Below, piece by piece: positions 1-61,775 of a stretch of DNA of 61,775 nt. Position 1 is the stretch's first letter, and the number at the start of each line of letters is the position of its first letter. Source of the DNA: Burkholderiaceae bacterium (GTDB lineage Bacteria > Pseudomonadota > Gammaproteobacteria > Burkholderiales > Burkholderiaceae_C); contig JAURWR010000053.1 in the NCBI GenBank assembly GCA_030654805.1, forward strand, positions 1 to 61,775, in the 5' to 3' direction. The notes beneath the pieces are model-generated. The model saw only the letters and a program-made list of their open reading frames with translations, was not told where the DNA came from and ran no database searches. A program made the position numbers and the translations under genes.

Positions 1-189
1 CCAGTCGGACGTGGCATGGCGCGACGCCTTGCGGGCCTTCACGCTGCCGGCGATCTGGATCGCGCCGGAGAACAGCAGGAGCTTCTCGGTCAGCGTGGTC
101 TTGCCGGCGTCGGGGTGCGAAATGATCGCGAAGGTGCGGCGGCGCCGGACTTCCTTGTCGAGCGCGGACGGAGTGGGATCGGTGGACAT
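1..189 (-). CDS. prfC: Peptide chain release factor 3, N-terminal fragment
   Basis: This is the first 63 codons of a translational GTPase that recycles release factors RF1 and RF2 from the ribosome; the rest lies beyond the left edge. The G1 nucleotide-binding loop HPDAGKTT is at residues 25-32, preceded by RRTFAIIS, and the conserved HATSDW stretch ends the fragment, as in RF3 just before the switch I region. The ATG is at 187-189. The gene follows the response-regulator gene on the same strand with about 94 bases between them, so it may have its own promoter or depend on read-through. RF3 is favoured over EF-G because of the [13 protein letters not shown] context and the short lead-in. The full family length is about 530 residues. 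Confidence 0.93.
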
Positions 190-283
190 GGGGCGTCGCG
201 CACCCGGAGGTGGACGCGGCTCGTGGAAACCTTCAATTATCCGGTCGGGCTGGAATCGGTCTGGCCTCGCGGCGGATGTGACT

Positions 284-2413
284 TCACAAGCGGGAACAAT
301 TTGATCGTATGAGCAGCGCTTCAAACTCTTCGAGCGGCATGGGGCGCGCATAGAGGAATCCTTGATGCGCGGTGCAGCCGCGTTCCACCAGGAATGCGGA
401 TTGCTCGGCGGTCTCCACGCCTTCGGCGATGACGTGCAAGTTGAACTGTTTGCCCAGTTCGATGATGGAGCAGGCAATGGCGGCGTCGACACCACCGTTG
501 GCCGCATCCCGAACGAAGGCGCGGTCGATCTTCAGTTCGTGAATTGGGAATCGCTTGAGATAGCTGAGCGAGCAGAACCCGGTTCCGAAATCGTCGAGTG
601 AAAGGCGAAACCCCTTGCCTCGCAATGCATGCAGGCGAGCCACGGCGCGATCGATGTCGGTCATTGCCACCGACTCGGTGATTTCCAGGGTCAACTGGCG
701 GGTTTCGATGCCGAAGCGTTGAACGACATCCTCGAGTCGCTCGACCAGATCGTGCTGCATGAAGCTGGGGCTGGACAGGTTGATTGCCAACGGCACCGTT
801 GCGATTCCGGCTTGACCCCAACGCTGAAGAGCCTGGCAAGCGGTCTGCACGACCCAGTCCCCCAGGCGCACGATGAGTCCCAGCTCTTCCGCCAGCGGAA
901 TGAACTCGCCTGGCAGCACCAGACCGCGAGTCGGATGGCGCCAGCGGACCAGAACTTCGGCCGCGATCATGGCGCCGGTCAGGGCATTGATCTGCGGCTG
1001 AACGAACAGGCACAACTCCTCGGCCTGGATCGCATGACGCAGATCGCTCCCCAGAAGCAGCTTCTGACGGGTCGATGCATTCATTTGCTCGTCAAAGAAG
1101 TGATGCTGGCCTGCGCCGCTTTTCTTGGCCGAGTACATGGCCTGCTCTGCCTTCTGAGCCAGGCCTGCCGCGTCGTCTGCGTCGCGCGGGAACAGAGAGA
1201 TGCCCGCACTGGCGGTGAGCAAGAGCGAATGCTCACCCACCTCGATCGGCTGCGCCACAGCGCCCAGCAGGCGCGCGACGACGACGGCCGCCTGCTCGTT
1301 GCTGGCGATGTCCGTGAGCAAGATGGTGAAGGCATTTCCGCCGACGCGCGCCACCACCTCGGAGCTGAACCTCTGTCCGTTCACGGAGGCCACATCCGCC
1401 AGTCGGATGCCTCCTTGCAGGCGCTTGGCGAGAGTGCTCAGCACGGCATTCCCGCCATCCTGGCCCAGGGCATCGTTGACGCTCTTGAATCGATCCAGGT
1501 CGACATGCACCACAGCGCACAAGCCGTGATTGCGTCGCGCGCGCTCCAGCGCCGACGTCGCGAAGTTGATGAAGAGCTGACGATTCGCCAACCCGGTGAG
1601 TTCGTCATAGAAGGCCAGCTGATGGATTCGCTGCTCTGCCTCGACCCGTTCCGTGATGTCTTGCGTGACGGCGTCCACCGACACGATTCGGCCCGAAACA
1701 TCACGCTGAACTTCTGCCTGTTCGTGAAGCGTCCGGCGCTGGCCATCGGCTCGCTCGATCGAGAACGTGTGCTGATAGGCCTCGCCCTCGCGCGCCGCCG
1801 CGTCCCGCGCTCGTCGCACGGTGTGGCGATCCGATTCGCAGACGTGACCGAGCAGGTCTTGCGCCGTCAAGGTGCGTGAGGACGAGTCCTCCCGCCCCAG
1901 GATGCGCAGCAGTTCCCGCGAGCAAGTCATTTCTTCAGTGTCGATGGACCACTCCCAGCTTCCGAGGTTGGCCAACCGCTGCGCGTTGGCCAGATGCTCG
2001 CTGTTGCGCACCGCCGCTTCTGCGGCTGCGCTGGCACGCAGGCTGTAGCGAACCCGGTGCCCGAGCAAGGTCCAGTTGATGGGCTTGGTCACAAAGTCGG
2101 TGGCGCCGCAACGGAACGCGGTTTCGATGGACTCCGTGTCGTTCAAGCCGGTCAGCATCAGGATCGGCAGCGTTGCACCGCGTGCCGTTTCACGCAGGCG
2201 TGCGCAGACCTCAAAGCCGTCGAGGCCGGGCATCATCACGTCGATCAACAGCAGATCGAATTCGCCATCGGCGAACAGGCGCAACCCTTCTTCTCCGCAA
2301 TCCGCTGCCGTCACCTCGAAGCCGGCATGGCGCAGGGTCTGCGTCGCCATGCCGCGCAGGATGAGGTCATCGTCGACCAGCAGCAGCCTGGCTCTTGGCG
2401 TGTGCTCGTTCAT
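284..2413 (-). CDS. Response regulator with REC-PAS-GGDEF-EAL domains
   Basis: A 709-residue cytoplasmic protein, probably a c-di-GMP phosphodiesterase controlled by phosphorylation. The receiver domain (about 8-125) has the acidic cluster VDDD and a phospho-acceptor at D58. A PAS-like segment (about 140-258) precedes a GGDEF domain whose signature reads GGNAF at 358-362, so cyclase activity is not expected. The EAL domain (about 455-700) reads EVL at 486-488 but keeps the other metal and catalytic residues: NLSS, EITES, DDFGTG, LKID, EGVE and HQGF. The start is the ATG at 2411-2413, which overlaps the stop of the upstream kinase as ATGA; a longer frame to 2506 would lie inside the kinase gene. 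The overlap indicates translational coupling and a cognate kinase-regulator pair. Confidence 0.9.
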
Positions 2414-5235
2414 GCCGCCTCGGCTCCTTCCGTGGAGGCTGATCGACGGTGATGCTGCAGCGCGGCTTCGAACCGGCGGTATTCCACCCGCATCGCGGCC
2501 CGCCATTCGGGCGTGGGCGCGTTGCCAGCGCGAAGGAGGCTTTCATGCTGCTCTGCGACTGCGGCCAAGGCCAGCGCTCCCACCGATGCACTGGACGACT
2601 TGAGCGTATGGACTATTCGCAACACCGTCCGGGCGTCGCCCCGACGGGCTGCCGCGTCGATGGCGTCAAGCGAGCGACTCGCGTCCTGCACATACAGGTC
2701 AAGCAGCTCACGGCCGAAGTCGGGCTGGCTGCCGTCGACCACCATGGGCAGTGTTGCCACAAGCTGCGGGTCGAATGCTGGCGCCGCAGCAGCATCAGTC
2801 GCTATGGATTCCAAGTGCGAGACAGACACGGCGGTGTCGGGCGTTTGGTCACCGCGACCGGGCTTGGTGGGCTGGGTCACCAGCGTCCCGAGGTGACGCT
2901 GGAGGGTTTCTCGCAGGGCGGCGCCTGTGATGGGCTTGCTCAGGTAGTCGGTCATGCCGGCGGCAAGGCAAAGTTGACGATCGCCGGAAAGGGCATTGGC
3001 CGTCAGCGCGATGATGGGCACAGCGACTCGGCCTGGCGACTCGCGCTCCCGGGCGCGAATTCGGCGCGTGGCCTCCAGGCCGTCCATCTCGGGCATCTGC
3101 ATGTCCATCAGGATCAGGTCGTAGTCGTTCGCCTCGAACGCAGCCAGCGCCGCGCGTCCGTTTGAGGCCAGCTCCACCGCGTAACCCATCGACTTGAGCA
3201 TGCCCATCGCCACCTGCTGGTTCACGGGGTTGTCTTCGGCGACCAGGATGCGAGCCGGTCGCTCTACCCGGGCGGTGGCGGGCAGCGACGGCGTCCGTAC
3301 GTTGCGCGTTGCCTGAACATCTGCCAGGCAGTCCAGCAGCTGCGAGCGTCGCGCTGGTTTGGTCAGAACCTTCTGCACGCCCCAGGCCTGGAGCTGGGTC
3401 GGTCCCGGCGCCACGTCGGCCGGGACCATCAAGACGATGCGGACATCGGCGATGTCGGCTCCCTCGTGCACCCGACTCACCAGCTGAAGTCCGCTGACGC
3501 GGGGCATTTGCATGTCGATGAGCGCGACGTCGTAAGGGGCGCCGCGGGCTGCGGCATCGCGCAGCATGTCGAGCGCCTCCGCTGCTCCGCCTGCGCGGTC
3601 GGCGCTGATGCCCCAGGCGATCACCTGGTCACGCAACGCGTCCCGACTGGCCGCGTTGTCGTCGACCACCAGCACCCGCCGTCCTCGCGTCTCGCGCGTC
3701 GGCTGTTGCGATTCGCCGGTCGTTGCGCTGGCGAAACTGGCGGTGAACCAGAAGGTCGAACCCAGTCCGCCGATGCTGTCGACGCCGATGCCGCCCTTCA
3801 TCAGGTGGACCAGACGCTTGGCGATCGTCAATCCCAGGCCGGTTCCGCCGAACTTTCGCGTGGTCGAGCTGTCGGCTTGGGTGAAAGCGTCGAAAATCCC
3901 GTCCTGGGCGCTCGTTTCGAGCCCGATACCCGTGTCGCGCACCTCGAAGCGCAGCTGCACTCCCAGATCGTTCGTCGCCACGGCGTCGACGGCGATCACG
4001 ACGTCACCGCGCGAGGTGAATTTGATGGCGTTGCCGACCAGGTTGAGCAGCACCTGTTGCAGCCGGCCGGGGTCTCCCCTCACCATCGCTGGCAGCCCCG
4101 GAGCGAACCGGGTGACGAGCTCCAGGCCCTTGCCTTGTGCCGACCCGGCCAACAGCACGGAGACTTCCTCGACGCTCTCCACGAGATCGAAGTCGACGGC
4201 TTCCAGAACCAGCTTGCCCGCCTCGATCTTGGAATAGTCGAGCACGTCGTTGATGATCGCCAGCAGGATCCGGCCCGAGTGGCTGATGGTCTGCGCGTAA
4301 TGCAGCTGGTTGGGCGCCAGATCGGTGTTGAGCAGCAGCTCGGCCATGCCCAGCACGCCGTTCATCGGTGTGCGTATTTCGTGGGTCATCGTGGCGAGAA
4401 ACTGTGACTTGGCCTCGTTCGCGGTGTCGGCCTGCTGCTTGGCGATCTTCAGCTCGCTCACCGCCTGCGCCAGCGCCGCATCGCGGCTCTGAATCTGGTC
4501 CAGCATGGCATTGAAGCCGTCTATCAGGACACCGGTTTCTGCGCCAGTCGTCTTGCGCGAACGCAGCGCGTAGTCGCCCTGGCGCGACACCTCAGCCATG
4601 GTCTGCGCCAGATTCAGCAGGGGTTCGGAGATGATGCGCTGCAGCCGCGATGCCAGCAGATAGGCCACGTACAGCGCGCCGGCGAATACCAGCGCCGCAA
4701 ACCCGAGCTGTCGGTTGATCTGCGCCTGAAGCCGTGCGTTGGCGACCATCAACGTGAGGTGACCCACCGCCTTGCCATTGACCTCGATGCGGTGAACGAG
4801 CAGCAGGTGGTCGTCCTCGAAACGGTGCCATGCGGCAACCCCGTCCTTCAGCGCCGCCGCCTCAGACTCATGCAGCACACTGCCGTGCGCGATGCGCGCC
4901 AACAGTTCCTGCATTCCCGCCTTGGTGCTCTGCGCGGCTGCGAAGTGCGTGCCGTCGACCAGGTCGATATCGACCGCCAGCACCTCGTCTTCCTTGGTCA
5001 GCGCCGCAGCGATTTCGGTGGCCGCCGACTGGTCGAGAAACGCCAGTGCAGCGGCTGCGTTGATCGCCGACACCCGCGCCAGTGAGGTTGCCGAGGACAC
5101 CAGCGCTTCCCTGGCCGCCGTCGTCTGGTTGACCGCGAAGATCGTCGACGCCGACAGAAGGGCCAGCGCAGTCGTCGCCACAGCCACGGCGATGATCCGG
5201 AACCGGATCGAGAGATTGCTCAGCCGTGCGTGCAT
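2410..5235 (-). CDS. CHASE8-containing hybrid sensor histidine kinase
   Basis: A 941-residue inner-membrane phosphorelay kinase. In order: TM1 (about 11-32), a periplasmic CHASE8-type domain (about 35-165, with the characteristic [10 protein letters not shown] stretch), TM2 (about 178-197), HAMP (about 198-250), HisKA with phospho-histidine H285 in THEIRTP, HATPase, a first receiver ([15 protein letters not shown]), a second receiver ([15 protein letters not shown]) and a C-terminal Hpt domain with HTLKSSS. This is the BarA-like tripartite layout with an extra receiver. CHASE8 is the periplasmic domain of YfiN, which YfiR binds, and a YfiR-like gene ends 46 bases upstream. I infer that the periplasmic partner controls the kinase and that phosphate leaves through the Hpt domain to the overlapping response regulator. 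Confidence 0.92.
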
Positions 5236-5281
5236 GGCTGTCCGAATCCTGCCTGGCCTTGGCAGCCAGGGTGGCGCCGGG

Positions 5282-5812
5282 TCATGGATAGATCTCCCTC
5301 GCCAGGCGCAGCAATTTGGAGCTCAAGGTCAGGCGCGCGTCCTGCACGGCCTTCAGATTGACCTCGAACAGGATCTTCGAGTTCTGCACGGCCATGTTGA
5401 TGGCCGCACCGTCGCGCGCAGCGCCCGGGCTGTCGGTCACGACCAGCACCCGCAGTCCGTTCAGGGCACCGAGTACCAGTGGCAGCTCGCCGATCGCCGA
5501 AGGCGCGATGTAGAGCAGCTGGCAGTCCGTGATCGACTTGCGCGTGGTCATGTTCTGCACGGCGATGCTGCGTGTGCCGATCACCTTGCCGCTGAGCTGC
5601 TGGAGCTCTCCATCGAACGGATCCTGGCCCAGGACGCACAGGTTGAGCTTGTTGCCCACCTCGGCGGGCCATTCCGTGTACACCGCGAAGTTGTAGAGGA
5701 AGGCAGCCTTCAGTCGGTATTCGGGCAGGTCGGCACCGCGCGCCGCAGCGGCAAACAACAGCATGCCGAGCAGGCTCAGCGCGGTCCGGAGGGGGTGAGT
5801 GCTAAGCCGCAT
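5282..5812 (-). CDS. YfiR family periplasmic protein (DUF4154)
   Basis: A 176-residue exported protein of the YfiR/DUF4154 family. A signal peptide (about residues 1-27, ending near AAARGAD) is followed by the family opening [18 protein letters not shown], a central CVLGQDPF segment and a C-terminal [15 protein letters not shown] segment. In Pseudomonas, YfiR is a periplasmic repressor that binds the CHASE8 domain of the diguanylate cyclase YfiN. Here the neighbour with CHASE8 is a hybrid histidine kinase. The ATG at 5810-5812 was chosen because it places the hydrophobic signal core correctly; an in-frame extension to 5866 adds an Arg-rich stretch. The start overlaps the end of the upstream small gene by 11 bases, suggesting coupled translation. 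Confidence 0.9.
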
Positions 5813-6062
5813 CGTCGCCCTCCACGGCCGGCGGGCCACCGGCGTGCGCAACCTGCACGATGGCAATGTGCGACATCCGAATCGGCGCGACTTTCAGTTC
5901 AAGCAAGTTTTCCAACGGCAGCTGCAGAAGCTGCTCCAGGCGCATCGGGAGCGCGGCCCACTGAACGATCAATCCGAGGGCGCACACGCCAGTGACGAGC
6001 CCCGCGCGCCACTGCGACGCCATGACTGCAAGGCGGGCACCCACACGTGACATGCGCTTCAT
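5802..6062 (-). CDS. Small membrane-anchored protein between the TonB receptor and YfiR-like genes
   Basis: An 86-residue protein not assigned to a named family. It starts 6 bases after the TonB-receptor stop codon and overlaps the YfiR-like gene by 11 bases, so position argues that it is real. It has a basic N-terminus, one hydrophobic segment (about 20-38) and then the stretch LEQLLQLPLENLLELKV. That stretch resembles the element just after the signal peptide of the adjacent receptor (LTSLDLGQLMELTVVGAAK) and of many receptors of this class. I infer a membrane-anchored protein exposing a copy of this receptor motif in the periplasm. An alternative start three codons in (6051-6053) is possible. 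Its function is unknown. Confidence 0.6.
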   Translation of the reverse strand: MKRMSRVGARLAVMASQWRAGLVTGVCALGLIVQWAALPMRLEQLLQLPLENLLELKVAPIRMSHIAIVQVAHAGGPPAVEGDDAA

Positions 6063-6068
6063 CTCCCT

Positions 6069-8069
6069 TCAGTACCGGTAGCGCAGCCAGATGCCGGCAC
6101 GCCGTCCGTCCTGCTGGATGGCGTTCTGCCAGTTGCCGTCGGCCGCAGGATGGGCATATCGCTTGTCGAACAGGTTCTGGATGTCGAGAGACACCTCCAG
6201 GCCCGGGGCCAGCGATGCGGTGCTGAGATGCAGATTCGAGAGTGCCTGGCCGCCGAGCTTCGTGCCGGCGACGCTGTCACGACGGGAGTCGAAGCGCAGC
6301 TCGTATCCCATGCGCAGCCCGCCGACCGGCAAGGGGGTCGAGAAGTTGAGCCGCGCCAGCAGGTCGGGCGAATTCGGCGGGTCTTCTCCGTGTGAGGCAT
6401 CGACGCGCTGAATCGACACGTTGCCTCGCAGTCGCGCGCCGCTCCCCCATGTCTGGTCTGCAGACAACTCCAGGCCGTGGGCGTTGAGGTCGCTGCCCGA
6501 TTGGTACTGCGTCATCCCGCTGGCCGCATCGATGCCGAGCGAGATCAGCTTCTTCAAGGACCATCGGTAGACCGTCGCCCGCACCGCCAGATCGCGATTC
6601 ACGCGGTGATCCGCCACGAATTCCACGGTCTGGATGTCTTCGTCTTTCAGCGAGGGATTGGTGACCTGCGACACGCCGTCTGCATATTTGCTCTCGTAGG
6701 CGTTCGGCGCGCGACGGGCTTTTCCATACAGGGCCTTCAGCGTCGTCGTCGGGGCGGCTTGCCAGATCAGCGCGGCGCGCGGGCTCAAGGAGGAGCCCGT
6801 GACATCGTTGCGATCCGCACGCAATCCCACGGTGGCTGTCAACGCATGGGCGAAATGCCACTCGTCCTGCACGTACAGGCCGGCCCGGTAGCCCGGGGTA
6901 GACAGGGTCGTCTTGTGGCTGGAGTTGGCGGGGTCCGCCACGCTCTGGTCGATCCGGTTGTTGTCCTGGTATTCGAGCCCCAGCATGATTTTGTGATCGG
7001 TCAGCGCCGACGAGACCAGCCGCAGCTCGGCCCCGTGCCAGTCGCTCGCACCCCTGTCGGGCGTTCGCACGCCGTCGTAGACGAACTTGGAGTGGTAGCG
7101 CTGCTGGCCGCCGAACAGGCGTCCCGATACCTGCAGGGTGTCATCGACGAATTTGTCCTGGTAGTGAAGCTGGGCCAGCGAGTAGGCGTCGTTCTGATAC
7201 TGGCCGGGCGCCAGGGGATCCGAAAAATAGGCGGCGGTCGGATCGTCCTTGCGGCGACTGCCATGCGCGAATTCCATCGACCACGGGCCGTGAGCCGCGC
7301 GCGCGAAGAGCTGTCGGTTGCGCTCGCCGTCGAGCCCGGACGCCACGCCGGAAACGCCTGTGGCACCGAAGTCATAAAAATTGTTGGTGCCTCCAGAGCG
7401 CATGGCTGACACCGAAACCAGCAGGTCCAGGCCGTTTTCCAGCACCTTGCCCCAGCTCGCGCGTCCCTCGCGCAGCGACTGCGGGCCCTGGTAGGCCGCC
7501 GCGAGTTCGGTGCCGCCGAGATCGCGGCCGGCGCGGGTGACCACGTTCACGACGCCGAACATCGCGTTCTGGCCGTACACGGCGCTACCCGGCCCGGGGA
7601 TGAATTCGATGCGCTCGACCAGGTCCATGTCGAGCGGAAAGTCCCGGCCGAATGCTGCTCCGTCGTAGAGCGGATCGTTGGCCCGGTTGCCGTTGATGGT
7701 CACCAGCACGCGGGTGTTGTAGTCACCCGCCAGTCCGAAGCCGCGTGCACCGAGGTAGGTGTACTGACGATCGTTGGTGGTGTAGACCCCGGGCAGGCTC
7801 GCCAGGGCCTGGCCCAACGTCCGCCAGCCGAAGGCCTGTATTTCCTGGCGCGTGATGATGCTGGCCGCAGCGGCGACCTCGTTCTGCTTCTGCTCGTACT
7901 TGGCGGCGCCCACCACCGTGAGCTCCATCAACTGTCCCAGGTCGAGACTGGTCAAGTCATCCTTCGCTGCGCGTGCCGGCATCGCGGCCGCCAGTGCAAC
8001 GCACAGCGCCAACTGGCACAAATGCCGTGCGTGCAGGGGGTGGTGAGCACGGTGGATGCATGCGGGCAT
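6069..8069 (-). CDS. TonB-dependent outer-membrane receptor
   Basis: A 666-residue outer-membrane beta-barrel receptor. A signal peptide (about 1-32, ending AMPARAA) is followed by LTSLDLGQLMELTVV, a plug domain (about 50-165) with EFIPGPGSAVYGQNAMFGVV and an intact C-terminal barrel ending in an aromatic residue (RYRY). The ligand is not evident. The gene context is signalling (small protein, YfiR, kinase, regulator) rather than siderophore synthesis or ABC import, so it may act as a sensor as well as a transporter. The ATG at 8067-8069 fits the signal peptide; the frame extends to 8144, but that adds an implausible leader. No FecI/FecR-type sigma system is adjacent. Confidence 0.92.
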   Translation of the reverse strand: MPACIHRAHHPLHARHLCQLALCVALAAAMPARAAKDDLTSLDLGQLMELTVVGAAKYEQKQNEVAAAASIITRQEIQAFGWRTLGQALASLPGVYTTNDRQYTYLGARGFGLAGDYNTRVLVTINGNRANDPLYDGAAFGRDFPLDMDLVERIEFIPGPGSAVYGQNAMFGVVNVVTRAGRDLGGTELAAAYQGPQSLREGRASWGKVLENGLDLLVSVSAMRSGGTNNFYDFGATGVSGVASGLDGERNRQLFARAAHGPWSMEFAHGSRRKDDPTAAYFSDPLAPGQYQNDAYSLAQLHYQDKFVDDTLQVSGRLFGGQQRYHSKFVYDGVRTPDRGASDWHGAELRLVSSALTDHKIMLGLEYQDNNRIDQSVADPANSSHKTTLSTPGYRAGLYVQDEWHFAHALTATVGLRADRNDVTGSSLSPRAALIWQAAPTTTLKALYGKARRAPNAYESKYADGVSQVTNPSLKDEDIQTVEFVADHRVNRDLAVRATVYRWSLKKLISLGIDAASGMTQYQSGSDLNAHGLELSADQTWGSGARLRGNVSIQRVDASHGEDPPNSPDLLARLNFSTPLPVGGLRMGYELRFDSRRDSVAGTKLGGQALSNLHLSTASLAPGLEVSLDIQNLFDKRYAHPAADGNWQNAIQQDGRRAGIWLRYRY

Positions 8070-8232
8070 GTTGATTCCGGGTTCTCTTCGGCCGATGGCT
8101 GTCAGCTTCCCTGGCCCGGTGAAGGGTCGTGGAAATGCCGACACAACGGTTCATCGGCATGATCGAAGAAAACTTGACGGACGAGCCGGGTCGAAAACCT
8201 CGGCGAACCGGAGGGCCGAGGGTCGCGTCGAA

Positions 8233-8856
8233 TCAACCCGCCGCGTCGGGCAGGAACGGGCGGATGACCGCCAGCACGCGCTCGACGTAGGCGTCCTTCT
8301 CGCCGACCGGCGCCGCGTAACGCAACGCCTGCGCGGCCGCGTCGAGGCCGGCGCCGCGAGCCATCATCCAGGCGGCCAGGTATTGCGACGCGAGGCAACC
8401 GCCTGCCGTGGCCAGCGAGCCGCGCGCAAGGAACGGGGATTCCTCGACGCGCACACCGGCTTCGATCACCCAGGGTTTGGTGTTCGAGTCGGTGCAGGCG
8501 GGCATGTCGGCCAGCAAACCCAGCCGCGCCATCATCAAGGTGCCCGAGCACTGGGCGCCGATCAGCTGGCGCAGCGGGTCGAGACGCAGCCGGTCGAGCA
8601 GCGCACCGCGCTTGCCGATGTCCTCGGCGATCGCGCGGGTGTAGATGCCGCTGCCGAAGATCACCGCGTCCGCCTCGTTGGCGAACTCCAGTGGCTGCTG
8701 TGCCTGCACCGTCACGCCGTTCATCGACGTCAGGTGCGAGGTCGGGCCGGTGATCTCGGCCTTCCAGCCGCGCGCGCTCAACCGGTTCAGCAGCCCGAGC
8801 GGCACGAAGGCATCGATTTCGTTGAAGCCGTCGAAAGTCAGTATCGCGATGCGCAT
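8233..8856 (-). CDS. DJ-1/PfpI family protein
   Basis: A 207-residue member of the DJ-1/PfpI class I glutamine amidotransferase-like superfamily. It begins RIAILTFDGFNEIDAF, a typical first strand carrying the conserved acidic residue, and has a nucleophile-elbow cysteine in GAQCSGTLMMA followed by ATAGGCLASQYLAAW. Members include chaperones, glyoxalases, amidases and regulator domains; the exact activity cannot be fixed from sequence. There is no DNA-binding domain, so it is not an AraC-type regulator. It lies 32 bases downstream of dps on the same strand, which suggests co-transcription with the oxidative-stress genes. The short C-terminus ends at the family core. Confidence 0.85.
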   Translation of the reverse strand: MRIAILTFDGFNEIDAFVPLGLLNRLSARGWKAEITGPTSHLTSMNGVTVQAQQPLEFANEADAVIFGSGIYTRAIAEDIGKRGALLDRLRLDPLRQLIGAQCSGTLMMARLGLLADMPACTDSNTKPWVIEAGVRVEESPFLARGSLATAGGCLASQYLAAWMMARGAGLDAAAQALRYAAPVGEKDAYVERVLAVIRPFLPDAAG

Positions 8857-8888
8857 GGTGACCCCTCAGCTGGAGCGGTGGGAACTTC

Positions 8889-9416
8889 TCAGTCTTCGAG
8901 CAGGCTGCGCAGCATCCACGCGGTCTGCTCGTGCACCGTCAGGCGCTGCGTCAGCAGGTCGGCGGTGGGTTCGTCACCAGCCTTGTCGGCCAGCGGGAAG
9001 ATGCTGCGTGCGGTGCGGGCGACCGCTTCATGGCCATCGACCAGGATGCGCACCATCTCCAGCGCCTTCGGCGGCGTGGACGGGGCGTCCTTGAGCGACG
9101 TCAGCGCACCGAATTGCGCGTAGGAGCCTGGCGCCGGGTGGCCGAGCGCCCGGATGCGCTCGGCGATCGGATCGACCGCATTCCACAACTCGGTGTACTG
9201 CCCCATGAACATCAGGTGCAGCGTGTTGAACATTGGCCCGGTGACGTTCCAGTGGAAGTTGTGGGTCGTCAGGTACAGCGTGTAGCTGTCGGCCAGCAGG
9301 TGGCTCAAGCCGCCGGCGATCGCCGCGCGGTCTTTCTCGCTGATGCCAATGTTGATCCGGCTGGGGGCGGCGACCACGGTGACGGGCGCGGTACTCGATT
9401 TCGATTTCTTGACCAT
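8889..9416 (-). CDS. dps: Dps family ferritin-like DNA-protection protein
   Basis: A 175-residue Dps miniferritin that stores iron by oxidising Fe(II) with hydrogen peroxide and protects DNA. The ferroxidase signature is present: [12 protein letters not shown], then [22 protein letters not shown], which supplies the His, Asp and Glu ligands shared between subunits. The N-terminal tail contains Lys-Lys-Ser-Lys, which may help DNA binding. The start is the ATG at 9414-9416, preceded by an AGGAG ribosome-binding site; the open frame to 9467 lacks support. It sits directly downstream of oxyR in the same direction with 82 bases between, and Dps is a classic OxyR target, so peroxide induction is likely. 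Confidence 0.95.
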
Positions 9417-9498
9417 CGGAAACTCCTGCGTGTCGTGAACAGCTCGGTTGAAAAACCAGAGGTTCAAGTCTATCGACGCGGCCCGTCGTGCGCTTGAC

Positions 9499-10419
9499 TC
9501 AGGACAAGCGCGTCACGCCTGCCAGCGGACAGGCGTAGATCGCATTGCGCAGCGCGGCGATCGCCTCGTAGCGCGTGAAGGTGCGTCGCCAGGCCAGCAC
9601 GACGCGCCGCGTCGGCACCGGCGGCGCGAACGGCACATAGGTGATGTGCTTGTCGGTGTCGGCCGGCACGCTGAGCTGTGGCACCACCGTGACACCCATG
9701 CCCGAGGCGACCATGTACTTGATGGTTTCGAGCGACGAGCCTTCGAAGCTCTTGCGGATGCCTTCGGCGTCGCTCGAAAAGTGCGCGTACTCGGGACACA
9801 CCTCGAGCACGTGGTCGCGAAAGCAGTGCCCGGTGCCCAGCAACAGCATCGTTTCCTTCTTCAGCTCCTCGGCGCTGATGCGCTTGCGCCGTGCCAGCGG
9901 GTGCTTCTTTGGCACGGCGACCATGAACGGCTCGTCGTACAGCGGTGCGATGGCGAGCCCGGCGTCGGGGAACGGCTCGGCGAGGATCGCCGCATCGAGT
10001 TCGCCCGTGCGCAGCATGTCCAGCAGCTTGACGGTGAAGTTCTCTTGCAGCATCAGCGGCATCCGCGGCACCAGCTCGATCGCCTGTCGCACCAGGTCGG
10101 GCAGCAGGTAGGGCCCGATCGTGTAGATCACGCCCAGGCGCAGCGGGCCCGACACCGGGTCCTTGCCGCGGCGTGCGATCTCCTTGATGCCGGCGGCCTG
10201 CTCGATCACCGTCTGTGCCTGCCGCACGATCTCGCCGCCCAGCGGCGTCACGCTGACCTCGCTGCTGCCGCGCTCGAACAGCTTGACGTCGAGTTCTTCC
10301 TCGAGCTTCTTGATGGCCACGCTGAGCGTCGGCTGCGAGACGAAGCAGGCTTCGGCGGCGCGCCCGAAATGCCGCTCGCGGGCGACGGCGACGATGTATC
10401 GGAGTTCGGTCAGGGTCAT
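9499..10419 (-). CDS. oxyR: Peroxide-sensing LysR-family regulator OxyR
   Basis: A 306-residue LysR-type activator of the peroxide response. The N-terminal winged helix-turn-helix (about 1-60, with [23 protein letters not shown]) is followed by an effector domain with the redox pair C199 (GTGHCF) and C208 (EVCPEY). These positions are the same as the disulfide-forming cysteines of E. coli OxyR, which makes the assignment strong. It lies 69 bases downstream of recG and upstream of dps on the same strand, an order reported in other proteobacteria. Peroxide oxidation of C199 should switch it to activate targets such as dps. Confidence 0.96.
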
Positions 10420-10488
10420 GGTGTGGGGCTGGCGTGCGGCCGGCGGTGCGGGACCCCGGCAATGTAGCCAACTCGCGCGTTTTTCGCC

Positions 10489-12771
10489 TCACGCCTTCAG
10501 GTAGTCGGCCCGGCTGCCGAGCCACCGCACCACCTGACGCCGGGCCGCCTCCGGATGGCGCTCGAGCATCGCGTCGGCGGCCGTGCGCGCCGCATGCAGC
10601 AGCGGCAGGTCGTCGTTCAGGTCGGCGAAGCGCAACAGCGCGGCACCCGACTGACGCGCACCGAGAAACTCGCCGGGTCCGCGGATCGCCAGATCGCGCC
10701 GGGCGATCTCGAAGCCGTCGGTCGTCTCGGCCATCGCCTTCAGGCGTGCCTTGCCGGTGATCGACAGCGGAGCCGCATACAGCAGCACGCACACACTGGC
10801 GACCGAGCCGCGTCCGACGCGCCCGCGCAGCTGGTGCAATTGGCTCAGCCCGAAGCGCTCGGCGTGCTCGATGACCATCAGGCTCGCGTTCGGCACGTCG
10901 ACACCGACCTCGATCACCGTGGTGGCGACCAGCACCGACAACTCGCCAGCGGTGAACCGAGCCATCGTCGCGGCCTTGTCAGCCGCCTTCATCCGGCCGT
11001 GCAGCAGGCCGACGCCCAGGCCGGGCAGCGCGTCGCTCAGCTTCTGGTGCGTGTCGATCACGTTCTGCAACTCGGGGCGCTCGCCGAACGGTCGTGTCGC
11101 CGAACGCCCTTCGTCCTGGGCTGGTGCGGTGTCGCCTTCGGCCGTCTCCTCGATCAGCGGGCAGACCCAGTAGACCTGCTTGCCCTGCGCCACCTCGTCG
11201 CGGATGCGCTCGACCACCGCGTCGCGCTTGGTGTCGGCGAATACCTTGGTGACGATCGGCGTGCGGCCCGGCGGCAGCTCGTCGATCGTGCTGATGTCGA
11301 GGTCGGCGTACATCGTCATCGCCAGCGTGCGCGGGATGGGGGTGGCGCTCATCATCAACAGATGCGGAGTCAGGGTGCCCCCAGGCCCCCGCGAGCGGTG
11401 GCCGCCCCCCGAGGGGGTGAGGCCCCCTGGGGGCGGCCCGGCGGTGTCCTCGTGCACGCGCTGCTCCAGCTTGCTGCGCAGGGCCAGCCGCTGCGCGACG
11501 CCGAAGCGGTGCTGTTCATCGACGATGGCGAGGCCGAGCTTCGCGAACTGCACATCGTCCTGGATCACCGCGTGGGTGCCGATCACCAGGCCGGCCTCAC
11601 CCGAGGCGACGCGCTCCAGCATCTCGCGCCGGCTGCGGCCCTTGCGGCTGCCGGTCAGCCACGCGGTGGTGATGCCCAGCGGTTCGAGCCAGCCGACCAG
11701 CTTGCGGAAATGCTGGTCGGCCAGGATCTCGGTCGGCGCCATCAGCGCGCACTGCCAGCCGTTGTGGATCGCGATGGCCGCCGCCAGTGCTGCCACCACC
11801 GTCTTGCCCGAACCGACGTCGCCTTGCAGCAGGCGGTGCATCGGCACGGCGGCGGCGGTGTGCGGGTCACGGTCGCTGTCTCTTGGGTCAATGCGAGCGC
11901 GTTGCAGGTCGGCCGCGATCTCCTCGACGACGCGGCGCTGTGCACCGGTCAACGCGAACGGCAGCACCGCGAGCAGCTGCTCGTGCAGCCCGCCAGCGGT
12001 GACCGCGAAGCGAGGCGCATGCTGCTTCGCGCGTTCGCGCTTGGCCTGCAATTGCGACAGCTGCTGAGCCAGCAGCTCCTCGAACTTCAGTCGTTGCCAG
12101 GCCGGGTGTGAACGGTCGTCCAGCGCCGACAGCGACACGTCGGCCGGCGGGTGATGCAGCCACTGCAGCGCCTCGCGCAGCGTGGCCAGGCCGCGCGGCA
12201 GCAACTCGGCCGGCACGGTTTCGGACAGATCGGCGCGTTGCAGCGCCGATGTCACTGCGCGCCGCAGGTAGGCCTGCGGCAGCGACGCGCTGGTCGGATA
12301 GACCGGGGTCAGCGCGGTCGCCAGCGGGCTGTCGCCGTCGACTGCCTTGAACGTCGGGTGCACCATCTCCAGCCCGAAGAACCCGCCGCGCGCTTCGCCG
12401 CGTGCGCGAACGCGGCGGCCCTCGGCCAGCGTCTTCTGGTGCGACGGATAGAAGTGCAGGAAGCGCAGCAGCAAGGTGTCGCCGGCGGCGTCGGCCAGCG
12501 TTACCAACAACTGCCGGCGGTTGCGCAGCTGGATCTCGCAACGCTGCACCACGCCTTCGACCTGCGCCGCCACCCCGTCGTGCAGCGCGGCGATCGGTGT
12601 CAGCCGGGTCTCGTCCTCGTAGCGCAGCGGCACGTGCAGTGCGAGGTCGATGTCGCGGCGCAGGCCGAGTTTCTCCATCGCACGCAGCGGGCCCGACTTC
12701 GCTCGAGCGGCCGGTGCGCTGGCCGTGGCCGTGTCGCGGGCGTCAGTCGGGGTCGGCGCACGGGTGGGCAT
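10489..12771 (-). CDS. recG: ATP-dependent DNA helicase RecG with an in-frame insertion
   Basis: A 761-residue superfamily 2 helicase that remodels stalled forks and branched recombination intermediates. Visible parts are the N-terminal wedge/OB region (about 80-190), Walker A GDVGSGKT, the Walker B box VDEQHRFG, motif III SATPIPRT and a C-terminal helicase domain with QLRGRVGRG. Unusual is a Gly/Pro-rich insert of about 27 residues (about 441-467) between LRSKLEQ and PHLLMMSATP. It is encoded by a GC-rich palindromic repeat that normally occurs between genes. It falls between motifs II and III, where RecG proteins have a variable loop, so the enzyme is probably still active. The ATG at 12769-12771 was chosen over an upstream extension that would run through the queA promoter region. 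Confidence 0.95.
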   Translation of the reverse strand: MPTRAPTPTDARDTATASAPAARAKSGPLRAMEKLGLRRDIDLALHVPLRYEDETRLTPIAALHDGVAAQVEGVVQRCEIQLRNRRQLLVTLADAAGDTLLLRFLHFYPSHQKTLAEGRRVRARGEARGGFFGLEMVHPTFKAVDGDSPLATALTPVYPTSASLPQAYLRRAVTSALQRADLSETVPAELLPRGLATLREALQWLHHPPADVSLSALDDRSHPAWQRLKFEELLAQQLSQLQAKRERAKQHAPRFAVTAGGLHEQLLAVLPFALTGAQRRVVEEIAADLQRARIDPRDSDRDPHTAAAVPMHRLLQGDVGSGKTVVAALAAAIAIHNGWQCALMAPTEILADQHFRKLVGWLEPLGITTAWLTGSRKGRSRREMLERVASGEAGLVIGTHAVIQDDVQFAKLGLAIVDEQHRFGVAQRLALRSKLEQRVHEDTAGPPPGGLTPSGGGHRSRGPGGTLTPHLLMMSATPIPRTLAMTMYADLDISTIDELPPGRTPIVTKVFADTKRDAVVERIRDEVAQGKQVYWVCPLIEETAEGDTAPAQDEGRSATRPFGERPELQNVIDTHQKLSDALPGLGVGLLHGRMKAADKAATMARFTAGELSVLVATTVIEVGVDVPNASLMVIEHAERFGLSQLHQLRGRVGRGSVASVCVLLYAAPLSITGKARLKAMAETTDGFEIARRDLAIRGPGEFLGARQSGAALLRFADLNDDLPLLHAARTAADAMLERHPEAARRQVVRWLGSRADYLKA
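11371..11450. repeat. GC-rich palindromic repeat inserted in frame inside recG
   Basis: About 80 bases of runs of C and G with several short palindromes (GGCCGCCCCCCGAGGGGG, GGCCCCCTGGGGGC). The same core, CCCCCTCGGGGGGC followed by a GC-rich tail ending in GGGGG, occurs between genes at 15631-15668. In recG it is a whole number of codons and adds about 27 residues without a stop. I infer insertion of a dispersed, non-coding repeat into a surface loop. The exact ends are uncertain by about 10 bases without an alignment. Confidence 0.7.
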
Positions 12772-12892
12772 GGGCGAATTCTGACCGCAGGCCCGACGCC
12801 GGGCCGCGCCCTGCGTGGAACAATCCGGCCGCCTGTTCCGGGCCCGTCGCAGCACCACACCGGCGTTGGCGGCGGCCCACCTCGGCCTTCCC

Positions 12893-13987
12893 ATGACCGC
12901 TTCGTACACGCTTTCCGACTTCGATTTCGACCTGCCGCCCGAACTGATCGCTCAGCACCCGGCGGCCGAGCGCAGCGCGTCGCGGCTGCTCGATGGCACC
13001 GGCCCCGCCCCGGTCGACCGGGTGTTCCGCGAGCTGCCGTCGCTGTTGAACGCGGGCGACCTGCTGGTCTTCAACGACACCCGTGTGATCAAGGCGCGGC
13101 TGCTCGGCGTCAAGGCCACCGGCGGTCACGTCGAGGCGCTGGTCGAACGCGTGCTGCCGGGCCACGAGGTGCTGATGCACCTGCGTGCCAGCAAGTCGCC
13201 GAAGCGCGGCCAGTGCGTGCGTTTCGCGCGCAGTGTGGAGGCGGCGCTGTCCGCCGAGGTCACCAGCGGCTTCGATGCCGAGGTGCTCGGCCGCGCCGGG
13301 CCCGAGGACGCGCTGTTCCACCTGCGTTTCCCGTCCGACCCGCAGGCGCTGCTGGAGCGCTTTGGTCATGTCCCGCTGCCGCCCTACATCACGCACGCCG
13401 ACGATGCCGACGACGAGCGGCGCTACCAGACGGTGTTTGCATCCAAGCCCGGCGCGGTCGCGGCGCCGACGGCGGCCCTGCATTTCGATCAGGCGCTGCT
13501 CGATGCGCTGACCGCGCGCGGCGTCGAGCAGGCGCGCGTCACGCTGCATGTCGGCGCCGGCACGTTCCAGCCGGTGCGCACCGAAAACCTGGCCGAACAC
13601 CGGATGCACAGCGAGTGGTACGAGGTCGGTGCCGACACGGTCGATGCGGTGGCCCGCACGCGCGAGCGCGGCGGACGCGTCGTCGCGGTCGGCACGACGA
13701 GCTTGCGCGCGCTTGAATCGGCAGCGCGCGGCGGCTCATTGCGCGCGGGCGTCGGCGACACCGACATCTTCATCACGCCGGGCTTTCACTTTCGCGTGGT
13801 CGATGCGCTGGTCACCAATTTCCACTTGCCGCGCAGCACGCTGATGATGCTGGTCAGCGCGCTGGCCGGCCACGCGCACGTGATGGCGCTGTACCGCCAC
13901 GCGATCGCGCAGCGCTACCGCTTCTTCAGCTACGGCGACGCGATGCTGCTGACGGCCCTGCCCGACGCGCGTTCGGCGCGCGGTTGA
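12893..13987 (+). CDS. queA: S-adenosylmethionine:tRNA ribosyltransferase-isomerase QueA
   Basis: A 364-residue cytoplasmic enzyme that transfers and isomerises the ribosyl part of AdoMet onto preQ1-tRNA to give epoxyqueuosine. Recognisable features are the opening [15 protein letters not shown], the central [26 protein letters not shown] and the C-terminal [21 protein letters not shown] and [11 protein letters not shown]. Length matches the family. The ATG at 12893 follows directly on the divergent recG promoter region. The gene converges on the GT39 gene with only three bases between the stop codons. tgt, the next-but-one enzyme of the pathway, is encoded 3 kb downstream, so the usual queA-tgt linkage is broken by two envelope genes. 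Confidence 0.97.
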
Positions 13988-13990
13988 GGT

Positions 13991-15595
13991 TCAGGGCTCG
14001 TCCTTCGGCTCCGGCTTCAGCGGCACCGGCGCATCGGGCAGCGGGCAGCGCGCGCTGCCGCACAGCCGCTCGCAAAACGGGCAGGCGGCCAGCGGCAGCC
14101 ACGCCGGGATGCGGTAATAGCGGCGGTGGATGTCGGCCAGCACGCCATCGCGGTAGGCCTCGTACCTGAATCCCTGGCCCTCGACCGCGTAGAACTCCAG
14201 CTGGTTCTGCGTGTAGGTCAGCAATCGGACCGATTCGAAATAGGGGCGGTAGTCGTCGAGCCGGGGTCGGGTGGTCAGGATCACGCGGATCGTGCGGCCT
14301 TGGTAGACGCTGTAGTCGACCAGCAGATCGTCCTGCCGCGCGTGGAAGTTGCCGCGACCGAACACCGGCATGTACTGGCGCATCGCGTAGCCGTAGGTCG
14401 ACGCCGGCGTGTAGGCGTTCGACATCAGCACCACGCCGGGCGCCTCGACCTGTTTCAGCATCTCGGTCGTTTTCACGCTGCGCACGATGCCCTTGTAGAT
14501 CGAGGTTGACTTCCAGCTTTCCATCGGCACCGCCGCCACGCCGATGACCGCGGCCACGTGCAGGCCGGTCAGCACCGCGAGCCCGACGGCGCAGGCCTTC
14601 AGGCGCTGCACGGGCAGGCCGAGCGCGATGAAGGCGAAGCCGAACGGATAGAACGACATCACCCAGTGCAGACCGATGATCTTCTTCAGCGACAGCAGCG
14701 CGAAGAACAGCAGCGGCACGACGACCAGGCAGCCCAGCAGGCGATGCGCCCGGAATGCGATGCCCAGATCGGCGCGGTGTTTCCAGCTCAGCCACGCGGC
14801 CACCGGCGACACCAGGTAGACCATCATCCCGACGTAGGTCGCGGGCTTCTTCCAGGTGAACACCTCGCCGGCGTTGCGGTTGATCAGGTTGAACATGATG
14901 TTCGACCAGCAGTGGTCGATGTTCCACGCGATGTTGATCGCCGGGCCCGGCAGCGCGCACAACAGCAGCAGCGCGAACGCCGCGAGGCGGTCGCGCCGGA
15001 ACAGCACGAAGTAGATGAAGTACGCGAAACCCAGCACCACCGCGAAGTACTTCGACAGCAAGGCCGCGCCGAGCAGCCCGCCGGACAGCGCGTACAGGCC
15101 CCAGGTGCGGGCGTCGAGCTTCGGCCGCCGCTCGGCGACCAGCAGGCAGCAGGCCGAGGCCACCGACCAGAAGATCAGCGGCGTGTCGGTCGTGATCAGC
15201 ACGTTGAGCCAGTTGATCGGCGCCAGCCAGAACAGCAGCACCGCCCACGCGGCGCGGGTGCGATCGATCGCAGCCAGCGCCCACCACAGCAGGCCGCCGA
15301 GCGCGATCGGCAGCAGCAGCACCGGCAGCCGGATCGCCCACAGCGTGTCGCCGAGCGTCGCGCGCATCGCGGCGATCAGCCAGCCGACCATCGGCGGGTG
15401 GTCGTAGTAACCCAGGTCCGGGTAGACGCCCCACCAGTAGAAATAGGCCTCGTCGCCGGTGATCGGCAAGGCCAGCGCCAGCCAGCCGCGCAGCAGCAGC
15501 GAGCCGAGTCCCGCGATCAGCAGCCAGCGCGGCAGCGACAGCGCTGGCGACGGCGGTGCCATCGGGGAGCGAGGCTGGGCAGCGGTGTTCGTCAT
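13991..15595 (-). CDS. Membrane glycosyltransferase, family 39 (ArnT/PMT type)
   Basis: A 534-residue integral inner-membrane protein with about ten hydrophobic segments. The first extracytoplasmic loop carries TGDEAYFYWWGVYPDLGYYDHPPMVGW, the acidic DE and DHPP signatures of family 39 glycosyltransferases. These use polyprenyl-phosphate sugars as donors to modify lipids, glycans or proteins in the periplasm. The extreme C-terminus contains four cysteines (CPFCERLCGSARC) in a zinc-binding-like spacing, which is not a usual family feature. A DPPR-synthase-like gene lies upstream in the same direction, so the donor may be a polyprenyl-phosphate pentose; this is inference. The acceptor is unknown. 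Confidence 0.87.
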   Translation of the reverse strand: MTNTAAQPRSPMAPPSPALSLPRWLLIAGLGSLLLRGWLALALPITGDEAYFYWWGVYPDLGYYDHPPMVGWLIAAMRATLGDTLWAIRLPVLLLPIALGGLLWWALAAIDRTRAAWAVLLFWLAPINWLNVLITTDTPLIFWSVASACCLLVAERRPKLDARTWGLYALSGGLLGAALLSKYFAVVLGFAYFIYFVLFRRDRLAAFALLLLCALPGPAINIAWNIDHCWSNIMFNLINRNAGEVFTWKKPATYVGMMVYLVSPVAAWLSWKHRADLGIAFRAHRLLGCLVVVPLLFFALLSLKKIIGLHWVMSFYPFGFAFIALGLPVQRLKACAVGLAVLTGLHVAAVIGVAAVPMESWKSTSIYKGIVRSVKTTEMLKQVEAPGVVLMSNAYTPASTYGYAMRQYMPVFGRGNFHARQDDLLVDYSVYQGRTIRVILTTRPRLDDYRPYFESVRLLTYTQNQLEFYAVEGQGFRYEAYRDGVLADIHRRYYRIPAWLPLAACPFCERLCGSARCPLPDAPVPLKPEPKDEP

Positions 15596-15630
15596 CTCAG
15601 TACCGCCCGGCCGTTCCGAAGGTACTGAGC

Positions 15631-15668
15631 GCCCCCTCGGGGGGCAGCGAGCGCAGTGAGCGTGGGGG
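15631..15668. repeat. Short GC-rich palindromic intergenic repeat
   Basis: The segment GCCCCCTCGGGGGGCAGCGA and its continuation to GTGGGGG form a palindromic unit of the type scattered through Burkholderiales genomes. It lies just upstream of the GT39 gene. A related copy is embedded in recG at about 11371-11450. It has no coding potential. It could act as a transcription-attenuating hairpin, but the sequence does not prove this. Confidence 0.65.
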
Positions 15669-15760
15669 TTTCATTTCAGTGGCTCCGCCGCGCGTGGCGC
15701 GACCCACGACCTCTGGGGCGGGCGTGTGAGGTGGGCGCGCGTGCCGAAGACACTGGGTAC

Positions 15761-18152
<2,392 letters not shown>

Positions 18153-18180
18153 CCAGCGTGCAGCGCCGACCGTCCTCGTG

Positions 18181-18666
18181 ATGATCTGGCTCAAGCGCCC
18201 CTTCGGCGCGCTGCTCGCGCTGGTCATCCTGTTCGAGGAGTGGGGCTGGGAGCCGCTGCAGCGGCTGATGGCCCGCATCTCGCGGCTGCCGCTGCTGGCC
18301 TGGCTGGAACGCCGCATCGCCGCGCTGCCGCCGCATGCTGCGCTGGTGGTGTTCTTCCTCCCCGCGCTGGCGCTGCTGCCGGTCAAGCTGGCTGCGCTGT
18401 GGCTGATCGGGCAGGGACACCCACTGCTCGGCGTGCTGCTGATCCTGGCCGCCAAGCTCGTCGGTACCGCCGTCGTCGCCCACCTGTTCGCGTTGACCCA
18501 GCCCGCGTTGATGCGGCTGCCCTGGTTCGCGCGTCTCTACTTGCGCTGGTCGGTGTGGAAGACCGCGTTGCTGGTGCAGGTGCGCGCCTCGTGGGCGTGG
18601 CGCGCCGGCCGTGTCGTCAAGCGACGGGTGGCGCAGCGGCTGCGCCGTTTTCGCGGCGCCGCCTGA
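18181..18666 (+). CDS. Small membrane protein of unknown function
   Basis: A 161-residue protein with two or three hydrophobic segments (about 7-17, 50-67 and 75-100), a highly basic C-terminal tail (VVKRRVAQRLRRFRG) and many Trp and Leu residues. It looks like the conserved but uncharacterised transmembrane proteins annotated only as hypothetical in Burkholderiales. It begins 28 bases after tgt and could be co-transcribed with it. A GTG one codon earlier is an alternative start. It converges on the CPBP protease gene with 21 bases between. No enzymatic motif is visible. Confidence 0.75.
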   Translation: MIWLKRPFGALLALVILFEEWGWEPLQRLMARISRLPLLAWLERRIAALPPHAALVVFFLPALALLPVKLAALWLIGQGHPLLGVLLILAAKLVGTAVVAHLFALTQPALMRLPWFARLYLRWSVWKTALLVQVRASWAWRAGRVVKRRVAQRLRRFRGAA

Positions 18667-18687
18667 GTTCGACGCGGGGCGTCCGGA

Positions 18688-19368
18688 TCACCAGAATGCC
18701 CAGTGGCCGGTCGCGACCACCCAGACGCCGAGCGCGCCGTTGGTGACCGCGTGCGCGATCACCGGCACCCAGAGCTTGCCGGTGCGCCGGTAGAGCCACG
18801 CGTAGGCGAGGCCGGCCACGATGGCAGCCAGCCACAGCGTGTGGGCCAGCATGAAGACGAAGGTCGACAGCACGATCGCGCGCAGGCCGACCTGCTGCGG
18901 CACGACGCCCTCGAAGATCTCGTTGTCGAACCAGCGCATCAGGAACGAGCGCCAGAACAGCTCCTCCATCACCGGCACGATCAGCGCCGCCCCGATCCAG
19001 CGCACGGCGATCAGCGGCCAGATCGGCTGGCCCTGCGCATCGAGCGGCAAGAAGGCCGCCGTCGGCGTGCCGAGCTGCATCCACGGTGCGGCCAGGTTGA
19101 TCCACAGGCCGAACACCACCAGGCCGACGCCGACCCCGAGCAGCGCTTCGCGCATCGACGGCAGCACCTGCGACGACAGCTCGCCGTACTCCTTCCACCA
19201 CGCTGTCAGCAGCGCACCGACCGCGACCACGGTGAGGCCGTAAATCCAGCGCGGGTCGATGCCCCACGAGCCATCGGCGGGCAGCGCGCCACGCAGCGCC
19301 AGCAACCCCATGAAGACGGCAAACGGGATCACGCGCACGCGCGCAGCGCGGCTCAGCGGCAGGGCCAT
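18688..19368 (-). CDS. CPBP intramembrane glutamic protease, exosortase-associated type
   Basis: A 226-residue polytopic membrane protein of the CAAX-protease-and-bacteriocin-processing (CPBP) superfamily. Catalytic-type residues are E135 and E136 in EELFWRSFLMRW, H175 in FMLAHTLW, and H206 and N210 in AHAVTN. The ending GVWVVATGHWAFW and the overall size match the subgroup called CAAX prenyl protease-related, which usually accompanies exosortase/PEP-CTERM sorting systems. No exosortase or PEP-CTERM protein is in the window, so it may act with a locus elsewhere. The subgroup assignment rests on remembered motif similarity. It lies 48 bases downstream of the CoA-transferase gene on the same strand. 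Confidence 0.8.
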   Translation of the reverse strand: MALPLSRAARVRVIPFAVFMGLLALRGALPADGSWGIDPRWIYGLTVVAVGALLTAWWKEYGELSSQVLPSMREALLGVGVGLVVFGLWINLAAPWMQLGTPTAAFLPLDAQGQPIWPLIAVRWIGAALIVPVMEELFWRSFLMRWFDNEIFEGVVPQQVGLRAIVLSTFVFMLAHTLWLAAIVAGLAYAWLYRRTGKLWVPVIAHAVTNGALGVWVVATGHWAFW

Positions 19369-19416
19369 GGCTGAAGGTCCTCGGGCAAAGAGAGGTTGGG
19401 GGGCGGCGATCGGCGC

Positions 19417-20637
19417 TCAGCGAGCTGCCGGGGGTGTGAGGCCGTGGGCTTGCAGCACCGCGTCGGTGTCCTGCCCCAGCGTGGGTGCGAGCCGATCGAT
19501 GCGGCCCGGCGTCGCGCTGAGCTTGGGCACGACGCCGGGCACGTCGAGCGACAGGCCGTCGGCGGTGGTGATGCGCTCGATCATGCCGCGCGCCCGGTAG
19601 TGCGGGTCCTCGGCGATGTCCTTCGCGGTGTAGACGCGGCCCACCGGCACCTGCGCCGCCTGCAAGGTGGCGAGCGCCTCGGCGACGCTGCGCGACTGCG
19701 CCCAGGCGCCGATTGCCGCGTCGATCTCGTGCACCCGCGCGACCCGGCCGGCGTTGGTCGCCAGGCCCGGGTCCAACCCGAGGTCGTCGCGATCGATCGC
19801 GTGCATCAGTCGTTGGTAGATCGAGTCGCCATTGCCGGCGACCAGCACCCAGCCGTCGGTGCAGGCGTAGGTGTTGCTGGGTGCGATGCCGGGCAGCGCC
19901 GAGCCGGCCGGCGCGCGCACCGCACCGAACGCGCTGTACTCGGGCAGCAGGCTTTCCATGCAGTTGAAGACCGATTCATAAAGTGCCACATCGACCACCT
20001 GGCCCACGCCCTTGGGCGCCTGCGGGCTGACCGTGGCGTGCCGGTGCTGCAGCGCCAGCAGGATGCCGATGACGCCGTGCAGCGCCGCGAGCGTGTCGCC
20101 CAGGCTGACGCCGCAACGCACCGGCACGCGACCGGGCTCGGCCGTCAGGTGGCGCAGTCCGCCCATCGCTTCGGCGACGGCCGCGAAGCCCGGCAACTCG
20201 CGATACGGGCCGGTCTGTCCGTAGCCGCTGATGCGGCACATGATCAGGCCCGGGTTGGTCTTGGACAGTTCTTCGTGGCTCAGCCCCCAGGCTTCCATCA
20301 CGCCGGGCTTGAAGTTCTCGACCACGACATCGGCCTCGGCGATCAACCGGCGCACGATGTCGCGCGCCGCCGGGTCCTTCAGGTCGAGTGCGACGCTCTG
20401 CTTGTTGCGCGACTGCACCTGCCACCACACGCTGGTGCCCTGGTGCAGCAGCCGCCACTGGCGCAGCGGGTCGCCGCCGGGCTTGCCGTCGCTGGCCGGC
20501 GGCTCGATCTTGATGACCTCGGCGCCGAAATCGGCCAGCGTCTTGGCGGCGAATGGGCCGGCGATCAATTGACCCAGTTCAACGACTTTCAGGCCGGCCA
20601 GCGGGCCGAACGACGCGGGTGGGGCGGATGTCGTCAT
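19417..20637 (-). CDS. Family III CoA-transferase (CaiB/BaiF type)
   Basis: A 406-residue cytoplasmic enzyme that moves coenzyme A between carboxylic acids. Family marks are GLKVVELGQLIAGPFAAKTLADFGAEVIKIE at the N-terminus, ENFKPGVMEAWGLS, and the aspartate nucleophile in VDVALYESVFN (about residue 213). The last third contains the small-domain VPVGRVYTAKDIAEDPHYRARGM. The substrate cannot be told; nothing nearby encodes a dedicated acyl-CoA pathway. It begins three bases after the end of rlmJ on the same strand, so the two are almost certainly one transcript, although their functions appear unrelated. Confidence 0.92.
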   Translation of the reverse strand: MTTSAPPASFGPLAGLKVVELGQLIAGPFAAKTLADFGAEVIKIEPPASDGKPGGDPLRQWRLLHQGTSVWWQVQSRNKQSVALDLKDPAARDIVRRLIAEADVVVENFKPGVMEAWGLSHEELSKTNPGLIMCRISGYGQTGPYRELPGFAAVAEAMGGLRHLTAEPGRVPVRCGVSLGDTLAALHGVIGILLALQHRHATVSPQAPKGVGQVVDVALYESVFNCMESLLPEYSAFGAVRAPAGSALPGIAPSNTYACTDGWVLVAGNGDSIYQRLMHAIDRDDLGLDPGLATNAGRVARVHEIDAAIGAWAQSRSVAEALATLQAAQVPVGRVYTAKDIAEDPHYRARGMIERITTADGLSLDVPGVVPKLSATPGRIDRLAPTLGQDTDAVLQAHGLTPPAAR

Positions 20638-20640
20638 CGT

Positions 20641-21489
20641 TCAGGCGACTTTCTGTTCCAGCAGGTAGTTGGCGCCGTCGTACTGGCCCAGCACCTCGGT
20701 CAGGTAGGGCAGCACTTCCAGCAGTTGATCGTGCAGCGTGTACGGCGGGTTCAGGATGAACATGCCGCTGCCCGCGAGGCCGAATCCCTGCGAATCAGGC
20801 ACCTGCACTGTCAGCCGCGCGTGCAGCCAGCCTTTGGGCGCCAGCCCTTCGAGTCGGCGTGGCAGTTGCGCGGCTTCGAGCTTGCTGACCTGCGGGTACC
20901 AGACCATGTAGACGCCTTCCGGGAAGCGCAAGATGGCTTCGCGCAGCGACGCGATCACCTTCGAGTAGTCGCCGTGGCCCTCGTAGCTCGGGTCCATCAG
21001 CACGACGGCGCGGCGCGACGACGGCGGCACCTGGCTCTTCAGCCCGTCGAAGCCGTCGGTGTCCTTGACCTCGGCGCCCTTCACCGTGCCGAGGAAGGAT
21101 TCGAGGATGCGGTGATCGGTCGGGTGCAGCTCGTACAGCCGCAACTGGTCCTGCGCGCGCAGCAGCATCTTCGCGAACGCCGGCGAGCCGGGGTACTGCT
21201 CGAGCTGGCCCTCGGGGTTGAACTGGCGCACCAGCGCCATGTAGTCGGCCACCGCCTCGGGCAACTCGTCGGGTGATTTGTCCCACAAGCGCGCCACGCC
21301 CTGCAAATACTCGCCCTTCTTCTGCGCGTACTGGCCTTCGAGCGAGTAGCCGCCGGCGCCGGCGTGCGTGTCGATCAATCGGTACGACTTGTCCTTCTGG
21401 TTCATGTAGCGCAGCACCAGACACAGCGTGATGTGCTTGAGCACATCGGCGTGGTTGCCGGCGTGGAAGGCGTGACGGTAAGCGAGCAT
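20641..21489 (-). CDS. rlmJ: 23S rRNA (adenine(2030)-N6)-methyltransferase
   Basis: A 282-residue AdoMet-dependent methyltransferase that modifies A2030 of 23S rRNA. It opens MLAYRHAFHAGNHADVLKH and has DTHAGAGGY (AdoMet site, shared with E. coli RlmJ) and a catalytic motif IV that reads DPSYE where DPPYE is usual. The C-terminal segment GSGMFILNPPYTL is conserved. Length matches the family. The start at 21487-21489 diverges from the old yellow enzyme gene across 136 bases. The Ser for Pro change in motif IV is common enough that activity is not doubted. Confidence 0.94.
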   Translation of the reverse strand: MLAYRHAFHAGNHADVLKHITLCLVLRYMNQKDKSYRLIDTHAGAGGYSLEGQYAQKKGEYLQGVARLWDKSPDELPEAVADYMALVRQFNPEGQLEQYPGSPAFAKMLLRAQDQLRLYELHPTDHRILESFLGTVKGAEVKDTDGFDGLKSQVPPSSRRAVVLMDPSYEGHGDYSKVIASLREAILRFPEGVYMVWYPQVSKLEAAQLPRRLEGLAPKGWLHARLTVQVPDSQGFGLAGSGMFILNPPYTLHDQLLEVLPYLTEVLGQYDGANYLLEQKVA

Positions 21490-21625
21490 GCGGTGGGCCC
21501 CTGATCAATCGGGCACTGTAGCCGTTGCCCGAAAAGGAGTCCGCCGGGCCATCTCGGCCTTGACCGTGGTCAAACGCGGTTAAGCCCTCGACTCCAGAAT
21601 CCGCGCTCCATCTCCGAGGAATCGC

Positions 21626-22729
21626 ATGACCAGCCTGTTCGACCCCATCCAGATCGGCACCATCGCCGCAGCCAACCGCATCGCGATGGCTCCGCTGACC
21701 CGCAACCGTGCGGCCGCGCATCAGGTGCCGACCGACCTGATGGCCACGTATTACACGCAGCGCGCCAGCGCCGGGCTGATCATCGCCGAGGCCACGCAGA
21801 TCAGCGCCGAAGGCCAGGGCTACCTCGACACGCCGGGCATCTACTCGCCCGAGCAGGTCGCCGGCTGGAAGAAAGTGACCGATGCGGTGCATGCCGCCAG
21901 CGGCAAGATCGTGCTGCAGCTGTGGCACGTCGGTCGCATCTCGCACGTGTCGCTGCTGCCGGCCGGCATGCAACCCGTGTCGTCGACGGCGCGTGTTGCA
22001 CAGGCCAAGACGTTCACGAAGGAGGGCTTCGTCGACGTCTCGCCGCCGCGCGCCTTGCGCACCGACGAGATGCCGCGCCTGGTCGCCGACTACCGCCATG
22101 CGGCCCGCTGCGCGATGCAGGCGGGCTTCGATGGCGTCGAGGTGCACAGCGCCAACGGCTATTTGCTCGAACAGTTCCTGCGCGACAGCATCAACGACCG
22201 CACCGATGCGTATGGCGGCTCGATCGAGAACCGTGCGCGTCTGCTGATCGAGGTGATGCAGGCCGTTTCCGACGAGATCGGCGCATCACGCACTGGATTG
22301 CGCCTGAGCCCGGTCACGCCGTTCAACGACGCCGATCAGGACAGCAACGCGCAGGGCCTGTTCAACCACGTGGTGGAACGACTGGCGCCGTTGAAGCTGG
22401 CGTTCTTGCATGTGATCGAGGGTTCGACCGGCGGGCCCCGCGACAACGTGCCGTTCGACTATGAGGCGCTGCGCGTGCGCTACAAGCAGGGCCACCCGCA
22501 GGGCGCCTGGATGGTCAACAACGGCTACGACCGCCAGATGGCGATCGACGTCGTGGCGCAGGGCCGCGCCGACGTGGTCGCCTTCGGGAGGCCGTTCATC
22601 AGCAACCCCGACCTGGTGCGTCGTCTTCGCGACAACGCGCCGCTGAACGCGATGGATGCGGACAAGCTCTACGGCGGAGGAGCCGAGGGCTACACCGACT
22701 ACCCGACGCTGGGTGCATCGCACCGCTGA
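21626..22729 (+). CDS. nemA: Old yellow enzyme, N-ethylmaleimide reductase-like
   Basis: A 367-residue FMN-dependent TIM-barrel reductase of the old yellow enzyme family that reduces activated alkenes and nitro compounds using NAD(P)H. Visible are MAPLTRNRA near the N-terminus, the QLWHVGRISH stretch, the substrate-binding HSANGYLLEQFLRDSIN, the FMN-binding NDRTDAYGGSIENR and VVAFGRPFISNPDL. The classical NemA/GTN-reductase class is the best fit. A probable bidirectional terminator follows at 22749-22784. No NemR-type repressor is adjacent, so regulation is unknown. Confidence 0.9.
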   Translation: MTSLFDPIQIGTIAAANRIAMAPLTRNRAAAHQVPTDLMATYYTQRASAGLIIAEATQISAEGQGYLDTPGIYSPEQVAGWKKVTDAVHAASGKIVLQLWHVGRISHVSLLPAGMQPVSSTARVAQAKTFTKEGFVDVSPPRALRTDEMPRLVADYRHAARCAMQAGFDGVEVHSANGYLLEQFLRDSINDRTDAYGGSIENRARLLIEVMQAVSDEIGASRTGLRLSPVTPFNDADQDSNAQGLFNHVVERLAPLKLAFLHVIEGSTGGPRDNVPFDYEALRVRYKQGHPQGAWMVNNGYDRQMAIDVVAQGRADVVAFGRPFISNPDLVRRLRDNAPLNAMDADKLYGGGAEGYTDYPTLGASHR

Positions 22730-22748
22730 CCGCGTCGGAAGGAGATCG

Positions 22749-22784
22749 AAAGGGCCGTACCGGAGGTTCCGGCACGGCCCTTTT
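22749..22784. terminator. Bidirectional intrinsic terminator between the OYE and BON-LysM genes
   Basis: A long stem, AAGGGCCGTACCGGA then GGT then TCCGGCACGGCCCTT, followed by a T run on the plus strand and with A residues on the other side, so it can serve both converging genes. It has one A-C mismatch in the stem. Confidence 0.9.
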
Positions 22785-22799
22785 CCATGGGGGCGTCGC

Positions 22800-23309
22800 T
22801 CAGGCCGGAATGCGCAGCAACTGCCCTGGATAGATCTTGTCCGGGTGGCTGAGCATGGGCTTGTTGGCCTCGAAGATCTTCGGGTACTGGCCGGCATTGC
22901 CGTAGTAGGTCTTGGCGATCGCCGACAGCGTGTCGCCGCGCACCACCAGGTGGTACTGCGACTCGTCGGCCGGCGTGGCGACCGTCATCCGGTCATCGAC
23001 CTGCGCCACCCCGTGCACGTTGCCGCAGCACAGCAGGATCTTTTCCTTCGTCGCCTGGTCGGCCGCTTCGCCGGACACGCTGACCGTGCCGGTGGCGCCG
23101 TCGAATGCGACGCTCAGTCCCGCAGCGTCGAGTTTCTGGGTCGCGATGTAGGTCTCGATTGCCGAGCTGGCTTTCAGGTTGGCGGCGGCCGCCGTAGCCT
23201 GGAGTTCGGCGCTGTCGGGTGCGCTTTGTGCCTTCACGGCCGCCGCCTCGGTGTCCTTGTGTCCGAACAGCTTCTCGCCGGCTTCCTTGAAAAAACTGAT
23301 GATGCTCAT
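22800..23309 (-). CDS. BON and LysM domain protein (Kbp/YgaU-like)
   Basis: A 169-residue soluble protein with no clear signal peptide. It has an N-terminal helix ([16 protein letters not shown]), a BON domain (about 45-110) and a C-terminal LysM domain (about 118-168) containing [33 protein letters not shown]. This is the organisation of E. coli Kbp (YgaU), a cytoplasmic K+-binding protein. The start is the ATG at 23307-23309, which follows an AGGAGA ribosome-binding site; an open frame further upstream is not supported. Expression is probably monocistronic, ending in the shared terminator. Potassium binding is inferred from the family only. Confidence 0.9.
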
Positions 23310-23413
23310 CGACGTCTCCTGTGAGGGGTGAACTGCGCTGTCGGTCAACGACTCGCCGGTCGACTCTAGCAGCGGCCCGTGTCGAAGCCATGCGCCCATG
23401 CAGGCGCGTGCGT

Positions 23414-23989
23414 TCAGGACCGCTGCGGCGAGCGACGGGCCCGGAACAGTTCGGTGATGCCCACGTCGCGTGGGCCAGGGATCAGCTCGAAAGACTCCCC
23501 CGCAACCAGCGGGCCGGGTACGCGCACCGACAGGTAGAAGCCGCACCAGGCGTTCGCGGCCATCAGCTTGGCAGCCTGGTTGAAACCCATCGTCGCGTTG
23601 AACTTGAAACACGGGAAGCGAGGCTCGCTGACCGCCAGATCGCAGTTCGCGAAGCGCAGCACGTCGCCGACGCAGACCTGACTTTCCAGCAATCCGGTGA
23701 TCGTCAGGTTCTCGCCCATGAAGCCGTGCGGCAGCTCGTCGTTCCAGCCGGCCACGCCGGCCTGCGCGCGCACCGTCTGCCAGAACGCGTAGTGCTCGAT
23801 CGGGTAGGCATAGACCGCCTTGCTCAGGCCGCCGTGCACCGACTGATCGGCCTGCTCGTCGCCGACGAGGCCCAGCGGTCGAGCCTCGACTGGGCCGTTG
23901 ACGCTGCGTTTGTGGATCGCGGTGAGCACCTCGCGCCCGTCGATGGTGATTGCGTGGGCGTTGGCGACGTTGATGCTGAGGACGTGCAT
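23414..23989 (-). CDS. MOSC domain protein (YiiM-like)
   Basis: A 191-residue single-domain MOSC protein. The domain includes [25 protein letters not shown] and GENLTITGL, and a conserved cysteine near RFPCFKFN that can bind molybdenum cofactor sulfur. Standalone MOSC proteins such as YiiM take part in reduction of N-hydroxylated compounds or sulfur transfer to Moco. It follows a TupA-like oxyanion-binding protein gene by 65 bases on the same strand, hinting at a molybdenum or tungsten theme, though no permease or ATPase is present. Confidence 0.9.
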
Positions 23990-24054
23990 GGTGGTTGGGA
24001 GCTTGTTGGCGGATGGGTTTCAGCGTGTGCGCGGTGTGCCGGCTCCAGGTCGGC

Positions 24055-24870
24055 TCAAGGCGACACCGCGCGGTAGGCCGGCAGCGTCGAGATCGCTTGG
24101 CGTCCCATGCGGCTCGAAAGCCAGCTCATGAACAGTTTGCCAGCCGGGTGGTCGACGTGAAACGAGCGCATCGCGTGTACGGGCGCCTGCATCAGCGGAT
24201 CGCCGTCGACCAGCACGCCGAAGTCTTTCTGACGCACTGCCGGCGGGGCTGCATCCCAGACGCCGCGCTCGACCAAGCAGCAGGCTCGGCCTGCGCGGGC
24301 GGCAGCCAGGGCGCTCTGACCCGGCGCCGGAGACCGGTACCACGAAGGCTGCGGCGCCACCCGGGCGGCACGCCAGAGGACCGATTCGAGTTCGCGTGTG
24401 CCGGAGCCTTCCGGCGCGCCGATGAATGGCGCGCCGACCCGCGCCAGGCCCGACAAGGCCGGTGCGACATGCGTCTGCGCGGCCAGGACGTCGAGGCCGG
24501 AGCGCAGCGCGGTGGGGCCGACGATCAGGAAGTCGACGGTGGCAATCTGCCGTCGGTCGCGCAGCAGGCCGAGTTGCTCCGACTCGGCCTCGGCCTGCGG
24601 CGCGTTCAGCAACGCGCCGTCGTGCTCGCCCCGCTCAAGTTCGGCGAGCAGGTCGCGCGCCGGCCCGGGCAGCAGGCGGATCGCGATGCCGGCATCGCGC
24701 CCGAAGCCGCGTTGCAGGCGGGAGGCGAGCCCCGATTCGGCCAGCGCCTGATCGACCGCCAGCCTGAACGGATCGTCCCGCGATCGGGGCAGGTTGGCGC
24801 GCGTCACAGCCGGGGCTGCGGCGCAGGCGGCGACCGACATTCGAAGCAGGGCGTGGCGGCGGGTGGGCAT
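24055..24870 (-). CDS. TupA-like substrate-binding protein
   Basis: A 271-residue exported binding protein of the periplasmic-binding-protein family to which tungstate/molybdate-binding TupA belongs. The signature-like stretch DFLIVGP is present (about residues 112-118), as are [19 protein letters not shown] and a C-terminal [11 protein letters not shown]. The N-terminus has paired arginines ([11 protein letters not shown]) and an Ala-rich core consistent with a Tat or Sec signal. The ATG at 24868-24870 was chosen; an upstream GTG would add ten residues. The central domain is diverged and has two adjacent cysteines (RACCLVE), so ligand identity is uncertain. A MOSC gene follows. Confidence 0.75.
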
Positions 24871-25001
24871 GCGTTCGGAGTCTAGGCGGCCGGCATCCAC
24901 TGTTTTTGAACGCGTGCATCAAGGCAGATGAAACCAATCCCGTCGTCACGCTTCTACAGTACATCCCCAGCAAGCCTCCCCGGTATGCCCAAGCCCAGGC
25001 C

Positions 25002-25550
25002 ATGAACCGAACGAATCCGACCCGATACACCACCACCGCGATCGTGCTGCACTGGCTGCTCGCGCTGGTCATCCTGGGTTCGTTCAGCCTGGGCCTGTAC
25101 ATGGACGATCTGCCGCTCACGCCGCAACGCGTCAAGCTGTTCAACTGGCACAAGTGGGCCGGTGTCACGATCCTCGCGCTGTCGGCGTTCAGGCTGCTGT
25201 GGCGCCTGACGCACCGTCCTCCGCCCGATGTGCCGATGCCGATGTGGCAGCAACGCGCGTCGCATCTGACGCACCGCGCGTTGTACGTGCTTTTCTTTGC
25301 GGTCCCGCTGGTCGGCTGGGCCTACAGCTCGGCGGCCGGGTTCCCCATCGTGTGGTTCGGTGTGCTGCCGTTGCCTGACTTCGTGCCGGTCGACAAGGCG
25401 CTGGCCGAGGCCATCAAGCCGTTTCACGGCGCGCTCGCATGGGCGCTGATCGTGGCCGTCGTGCTGCACATCGCCGGGGCGTTGAAGCACCAGTTCGTCG
25501 ACCGCGACGGACTGATCGCACGCATGTGGCCGAGCCGCCTTCGTGCCTGA
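25002..25550 (+). CDS. Cytochrome b561 family protein
   Basis: A 182-residue inner-membrane di-haem cytochrome with four transmembrane helices. The haem ligands are readable: H in VLHWLLALV (about residue 18), H in NWHKWAG, H in PFHGALAWALI and H in VLHIAGALKHQF. This matches CybB/YceJ proteins that move electrons between quinones and periplasmic partners. The ATG at 25002 was selected because it puts the first helix at the N-terminus. It is followed 49 bases later by two YceI genes, the same arrangement as E. coli yceJ-yceI. Confidence 0.95.
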   Translation: MNRTNPTRYTTTAIVLHWLLALVILGSFSLGLYMDDLPLTPQRVKLFNWHKWAGVTILALSAFRLLWRLTHRPPPDVPMPMWQQRASHLTHRALYVLFFAVPLVGWAYSSAAGFPIVWFGVLPLPDFVPVDKALAEAIKPFHGALAWALIVAVVLHIAGALKHQFVDRDGLIARMWPSRLRA

Positions 25551-25599
25551 TGCTGCTGCGGTTCTTCGCTGCTCTCTCACTCCAACGGATCCACCTCCC

Positions 25600-26166
25600 A
25601 TGAAACTTTTTTCTGTCGCTGCACTGTGTGCGCTGGTCGGGCTGATCGCCTTGCCCGCGCTGGCGCAGCAGAAGGTCGTGCCTGCGCAAAGCGAGATCGG
25701 CTTCGTCACCCGCCAGATGGGCGTCCCTGTTGACGGCAAGTTCCGCAAGTTCGACGCACAGGTCATGTTCGATCCGAAGCAGCCTGCCGCCGCGAAGATC
25801 GGCTTCACGATCGATCTGGTCAGTGCGTCCATTGGCACCGCCGAGACCGAGGCCGAGCTCGTCAAGCCGGACTGGTTCGACACCAAGAAGTTTCCACAAG
25901 CCACCTTCACCTCGACTGTCGTGAAGCCGACCGGGGCAGGCAAATTCGACGTCGCCGGCACGCTGAGCATCAAGGGCAGCAGCCAGGCTGTCGTGGTGCC
26001 GGTGATGCTGGTCCAGACTGGCGCGATGACCACCGCGACCGGCGCCTTCACGCTGAAGCGGCTCGACTTCAAGATCGGCGCGGGCGACTGGGGCGACACC
26101 TCGATCGTCGCCAACGACGTGCAGGTGAAGTTCAAGCTGACGCTGACCGGCGTCGGCGCGCTGTGA
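25600..26166 (+). CDS. YceI family periplasmic protein (first copy)
   Basis: A 188-residue exported lipocalin-like protein. A signal peptide (about 1-21, ending LPALAQ) is followed by the YceI fold: SEIGFVTRQMGVPVDGKFRKFDAQVMFDP, then FPQATFTSTVV, TLSIKGSSQAVVVPV and a terminal beta strand. YceI proteins bind isoprenoid quinones or similar lipids. The segment FVTRQMGVPVDGKF differs from the HFG version in the second copy. The gene is in an operon-like row with cytochrome b561 upstream and the second yceI downstream. Confidence 0.93.
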   Translation: MKLFSVAALCALVGLIALPALAQQKVVPAQSEIGFVTRQMGVPVDGKFRKFDAQVMFDPKQPAAAKIGFTIDLVSASIGTAETEAELVKPDWFDTKKFPQATFTSTVVKPTGAGKFDVAGTLSIKGSSQAVVVPVMLVQTGAMTTATGAFTLKRLDFKIGAGDWGDTSIVANDVQVKFKLTLTGVGAL

Positions 26167-26227
26167 TCCGCCCGATCAATCTCCCCAACCCTCCGCTTCT
26201 CAACAGCTCCCCAACAGGAAACACCGC

Positions 26228-26803
26228 ATGAAGACCTCCCCACTTGCCGCACTGGGCGCCGCCCTGCTCGTCACCGCCGGTCTGGCGCAGGCCGAAAGTG
26301 CCGCCTACAACGTCGAACCGACGCACACCTACGTGACCTTCGAGGTGCGCCACTTCGGTACCTCGACCAACCGGGGCCGCTTCGACAAGAAGGAAGGCAC
26401 GATCACCATCGATCGCGCCGCCAAGACCGGCCAGGCCGACATCACCATCGACATGACCTCGATCAGCACCGGCCTGGCGCTGTTCGACACCCACATGAAG
26501 GGCGAGAACTTTTTCAAGGCCAAGGATTTCCCGACCGCCAGGTTCGTCGGCGACAAGTTCAGCTTCGACGGCGACAAGGTCACTGCCGTGGCCGGCACGC
26601 TGACCCTGCTCGGCAAGACGCAGCCGGTCACGCTGACCGCCACTCACTTCAACTGCTACGACAGCCCGTTCCTGAAGCGCGAGGTCTGTGGCGGCGATTT
26701 CGAGACCACGATCCAGCGCAGCACTTTCGGCATGACCTACGGGCTGCCGGGGATCCCGGACAACATCAAGCTGCTGATCCAGATCGAAGCCGTTAAGCAG
26801 TAA
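26228..26803 (+). CDS. YceI family periplasmic protein (second copy)
   Basis: A 191-residue exported lipocalin-like protein with a signal peptide ending near LAQAES and a canonical start YNVEPTHTYVTFEVRHFGTSTNRGRF. Further family features are FKAKDFPTARF, AGTLTLLGKTQPVTLTATHFNCY and a C-terminal IQIEAVKQ. It contains a cysteine pair (NCY and EVCGG). The two YceI copies differ considerably in sequence and probably bind different ligands or work as a pair beside the b561 membrane partner. Two GC-rich hairpins follow. Confidence 0.95.
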   Translation: MKTSPLAALGAALLVTAGLAQAESAAYNVEPTHTYVTFEVRHFGTSTNRGRFDKKEGTITIDRAAKTGQADITIDMTSISTGLALFDTHMKGENFFKAKDFPTARFVGDKFSFDGDKVTAVAGTLTLLGKTQPVTLTATHFNCYDSPFLKREVCGGDFETTIQRSTFGMTYGLPGIPDNIKLLIQIEAVKQ

Positions 26804-26824
26804 GCCCCGGCCGATCACCCCCCA

Positions 26825-26871
26825 CCGGGCTCTCCGCCCGGTCCGGGCCGCCCCTTGCGCGGGTGGCCCGG
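26825..26871. terminator. Two adjacent GC-rich hairpins after the yceI genes
   Basis: CCGGGC/GCCCGG around TCTCC, then CCGGGCCGCCC pairing with GGGTGGCCCGG. No T run follows, so this may be a weak or factor-dependent terminator. The rest of the 353-base gap (26804-27156) holds no open frame of note. It does have a further inverted repeat at 27049-27121. Confidence 0.35.
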
Positions 26872-27048
26872 CGCTCCGGCTGTCTGCCGCAGCGCCCACC
26901 CCCGTTTCCTTTCGCGATCGATCGACATGCCGGCCCGTCAGTGTTGCCGAGTGGATTCGTCTGTCAGCAGATGTCAGCGCAGGGCCCGCGAGGCATCGCT
27001 CGTGCACTAAAACCCCGTGGGGTCAGAAAGCCCTTCGACGGTGTGCGG

Positions 27049-27121
27049 TCCGTCACGACCTGCGGCAACCCGTGGTTCAAAGCGACGTTTCTGGGTCGCG
27101 CAGGTTGTTGCGGGTGACGGA
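27049..27121. repeat. Inverted repeat in the leader of the DUF1800 gene
   Basis: Perfect 8-base arms TCCGTCAC (27049-27056) and GTGACGGA (27114-27121) enclose a region in which CCTGC and CAAC words are also partly repeated. It ends 23 bases before the ribosome-binding site of the DUF1800 gene. It may fold in the mRNA leader or bind a regulator. It does not match a riboswitch I know. Confidence 0.4.
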
Positions 27122-27156
27122 TATCACCCCTTTTGTAAGCAAATGGAGGAGTCGCG

Positions 27157-29157
27157 ATGCGTGTTCGAAACGAAGTGAAACGACGCTGTTCGCACGGCAG
27201 AGCGCCGGCGCGCTGGGCCACCGCGTTGATGGCCAGCGGGGCGTTCATCACCTCGGGTGGTGCCGCTGCTGCTGCAACCAGCGGTGCAGCAGCACCCGCT
27301 CCCACGCCGCAATGGGTGAAGGTGGCGGACGAGGGTGGCACCTTCAAGCTGCTCGAAGCCAAGAAGGTTCGTTTCGGCGCTTCCAACGCGGGGTGGATCC
27401 TGAAGAAATCGCTGCTCGGTACGGTCGCCTGCACCACAGCGTTCTTCGGTCGAGATCCGGCGAAGGGCGCCGCGAAGCAATGCCAGGTCTACAAGCAGGT
27501 CGCCGCAGCGCCTGCACCTGCGCCGGCACCGAGTCCTGCGCCGGCACCGACGCCGACTCCCCAGCCGGCCACCGACGCGGCGGTCCGCGATGCGGTGCGT
27601 CTGGCCGCGCAAGCCAGTTTCGGCAACACCGAGGCGCTGGCCGCCGAGATCAAGACGCAAGGTGCATCCAAGTGGGTCGCGTCGCAGATGGCGCTGGCCA
27701 CCTCGCACTACACCAGCGGCGGCAATGGCACGGTGCACCAGAACACCAGCAACACCGACTATTGCGATCAGCCCGCGCATGCCGGTCCCAATTGCTGGCG
27801 CGACAACTACTCGACCATCCCGCTGGTCTGGGATTTCTACCGCAACGCCATTTCCAAGCCCGACCAGTTGCGCCAGCGTGTCGCCTTCGCGCTGCAGCAG
27901 ATCGTGGTCGTCAGTGGCAACGAGGCCGATGGCGCCTACGGGTTCCGCAGCTACCACAACACGCTGCTCGACAACGCCTTCGGCAACTACCGGCAGGTGT
28001 TGAAGAAGGTCGCGCTGTCGCCGGTGATGGGCGATTTCCTGAACAACGTCAACAACGACAAGTCGGCGCCGAACGAGAACTTCGCGCGCGAGTTGCTGCA
28101 ACTGTTTGCGGTGGGCACCTGCCAGTTGAACACCGATGGCACCCTGCGCGGTGGCGCCTGCGCGCCGACCTACGACAACGACATGGTGCGGTCGTACGCC
28201 TACGCGCTGACCGGCTGGACCTACCCCGCAGGCGGCGCGACCCCCTGGGGTTGCTGGCCCCAGGGCACCCACTGCCGCTACTACGGAGGCGACATGGTGC
28301 CCGTCGAGACGCGTCACGACACCGCTGCCCGCACGCTGATGTCGGGCGTGGCGCTGGCAGCGGGTCACAAGGCGCCGGCGGCGCTCGAGGCCGTGCTCGA
28401 CAGCCTGATCGCGCACCCGAACACCGCCCCGTTCATTGGCAAGCAGCTGATACAGCAGCTCGTCAGCAGCAACCCATCGTCGGCCTACGTCGGCCGCGTG
28501 TCGGCGGCCTTCGTCGCGGGCAAGTATTTGACCTTCGGGACCGGACAGCGTGGCGACCTCGCGGCCACCGTGGCCGCCGTTCTGCTCGATCCCGAAGCGC
28601 GCAGTGCCACCGTCATCACCAATGGCGGCAAGTTGCGTGACCCGGTGCTGATGTTCACCAGCGTGCTTCGCGGGCTGAACGGGAAAAGCGACGGCGATGC
28701 GCTGAGCTGGTGGTGGGGCGAGGAGTTGCGCGAGCACGTCTTCCGTCCGCCGTCGGTGTTCAACTTCTATCCGCCGGACTACCCGGTGGCGGGCACGGCC
28801 CTGGTCGGCCCGAGCTTCGGCATCCACAACGCCAACGCGGCGCTGCAGCGGTTGAACTACCTCACCTACCTGCTCGAATGGGGCGGATCCGCCCCGGCAG
28901 CCGGCGTGCCCAACGCGATCGGCACCCAGGTCAACCTGACCGCATTCACCACCGATGCGGCCGACGCCGGCAAGCTGGTCGACCGGCTGTCGGTGATCGC
29001 CACCGGGCAGCCGTTGCCTGCCACGACGCGTGCGGAGATCATCAAGGCGGTGTCGTGGTGGACCGCGAGCACCGACCAGACCAACTGGAAAATCAACCGG
29101 GCCAAGACGGCGGCCTACCTCGTCTTCGCGACGCCGAATTTCCAGGTCCAGCGCTGA
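27157..29157 (+). CDS. DUF1800 family exported protein
   Basis: A 666-residue secreted or envelope protein. A basic leader with an Ala-rich hydrophobic core is followed by a small region (about 50-112) and a Pro/Ala linker (about 115-138). The DUF1800 domain spans about 145-660, with DQLRQRVAFALQQI, the family signature PNENFARELLQLFAVG and RPPSVFNFYPPDY. Several cysteines (YCDQ, PNCW, VGTCQ, GGACA, GCWPQ, THCRY) suggest disulfides. A GGAGGA ribosome-binding site lies at 27145-27150. DUF1800 genes are almost always next to DUF1501 genes, as here. The biochemical role is unknown. Confidence 0.93.
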   Translation: MRVRNEVKRRCSHGRAPARWATALMASGAFITSGGAAAAATSGAAAPAPTPQWVKVADEGGTFKLLEAKKVRFGASNAGWILKKSLLGTVACTTAFFGRDPAKGAAKQCQVYKQVAAAPAPAPAPSPAPAPTPTPQPATDAAVRDAVRLAAQASFGNTEALAAEIKTQGASKWVASQMALATSHYTSGGNGTVHQNTSNTDYCDQPAHAGPNCWRDNYSTIPLVWDFYRNAISKPDQLRQRVAFALQQIVVVSGNEADGAYGFRSYHNTLLDNAFGNYRQVLKKVALSPVMGDFLNNVNNDKSAPNENFARELLQLFAVGTCQLNTDGTLRGGACAPTYDNDMVRSYAYALTGWTYPAGGATPWGCWPQGTHCRYYGGDMVPVETRHDTAARTLMSGVALAAGHKAPAALEAVLDSLIAHPNTAPFIGKQLIQQLVSSNPSSAYVGRVSAAFVAGKYLTFGTGQRGDLAATVAAVLLDPEARSATVITNGGKLRDPVLMFTSVLRGLNGKSDGDALSWWWGEELREHVFRPPSVFNFYPPDYPVAGTALVGPSFGIHNANAALQRLNYLTYLLEWGGSAPAAGVPNAIGTQVNLTAFTTDAADAGKLVDRLSVIATGQPLPATTRAEIIKAVSWWTASTDQTNWKINRAKTAAYLVFATPNFQVQR

Positions 29158-29179
29158 GCGCCTCGAAAAAGGAAACCTC

Positions 29180-30619
29180 ATGAACAAGACGATTTCATTC
29201 GATGCCCGCCGACGTTGGTTGCTGCAATCGGGCGCCAGTTGCGCCAGCGCGCTCGGCATGGGCAGCGTCGGCAACCTGCTGCTGGGCACCCGCCCCGCGC
29301 ACGCGGCCGATTACAAGGCCCTGGTCTGCATCTTCCTGTACGGTGGCAACGATGGCCTGAACACCATCGTGCCGTCGGATGCCGCGCGCCACGGCCAGTA
29401 CAGTGGTGTGCGCGGCGCGCTGGCGATTCCGCGCGACCGGCTGGTGCCCTTGCCCGGCACCGAGTTCGGTCTGCACCCGTCGCTCTCGGCGCTGTCCGCA
29501 GCGGCGGCGGCCGGCCACATCGCACCGGTGTTCAACGTCGGCCCGCTGTATGCGCCGCTGACCAAGGCGCAATACCGTTCCACGCCCGGTGGCGCCGCGT
29601 TGAAGCCGGATGGCCTGTTCTCGCATTCCGATCAGCAGGTGCTGTGGGAGACCGCGACCACCCATTCGCAGGAGCGCACCGGCTGGGGCGGCCGCGCGTC
29701 GTCGGTGCTGGGCACGGTGAATCCCGTGATCTCGGTCGGCGGCAGCGCCCGTTTCGGATTGACGGCGCTGCAGTCGCCGCTGGTGCTGCCGGGGCCGGGC
29801 AGCACCTTCGGTGCCTACGGTCTGCAACCCGAAGACCTGAAGTGGGCACCGGTCGCCGCACGCAAGGCGGCCATCGATGTGATGTACGCCCAGTCGCAGG
29901 ACACCGTTCTGGCCGAGGCGTACTCGCGCATGCAGCGCGACGCGTTCGCGATGTCGCAGCGCCTGGGCGCGCTGGTCAAGGTCGAGCCCGGCAAGGCCGG
30001 CTCCAACCCGGCGATCGACTTGGCCTTTGCATCGATCACCTCGGGTGGTCGCATTTCCACCGGGCTGGGCCGCCAGCTTTATCAGGTGGCCAAGTTGATC
30101 GCGGGCAACGCGACGGTGCAGGGTGACCGGCAGATCTTCTTCGCTCAGGCGGGTGGTTTCGACATGCATGCCGGTCAGGTCGCCGGCAGTGCCACCGAAG
30201 GCGAGCACGCGCGACGCCTGCAGGAAGTCGGCGACGCACTGGCCGCGTTCTATACCGCGATGAAGAACCTCGGCCTCGGCCAGTCGGTCACCGCCTTCAC
30301 GCAAAGCGACTTCGGTCGCACCTTCAAGCCCAACAGCAGCAACGGCACCGACCACGCCTGGGGCAACCAGCATCTGGTGGTCGGCGGTGCCGTGCGCGGC
30401 AGCGCCACCTACGGCACCTACCCGCAGCTGGTGCTCGGCGGTGATGACGATGTCGGCACCGAGTCGTGGGAGCAGCAGGGGCGCTGGATACCGACGACCT
30501 CGGTCGATCAGTACGCAGCCACCTTGCTGGGCTGGTTCGGCGCCAGCGATGCGCAACTCGACGCCGCGCTGCCCAACCTGCGCAACTTTGGCACGCGAAG
30601 GCGGCTCGGCTTCGTCTGA
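29180..30619 (+). CDS. DUF1501 family exported protein (Tat signal)
   Basis: A 479-residue protein of the DUF1501 family, related to the alkaline-phosphatase/sulfatase fold. The N-terminus carries a twin-arginine signal (residues 10-15, RRRWLL) and a signal core ending AHAAD. The domain begins LVCIFLYGGNDGLNTIVP and includes QAGGFDMHAGQ, TQSDFGRTFKPNSSNGTDHAWGNQHLVVGG, which look like the metal- or substrate-binding region. It starts 22 bases after the DUF1800 stop behind an AAGGAAA ribosome-binding site, so the two form an operon. The start at 29180 is preferred to an upstream frame overlapping the DUF1800 gene. Confidence 0.94.
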   Translation: MNKTISFDARRRWLLQSGASCASALGMGSVGNLLLGTRPAHAADYKALVCIFLYGGNDGLNTIVPSDAARHGQYSGVRGALAIPRDRLVPLPGTEFGLHPSLSALSAAAAAGHIAPVFNVGPLYAPLTKAQYRSTPGGAALKPDGLFSHSDQQVLWETATTHSQERTGWGGRASSVLGTVNPVISVGGSARFGLTALQSPLVLPGPGSTFGAYGLQPEDLKWAPVAARKAAIDVMYAQSQDTVLAEAYSRMQRDAFAMSQRLGALVKVEPGKAGSNPAIDLAFASITSGGRISTGLGRQLYQVAKLIAGNATVQGDRQIFFAQAGGFDMHAGQVAGSATEGEHARRLQEVGDALAAFYTAMKNLGLGQSVTAFTQSDFGRTFKPNSSNGTDHAWGNQHLVVGGAVRGSATYGTYPQLVLGGDDDVGTESWEQQGRWIPTTSVDQYAATLLGWFGASDAQLDAALPNLRNFGTRRRLGFV

Positions 30620-30649
30620 CCGGTCGGCCGGCCTCGATCGGTGGTGCCG

Positions 30650-32164
<1,515 letters not shown>

Positions 32165-32394
32165 GGGGTGCGATGTCCGGCAACCACCGGCGGTGTGCGG
32201 GACAACGCCCGCCAGCTTAGCCGTCAGCAGGCCGGGCAACGTACTGGATTGCGCGCTTGTGACCTGCCGGCACTCGGACTACAACGAAGCCGTTCCGCAA
32301 CCGACCAGGGCAAACCTTTCTGCTGCCGTCCCAACCCTCCTTCCAGCCGAGCCGACCACCGGCCTCGGCCGACGACTCGCAGCGCCATTGCGAC

Positions 32395-33921
32395 GTGCTG
32401 GTCGTCGGTGGCGGCATCAACGGGGCGGGCATCGCGCGCGATCTGGCCGGGCGCGGCCAGCAGGTGCTGCTGTGCGAGCAGGACGATCTGGCGTCGCACA
32501 CCTCGTCGTCGTCGACCAAGCTGATCCACGGCGGGCTGCGTTACCTCGAACACGGCGAGTTCGCGCTGGTGCGCAAGGCGCTGGCCGAGCGCGAAAGGCT
32601 GTTGCGCAGCGCGCCGCACATCATGTGGCCGCTGCGTTTCGTGATGCCGCACGACCCCGACCACCGCGCCGTGCGGCCGGCCTGGCTGATCCGCGCCGGG
32701 CTGTTCCTCTACGACCACCTGGCCCGGCGCGACTGGCTGGCCGGATCGCGCGGCGTCGATCTGCGCGTGCATGCAGCCGGCGCGCCGCTGCAGCGCCGCT
32801 TCCGGCGCGGCTTCATCTATTCGGATGGCTGGGTCGACGACGCGCGGCTGGTCGTGCTGAACGCCATCGACGCGGCCGAGCGCGGCGCGACGATCCTGAC
32901 GCGCTGGCGCTGTGTCGATGCGCAGCGCGGCGCCGAGCAGTGGCGGGTGACGCTGCGCAGCGTCACCGGCGCCACGATGCTGGTCACCGCACGCGCGCTG
33001 GTCAATGCGGCCGGCCCGTGGGCGGCGCAGTTCCTGGGTGACCATGCGCATGTGCCGCACCCGAAGTCGCTGCGCCTCGTCAAGGGCAGCCACATCGTCG
33101 TGCGCAAGCTGTTCGAGCACGATCATGCGTACGTGCTGCAGTGCCCCGACCGCCGCGTCGTCTTCGCCATCCCCTACGAGGGCGAGTTCACGCTGATCGG
33201 CACCACCGAGGTCGATCACGCGGGGGTGATCGGCGAAGCGCGCATCGACGCAGCCGAGACCGCCTACCTGTGCGAGCAGGTCAGCCGCTGTTTCGAGTGG
33301 CCGGTCGCGCCGAAGGATGTGGTCTGGAGCTATGCCGGCGTGCGGCCGTTGCTCGATGACGGCTCGGGCGACGCCTCTTCGGTGACACGCGACTACGCGC
33401 TCGAACTCGACAGCAGTGCTGCGCCACTGCTGTCGGTCTGGGGCGGCAAGCTGACGACCTTCCGCAAGCTGGCCGAAGAAGCAGGTGACCGGCTGGCCGC
33501 TCCGCTGCAGATCCGATCAGGCCCTTGGACCGCGAACGCGATGCTGCCAGGAGGCGACCTCAGTCCCTTCATCGGCCCAGCTGCGCGACCAGATCTTGAC
33601 TTCGTCCGCTTCGTGAGGGCACTCGCCCAGCGCCTTCCCGACGTCCCCGCTGCGGTACTGCGGCGCTGGGCGCGCTGCTATGGCGCCCGTGCAGAGATGC
33701 TGCTGAACTCACACGGTCTGGGCGCCGAGATCGTGCCCGACCTGTTCGAGGCCGAGCTGCACTACCTGCACCGCCATGAATGGGCACGCTGCGCCAACGA
33801 CGTGCTGTGGCGCCGCACCAAACTGGGCCTGCATCTGACGCCCGCGCAGCGGGCGGCGGTGGCACGCTGGTGCGATGTCCACTGGGACACGCGGGACACC
33901 TGCGCCCGGACGTTGCGCTAG
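32395..33921 (+). CDS. glpD: Aerobic glycerol-3-phosphate dehydrogenase
   Basis: A 508-residue FAD-dependent membrane-associated dehydrogenase that oxidises glycerol-3-phosphate and reduces quinone. It shows the FAD-binding GGGINGAGIARDLAGRG at the N-terminus, SSTKLIHGGLRYLEHGEF, VNAAGPWA and the C-terminal DAP-type cap. The start is uncertain: from the in-frame stop at 32260 there is no ATG, GTG or TTG before the GTG at 32395, which would drop the usual four or so residues ahead of the first strand. CTG codons at 32320 and 32323 are alternatives. The TAG stop overlaps the rdgC stop from the other strand in a shared CTAG. Confidence 0.93.
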   Translation: MLVVGGGINGAGIARDLAGRGQQVLLCEQDDLASHTSSSSTKLIHGGLRYLEHGEFALVRKALAERERLLRSAPHIMWPLRFVMPHDPDHRAVRPAWLIRAGLFLYDHLARRDWLAGSRGVDLRVHAAGAPLQRRFRRGFIYSDGWVDDARLVVLNAIDAAERGATILTRWRCVDAQRGAEQWRVTLRSVTGATMLVTARALVNAAGPWAAQFLGDHAHVPHPKSLRLVKGSHIVVRKLFEHDHAYVLQCPDRRVVFAIPYEGEFTLIGTTEVDHAGVIGEARIDAAETAYLCEQVSRCFEWPVAPKDVVWSYAGVRPLLDDGSGDASSVTRDYALELDSSAAPLLSVWGGKLTTFRKLAEEAGDRLAAPLQIRSGPWTANAMLPGGDLSPFIGPAARPDLDFVRFVRALAQRLPDVPAAVLRRWARCYGARAEMLLNSHGLGAEIVPDLFEAELHYLHRHEWARCANDVLWRRTKLGLHLTPAQRAAVARWCDVHWDTRDTCARTLR

Positions 33922-34886
33922 GACTCCGCGGTGAACGCCCGCGCTTCGCCGGGTGCGGCCGGCACGGCAGGGGCCGGCGCCGCCGCGGCGATCGACAGCT
34001 CGCCGCCCAGCGCCTCGATCAGCTCGGGAATCAGCTGCACCAGTTCTCCGGTGGCGATGGCGGCATCGGCATCGAAGGCGTCGTCCTGCTTGTCGGTGTG
34101 AGCGCGACCCTCGAACACCACGTCGAGAAAATCGATCTTCTTGATCTGCCCGGTCTCGGTCAGCACGAACGACACGCGGCCCTGCCAGGTCAGCGCCAGC
34201 CGGGTCGGCCGCTTGCCGGTGGCGATGTGCTGGCGCACCTCGTCGATGTCGAGCGGGTGGCGCGCGTAGCGAACGACCGATTTCATCTCGTCTTCCGACT
34301 TCAGTTCGCACTCGCGATCGACCGAAAAGGACGCCGGCGGCTCGCCGGTCAGCAGCCAGTCCGACATCGCGACCGACGCCGATTCGGTGGTCTGAAGCTG
34401 CGTCAGCGTCAGGCCGTCGAGCGACTTGATGAGTTGCGTCACCACCTCGCCGGCCCGCGCCGGGCTGCTGGCATCGATCATCAACAGACGCTGCCCCGCA
34501 TCGATCCACACCTTCAGCGTCGAGCGCTTCGTGAAGGCCATCGGCAGCAGCTCGAGCACCGCCTGTTCCTTCAGCTCCTTCGTCTGCTTCTTGCCCGGCT
34601 TGCGGCCGGTGCTGTGCTCGACCTGCTGCGCCATCTCGTCGGTGCGGCGTTTGACCACCGCCGACGGCAGCGCCTTGCGCTCGATCATCAGCGTCAGCAG
34701 CCATTGCCCGCCGATCGATTCGACCAGCGGGCCGTGCTCGGTGCCCCGAGGCGCGACCCAGCCGGCGGATTGCGGCTGCGTGGCGCCGCATTCGGTGAAA
34801 CGTGCGGCTGCGAGGCCGTCTTCGATCTGTTCCAGCGTGGCCGACCATTCGGGTCCCACGCGATACACGGTCAGGTTCTTGAACAA
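33918..34886 (-). CDS. rdgC: Recombination-associated protein RdgC, TTG start
   Basis: A 322-residue ring-forming DNA-binding protein that limits RecA-mediated recombination. The N-terminus FKNLTVYRVGPEW and the stretches ARFTECGATQPQSAGWVAPRG, GQWLLTLMIERKALPSAVVK, VWIDAGQRLLMIDASS and SDWLLTGEPP are typical. No ATG fits. A TTG at 34884-34886 preceded by GGAAAG nine bases upstream gives MFKNL, the usual family start, so I take it as the initiation codon. A nearby ATG is out of frame. The stop shares CTAG with the end of glpD. The C-terminal tail is Ala/Pro-rich. Confidence 0.93.
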   Translation of the reverse strand: MFKNLTVYRVGPEWSATLEQIEDGLAAARFTECGATQPQSAGWVAPRGTEHGPLVESIGGQWLLTLMIERKALPSAVVKRRTDEMAQQVEHSTGRKPGKKQTKELKEQAVLELLPMAFTKRSTLKVWIDAGQRLLMIDASSPARAGEVVTQLIKSLDGLTLTQLQTTESASVAMSDWLLTGEPPASFSVDRECELKSEDEMKSVVRYARHPLDIDEVRQHIATGKRPTRLALTWQGRVSFVLTETGQIKKIDFLDVVFEGRAHTDKQDDAFDADAAIATGELVQLIPELIEALGGELSIAAAAPAPAVPAAPGEARAFTAES

Positions 34887-35057
34887 GCGAATGGTCTTTC
34901 CATGTGAGTCTGGTGTCAGAGAGGCGCTGCGGCGTCCGCTGCTCGCGATTCGCCGGGGAGGCGGGATTGTCCACGCCGGGCCGAGGCGCGTTGCATCGAG
35001 CCGGCTGCGTATCATCCGCCGGCCCTTCTGCGCACAGTCGCTCTTCAACAGGATTCC

Positions 35058-35636
35058 ATGGAAGCTCTCTTCGTCTCGACCGGTGTCGTCGCCCTCGCTG
35101 AAATCGGAGACAAGACCCAGCTGCTCGCCTTCATCCTGGCAGCGCGCTTCAAGAAGCCGCTGCCCATCATCCTGGGCATCCTGTGCGCGACGCTCGTCAA
35201 CCACGGCCTGGCCGGCGCGCTGGGCGCCTGGATCACCACGACGATCAGCCCCGAGACGCTGCGGTGGATCCTCGGCGCATCGTTCATCGGCATGGCGATC
35301 TGGACGCTGATCCCCGACAAGATCGAGGACGAAGAAACGCAGATCGCCAGCAAGCTCGGCGTGTTCGGCGCCACGCTGATCACCTTTTTCCTGGCCGAGA
35401 TGGGCGACAAGACGCAGATCGCCACCGTCGCGATGGCCGCCCACTACGCAACGCCGCTGCTGGTGGTGATCGGCACCACGCTGGGCATGCTGATCGCCGA
35501 CGTGCCGGCGGTGTTCATCGGCGACAAGCTGGCCAGCAAGATTCCGATGAAGCTGGTGCACTCGATCGCCGCCGCCATCTTCGCGGCGCTGGGGGTGGCG
35601 ACGCTGCTCGGTGCCGGCTCCAAGCTCGGTTTCTGA
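35058..35636 (+). CDS. TMEM165/GDT1 family transporter (UPF0016, MneA-like)
   Basis: A 192-residue inner-membrane protein with six or so transmembrane helices in two internal repeats. Each repeat carries the family signature, EIGDKTQ near residue 15 and EMGDKTQ near residue 117. Bacterial members export manganese; eukaryotic members move Ca2+/Mn2+ with H+. I infer Mn2+ export. The 171-base leader was inspected for the yybP-ykoY manganese riboswitch that often precedes such genes, and I did not see its conserved core. A modest AGGA ribosome-binding site precedes the ATG. Confidence 0.93.
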   Translation: MEALFVSTGVVALAEIGDKTQLLAFILAARFKKPLPIILGILCATLVNHGLAGALGAWITTTISPETLRWILGASFIGMAIWTLIPDKIEDEETQIASKLGVFGATLITFFLAEMGDKTQIATVAMAAHYATPLLVVIGTTLGMLIADVPAVFIGDKLASKIPMKLVHSIAAAIFAALGVATLLGAGSKLGF

Positions 35637-35778
35637 ACAACGCGCCGCCGCGTCGGGGGCGGGCGATTACCCGCCCTGAAAGTTCGCGTCCGATGTTCTA
35701 GAGTCGCGGCTGCTTCCCGGCCGACAGGGCGATGCTGGGCAGGCCGAATCGACCCGCCCGCAGACACAGGAGACATCG

Positions 35779-36963
35779 ATGAACGACAGACTGAAGCAGG
35801 CCGCCGACACGGTGCTCGCCAACACCGTGGGATCCGCGGGCGGCGCGCCCGGTGTGGTCGCGATGGTCACCGATCGCAACGCCAACGTGTACGAAGGCGC
35901 AGCCGGCCGGCGCTCGCTGGGCGGCGACGCACCGATGACCACCGACTCGGTGATGGCGATCTTCTCGACCAGCAAGGCGATCACCGGCACGACGCTGATG
36001 CAGCTGGTGGAAGAGGGCAAGGTCCGACTCGACGACCCGGTGAAAAAGTACGTGCCCGAGATCGCCGAGATCCAGGTGCTCGAAGGCTTCGACGCCAGCG
36101 GGCAACCGAAGCTGCGCGCACCCAAGCGCGACATCACCATCAACCACCTGATGCTGCACACCGCTGGTTTCAGCTACGAGTTCTTCAGCGCCGACGACCT
36201 GAAGCTGCGCGGCGCCAAGGGCATCCCGTCGGTCGTGTCGGGCACCTTCGCGTCGGTGAAGACCTGCCTGCTGTGGGACCCGGGCGAGAAGTGGGGCTAC
36301 GGCGTCAACATCGACTGGGTCGGCAAGGTCGTCGAGGCGGTGCGCGGCAAGCGCCTGGGCGAGGTGATGCAGGAGCGTGTCTTCGCGCCGCTCGGCATGA
36401 CCGACACCGGCTTCGTGATGACGCCGTCGATGCAGGCGCGTCGCGCCGTCATCCACGACCGCGCGATGGACGGCAAGTTGACCCCGCTGCCCGACCTGGT
36501 GCTGCCGCAGCCGCCCGAGATGGACATGGGCGGCCACGGGCTGTACTCAACCGTCGGCGACTACATGAAATTCATCCGCATGGTGCTCAACGACGGCGCC
36601 GGTGCGAACGGCCGCGTGCTGAAGGCGGAAACCGTCGAGCAGATGTCGCGCAACGGCCTGGGCGCGCTGAAGGTCGGTGGCTGGACCACGTCGATCCCGT
36701 CGCTGTCGAACACCGGCGAGTTCTTCCCCGGCCTGCCGAAGTCGTGGGCCTACACCTTCATGGTCAACGACGAAGCGACGCCGTCGGGTCGCCCGGCCGG
36801 TTCGCTGATGTGGGCGGGCCTGGCCAACCTGTTCTACTGGATCGACCGCCAGAACGGCATCGGCGGCTTCTGGGGTTCGCAGATCCTGCCGTTCCAGGAT
36901 GTGTCGTCCTACCCGGGGTTTGTCGATTTCGAGACGGCGGTCTATCGGAACCTGAAGGGCTGA
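35779..36963 (+). CDS. Serine hydrolase, class C beta-lactamase/family VIII esterase type
   Basis: A 394-residue protein of the penicillin-binding/beta-lactamase superfamily. The nucleophile motif is S63-T-S-K66 and the second motif is YGVN in WGYGVNIDWVG; the region LANLFYWID near the C-terminus stands in for the third motif. There is no signal peptide, so it is likely a cytoplasmic esterase (EstB-like) rather than a resistance enzyme. A CAGGAGA ribosome-binding site precedes the ATG. It is monocistronic and converges on glcF with a hairpin between. Confidence 0.9.
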   Translation: MNDRLKQAADTVLANTVGSAGGAPGVVAMVTDRNANVYEGAAGRRSLGGDAPMTTDSVMAIFSTSKAITGTTLMQLVEEGKVRLDDPVKKYVPEIAEIQVLEGFDASGQPKLRAPKRDITINHLMLHTAGFSYEFFSADDLKLRGAKGIPSVVSGTFASVKTCLLWDPGEKWGYGVNIDWVGKVVEAVRGKRLGEVMQERVFAPLGMTDTGFVMTPSMQARRAVIHDRAMDGKLTPLPDLVLPQPPEMDMGGHGLYSTVGDYMKFIRMVLNDGAGANGRVLKAETVEQMSRNGLGALKVGGWTTSIPSLSNTGEFFPGLPKSWAYTFMVNDEATPSGRPAGSLMWAGLANLFYWIDRQNGIGGFWGSQILPFQDVSSYPGFVDFETAVYRNLKG

Positions 36964-36980
36964 AGCGTTTCTGATTCTGC

Positions 36981-37006
36981 GGGCGCGTCGCTGGAGCGGC
37001 GCGCCC
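36981..37006. terminator. GC-rich hairpin between the converging serine hydrolase and glcF genes
   Basis: Arms GGGCGCGTCGCT and AGCGGCGCGCCC with a two-base loop, lying between two converging stop codons. No T run follows, so its strength as a terminator is uncertain. Confidence 0.5.
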
Positions 37007-37057
37007 GTGTGGTCCGCCGGCCCCTCGCGCGCTTTCGAACGTTGACTGCCCGGCGCG

Positions 37058-38317
37058 TCAGGCGCCCAGCGCCTCGTCCAGCACCTCGACCCAGTGCCTC
37101 ACCGGCGTCGGTGTACCGGTCTGCAAATGCTGGATGCAGCCGACGTTGGCCGACACGATGACCTGCGCCTCGACCTCGGCCAGATTGGCCAGCTTGCGGT
37201 CGCGCAGTTGATACGCCAGCGTCGGCTGCAGCACCGAGTAGGTGCCGGCCGAGCCGCAGCACAGGTGACTTTCGTTCGGTGACAGCTGCACGTCGAAGCC
37301 GAGCGCACCGAGGTGCGTCTCGACACCGCCGCGCAGCTGCTGCGCATGTTGCAGGGTGCACGGTGGGTGGAAGGCGAGGCGCGTCGTCGGCTGGCGATGC
37401 AGGCGCGGCTTCAATAAAGGTTGCAAGAGAGGCACCAGCTCGGGCAGCAGTTCGCTGAGGTCGCGCGTCAGTTCGCTGATGCGCCGGGCCTTGTCGGCAT
37501 ACGCCTCGTCGTGCGCGAGCGCGTGGCCGTAGTCCTTGACGGTGGCGCCGCAGCCCGACGCGTTCATCACGATGGCCTCGACCTTGTTCGACATCACGCT
37601 CGGCCACCACGCGTCGATGTTGCGGCGCATGTCGGCGAGGCCGCCCTGTTGATCGCCGAGGTGGCTGCGGATCGCGCCGCAGCAGCCGGCTTCCTCAGCG
37701 ACCATCGTCTGGACGCCGGCGGCGTCGAGCACGCGTGCGGTGGCGCTGTTGATGTTGGGCAGCATCGCCGGCTGCACGCAGCCCATCAGCATCAGCACCT
37801 TGCGCGGATGCTCGCGCTTCGGCCAGCGGTGGGCGCGCGCCTGTTCGGTCGCGCCGGGCTTCGGTGCGACCTTGCCCTTGAGGGCCGACGGCAGCAACGG
37901 GCGCACGAACTGGCCGAGCTTCATCGCCGGCTCGAAGAGCGGTGACGTGAGCCCTTCTTTGAGTAACCAGCGCACCGCCTTCTCGCCGCGCGGACGTTCC
38001 ACCTTCTCGTCGACGATGCGTCGGCCGATCTCGACCAGGTTGCCGTACTGCACGCCTGACGGGCAGGTGGTCTCGCAGTTGCGGCAGGTCAGGCAGCGGT
38101 CGAGGTGCTGTTGGGTCTTGCGTGTGGGCTCGGCGCCTTCGAGCACCTGCTTGATCAGGTAGATGCGGCCGCGCGGGCCGTCGAGTTCGTCACCCAGCAA
38201 CTGGTACGTCGGGCAGGTGGCGGTGCAGAAGCCGCAGTGCACGCATTTGCGCAGGATCGCCTCGGCGGTGTCGCCGTCGCGCGTGCCTTTGAATTCGGGG
38301 GACAGGTTCGTTTGCAT
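37058..38317 (-). CDS. glcF: Glycolate oxidase iron-sulfur subunit
   Basis: A 419-residue subunit that passes electrons from the GlcD/GlcE flavoprotein towards the quinone pool. The N-terminal half has two 4Fe-4S ferredoxin motifs, CVHCGFCTATCPTY (about 25-38) and CLTCRNCETTCPSG (about 75-88). The C-terminal half has the two CCG-type domains, with EAGCCGAIRSH, NASGCG, FHPPCTLQHAQ and HLCCGSAGTY. It starts 18 bases after glcE and ends the operon. Length and motifs match GlcF. Confidence 0.96.
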   Translation of the reverse strand: MQTNLSPEFKGTRDGDTAEAILRKCVHCGFCTATCPTYQLLGDELDGPRGRIYLIKQVLEGAEPTRKTQQHLDRCLTCRNCETTCPSGVQYGNLVEIGRRIVDEKVERPRGEKAVRWLLKEGLTSPLFEPAMKLGQFVRPLLPSALKGKVAPKPGATEQARAHRWPKREHPRKVLMLMGCVQPAMLPNINSATARVLDAAGVQTMVAEEAGCCGAIRSHLGDQQGGLADMRRNIDAWWPSVMSNKVEAIVMNASGCGATVKDYGHALAHDEAYADKARRISELTRDLSELLPELVPLLQPLLKPRLHRQPTTRLAFHPPCTLQHAQQLRGGVETHLGALGFDVQLSPNESHLCCGSAGTYSVLQPTLAYQLRDRKLANLAEVEAQVIVSANVGCIQHLQTGTPTPVRHWVEVLDEALGA

Positions 38318-38335
38318 GAATCGACGGTTGCTGCG

Positions 38336-39484
38336 TCAGAGGCCGGGGACCATCCGGCCCGGATTGAACACGCCGTCGGGATCGAACGAACGCTTCAGTG
38401 CGCAGTGGATGCGGTCCAGCGGCGACGTCAAGGGAGTGAACACGCCGGCGGATTTGTCGAGGCTGCGGAACAGTGTCGCGTGGCCACCGGCGCGCCGGGC
38501 GATCTCGCGCAGATGAGCCACGGTCTCTGGCAGCACGTTCGGCGTCACGCACCAGCGTTGCGCGCCCGCCCATTCGATCAGCGGCGTGCCGGGCAAGGCG
38601 AGCATCGGTGTGGTCTGCGGCACCGAGATCCGCCACAGCGCGCCACCGGCCTGCATGACCTCGCGGGCCGCCACGAAGAACTCGTCCTGGTGATCGCGCA
38701 GACCGGCCCAGAACGGGTCGGCCAGATCTGCACCGATGACTTCGCCGCCCAACGTCTGGAACGTCGACGTGGCCGCCTGCACCGCAGCGGCCGCGCCGCG
38801 CAGCCGCACGATGAGCATGCCGTTCCAGAGCGCGCTGGCGTTCAGCGGCAGTGGCTGGCCGCCCCATCGATGCAGTTGCGCCAGGGCCTGTGCGGCGTCC
38901 AGGTCGAAACGCAGCGTGGTCGTGGCCGGTGCCATCGGCAGCACCTTGATCGACACCTCGGCGATCACGCCCAGCGTGCCGAGCGACCCGACCAGCAGGC
39001 GCGACACGTCGTAGCCGGCGACGTTCTTGATGACCTGGCCACCGAAGCTCAGCACCTCGCCTCGGCCGTTGAGCAGCGTGGCGCCGAGCACGTAGTCGCG
39101 CACCGCGCCGGCCGCCGCGCGCGATGGGCCCGACAGGCCGGCGGCGATCATGCCGCCGACGGTGCCGCCCTGCGTCGTCGCCTCGGGGGTGTCGCCGGAG
39201 AAGTGCGGCGGCTCGAACGGCAGGCACTGCCCTTTCTCGGCCAGTGCGGCTTCGAGTTCGACCAGCGGCGTCCCGCAGCGCGCGGTCACGACCAGCTCGG
39301 TCGGCTCGTAGCTGGAGATGCCGCACAGCTCGGTGGTGACGAGCCGTTCGCCCTGTGGCGCCTCGCCGTAGAAATCCTTTGTGCCGTTGCCACGGATGCA
39401 CAGCGCCGTGCCGGCCTCACGTGCCGAACGGATGCGATCGATCAGGCGTGCGAGCGCGGGGTCGTTGTCGTCGATGTCGGTCAA
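38336..39484 (-). CDS. glcE: Glycolate oxidase FAD-binding subunit GlcE, TTG start
   Basis: A 382-residue FAD-binding subunit that partners GlcD. It has the PP-type FAD-binding elements RGNGTKDF, GGTVGGMIAAGLSGPSR and QVIKNVAGYDVSRLLVGSLGTLGVI, and ends DGVFNPGRMVPGL. The only plausible start near the family length is the TTG at 39482-39484, 11 bases after the glcD stop; no ATG or GTG lies in the right place. The ribosome-binding site is weak (a GAG about eleven bases upstream), so translation may rely on coupling to glcD. Confidence 0.93.
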   Translation of the reverse strand: MTDIDDNDPALARLIDRIRSAREAGTALCIRGNGTKDFYGEAPQGERLVTTELCGISSYEPTELVVTARCGTPLVELEAALAEKGQCLPFEPPHFSGDTPEATTQGGTVGGMIAAGLSGPSRAAAGAVRDYVLGATLLNGRGEVLSFGGQVIKNVAGYDVSRLLVGSLGTLGVIAEVSIKVLPMAPATTTLRFDLDAAQALAQLHRWGGQPLPLNASALWNGMLIVRLRGAAAAVQAATSTFQTLGGEVIGADLADPFWAGLRDHQDEFFVAAREVMQAGGALWRISVPQTTPMLALPGTPLIEWAGAQRWCVTPNVLPETVAHLREIARRAGGHATLFRSLDKSAGVFTPLTSPLDRIHCALKRSFDPDGVFNPGRMVPGL

Positions 39485-39495
39485 GGAAAACTCGT

Positions 39496-41073
39496 TCAGA
39501 AACGGGGCAGGTCGGGAAACGGCAGCAGGCCCTTGCGCACGTGCATCTTTCCGTACTCGGCGCAGCGGTGCAGCGTCGGGATCACCTTGCCGGGGTTCAG
39601 CAGCTCGGTCGGGTCGAACGCGCGCTTGACCGCGAACATCTGCTCGCGCTCGGCCGGTGTGAACTGCACGCACATCGAACTGAGCTTCTCGATGCCGACG
39701 CCGTGCTCGCCGGTCACCGTGCCGCCGAGGCGCACGCTGGTCTCCAGGATGTCGGCGCCGAACAGCTCGCAGCGGTGCAGCTGGTCGGGGTCGTTGGCGT
39801 CGAACAGGATCAGCGGGTGCAGGTTGCCGTCGCCGGCGTGGAAGACGTTGCAGCAGCGCAGCCCGTAGGTGATTTCCATCTCGGCGATGCGCACCAGGAT
39901 CTCGGCCAGCTTGTTGCGAGGAATGGTCGAGTCCATGCACATGTAGTCGGGGCTGATGCGCCCGCTGGCCGGGAACGCGTTCATCCGGCCGCTCCAGAAC
40001 TTCAGCCGCTCCGCCTCGTCGCGGCTGATGTCGAAGCGCGTCGCGCCGGCTGCTTCGAGCACAGCGACCATGCGGCCGATTTCTTCCTCGACCTCTTCCG
40101 GCGTGCCGTCGCTCTCGCAGATCAGGATCGCCGCGGCGTCGAGGTCGTAGCCGGCGTGCACGTAGTCCTCGACCGCGGCGGTCATCGGCTTGTCCATCAT
40201 CTCCAGGCCGGCCGGGATGATGCCGGCGCCGATCAGCGCAGCCACGGCATGGCCGGCCTGACGCACGTCGTCGAAGCTGGCCAGGATCGCGCGCGCCAGG
40301 ATCGGCTTGGGCACCAGCTTGACGGTCACCTCGACGGTGACCGCCAGCATGCCCTCGGAGCCGATCACGATCGACAGCAGATCGAGCCCGGCCGCGTCGA
40401 GTGCCTCCGAGCCGAACTCGACCGCCTCGCCCTCGACGGTGTAGCCGCGCACGCGCAGCACGTTGTGGATCGTCAGGCCGTACTTCAGGCAGTGCATGCC
40501 GCCGGAGTTCTCGGCCACGTTGCCGCCGATCGTGCAGGCGATCTTGCTGCTGGGGTCGGGCGCGTAGTACAGGCCGTGGCGCGCGGCGGCTTCGCTGATC
40601 GCCGCGTTGCGCACGCCGCTTTGCACGACGGCGGTGCGGCTGACCGGGTCGACCTTGATGATCTTGTTGAACTTGGCGAGGCTCAGCGTGACGCCCAGCG
40701 TGTGCGGCGTGGCGCCACCGCTCAGGCCGGTGCCGGCGCCGCGTGCGACCACCGGCACGCCGAGGCGGTGGCAGGCCGCGAGCACCGCCGAGAGCTGCGC
40801 CTCGGTCTCGGGCAGCGCCACCGCCAGCGGCATTTCGCGGTAGGCGGTGAGCCCGTCGCATTCGTAGGGCACGGTGTCTTCACGCTGCCACAGCAGCGCA
40901 TGCGCGGGCAGCAGCGGCGTCAGCGCGGCGATGACCTCGGCCTGCCGCTTCATGCGGTCCACCGGCGAGGCGGGCAGGGCGGTCGGCGCCGGGTCGCCCG
41001 GCGGCAGGTGGCGTTCGTTCGGTTCGGGGCTCGGCGCTGCGGCGAGCAATGCGTCGGGTGTCGGTGCGTTCAT
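39496..41073 (-). CDS. glcD: Glycolate oxidase catalytic flavoprotein subunit
   Basis: A 525-residue subunit that oxidises glycolate to glyoxylate. A Pro/Ala-rich N-terminal extension (about 1-35) precedes the FAD domain with ARGAGTGLSGGATP, CTIGGNVAENSGGMHCLKYG and IGSEGMLAV. The C-terminal substrate domain includes HAGDGNLHPLILFD, GEHGVGIEK and DPTELLNPGKVIP. The start ATG overlaps the FIST gene stop (ATGA), indicating coupling. With glcE and glcF it forms the three-subunit GlcDEF complex on the inner membrane. No glcC regulator or malate synthase is nearby. Confidence 0.97.
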   Translation of the reverse strand: MNAPTPDALLAAAPSPEPNERHLPPGDPAPTALPASPVDRMKRQAEVIAALTPLLPAHALLWQREDTVPYECDGLTAYREMPLAVALPETEAQLSAVLAACHRLGVPVVARGAGTGLSGGATPHTLGVTLSLAKFNKIIKVDPVSRTAVVQSGVRNAAISEAAARHGLYYAPDPSSKIACTIGGNVAENSGGMHCLKYGLTIHNVLRVRGYTVEGEAVEFGSEALDAAGLDLLSIVIGSEGMLAVTVEVTVKLVPKPILARAILASFDDVRQAGHAVAALIGAGIIPAGLEMMDKPMTAAVEDYVHAGYDLDAAAILICESDGTPEEVEEEIGRMVAVLEAAGATRFDISRDEAERLKFWSGRMNAFPASGRISPDYMCMDSTIPRNKLAEILVRIAEMEITYGLRCCNVFHAGDGNLHPLILFDANDPDQLHRCELFGADILETSVRLGGTVTGEHGVGIEKLSSMCVQFTPAEREQMFAVKRAFDPTELLNPGKVIPTLHRCAEYGKMHVRKGLLPFPDLPRF

Positions 41074-42308
41074 GCGGCGGGGTCCGGTGTCGGCGGCACG
41101 GCGGTGAACACCGTCAGCACACCGGTGTAGCCGTACAGGTGCCGGTGCGCGATCTCGCCGTTGGCGAAGAAGCCGACCAGCGGCACGTCGCCGAGCGCGT
41201 GTCGCACGATCGCGAGCTCGGCCGACGGCGCACCGAAGTGCGGGCCGCCGCGTCCCGAGCAGCTGACGTACACCGCGCCGGCGATCTGCCGCGCCGGGTG
41301 CGGGGCACTGTCGAGGTCGCTGCCGTGCAGCGCCAGTGCGGTTTCCAGCGGCAGGTCTTCGGGTTCGAGCTCTTCGCGGATCTCGGCGCAGATGCGCACC
41401 AGGTCGCGCCGCGCGGCCTCGGTGTTGCGCTGACAGAACGCGAGCTGCATGCCCGGCTCGACCGCGTCGGCGATCGCCACCGCATGGCGTCCCGGATCGA
41501 TGCCGACCAGGTGGCGCACGCGCGTCTCGACGCCGAAGCTGCGCCCGTGCGCGGGCGTCTGGCCCGAATCGCTCAGGCCCACCAGCGTGCCACGCAGGCG
41601 AGGCAAGGCCTCCCGGGGATCCTTCGCATCGACCTTCAGGTCACGCAGCAGGACCGCCAGCGCGGGCTCGTTGTCCAGCGACACGACCAGATTGCGCTCG
41701 CTCTCGCTGATGCGGTGCACCACGCCGATGGGCTGGCAACCCTGGGTGACGCGCGAGATCAGCGGCACCTGCGCATCGAAGGCCACGCCCGACAGGCCGC
41801 CGGCAAACACGCCATCGGCGATGTGCACCGTGCGCCCGCGCCCCGACGACAGTCCGCCGAACAGGTAGCCGGAGGAAGTCTGGTCGGCGAGTTCGGCGAT
41901 CAGTTCTGCGGCGTCGTGCCCCGAGGGGTCGGCATGCACCTGTGCCGCCGCGGCAGAAAAGTCGCTCTGACCCGACAACGGCCGCACGCCGGAGAAGACG
42001 CGGAAGTGTTCCGGCGCGATGTCGCCCAGCATCAGCGACAGCGCGGGTTCGTCGAAGTATTCGACCCCGTTGGCCGCAACCCCGATGCCGACCGAACCGA
42101 CCCAGGCCACGCCCGGCCACTGTGCGCGCAAGGCATCCAGCAGGTGTTCGGCGGCTGGGGCGTAGTGGTCGGTCAGGTAGAGCCAGCCGAGCGTCGGCGT
42201 GTCGATGTGATCGGGCCGCGCGCGCTGGGCCTCCAGCTGCGCGGTCGCCAGCGACAGTGCCATGCGCCAGTCGGGGTGTGTCGCATGGGCATGCAGGAAC
42301 AGTTTCAT
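41070..42308 (-). CDS. FIST domain signal-transduction protein
   Basis: A 412-residue soluble protein with FIST N and FIST C domains, a family proposed to sense small ligands such as amino acids. The N domain includes TLGWLYLTDHYAP and WVGSVGIGVAANGVEYFDEPALSLML; the C domain includes YVSCSGRGGPHFGAPSAELAIVR and GFFANGEIAHRHLYGYTGVLTVF. It has no output domain of its own. It overlaps phaM at its start and glcD at its end by four bases each, so it is translated as part of the same unit. What it senses is unknown; a link to carbon or redox status is inferred from the context. Confidence 0.9.
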   Translation of the reverse strand: MKLFLHAHATHPDWRMALSLATAQLEAQRARPDHIDTPTLGWLYLTDHYAPAAEHLLDALRAQWPGVAWVGSVGIGVAANGVEYFDEPALSLMLGDIAPEHFRVFSGVRPLSGQSDFSAAAAQVHADPSGHDAAELIAELADQTSSGYLFGGLSSGRGRTVHIADGVFAGGLSGVAFDAQVPLISRVTQGCQPIGVVHRISESERNLVVSLDNEPALAVLLRDLKVDAKDPREALPRLRGTLVGLSDSGQTPAHGRSFGVETRVRHLVGIDPGRHAVAIADAVEPGMQLAFCQRNTEAARRDLVRICAEIREELEPEDLPLETALALHGSDLDSAPHPARQIAGAVYVSCSGRGGPHFGAPSAELAIVRHALGDVPLVGFFANGEIAHRHLYGYTGVLTVFTAVPPTPDPAA

Positions 42309-43060
42309 CGCTTGGTGCGGGGGGCCGTCTTGGGCGTCGCTGTGCTTGCCGCGCGGCTGCTGCGGGCGCTGGAGGTCTGGGCGGCGGACTTGGGGGCGGT
42401 CTGGCGGGGTTGGGCGGGGGCTGCAGAGGAGGCCGTTTTCGGACGGCTCGCGCCCGGCGTCTGGGATGACGCGGCCGCTGCGGCGCCCGGGGCCGCAGCC
42501 AGCCCGGCCGCACCTTCCTTCAACGCGTTGGCGGCCAGTTCGCTGAACTGCTGCGTCAGCGCGCCCCACCACTGCATCGGGTCGACGGCCGGCTTGGAGT
42601 CGGCGTTCTTGGCGGCGTCCGTGCCGGCCTCGGCTGCGCTCGCCATCTCGGGAGCTGCAGCGGATTCGGCCAGCGCAGGCGCGTGTTCGTCTTCGCTCTG
42701 GTCCGGCTCATCGGTTGGCGGCGCGGCGCTGGCTGCGCTGTGGGCGGCGGCCGCCACAGGCATGCGGATGGTCAGCGAATCACGCAGATCGCTCATCTGC
42801 ACGTTCATCGTCTGCAGCGTCGCCAGGGTCATCTTCTGCACTTCGAGCGCCTGGATCGTCGCGCCCAGCATGCGGGCGTTCTGTTCGAGCCAGAACTGGA
42901 TGGTGCGCAGCTCCTGGATGCGCTTGTCGAGCTCCTCGGGATTGAGCGTCGGCGCAACCCACTGGCCGATGCCGGGCAGTGCCGTGCCAGCGTTCTTCAC
43001 CAGGCCCTGGAGAAATTCGAACCCGGGTGCGAAGGAGGTGAAAGCTGGGATGTCGGCCAT
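42305..43060 (-). CDS. phaM: PhaM-like polyhydroxyalkanoate granule regulatory protein
   Basis: A 251-residue protein matching PhaM, which binds PHA synthase, activates it and tethers granules to the nucleoid. The conserved N-terminal part includes FEFLQGLVKNAG, WVAPTLNPEELDKRIQELRTIQFWLEQNARML and IQALEVQKMTLATLQ, followed by a variable acidic middle, a short DPMQWWGALTQQFSELA segment and a basic Ala/Pro/Lys-rich tail ending KTAPRTKR that fits DNA binding. An AGGAGA ribosome-binding site precedes the ATG. It begins a run of overlapping genes leading into glycolate oxidase. No phaC or phaP is in the window. Confidence 0.9.
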   Translation of the reverse strand: MADIPAFTSFAPGFEFLQGLVKNAGTALPGIGQWVAPTLNPEELDKRIQELRTIQFWLEQNARMLGATIQALEVQKMTLATLQTMNVQMSDLRDSLTIRMPVAAAAHSAASAAPPTDEPDQSEDEHAPALAESAAAPEMASAAEAGTDAAKNADSKPAVDPMQWWGALTQQFSELAANALKEGAAGLAAAPGAAAAASSQTPGASRPKTASSAAPAQPRQTAPKSAAQTSSARSSRAASTATPKTAPRTKR

Positions 43061-43155
43061 GGTGTGTCTCCTGGATGCGAAGCCGATCCATTGTGCCCGT
43101 CGGGGGGCGCGCGTGGCGGTGTCCGCGAACGGCCTGGCTGTTCAGCCCCGGGCGC

Positions 43156-43644
43156 TCAGCGGGCGCGCAGGTCGATGCGCAGCACCCCCGCATCCTGGGT
43201 CCAGCGCAGGCGGCCCAGCACGTCCATGCCCAGCAGCGGTCGGTCGCTCAGTCCCGGCAGCGCCGTGATGCGCAGGCGGTCGGCGACCACACCACCGTCG
43301 AGCGTCACGTCGCCGCTGACCACGTGGCCGGAGACCACGCCGCCCGCAGTGTTCGACTGCACGCGGCCCAGCGAGTCGAGTTGCAGCTCGTGTGCCAGCG
43401 ACGCGGAGATCGCCGTCGAGGTCGCGCCGGTGTCGATCAGGAAATCGACCGCCCGCCCGTTGATGCGTCCCGGCCAGTGGTAATGGCCATCCGGTCCGCG
43501 AGCGATCTCGATGATCCCGCCATCGCTGCGGAAGCGGGTTTGCTGCTGCGCGTGCAGCCACCACTGGATGCCCAGGAACACCGCCAGGCCCAGCAACAGC
43601 CACAGCGTCACCACCTTGAAGGTGGGCGGCAGATCCTGCCTCAT
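43156..43644 (-). CDS. Membrane-anchored retropepsin-like aspartic protease
   Basis: A 162-residue protein with one N-terminal transmembrane helix (about 12-30) and a periplasmic retropepsin-like domain. The active-site motif is DTGATS (FLIDTGATSTAIS) and the family C-terminal motif LLGMDVLGRL follows. This is the clan AA aspartic protease family known from a TIGR02281-type model in Proteobacteria. It works as a homodimer in retropepsins. The ATG at 43642-43644 was chosen; the open frame runs on to 43734 without a signal-like sequence. It lies 95 bases upstream of phaM on the same strand. Confidence 0.88.
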   Translation of the reverse strand: MRQDLPPTFKVVTLWLLLGLAVFLGIQWWLHAQQQTRFRSDGGIIEIARGPDGHYHWPGRINGRAVDFLIDTGATSTAISASLAHELQLDSLGRVQSNTAGGVVSGHVVSGDVTLDGGVVADRLRITALPGLSDRPLLGMDVLGRLRWTQDAGVLRIDLRAR

Positions 43645-43814
43645 GGACGGCAACTCATCGAATGAAGGACCTTTCGGGAAGGATGGATTTCTGTGCCGCA
43701 ACGGGTGGGAGTTCTGCGATCGGTGCTCCCCCACGAATGGGGCGTGAGCGCAGCGGAAACGAACCTTCGTCGTATTCTCGACTCCACCCCACTCGTTGAC
43801 TGCTGCGGCTCACC

Positions 43815-44996
43815 ATGCGTTCCGACACCCCACCGAACACGCCTCGCGGTCGCCCGCCGGTTCCCGTGCTGATCACGCTGACGCTCGCGGCGCTGGCGTT
43901 GCACGGCTGCCTGCTCGACGGGGTTCCGGTCGACGCGGCCGAGCTTCCGCTGTCAGCCGTGCAGAACGCTCCCGCAGTTCAGGTGCGCTCGCTGAGCACC
44001 GTGTCGATCGAGACTGCGATCGCCCCCGGTGTGGAGGCCACGTCCCAGCCGGTCGCGGCGGTGGCCTTGCAGGCCGTGCCGGCCGAGACGGCGACCCGCG
44101 TGGAACCTGCCTTGGAGTCTGCGGTCTCGCGCGCGGCGCTGCCCGAGCCGACCCACACCACCGAGGCGCCTCCCGAGTCGCCGTCTGCCGCCGCACCCGA
44201 GGTGATCACGCCCGCCGGGTTGTCCCCGTCGGCGCCAGCCACCGATGCCGTGCCGGTCGCGTCGAAGCCCGAGGCTCGCCCATGGGCCGTCGCCGCCGCG
44301 AGCGAGCCGGTGGTGCTGCGCCAGCCCGAGCATCCGGTGCCGGTGTATCGCACGCAGATCCCGCCCGCCATGACGATCGAGTACGACATCAGTCGCGGAG
44401 CCATTTCCGGCACCGGCGAACTGACCTGGCGGCACGAAAACGGCCGCTACGAGGCCCGGCTGCAGGCCAGCGTGATCGGCTACACGCTGCTCAGCCAGAT
44501 CAGCCAGGGCGGGTTCGACAAGGCCGGGCTGGCGCCGCAGCGTTTCACCGACCAGCGCGCCCGCAAGGCGGCGCGCGCTGCCAACTTCCAGCGCGATGCG
44601 GGCAAGATCACTTTCTCCGGTCCGAGCGACGAGTTCGCTTTGCCTGCGGGCGCGCAAGACCGGTTGAGCTGGATGATCCAGCTGCCTGCGGTGCTGGCAG
44701 CCGAACCCAAGCGGGCGGTGACAGGCGGTGAGGTCGTGCTGTACGTGGTCGGCGCGCGCGCCGACGTTGCCATGTGGAACTTGCGTTGCCTCGGGGTCGA
44801 GTCGGTCGAGACTTCAGCCGGCGCGGTGCGTACCGTGAAGTTCATGCGCGCGCCGCGTGGCCCGAAGGACACACAGGCCGAGGTCTGGCTCGATCCGACC
44901 CGCCACTACATGCCTGTACGTGCGCGACTGACCCAGGCAGGCGACGAAGCGGAGGCGTTCGAGCTGGTGTTGCGTCAGCTGAAGACCGGCCCCTGA
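43815..44996 (+). CDS. DUF3108 domain protein with long Ala/Pro-rich linker
   Basis: A 393-residue envelope protein. A hydrophobic segment (about 15-32) containing a cysteine (LHGCLLDG) may be an anchor. A low-complexity region rich in Ala, Pro, Glu and Thr (about 45-165) leads to a C-terminal DUF3108 domain (about 180-390), with IEYDISRGAISGTGELTWRHENGRYEARLQASVIGYTLLSQISQG, QRFTDQR and EVWLDPTRHYMPVRARL. Members are thought to lie in the periplasm; function is unknown. It is divergent from the retropepsin-like gene across about 170 bases. Confidence 0.88.
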   Translation: MRSDTPPNTPRGRPPVPVLITLTLAALALHGCLLDGVPVDAAELPLSAVQNAPAVQVRSLSTVSIETAIAPGVEATSQPVAAVALQAVPAETATRVEPALESAVSRAALPEPTHTTEAPPESPSAAAPEVITPAGLSPSAPATDAVPVASKPEARPWAVAAASEPVVLRQPEHPVPVYRTQIPPAMTIEYDISRGAISGTGELTWRHENGRYEARLQASVIGYTLLSQISQGGFDKAGLAPQRFTDQRARKAARAANFQRDAGKITFSGPSDEFALPAGAQDRLSWMIQLPAVLAAEPKRAVTGGEVVLYVVGARADVAMWNLRCLGVESVETSAGAVRTVKFMRAPRGPKDTQAEVWLDPTRHYMPVRARLTQAGDEAEAFELVLRQLKTGP

Positions 44997-45144
44997 CTGG
45001 GGGGCGAAATGCGACCGGGCAGCCGCTTGAAACAGTCGCTGTCAGACGCATGTGGATGACAGGCAGCATCACCAGTCAACCCGGGAAGCCTTCCTGCGTT
45101 GAAGGGTGATCCCGATGAAGCGATATCGACCAAGGAGTTTCCAG

Positions 45145-45429
45145 ATGCACATGCTCTACAACTCGGACAGTTTCGTCGTGGTGCAGTTCGAAGTTCCGGC
45201 CGATGCCGCCCTGCCCGAAACAGCCGATGCCCTGATGCGCGGGGGCTATGAGATCGTCGACAAGTTCGCGCGCAAGGAGATCTTCATCGAAGGCGCGATG
45301 GCGCAGAGCTTCAAGGAGGGCGTCGACGCGCTGATCGAGACGCGCCCTGCCGGACCGACCGAAGACGAGATGGACGATTACATTGAGCGCTATGCGTCGT
45401 TGATGCAGCACCCGGTGGTGATGCACTGA
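45145..45429 (+). CDS. DUF3567 family protein
   Basis: A 94-residue cytoplasmic protein of a family confined largely to betaproteobacteria. The start is the ATG at 45145, which gives the usual opening MHMLYNSDSFVVVQFEVP and follows an AAGGAG ribosome-binding site at about 45132-45137. The frame could begin 13 codons earlier. The rest is acidic and helical, with GYEIVDKFARKEIFIEG. Function unknown. It converges on the RES toxin gene. Confidence 0.9.
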   Translation: MHMLYNSDSFVVVQFEVPADAALPETADALMRGGYEIVDKFARKEIFIEGAMAQSFKEGVDALIETRPAGPTEDEMDDYIERYASLMQHPVVMH

Positions 45430-45496
45430 CGCACGTGCTTCGCATGGGTCGGGGGCTCCCGTCCCCTCTGGCCGTCGAGGATCATGCGATCGGCGT

Positions 45497-46240
45497 TCAA
45501 TCGCCCAGCGCGAACGTCAATCGATCCTCTTCATGCAGCATCAACGCCTGGGTGGCGGAGACCTTGCACAGCCAGGTCTCCGCCCGGGGCGGGTCGGGAA
45601 TCGACAGGCAGTCGGGCGCCAGCACCACCGCACAGTGGCCTGCCGGTCGACGGACCGAGGCATAGCGTATCCACTGCACCCCGTGGCTGCGGGCGGCGTG
45701 GGTCAGGGACTGGCAAGTGGTGTAGTCGGACGGGTGCGTCCATGCACGGGCGGATGCCGACCATGGCGTGCGCGTCAGGTCGATGGCCAGACCACGCGCC
45801 TGTGCCTGAAACAACGTGTGCTCGGTGATCAGCACGCCATCGCGCAGTCCCGTGCTGTCCATCAGGAATCGCCAGCGCCAGTAAGCCACTTCTGCGCAGG
45901 CCGTTTCGCGCTCTCGGGCGCCGTACCAGAGGCCGGGATCCCCGGCCACCCGAAAGCGCGACGGGTGGGGTGAGCGATAACGAAACGGCGTGCCCAGCAG
46001 ATAGTGATGCGGCGGCACCGTGTCGGCCGCCGCGGTCACTGCCGTGCGGGCGGACCGGGAAGGGCGCGGCAGCGGCGGTTTGCTGGCTTCCAGGATGCGC
46101 TCGAGTTCGGCTTGCTCGTCCAGGCTGTCGACCAGGCGCATCGTCGCCACACGGTGCTGTGCCTCGACACCGCGCCACAGCAGGCCTCTGGCGGGGTGGG
46201 CCTCAGCGGCGAACCAGGTGTCTCGCCAGGCCGGCGTCAC
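45497..46240 (-). CDS. RES domain toxin (NAD+-degrading), GTG start
   Basis: A 247-residue RES-family toxin of the RES/Xre type II toxin-antitoxin class. Family members deplete NAD+ by phosphorolysis or hydrolysis. It opens WRGVEAQHRVATMRLVDSLDEQAELERILEASKPP, has PFRYRSPHPSRFR and LWYGARERETACAEVAYWRWRFL with the conserved Arg, Tyr and Glu, and ends with a hydrophobic strand region. The start is a GTG at 46238-46240 overlapping the antitoxin stop as GTGA, so the pair is co-translated. The antitoxin-first order is usual for this class. It belongs to the longer RES form rather than the short form of about 150 residues. Confidence 0.9.
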   Translation of the reverse strand: MTPAWRDTWFAAEAHPARGLLWRGVEAQHRVATMRLVDSLDEQAELERILEASKPPLPRPSRSARTAVTAAADTVPPHHYLLGTPFRYRSPHPSRFRVAGDPGLWYGARERETACAEVAYWRWRFLMDSTGLRDGVLITEHTLFQAQARGLAIDLTRTPWSASARAWTHPSDYTTCQSLTHAARSHGVQWIRYASVRRPAGHCAVVLAPDCLSIPDPPRAETWLCKVSATQALMLHEEDRLTFALGD

Positions 46241-46629
46241 ACCGGCGCACGCATGCTGTCGACATAGGCCAGCGTGGTGACCAACCCCTGCACGCTCAGG
46301 ATCAACGAAGCCGGCGTGCCGTTCAAGGCCTCGTTGTGGCTGCGCATCCAGGCCAGGCGGCGTTGTTCGTCGTTGCCGACCAGCGCATCGAGCGAGCGAT
46401 ACAGGCGCACCACCAGCGCTGACAGTTCGCCTTCCTTCGAGTCGGGCGCCAGCGGCCGATCGCCACGCAGCACGCGCGATACGGTGGCTTCACTGACGCC
46501 GATGACCTTGGCCAGCGTGGCACCGGTCAACCCCAGCAACAGGGCGGCACGGCCAGTGGCTTTGGCCAGCACGGCGCCGGCCTCGACCTGAGGGGTGAGG
46601 CCGCCGATGGAACGGCGAACTTGGGACAT
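46237..46629 (-). CDS. Xre/MbcA/ParS-type antitoxin (DUF2384)
   Basis: A 130-residue antitoxin. The N-terminal half has a Xre-like helix-turn-helix (LAKVIGVSEATVSRVLRGDRPL, about 39-60) and the C-terminal half is the toxin-binding domain with ALVVRLYRSLDALVGNDEQRRLAWMRSHNEALNGTPASLI. The ATG at 46627-46629 follows an AT-rich promoter with a recognisable operator. It is translated ahead of the RES toxin, and the binding of the complex to the operator is expected to repress the pair. A much longer open frame running through the AAA+ gene in antisense was rejected. Confidence 0.92.
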   Translation of the reverse strand: MSQVRRSIGGLTPQVEAGAVLAKATGRAALLLGLTGATLAKVIGVSEATVSRVLRGDRPLAPDSKEGELSALVVRLYRSLDALVGNDEQRRLAWMRSHNEALNGTPASLILSVQGLVTTLAYVDSMRAPV

Positions 46630-46695
46630 GGTCAATGCATCAGAGACTGTTTCCACTGAAAGTTTAGTCGATGAATATTTCTCTTGCAATTGACC
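46630..46695 (-). promoter_or_regulatory. Promoter and operator of the RES/Xre module
   Basis: Read on the minus strand, a -35 box TTGCAA (46684-46689) and a -10 box TAAACT (46661-46666) are 17 bases apart. An inverted repeat flanks them: GCAATTGACC at 46686-46695 and GGTCAATGC at 46630-46638, one over the -35 box and the other next to the start codon. This fits autoregulation by the antitoxin. The rest of the gap to the AAA+ gene (46696-46893) shows no clear feature. Confidence 0.7.
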
Positions 46696-46893
46696 CTGCG
46701 AGCGACGAAGCGACGCTGATACCGCCTCGTTCCTGGTTGAAGGGTTCCGGCCGAAAACGGTCCTTGCCGGCTGGTGTTCGACGGTGGCGGTTCGACCCGG
46801 AGACCCATCCAGTCGCGGGGCTTGATGCCGGGCGCTGCCGGGGGCAAGATGCCCCGGCCGGCGCGTCCCAGGTGCCGGTCTCCAGAGGTGTCC

Positions 46894-49236
46894 ATGGTCC
46901 ACAGTCTCGATGACCTGCGGGTGGTGCTGTCGCCGGGCCTCGACGAGGCGCCGGTGCTCGACCGCATGTGCTCGCAGTTCGTGCTGACGTTGACGATGCG
47001 CCACGTCGGGCGCTTCAACCTGCGTCGCGACTGGAACAGCCTGTTGTCGCTGACCGGGCGGCACCTGGTCTGGCCGGTGTCGGTGCTGACGCGGCTGCGC
47101 GAGTTCCTGAAGACGCGCTGCCGCGGCAACGAGCAGTGGCGCGGCCACGAGACGCTGAGCGACGACGCCTTCATCGAGCGGCACGGCAGCTGGCGCGGGC
47201 CGTATGAGGAAGTGACGCTGTTCTTCTACGTCGACGAATACATCAAGGACGCGCCGAAGGACCTGCTCGCGGTGCTCGGCGCCACCGCCGACTGGCTGGA
47301 ACGCAGCCTGAAGAAGGAATCGACGCTGGTCGAGAAGAACATCGATGCGCTGGCCGGCCTGTTGCAGCTGAACCCGGCCGAACGCGCGCTGCTGTTGTAC
47401 GGCACGCTGGCGCGTTATCAACGCGACCTGCGCGGTCTGCTGGTCGAGTTCAAGGTGTCGAGCGCGCAAGAGGCCTACGCCGCGATCGCCACCGTCGCCG
47501 GCGTCAACGCGGCCGATGTGGCCGATGCGCTGCGTGCCGGGTCGCGGCTCGAACGCATCGGCATGGTCGAGAACCTGATCTCCGAACACAACATCACCGA
47601 CCTCGCCGACCTGATGAAGGTCAGCGAGCAGCTGCCGCCGGTGCTGATGCGCAAGTACGAAGGGCCATCCGACCTGATGGCGGTGTTCACCCGGCCGGCC
47701 AAGCGCAGCGAGCTGCTGCCGTTGGACTTCCATTACGTCAGCGAAGACCACCGCGTGCTGACCGCGTTGCTGAGCCACGCGGTGGCGCGCCGGGAACCCG
47801 GCGTCAACGTGCTGCTGTACGGCCCGCCCGGCACCGGCAAGACCGAACTCGCCAAGGTGGCGGCGCAGGCGGCGGGGCTGGAGTTGTACGAGGTCGAGTA
47901 CGCCGACCGCGACGGCAACAGCCTGAACGGCCGCGACCGCTACCGCTCTCTGCAGATCAGCCAGGTGTTCCTGAAGGCGAGCGCCAACGTGGCGCTGCTG
48001 TTCGATGAAGTCGAGGATGTGTTCCCGCCGATCTCCACCGACGCCGCGCAGCTGATGGCGCGGCTCGACACCGGCGATGGCGCGCCGAGCGGCAGCGTCA
48101 GCGGCAAGGCCTGGGTCAACCAGATCCTCGAGACCAACCCGGTGCCGGTGATCTGGGTGACCAACCGCATCGAGCAGATCGACCCCGCCTTCCGGCGCCG
48201 TTTCCAGTACCACCTCGAACTGAAGAGCCCGCCGCCCGGCGCGCGCGAGGCGCTGGTGACGCGCGCGCTGGCCGGCGTACCGGTGTCCGACGGTTTCGTG
48301 GCGCGGCTCGCCGAGCGGCGCGGGTTGACGCCGGCGCAGGTGCGCACCGCGGTCAAGTTCGCCAGGCTGGCGACGCCGGCCGCCGCGTTGGAGGAGGGCG
48401 CCGCTGCCGATCCCGCCGCGCACTGCGCCGCCTTCGAAGCGCTGATCGAGCGCCAGATCGGCAACGCCGACAAGGCGCTCGGCACAGCGTCGCCCGAGCG
48501 CGCGGCGCGGCGCGTGGTCACCTCTTACGACCTCGGCCTGGTCAACACCGAATCGCGCTTCGAGGTGCCGAAGATCGTCGAGGCGCTGCGCCGCAAGTCG
48601 TACGGCACGCTGTGCTTTTACGGCCCGCCCGGCACCGGCAAGACCGCGCTCGCCGAGCACATCGCGCAGCAGCTGCAGCGCCCGCTGATGGTCCGGCAGG
48701 CGTCGGACATCATGAGCAAATTCGTCGGTGAAACCGAGCAGAACATGGCGCGCATGTTCGAGGAGGCGCAGACCGAACAGGCGGTGCTGTTGCTCGACGA
48801 GGCCGACAGCTTCCTGCGCAGCCGAATCCTGGCCGAGCGCAACTACGAGATCAGCGAAGTCAACGAGATGCTGCAGGGCATGGAGCGCTTCGCTGGCGTG
48901 TGCATCTGCACCACCAACCTGTTCGGCGAGCTCGATGAGGCGGCGCTGCGCCGCTTCACCTTCAAGGTCCGCTTCAAGCCGCTGACCGTCGAGCAGCGCG
49001 AGCGCATGTTCGTCGCCGAGGCGCTCGACGGCGAGGCGACACGGCTCACCGCAGAGCAGCGGGCGCGGCTGCGCGAGCTGGACGCGCTCGCTCCCGGCGA
49101 CTTCGCCTCGGTCAAGCGTCAGATCGACGTGCTGGGCGAAGCCTTCGAGCCCGATGAGTTTCTGTCGCAGCTCGAAGCCGAACACCGCGTCAAGCCCGAG
49201 GTGCGACAGCAGTGTCACATCGGGTTCATGCACTGA
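46894..49236 (+). CDS. Tandem AAA+ ATPase of unknown function
   Basis: A 780-residue cytoplasmic protein with two AAA+ modules and an N-terminal region of about 300 residues that I do not recognise. Module 1 has Walker A GPPGTGKT (310-317), Walker B LLFDEVED and an arginine finger-like FRRRFQYH; module 2 has Walker A GPPGTGKT (577-584), Walker B LLLDEADSFLRSR and a sensor region RFTFKVRFK. The whole resembles CDC48/SpoVK-like double-ring ATPases. No protease, nuclease or transmembrane domain is present. The ATG at 46894 has AGAGGTG ahead of it; an Arg/Pro-rich upstream extension was rejected. The partner and substrate are unknown. It is divergent from the RES/Xre module and followed 40 bases later by a GGDEF-EAL gene. 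Confidence 0.85.
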   Translation: MVHSLDDLRVVLSPGLDEAPVLDRMCSQFVLTLTMRHVGRFNLRRDWNSLLSLTGRHLVWPVSVLTRLREFLKTRCRGNEQWRGHETLSDDAFIERHGSWRGPYEEVTLFFYVDEYIKDAPKDLLAVLGATADWLERSLKKESTLVEKNIDALAGLLQLNPAERALLLYGTLARYQRDLRGLLVEFKVSSAQEAYAAIATVAGVNAADVADALRAGSRLERIGMVENLISEHNITDLADLMKVSEQLPPVLMRKYEGPSDLMAVFTRPAKRSELLPLDFHYVSEDHRVLTALLSHAVARREPGVNVLLYGPPGTGKTELAKVAAQAAGLELYEVEYADRDGNSLNGRDRYRSLQISQVFLKASANVALLFDEVEDVFPPISTDAAQLMARLDTGDGAPSGSVSGKAWVNQILETNPVPVIWVTNRIEQIDPAFRRRFQYHLELKSPPPGAREALVTRALAGVPVSDGFVARLAERRGLTPAQVRTAVKFARLATPAAALEEGAAADPAAHCAAFEALIERQIGNADKALGTASPERAARRVVTSYDLGLVNTESRFEVPKIVEALRRKSYGTLCFYGPPGTGKTALAEHIAQQLQRPLMVRQASDIMSKFVGETEQNMARMFEEAQTEQAVLLLDEADSFLRSRILAERNYEISEVNEMLQGMERFAGVCICTTNLFGELDEAALRRFTFKVRFKPLTVEQRERMFVAEALDGEATRLTAEQRARLRELDALAPGDFASVKRQIDVLGEAFEPDEFLSQLEAEHRVKPEVRQQCHIGFMH

Positions 49237-49276
49237 CCTTTTCTGTGTTGGAGGCGCGCGGCGCCCTCAAGTGCGG

Positions 49277-51403
49277 ATGTCCGGCGCCGATAAGCCCCGC
49301 ATGATCGAGATGTTCGTGCCGTCGCTGCTTGCTCTGGACTGGATGCTGGCGTTTCTGGCAGCGTTCGTCTGCCTGGACCTGGCGAAACGTCTCGAATCGA
49401 AGCTCGACCGTGAAGGTTTCGGCTGGCTGCTGGGTGCTTCGCTCGCGCTGGCCACCGGTCTGTGGTCGGCGCAGGTGATCGGCATCGATCGGCTCGACCT
49501 TCCCTATGCCATCGAATACCGGCCGGTGCCCGCTTTCGGCGTTTGGCTCGGCGCTGGAGCCGCCTGCGCGCTGGGTTTGGCCGTGGCATGCCGTCGGTCC
49601 GCAGGCCTGGATCGCACGCTGATCGGTGCCCTCCTGCTGGCCGGCGGCATCGTCGGCATTCAGGTGTCATTCGTCGAGGCGCTGGGCCTGCAACCGGGCC
49701 CGGCATGGTTGCTGCCGGGACTGGGTATCGCGCTCATCGCTGCCGCTGCGGGTTGCTCTGCGGCGTTGTGGCTGTACGCGGAGGTTCGCGTGCGGGTGAA
49801 ACAGGGTTTGCTGGCCTGGCAGGCCGCCGCTGCGCTGATCCTGGGCATCGCGATCGTCGTTTCCCAGAGCCTCGTGATGGGCGCAGCGGGGCTGAATGGG
49901 GTTCATGTCACGACGGCCATGCAGGACGTGTTGTCGGAAGACGCCATGGGCGTGCTGGTCAAGGTCGGCTCAGCGGCCTTGCTGTCGATGTTGCTGGTGA
50001 TGTCGCAGCTCGAAGCGCACCTGCGCGCGTCGTTGCAGCGCGCCAAGGGCGAACTGCGGAAGCAGTCGTTTCGGGACCCGCTGACCGAACTCCCCAACCG
50101 GCAGATTTTCGAGGGCACGCTGGCCCAGGCCGCGCATCAGGCGGACACCAGCCAGGGCGGATTGGCGTTGCTGCTCGTCAACCTCGATGGTTTCAAGCCG
50201 ATCAACGAGTCTCTGGGCCATCGTGTGGGCGATCGCGTGTTGCGCGAGATCGCTGCGCGGCTGCGCAGCCTGGCCCAGGCGCACATGGTCGCGCGGCTGG
50301 GCGGAGATGAATTCCTGCTGCTGATGCCGGACAACCCGACCACCGAACAGGCGGCCGATCTGGCCGCGAGGGTGCTGGGGTCGTTGAGTCTGCCGTGCCG
50401 AATCGAAGGGCGTGAAACCGCAGTGACTGCTTCGATCGGCATCGTCATGTATCCCGAGCACGGCGCGGTCTCGACCTTGATCGCGCATGCGGACGCGGCG
50501 ATGCGATTTGCCAAGTCCAGCGGGGGTGCGACCTACTGCTTCTTCGAGGCACGCATGGTGAGCGGCCTGCGCGAGCAGACCGAGTTGCTTCGCGACCTGC
50601 GCCGGGCACTGGCGCAAGGCGAGCTGGAGTTGTTCTACCAGCCCAAGATTCACGCGCCGACGGGCGAGATCACCGGTGCCGAGGCGCTGATGCGCTGGCA
50701 GCACCCGCGGCTCGGCATGATCAGCCCGGTCGTCTTCATCCCGATCGCCGAGCGCTTCGGCTTGATCGGCTCGCTCGGCAACTGGCTGATCGATGAGGTG
50801 TGCCGGCAGATTCGCGTCTGGCGTGACGGCGGGCTGCGGATGCGTGTGGCGATCAACCTGTCGGTGCATCAGTTGCGCCAGCCGGATCTGGTCGAGCGCA
50901 TTGCCCGCGCCTTGGGAGAACACGACGTCAACCCGGGTCTGCTCACCTGCGAGATTACCGAGTCGGTGGCCATGGAAGACGCCGAAGGCACGATCAGGTT
51001 CTTCGGACAGCTGGCCCAGCTGGGGGTCAGCATCTCGATCGACGATTTCGGCACCGGGCATTCGAGCCTGGCCTACTTGCGCAAGCTGCCAGCCAGCGAA
51101 CTGAAGATCGATCGCAGCTTCGTGCTCGACCTGGAGACCAGCGAAGACGCGCGAAAGGTCGCCTCTGCGGTGATCAATCTGGCGAAATCGCTCGATCTGA
51201 AGGTGGTGGCCGAAGGCGTCGAGACCGAAGGCCAGAACCGCATCCTGCGTGAGTTCGGGTGTGATCAGCTGCAGGGCTACCTGTTCGCCAAGCCGATGTC
51301 GGCAAAGGCGCTGGCGCTGTGGGCGATGGATGATGTCGGCCCGCGATCGATGACTTTCCGTTCGTCCCTGTTCAAGGAAACCCAACCTGCCGAACTGGCA
51401 TGA
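49277..51403 (+). CDS. Membrane GGDEF-EAL protein with a degenerate MHYT-like sensor
   Basis: A 708-residue inner-membrane protein for cyclic-di-GMP turnover. The first 260 residues contain seven hydrophobic segments in an MHYT-like arrangement, but the MHYT motifs read WSAQVIG, GIQVSF and a third position without Met-His-Tyr-Thr. The GGDEF domain (about 270-430) has an intact RLGGDEF and the EAL domain (about 445-690) an intact GAEALMRW, with EITES, DDFGTG, LKIDRSF and EGVE. Both activities are therefore possible. The start is uncertain: the best ribosome-binding site (GGAGG at about 49249) is 23 bases ahead of the ATG at 49277; a GTG at 49271 and an ATG at 49301 are alternatives. Confidence 0.87.
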   Translation: MSGADKPRMIEMFVPSLLALDWMLAFLAAFVCLDLAKRLESKLDREGFGWLLGASLALATGLWSAQVIGIDRLDLPYAIEYRPVPAFGVWLGAGAACALGLAVACRRSAGLDRTLIGALLLAGGIVGIQVSFVEALGLQPGPAWLLPGLGIALIAAAAGCSAALWLYAEVRVRVKQGLLAWQAAAALILGIAIVVSQSLVMGAAGLNGVHVTTAMQDVLSEDAMGVLVKVGSAALLSMLLVMSQLEAHLRASLQRAKGELRKQSFRDPLTELPNRQIFEGTLAQAAHQADTSQGGLALLLVNLDGFKPINESLGHRVGDRVLREIAARLRSLAQAHMVARLGGDEFLLLMPDNPTTEQAADLAARVLGSLSLPCRIEGRETAVTASIGIVMYPEHGAVSTLIAHADAAMRFAKSSGGATYCFFEARMVSGLREQTELLRDLRRALAQGELELFYQPKIHAPTGEITGAEALMRWQHPRLGMISPVVFIPIAERFGLIGSLGNWLIDEVCRQIRVWRDGGLRMRVAINLSVHQLRQPDLVERIARALGEHDVNPGLLTCEITESVAMEDAEGTIRFFGQLAQLGVSISIDDFGTGHSSLAYLRKLPASELKIDRSFVLDLETSEDARKVASAVINLAKSLDLKVVAEGVETEGQNRILREFGCDQLQGYLFAKPMSAKALALWAMDDVGPRSMTFRSSLFKETQPAELA

Positions 51404-51412
51404 AGGCGACGC

Positions 51413-51443
51413 TTGCGCCGATCCGGAGCGCGCTTCCTAGAAT
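51413..51443 (+). promoter_or_regulatory. Putative promoter of metH first half
   Basis: TTGCGC (51413-51418) and TAGAAT (51438-51443) are 19 bases apart. The ATG is six bases after the -10 box, so the transcript could begin at or next to the start codon and lack a leader. No ribosome-binding site is visible before the ATG. Confidence 0.4.
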
Positions 51444-51449
51444 CGGGGC

Positions 51450-52511
51450 ATGAATACCCAGCCCTACACCCGCGGCGCCTTGTTGCCCGAGATCCTGAAA
51501 CAGCGCATCGTCATCCTCGACGGCGCGATGGGCACGATGATCCAGCGCTACAAGCTCGGCGAAGCCGACTACCGGGGCGAGCGCTTCAAGGATCACCCGA
51601 AGGACCTGAAGGGCAACAACGAGTTGCTGCAGTTCACGCGTCCGGACGTGATTTCCGAGATCCACGACCAGTACCTGGCGGCGGGCGCCGACATCATCGA
51701 GACCAACACCTTCGGCGCCACCCGCGTGGCGCAGGACGACTACGGTCTGGCCTCGGTGGCGCGCGAGATGAACGTGGTGGCCGCGCGGCTGGCGCGCGAA
51801 GCCTGCGACCGCTACAGCACGCCCGACAAGCCGCGCTTCGCTGCCGGCGCGCTGGGCCCGACGCCGCGCACCGCGAGCATCAGCCCCGATGTCAACGACC
51901 CTGCCGCGCGCAACGTCAGCTTCGACGAGTTGAAGGACTCGTACCTCGAACAGGCGTCGGGCCTGCTCGAAGGTGGCTGCGACCTGTTCCTGGTCGAGAC
52001 CATCTTCGACACGCTCAACGCCAAGGCGGCCATCTTCGCGCTGGACGAGTTGATGGAGTCGACCGGCGAACGGTTGCCGGTCATCATCTCCGGCACCGTC
52101 ACCGACGCTTCCGGCCGCATCCTGTCGGGGCAGACGGTCACCGCGTTCTGGCACAGCGTGCGCCACGCGCGACCGCTGGCGGTGGGGCTGAACTGCGCGC
52201 TCGGTGCGACGCTGATGCGGCCGTACATCGAGGAGCTGGCCAAGGTGGCGGGCGACACGTTCATCAGCTGCTACCCGAACGCCGGCCTGCCCAACCCGAT
52301 GAGCGACACCGGTTTCGACGAGACGCCGGAGATCACCGGCCGCCTGGTCGAGGAGTTCGCGAAGAGCGGTTTCCTGAACATCGCCGGCGGCTGCTGCGGC
52401 ACGACGCCGGACCACATCGCGCAGATTGCTCAGCGCGTCGGGGCCTACCGACCGCGCTGCCTGCACGATCGTCCGTTCAGCAGCTTGCTGGAGCCGGCCG
52501 CAACGGCTTGA
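51450..52511 (+). CDS. metH1: Methionine synthase homocysteine-binding part (MetH N-terminal half)
   Basis: A 353-residue TIM-barrel homocysteine S-methyltransferase domain, the first quarter of a cobalamin-dependent methionine synthase encoded as two genes. It opens [16 protein letters not shown] and has [12 protein letters not shown], the zinc ligand cysteine in GLNCALGA and the Cys pair in [11 protein letters not shown]. It lacks pterin, cobalamin and activation domains, which are encoded in the second gene 1.5 kb downstream. A degenerate HD-GYP gene on the opposite strand separates the two. The symbol is informal, used here for the separate first half. Confidence 0.95.
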
Positions 52512-52535
52512 TGCCGGTTTGCTGCCGGATGCGGG

Positions 52536-53756
52536 TCAGAGCAGCGGGAGCAGGCTTTCCACGCTCAGCCGCACCTTGACTTCGTGAGGGGCGGCGGTGG
52601 CGGTGATCCCGTAGGCCTTGTGCCGGGTTTCGCGAACGACTGGTTTCGACAAGGGTATGCCGCTGACTCCGACCACGCAGGCCACCACCGGGGTGCTGGC
52701 GATCAGCCCCCGTTTCAACACGATCGCGATTTCCGCCGTTGCCAGCCGAACGAAGGAGCCGGGGGGGTAGATTCCGATGGCCTTGATGATCGCGGCGCCG
52801 GCCTCGTCGGGCTGCTTGTTCTCGTCGTGGTAGGCGGCCTGGGCCGCTGCCGTGGAGGTCATGGCCTTGCGCGTCTTGCGGGGGCTCAAGCGCGCCGCAA
52901 ACACGTCTGCACGCTGAATCAGGCGGGCCATCTGCATTGCGGGTTCCATCGAATTCAGCGGACCGGGTGGGCTGGCGTGATGGTGCTCGACCGCCTGCAG
53001 CCACAGCGTGTCGACGATGCCCAGCTCGGCGAGCTGACGGCTGCCGCGCGCGGCATGGTTGCCGATCTGCTCGCGCTGCTGCTGCGTCGCCGCGTTGTCC
53101 TGCGTCGCCAGCTGATCCTGCAGGTTGGTCATCGTGATGTTCATTGTCAGCGCCGCGCGACGCAGGGGGGACCGCCATTCTTTTGGCCGGCCGGGCAGAT
53201 GGCGGGCCGCGAGTTCGACGATGGTGGCGACCAGCAGCGCGTGACGAGCGCTGTACTTCTCGGTGACGGTGGTGGCGTTGTAGATCAGCGACAGCAGCGC
53301 CGCGTCCGTGCCGCCCAAAAGCAATGACAGCAGGTCCCCGTCGATTTGATCGATGCGATCGATGAAATCGTCCTTCGACGGCTCGCGCAGCGCGGTGGCC
53401 ATCTTGACGACGAGGCCGTCCCAGGTGAGTCGCGCATCTGCTCGGTGGGTGCGTGTCGATGCGGCGAAGTTCTCCACCACGGTGTCCGCATCGACTTCGG
53501 ACTCTGCCTCGGCGATGCGGCCCAGGCGCATGTTGTCTCGCATCATGGAGTCGACCTTGCCGGCCAATGCCTTCCTGAAGGCATTGGCATCGTTGGCGTC
53601 GATGTAGACCCCGCGGTTTTCCAGCTGCTTGAGGACAGCCTCGCTGGCGACCACGCCGCCACGCGGCACCAGCATCAGACCCGCCGAGTCACGCAATGCA
53701 AACGGAACCGGCTGGTTCACGCGTATCGCACTGGTGGAAATGGGAACAACGGCCAT
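52536..53756 (-). CDS. Degenerate HD-GYP-like protein
   Basis: A 406-residue soluble protein whose central part (about 150-330) follows the HD-GYP phosphodiesterase layout but lacks the key residues. The HD pair reads TMNITM where HDIGK is expected, and VEHHHAS keeps the two histidines but not the following Glu or the GYP motif; [20 protein letters not shown] keeps the ADVFDAL-like helix. The N-terminal domain (about 10-55, with [17 protein letters not shown]) resembles the small domain that precedes some HD-GYP proteins. I infer a non-catalytic c-di-GMP effector or scaffold. It lies between the two halves of methionine synthase on the opposite strand. Confidence 0.75.
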
Positions 53757-53864
53757 GGGTCAGGTGGACACAGGTACAACGGACAGTTTCCGTGCAGTGG
53801 ATATCGGCGTGACGCGCTTCGACTTGAGATGTTGCAGAGCACAAAAGTGCCACCTTACAATTCA

Positions 53865-53960
53865 CCGGCTTTCGAGGAGCGCTGCGACAACCCCGCCGAA
53901 CATCATCGGCCGCCCGTTGCCAGGCTCGAAAGTGCAAGGTTCCAACGGCGCTCCCCCGAC
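53865..53960 (+). ncRNA. S-adenosylhomocysteine (SAH) riboswitch upstream of metH second half
   Basis: The element shows the SAH riboswitch core. Helix P1 is formed by TTCGAG (53871-53876) with CTCGAA (53925-53930). The conserved GAGGAGCGCTGCGAC lies at 53874-53888 and CCAGGCTCG at 53920-53928. A pseudoknot joins GAGCGC (53877-53882) to GCGCTC (53948-53953), within AACGGCGCTC. SAH riboswitches turn on genes for SAH recycling; methionine synthase remakes methionine from homocysteine. About 70 bases separate it from the ATG of the second metH gene. Ends are approximate. Confidence 0.9.
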
Positions 53961-54029
53961 CTTCACAGGCTGCGGTGGGTTGCGCGGCGTGCGAAGTTTC
54001 ACAGACTGCCGAACGTCGAGCCTGCCGCC

Positions 54030-56801
<2,772 letters not shown>

Positions 56802-56804
56802 CGA

Positions 56805-58343
56805 TCAGCGCGTCGCCAGCACCCGCCGGTACTGGATCGCCTCGGCCAGGTGCGTCACCTGGATCGACGCGCTGCCCGCCAGGTCGGCAACGGTGCGAGC
56901 CATCCGCAACACCCGGTGGTGACTGCGGGCCGACCACGCCAGGCGCGATGCGGCCGTTGTCAGGAACCGGGCCGCCGCGTCGTCCAGCCGGCAGTGGGTG
57001 TCCAAGGCGTCGCCCCACAGTGCTGCGTTCAGGCAACCCTGGCGATCGAGTTGCTGCTGCTGAGCGACGGCCACTCGCACGGCAATCACGGCCGTGGGCT
57101 CGCCGTCTGGCGCACCTGCCAACGCCTCGACCGAAAGCGCTGGCACCTCCACCTGCAAGTCGATGCGGTCAAGCAACGGGCCGCTGATGCGCCCCTGGTA
57201 GCGGCTGACTGCTTCCGGCGTGCACCGGCAGTGCCGCAGCGTGCTGCCGTGGTGGCCGCAGGGACAGGGATTCATGGCGGCGATCAATTGGAATCGGGCG
57301 GGAAACTCTGCCTGCCGCGCCGCCCGAGAGATGATGATGCGTCCGGTTTCGAGCGGTTCGCGCAGCGCCTCGAGTGCCATTCGTGGGAACTCGGGCAGCT
57401 CATCCAGGAACAGCACGCCCTCGTGCGCCAGCGAGATTTCCCCAGGGCGCGGCGGTGAGCCGCCCCCGACCAGCGCGACCGATGAAGCCGTGTGGTGAGG
57501 GTGGCGAAACGGCCTGCGGGCCCACTGCGAGGCGTCGAAGACGCTGCCGTTGAGGCTGATCACCGCTGCCGATTCCAGCGCCTGGGCCTCGGACAGCGCC
57601 GGCAGCAACGTGGTGAACCGCTGCGCCAGCATCGATTTTCCGGTGCCCGGAGGCCCGGTCATCAGCACGCTGTGCCCGCCGGCGGCCGCCACTTCGAGTG
57701 CGCGCTTGGCGGCGGTCTGGCCCTTGACATCGCGGAGGTCGATCACGGCTGGCTGCGCCTGATCGCCGTGGGTCGAGGAGAACGTTGGCCGGGCCAGGGG
57801 CAGGTCGACCCGCAGTTCGGCCTCGATCGGCAGCAGCGAGCGCACGACATCGAGCAGGTGCATTGCGCCGTGGATGCGCAGCCCCGGCACCAGCGCGGCT
57901 TCCTGCGCGCTCGATTGAGGCAGCACCAGAGCGCCGGTCGAGTCAGCGCGCTTGAGCGCCAGCGCCATCGCGATCGCACCACGAACGGGTCTCAGATCGC
58001 CAGCCAGAGACAGTTCGCCGGCGTATTCGGCTTGCGCCAAACGCTGTGCATCGATCTGCCCGCTGGCGGCCAGGATGCCCAGGGCAATGGGCAGGTCGAA
58101 GCGCCCCGATTCCTTCGGCAGGTCGGCGGGAGCCAGGTTCACCGTGATGCGCTTGTTGTGCGGAAACTCCAGCGCACTGTTCTGCAAGGCGGCGCGAACC
58201 CGTTCGCGGGCTTCCTTCACTTCGGTATCGGCCAGCCCCACCAGCGTGAAACTCGGCAAGCCGTTGGCGAGGTGAACCTCCACCGTGACCGGAGGTGCAT
58301 TGAGGCCGTCGAGGGCACGGCTGCGGACAAGGGCGAGGGCCAT
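56805..58343 (-). CDS. comM: YifB/ComM-type Mg-chelatase-like AAA+ ATPase
   Basis: A 512-residue ATPase, a hexameric helicase that promotes branch migration during natural transformation. An N-terminal lon-like domain (about 5-170, with VEVHLANGLPSFTLVGLAD and NLAPADLPKESGRFDLPIAL) precedes an AAA+ core with Walker A GPPGTGKS, Walker B LFLDELPEF, the zinc-like cluster NPCPCGHHGS...CRC and a C-terminal DLAGSASI helical region. The ATG at 58341-58343 gives MALALVRSRAL, the family start; a longer frame to 58403 runs into the NtrC/sigma-54 region. Confidence 0.95.
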   Translation of the reverse strand: MALALVRSRALDGLNAPPVTVEVHLANGLPSFTLVGLADTEVKEARERVRAALQNSALEFPHNKRITVNLAPADLPKESGRFDLPIALGILAASGQIDAQRLAQAEYAGELSLAGDLRPVRGAIAMALALKRADSTGALVLPQSSAQEAALVPGLRIHGAMHLLDVVRSLLPIEAELRVDLPLARPTFSSTHGDQAQPAVIDLRDVKGQTAAKRALEVAAAGGHSVLMTGPPGTGKSMLAQRFTTLLPALSEAQALESAAVISLNGSVFDASQWARRPFRHPHHTASSVALVGGGSPPRPGEISLAHEGVLFLDELPEFPRMALEALREPLETGRIIISRAARQAEFPARFQLIAAMNPCPCGHHGSTLRHCRCTPEAVSRYQGRISGPLLDRIDLQVEVPALSVEALAGAPDGEPTAVIAVRVAVAQQQQLDRQGCLNAALWGDALDTHCRLDDAAARFLTTAASRLAWSARSHHRVLRMARTVADLAGSASIQVTHLAEAIQYRRVLATR

Positions 58344-58406
58344 GGCGAGCCATCGTGGCATTTGAAAGCCAGTCGCGACTCCCCCGGAGGTGGGTGAAGC
58401 CAAAGT

Positions 58407-58422
58407 TGCACCACAAAGGTGC
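58407..58422 (+). promoter_or_regulatory. Putative NtrC-binding site
   Basis: TGCACCACAAAGGTGC is a GCACC-N5-GGTGC dyad like the NtrC enhancer consensus. It is about 85-100 bases upstream of a sigma-54 promoter, a usual enhancer distance. It fits nitrogen control of the following torF-glnK-amtB genes. Confidence 0.65.
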
Positions 58423-58505
58423 GGATCGTGAGGGTCGCCCCCAAACAGGGCGGCTTGGAGGGTTGCCGCAGCGCATTCATGGGTCTTTTTTCATGGGAAT
58501 GCAGC

Positions 58506-58521
58506 GGGCACGGTTTCTGCA
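58506..58521 (+). promoter_or_regulatory. Putative sigma-54 promoter
   Basis: GGGCACGGTTTCTGCA has GG at 58507-58508 and GC at 58519-58520 with ten bases between, the exact sigma-54 -24/-12 spacing, and CAC follows the GG. It lies 45 bases before the torF start codon, leaving room for a short leader. Confidence 0.75.
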
Positions 58522-58565
58522 AACCGTGTTCCTGCATCGTCCCTCCACTCTCAATCAGCGAACCC

Positions 58566-59712
<1,147 letters not shown>

Positions 59713-59737
59713 AGCCCAACCGAGAAAGACGAGCCCC

Positions 59738-61288
59738 ATGAAAAAACTGATTGCTACCCTCGCCCTCGGACTTGCCGTCCTGGGCTTCTCTGCCGCGAGC
59801 TTTGCGCAGGACGGCGCTGCGTCCGCTCCGGCGGTCGCCGAAGCTGCGGTGATGGTCACCGAAGCAGCGTCTGCGGCGACCGACGCGATGGCGCCGGCTC
59901 CTGCCGCCGCTGAAGCTGTGGCGGCCACAGCAGCACCAGCTGCTGCGCCGCCGGTGCCGAACAAAGGTGACACCGCTTGGATGTTGGTGTCCACCTTGCT
60001 GGTCATCATGATGGCCGTGCCCGGATTGGCCTTGTTCTACGGCGGCCTTGTCCGCAGCAAGAACATGCTGTCGATCCTGATGCAGGTGATGGTGACCTTC
60101 TCGATGATCGTCGTGCTGTGGTTCGTGTACGGCTACAGCCTGGCGTTCACCGAAGGCAACGCGTTCTTCGGCGGTCTGGACCGTTTGATGATGAAGGGTG
60201 TCTGGGACAACGCTGCGGGCACTTTCGCCAATGCCGCGACGTTCAGCAAGGGCGTCTACATCCCCGAGATCGTGTTCGCGGTGTTCCAGGCGTCATTCGC
60301 TGCGATCACCTGCGCGCTGATCGTCGGTGCGTTCGCCGAACGGGCCAAGTTCTCGGCCGTGCTGTTGTTCATGGCGATCTGGTTCACCTTCAGCTATGCG
60401 CCGATGGCCCACATGGTCTGGTTCTGGATGGGCCCGGATGCGTACGCCAGCAAGGAAGTCGTCGATGAAATGACGTCGAAAGCCGGCTACATCTGGCAAT
60501 CGGGCGCGCTCGACTTCGCGGGCGGCACGGTGGTGCACATCAACGCAGCTGTTGCTGGTCTGGTCGGTGCCTACATGTTCGGCAAGCGCGTCGGCTACGG
60601 CAAGGAGGCGTTCACGCCGCACTCGCTGACACTGACGATGGTTGGTGCCTCGCTGCTGTGGGTGGGCTGGTTCGGCTTCAACGCCGGTTCGGCACTCGAA
60701 GCTAACGGCTTTGCGGCTCTGGCCTTCATCAACACCTTCGGTGCCACGGCGGCGGCGGTGCTGGCTTGGTGCGCGGGTGAAGCGCTGATCAAGGGCAAGG
60801 CGTCGATGCTGGGAGCTGCTTCGGGTGCGGTGGCCGGTCTGGTCGCCATCACGCCGGCTTGCGGCAATGTGGGCATCGGCGGTGCGTTGATCATCGGATT
60901 GGTCGCCGGCTTCGCCTGTCTGTGGGGTGTCAGCGGACTGAAGAAGATCCTCGGTGCCGATGACTCGCTCGACGTGTTCGGGGTTCACGGTGTCGGCGGC
61001 ATCGTCGGCGCGCTGTTGACCGGTGTGTTCAACGCTCCGAGCCTCGGTGGCCCGGGCTACGTGGCCGACTGGGTCACGGTCACGATGGTGACGCCAGCCG
61101 ACTACTCGATCGCCGCCCAGGTGTGGATCCAGGCGAAGGCGGTGCTGATCACGATCGTCTGGTCGGGTGTGGTGTCGATCGTGGCATTCAAGGTGGTCGA
61201 TCTGCTGATCGGATTGCGTGTACCTGAGGACGAGGAGCGCGAAGGCCTCGACATCTCGTCCCACGGCGAGACGGCCTACCACCAGTGA
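59738..61288 (+). CDS. amtB: Ammonium transporter AmtB
   Basis: A 516-residue trimeric inner-membrane ammonium channel with eleven core transmembrane helices. A signal peptide (about 1-23) and an Ala/Pro-rich periplasmic linker (about 25-72) precede the core, which starts GDTAWMLVSTLLVIMM. Family motifs are ALFYGGLVRSKNML, DFAGGTVVHINAAVAGLVGA (the pore histidine) and DDSLDVFGVHGVGGIVGALLTG (the second pore histidine). A cleaved N-terminal signal and a long low-complexity linker are common in betaproteobacterial AmtB. It is followed by a strong terminator. Confidence 0.97.
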   Translation: MKKLIATLALGLAVLGFSAASFAQDGAASAPAVAEAAVMVTEAASAATDAMAPAPAAAEAVAATAAPAAAPPVPNKGDTAWMLVSTLLVIMMAVPGLALFYGGLVRSKNMLSILMQVMVTFSMIVVLWFVYGYSLAFTEGNAFFGGLDRLMMKGVWDNAAGTFANAATFSKGVYIPEIVFAVFQASFAAITCALIVGAFAERAKFSAVLLFMAIWFTFSYAPMAHMVWFWMGPDAYASKEVVDEMTSKAGYIWQSGALDFAGGTVVHINAAVAGLVGAYMFGKRVGYGKEAFTPHSLTLTMVGASLLWVGWFGFNAGSALEANGFAALAFINTFGATAAAVLAWCAGEALIKGKASMLGAASGAVAGLVAITPACGNVGIGGALIIGLVAGFACLWGVSGLKKILGADDSLDVFGVHGVGGIVGALLTGVFNAPSLGGPGYVADWVTVTMVTPADYSIAAQVWIQAKAVLITIVWSGVVSIVAFKVVDLLIGLRVPEDEEREGLDISSHGETAYHQ

Positions 61289-61344
61289 GCTTTCTCGGTT
61301 TCAGGGCACCCGGCTGAGCCTCCGGGTGGTATGGAATCGAGAGC

Positions 61345-61376
61345 AAGAGCCGCCGCGAGGCGGCTCTTGTTTTTTG
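61345..61376 (+). terminator. Intrinsic terminator after amtB
   Basis: AAGAGCCGCC, loop GCGA, GGCGGCTCTT then GTTTTTT: an 11-base stem with a T run, on the plus strand, 57 bases after the amtB stop. Confidence 0.92.
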
Positions 61377-61476
61377 TGCGCATGCTCGCCATCTGCGGAT
61401 GAATCAGCGGGTACTCGCGGCTGAAAACTGCCAAGCCGAGTATCGTTATCCGTCAATCGCAAAACGGGCTCTCGCC

Positions 61477-61775
61477 ATGGTTCCTCATCTCATCACTGCA
61501 CTGACCGGCCCGATCAACGAGCTGGAGCAGCGCATCCTCGAATCGCTGCCTGCCATCGAGCGGTGGTTCCGACTGGAATGGATGGAACACACGCCACCGT
61601 TCTATACGTCGGTGGATGTGCGAAACGCCGGGTTCAAACTGGCCCCGGTGGACACCAACCTGTTTCCAGGTGGGTTCAACAACCTGACAGCCGAGATGCT
61701 GCCGCTGGCGGTGCAGGCGGCGATGGCGGCGATCGAGAAGATCTGCCCCGAGGCCAAGAACCTGCTGCTGATCCC
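61477..61775 (+). CDS. gshA: Glutamate-cysteine ligase, N-terminal fragment
   Basis: The first 99 codons of a proteobacterial-type glutamate-cysteine ligase (GshA family PF08886), the first enzyme of glutathione synthesis; the rest lies past the right edge. The opening is MVPHLITALTGPINELEQRI, then RWFRLEWMEHTPPFYTSVDVRNAGFKLAPVDTNLFPGGFNNL, which matches this family and not the E. coli GshA family. The ATG at 61477 follows the amtB terminator, so it has its own promoter. gshB usually follows in this order, but cannot be seen here. Confidence 0.93.
   Translation, partial: MVPHLITALTGPINELEQRILESLPAIERWFRLEWMEHTPPFYTSVDVRNAGFKLAPVDTNLFPGGFNNLTAEMLPLAVQAAMAAIEKICPEAKNLLLI

Follow-up and report, generated by a model that had tools for sequence, protein, structure and literature searches.

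Among the known systems closest to the locus described below are YfiBNR of Pseudomonas aeruginosa and HmsCDE of Yersinia, in which a YfiR-like periplasmic protein is encoded beside a CHASE8 inner-membrane protein; both include an outer-membrane partner and lead to a c-di-GMP outcome. In YfiBNR, the inner-membrane protein YfiN is a CHASE8-GGDEF diguanylate cyclase and the outer-membrane partner is the OmpA-like YfiB. TonB-dependent transducers of the FecA/FpvA type signal via their N-terminal tail, and ligand-induced exposure of the TonB box is known for other TonB-dependent receptors (TBDRs). In the WalK-YycH/YycI system, the extracytoplasmic PAS-like domain of a kinase is steered by separate accessory proteins. 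A trio of proteins, TOL_0244 (NF053590), TOL_0243 (NF053591), and HK_near_YfiR_like (NF053592), is already modelled in NCBIfam, the adjacency of its members being taken solely from how the models are named and from the locus numbers. In Thalassolituus, TOL_0244 is reported to rise sevenfold on n-C28 alkane (PMC6304351).

The window, i.e., the whole stretch of 61,775 nucleotides from a Burkholderiaceae bacterium that was analysed, carries a locus that is probably an envelope signalling module of a TBDR, a YfiR-like protein, and a CHASE8 kinase whose output is a phosphorelay; the mechanism is one that we infer. The open reading frames and Pfam matches confirmed the five same-strand genes proposed in the earlier note:

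6069..8069, minus strand: TonB-dependent receptor, plug and beta-barrel (Pfam Plug and TonB barrel; AlphaFold2 fold)
5802..6062, minus strand: small 86-aa protein (list of open reading frames, homologues, motif score)
5282..5809, minus strand: YfiR-like periplasmic protein, DUF4154 (Pfam, NCBIfam, PDB, tree)
2410..5235, minus strand: hybrid histidine kinase, TM-CHASE8-TM-HAMP-HisKA-HATPase-REC-REC-Hpt (Pfam, NCBIfam, sensor model)
284..2413, minus strand (longest open reading frame to 2506): response regulator, REC-PAS-GGDEF-EAL (Pfam, residues)

The TBDR start was taken as the ATG at 8069, the longest reading frame beginning with a GTG at 8144. The small reading frame begins 6 nt past the TBDR stop and overlaps yfiR by 8 nt, a gap of 46 nt separates yfiR from the kinase gene, and, if the regulator begins with the ATG at 2413, that codon and the kinase stop overlap within ATGA. 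In the TBDR, Pfam (E up to 0.001) gives Plug (4.6e-19) and TonB barrel (1.7e-33) only, with no STN signalling domain found, and the AlphaFold2 model (mean pLDDT 90.8, pTM 0.89) has BtuB as its nearest fold. The YfiR-like protein matches DUF4154 (5.2e-42) and the YfiR of the PDB (8.5e-5). The CHASE8 match of the kinase (1e-8, 35.8 bits against a cut-off of 27) is accompanied by HAMP, HisKA, HATPase_c, two REC domains, and Hpt, which bears out the previously described joining of CHASE8 to a hybrid kinase with two receivers and an Hpt domain. A search of the assembly from which the window comes (131 contigs) returned a single YfiR and a single CHASE8, both at this locus.

The co-occurrence of TBDR, YfiR, and CHASE8 was searched for in related genomes, as the earlier note had suggested. 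Because a scan of contigs with a single YfiR sequence gave only four loci, the linkage counts were taken from a search of a genome collection. In the family sample (200 genomes, window included; 107 YfiR genes), 89 of the 107 YfiR genes are followed on their own strand by CHASE8 at a distance of less than 1 kb, and 12 more have it within 8 kb. Outside the family, in the phylum sample, CHASE8 lies directly downstream of 88 of the 119 YfiR genes and within 8 kb of six more, and for 25 there was no CHASE8 among the matches entered. Of the 100 family loci read, 73 have a same-strand TBDR at most 700 nt from YfiR; of the 40 phylum loci read, 18 have none close by. The view that these parts form, in this order, one signalling module is thus well supported by linkage conserved across both the family and the phylum. 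A pattern scan of 141 loci (window included), which a divergent YfiB could escape, detected an OmpA-like YfiB in 17 of 25 CHASE8-GGDEF loci without a TBDR, in none of the 97 TBDR loci, and not beside the YfiR of the window. Since YfiB was found only in CHASE8-GGDEF loci lacking a TBDR, one outer-membrane partner appears, from gene content, to replace the other. In the YfiR tree, obtained by a quick search on few columns, 23 rows, all of them CHASE8-GGDEF loci without a TBDR, are separated from the 118 others with SH-aLRT 100, and this branch places the window YfiR on the TBDR-linked side.

The attachment of CHASE8 to a kinase had been regarded as unusual, which did not hold, as kinases are the commonest CHASE8 output next to YfiR (41 of 100 family loci); an adjacent REC..EAL regulator accompanies 9 of 34 loci with both a kinase and a TBDR. 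The sensor part of the window kinase was modelled with pLDDT 86.7 and pTM 0.70, and the His and Asp acceptor residues of the phosphorelay, read by eye from the translation, are intact. The alignment of the regulator agrees with the earlier description of a REC-PAS-GGDEF-EAL protein (REC, PAS_3, GGDEF, and EAL in Pfam) with an active-looking EAL domain, as the EAL residue set is complete. Among the REC-GGDEF-EAL proteins of these loci, the GGDEF motif is exact in 7 of 17, and because the EAL residues are intact in all 17, a phosphodiesterase output of the module is supported at the level of conserved residues. A working cyclase half in the window regulator was rejected, its motif reading GGNAF; by this degenerate motif that half looks dead.

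By analogy with YfiBNR, we infer that YfiR is controlled by a ligand at the TBDR and in turn governs the kinase. It is proposed that ligand binding would release the N-terminal tail of the TBDR, including a helix at the TonB box, into the periplasm, where the helix would capture YfiR and so take over the job of YfiB. With YfiR removed from the CHASE8 domain, the kinase would change its state in one direction or the other, phosphate would pass along a His-Asp-His(Hpt)-Asp route to the regulator, and the EAL domain of the latter would lower c-di-GMP. The small protein may act as a soluble version of this helix that competes with the receptor tail for its partner, YfiR or TonB, and sets a threshold. 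In its general form, which we advance tentatively and consider possible rather than probable, the proposal is that in YfiR-linked TBDRs a short amphipathic TonB-box helix, exposed when ligand binds, captures YfiR and thereby controls the attached CHASE8 protein, be it a cyclase, a GGDEF-EAL protein, or a kinase, with the small secreted protein serving as a helix decoy that tunes or buffers the switch. No description of a TBDR-YfiR-CHASE8 module or of such a decoy was found in the titles and abstract beginnings listed by searches of an open-licence library. Beyond the earlier note, the analysis adds the receptor-tail motif, its copy in the small protein, and the dead-looking cyclase half.

The tail motif of the window TBDR, LDLGQLMEL (residues 42-50; 7920-7946), runs into what we take, from its usual form, to be the TonB box. 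In the AlphaFold2 model, residues 44-48 form a short helix of low confidence (pLDDT of the block, 58) that is not part of the folded plug. A motif of about LSLEELMNIEV occurs at the TonB box in 84 of 92 YfiR-linked TBDRs as opposed to 1 of 24 other TBDRs; in eight of the linked receptors a clear motif is missing. With a motif model built from YfiR-linked TBDRs, and among the matches listed (down to E of about 6e-6), 59 of 64 motif TBDRs lie at most 4 kb from YfiR, five have no neighbouring YfiR, and 43 of the 200 family genomes hold at least one motif TBDR. All 43 also have YfiR, and 25 of the 68 YfiR genomes show no motif TBDR among these matches. The motif could also have been inherited within one clade of TBDRs and have its function with TonB, not with YfiR. 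Another reading, to which we give a rather low probability, is that the TBDR is a transporter only, with a tail that plays no part in signalling, that its cargo, bound in the periplasm directly by YfiR or CHASE8, sets the kinase, and that the motif extends the TonB box. However, the 132 genomes without YfiR hold no motif TBDR among the matches listed, yet many matches to the plug part. Where the gene order is CHASE8, TBDR, YfiR, a similar SLEELL is kept some ten residues ahead of the TonB box (by eye), which also speaks against a mere extension of the box, as does the small protein, which by eye copies the motif helix but not the region that follows it.

The 86-aa protein consists of a signal-peptide-like start (by eye), then MRLEQLLQLPLENLLELKV, which reproduces the tail motif of the receptor, and then a variable tail. 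Homologues with E below 1e-8 were found in 7 of 399 genomes (window included), in every case between TBDR and YfiR, and the small protein is missing from most TBDR-YfiR loci; in the small-protein ranking, chance reading frames also score high (ranks 3 and 5-10). It was set aside as a membrane protein, its homologues having a cleavable-looking signal peptide (by eye). The variability of its tail, and the fact that its profile retrieves TBDR N-termini (four of the five next-ranked loci examined), would suit a non-functional leftover of a duplication of the TBDR 5' end. We nevertheless consider this reading unlikely, as the seven genomes represent seven genera, in all of which the reading frame is kept along with its motif and a signal-peptide-like start; three of the homologues are 32-34% identical to the window protein. 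Second codon positions of the 19-codon core also differ least (95 differences per 399 pairwise comparisons, against 189 at first and 192 at third positions), although this test is weak, as one row has an extra residue and leucine codons raise the first-position count.

It could be argued that YfiR senses the periplasmic redox state or misfolding, like HmsC, and that the TBDR is a co-regulated passenger. In Yersinia pestis, according to a review, HmsC acts through redox state on HmsD (PMC8846402), and P. aeruginosa YfiR is reported to have cysteine pairs (PMC4655355); the two cysteines of the window YfiR suffice for one bond. This is one possible pair as opposed to two in P. aeruginosa YfiR, and the TBDR accompanies YfiR more regularly than a passenger would, so this explanation appears very improbable. 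That five unrelated genes are neighbours by chance is practically negligible: the set is patchy, since one genome of the same genus has neither YfiR nor CHASE8, but this reading is contradicted by the linkage, the order being conserved over many genera and families.

If the capture of YfiR by the receptor tail is correct, then many TBDRs would be sensors for c-di-GMP and phosphorelay control, not plain importers, and the tail motif would tell which ones. Besides YfiB, YfiR would have another partner in the outer membrane, and this would point to a way in which receptors lacking an STN domain, such as TOL_0244 or OmpS, might report their substrates.

When the locus is compared with the known systems, it shares with YfiBNR and HmsCDE the YfiR-like protein encoded beside a CHASE8 protein, a partner in the outer membrane, and a predicted effect on c-di-GMP. 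It differs from YfiBNR in its output, a hybrid kinase with a REC-PAS-GGDEF-EAL regulator, in its outer-membrane partner, a TBDR, and in its YfiR, which falls outside the YfiBNR-type clade and below the NF053586 cut-off (42.5 of 85). The window carries the same three kinds of protein side by side as the NCBIfam set, but stays below all three cut-offs (TBDR, 141.8 of 645 for NF053590; YfiR, 119.5 bits against 125 for NF053591; kinase, 132 of 194 for NF053592) and has in addition the small protein and the phosphodiesterase regulator. From other loci, four of the seven TBDR-type YfiR proteins scanned pass NF053591 (L036, L039, L049, and L054) and one of the two kinase sensors scanned passes NF053592 (L054 again). 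Like the FecA/FpvA-type transducers, the TonB receptor of the window would signal by its N-terminal tail, although Pfam found no STN domain in it and YfiR would take the place of an anti-sigma factor as its partner. The WalK-YycH/YycI system is Gram-positive and its accessory proteins are unrelated; the best fold match of the window sensor is nonetheless a WalK-YycH model.

The module under study is encoded on the minus strand and consists of five ORFs, read from 8069 to 284:

6069-8069, minus strand: TonB-dependent receptor (TBDR)
5802-6062, minus strand: small ORF, 86-aa protein
5282-5809, minus strand: YfiR-like protein
2410-5235, minus strand: CHASE8 hybrid kinase
284-2413, minus strand: REC-PAS-GGDEF-EAL regulator

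The TBDR gene and the small ORF are separated by 6 nt, the small ORF overlaps the YfiR gene by 8 nt, 46 nt lie between YfiR and the kinase, and a regulator start at 2413 would give an ATGA overlap with the kinase. Every domain named in the earlier note was backed by Pfam, including CHASE8 (1e-8, above the cut-off). A search of the window's own assembly revealed one YfiR and one CHASE8, both at the module. Neither was matched in a genome of the same genus (G103), so within this genus the module has a patchy distribution. On the same strand, 5' of the TBDR (8233-12909), a DJ-1/PfpI protein (Pfam) and ORFs resembling Dps, OxyR, and RecG (by eye) are encoded; an additional ORF at 49154-51403 encodes an apparent membrane GGDEF-EAL protein (by eye) with a complete GGDEF motif.

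The linkage of YfiR with CHASE8, which the earlier note proposed to look for, was recovered in related genomes. Among 200 genomes of the window's family (the window's genome counted in), YfiR was found in 68, at 107 places, and CHASE8 at 122 places. For 89/107 YfiR, a CHASE8 follows in the same orientation at a distance below 1 kb, for 12 more one lies within 8 kb, and six have none; 21/122 CHASE8 places have no YfiR partner. The phylum sample (398 genomes) gave 124 YfiR places, 119 of them outside the family, where YfiR is directly upstream of CHASE8 in 88/119 cases and within 8 kb in 6 more. The 25/119 for which no CHASE8 was found, judged against the 121 CHASE8 rows entered, are an upper bound, because weaker CHASE8 rows were omitted. 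Seven YfiR places were observed in one order-level relative (G299, loci L169-L172).

Gene layouts were examined at 100 of the 106 family loci other than the window and at 40 of the 119 phylum loci, hand-picked for spread. In the family, 73/100 loci have a same-strand TBDR within 700 nt, one has a TBDR in another arrangement within 1.5 kb, and 26 have neither. In the phylum, a TBDR was found within 700 nt at 21/40 loci, in another arrangement within 1.5 kb at one, and in neither position at 18, a number that may be an overcount, since the receptor profile was built from family sequences and distant TBDRs may escape it; a few of these 18 (L169, L176, L183) have a more distant TBDR. The output of the CHASE8 protein at the family loci is a kinase (41), GGDEF (31), or GGDEF-EAL (19); four loci have a CHASE8 frame without a nameable domain, and at five, which are TBDR-YfiR pairs, no CHASE8 was detected nearby (L093, L094, L104, L116, L133). 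The window's arrangement, with an adjacent REC..EAL regulator, recurs in 9 of the 34 kinase-plus-TBDR family loci. On a Nitrosomonas contig (L003), a TBDR-YfiR pair has upstream a hybrid kinase and a REC-GGDEF-EAL gene in the opposite orientation. A sequence pattern for OmpA-like proteins of the YfiB kind matched at 17/141 loci, all with CHASE8-GGDEF and without TBDR (17/25 such loci), and at 0/97 TBDR loci. A quick tree search on 141 YfiR domains separates, at SH-aLRT 100, a group of 23 rows that all stem from CHASE8-GGDEF loci without TBDR; the window's YfiR is on the opposite side of that split, among TBDR-linked rows. On the best tree, the output label must change 13 times or more, compared to a shuffled mean of 52.7; the well-supported branches alone force just two changes per label. 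YfiR and CHASE8 thus appear to form an invariant sensor core whose outputs can be exchanged and whose outer-membrane partner is one of two alternatives.

In the window, the output is likely c-di-GMP breakdown, judging from the residues of the regulator. Its EAL residues are intact, as are those of 17/17 REC-GGDEF-EAL proteins of the loci (not all of which adjoin a kinase), and the GGDEF motif, exact in only 7/17, is GGNAF in the window. The kinase sensor was modelled as two long helices flanking a PAS/CACHE-like domain (pLDDT 86.7, pTM 0.70), with the closest fold in WalK and weak likeness to CitA and DctB.

After the signal peptide, YfiR-adjacent TBDRs carry a motif similar to LSLEELMNIEV, continuing into a stretch that we take to be the TonB box. 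Scored with a 9-residue profile, each receptor being left out in turn, 84/92 YfiR-linked TBDRs exceed the threshold of 6 bits versus 1/24 unlinked TBDRs drawn from four genomes. Another 12 TBDR rows (11 distinct) do not satisfy the linkage rule: ten reach 11-26 bits and for the most part adjoin a YfiR otherwise placed (downstream, divergent, or by a second YfiR), and two score below 0 despite a YfiR within a few kb. A motif-plus-plug-start model, trained on YfiR-linked receptors, gave at least 64 motif-containing matches in the 200 genomes (the matches listed reach E near 6e-6), and 59 of the 64 listed are within 4 kb of a YfiR. All 43 genomes with a motif match among those listed have YfiR, versus 0/132 YfiR-less genomes with a listed match (Fisher p 2e-26); 25/68 YfiR genomes have no motif match among those listed. 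Receptors whose helix is set apart from the TonB box align with the model only over its later part and do not count among the 64. In a second gene order, CHASE8-GGDEF, TBDR, YfiR (L067, L070, L072, L077, L080, L082, L085, L088, L091, L124), the tail helix lies about ten residues ahead of the TonB box. The five unlinked motif TBDRs among the 64 (L236-L240) come from genomes carrying YfiR elsewhere; with seven profiles, no other signalling gene was found within about 7 kb of four of them, and near the fifth a hybrid kinase is encoded on the opposite strand. These receptors may signal to a distant YfiR. The tie between motif and YfiR could also reflect the descent of one TBDR clade. As for the tail itself, the AlphaFold2 model of the window's TBDR (mean pLDDT 90.8, pTM 0.89) places the motif in a short low-confidence helix (44-48, block mean 58) that is not part of the plug, itself well modelled, in keeping with a free tail. 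The closest fold to the barrel is BtuB; because the identity is only 20%, no ligand is named from this likeness.

An extra ORF between TBDR and YfiR is present in the window and in loci L042, L039, and L043. The four small proteins share a signal-peptide-like start (by eye) and a stretch close to TLxxLLxLPLExLLELKV, followed by a dissimilar tail. When all 10,116 short ORFs in the loci are scored with the receptor-tail profile, the four rank 1, 2, 4, and eleventh, ranks 3 and 5-10 being chance ORFs, and their shuffled versions match the real score 0 to 7 times in 2000 (window: 1). The top-scoring stretch of the window's protein, MRLEQLLQL, is immediately N-terminal to LPLENLLEL. A profile of the four proteins, searched against 399 genomes, added three more, giving seven genomes of seven genera (<1e-8, window included), a tally that leaves out a second match in genome G784 and 13 weaker matches. 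In 7/7 genomes the protein sits between TBDR and YfiR; in one (G635) the match extends beyond a stop, with the ORF intact across the motif. The next five loci inspected below these seven are four TBDR N-termini and one other protein. In the core of the small protein, second codon positions are the least variable (a weak test). We read the small protein as a putative secreted copy of the receptor tail. The contact between the module's proteins, the direction of signalling, and the action of a ligand we infer.

NCBIfam release 20 gives the sequestration YfiR of YfiBNR a model of its own (NF053586); further models cover the YfiR-like protein TOL_0243 (NF053591), the TonB receptor TOL_0244 (NF053590), and a YfiR-like protein-associated kinase (NF053592). 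The window's proteins score nearest to the latter set, yet under every cut-off. From eight YfiR of other loci scanned, NF053591 was passed by L036, L039, L049, and L054 and failed by L042, L043, and L112, and the YfiBNR-type YfiR of L106 passes NF053586; from two kinase sensors, NF053592 was passed by L054 and failed by L042. Because these models exist and no publication about this module itself was found in the open-licence literature, we call it a variant of an already modelled kind, whose receptor-tail motif and putative secreted copy were not found described in that literature. TOL_0244 shows a sevenfold increase on n-C28 alkane and is compared to the alkane receptor OmpS (PMC6304351).
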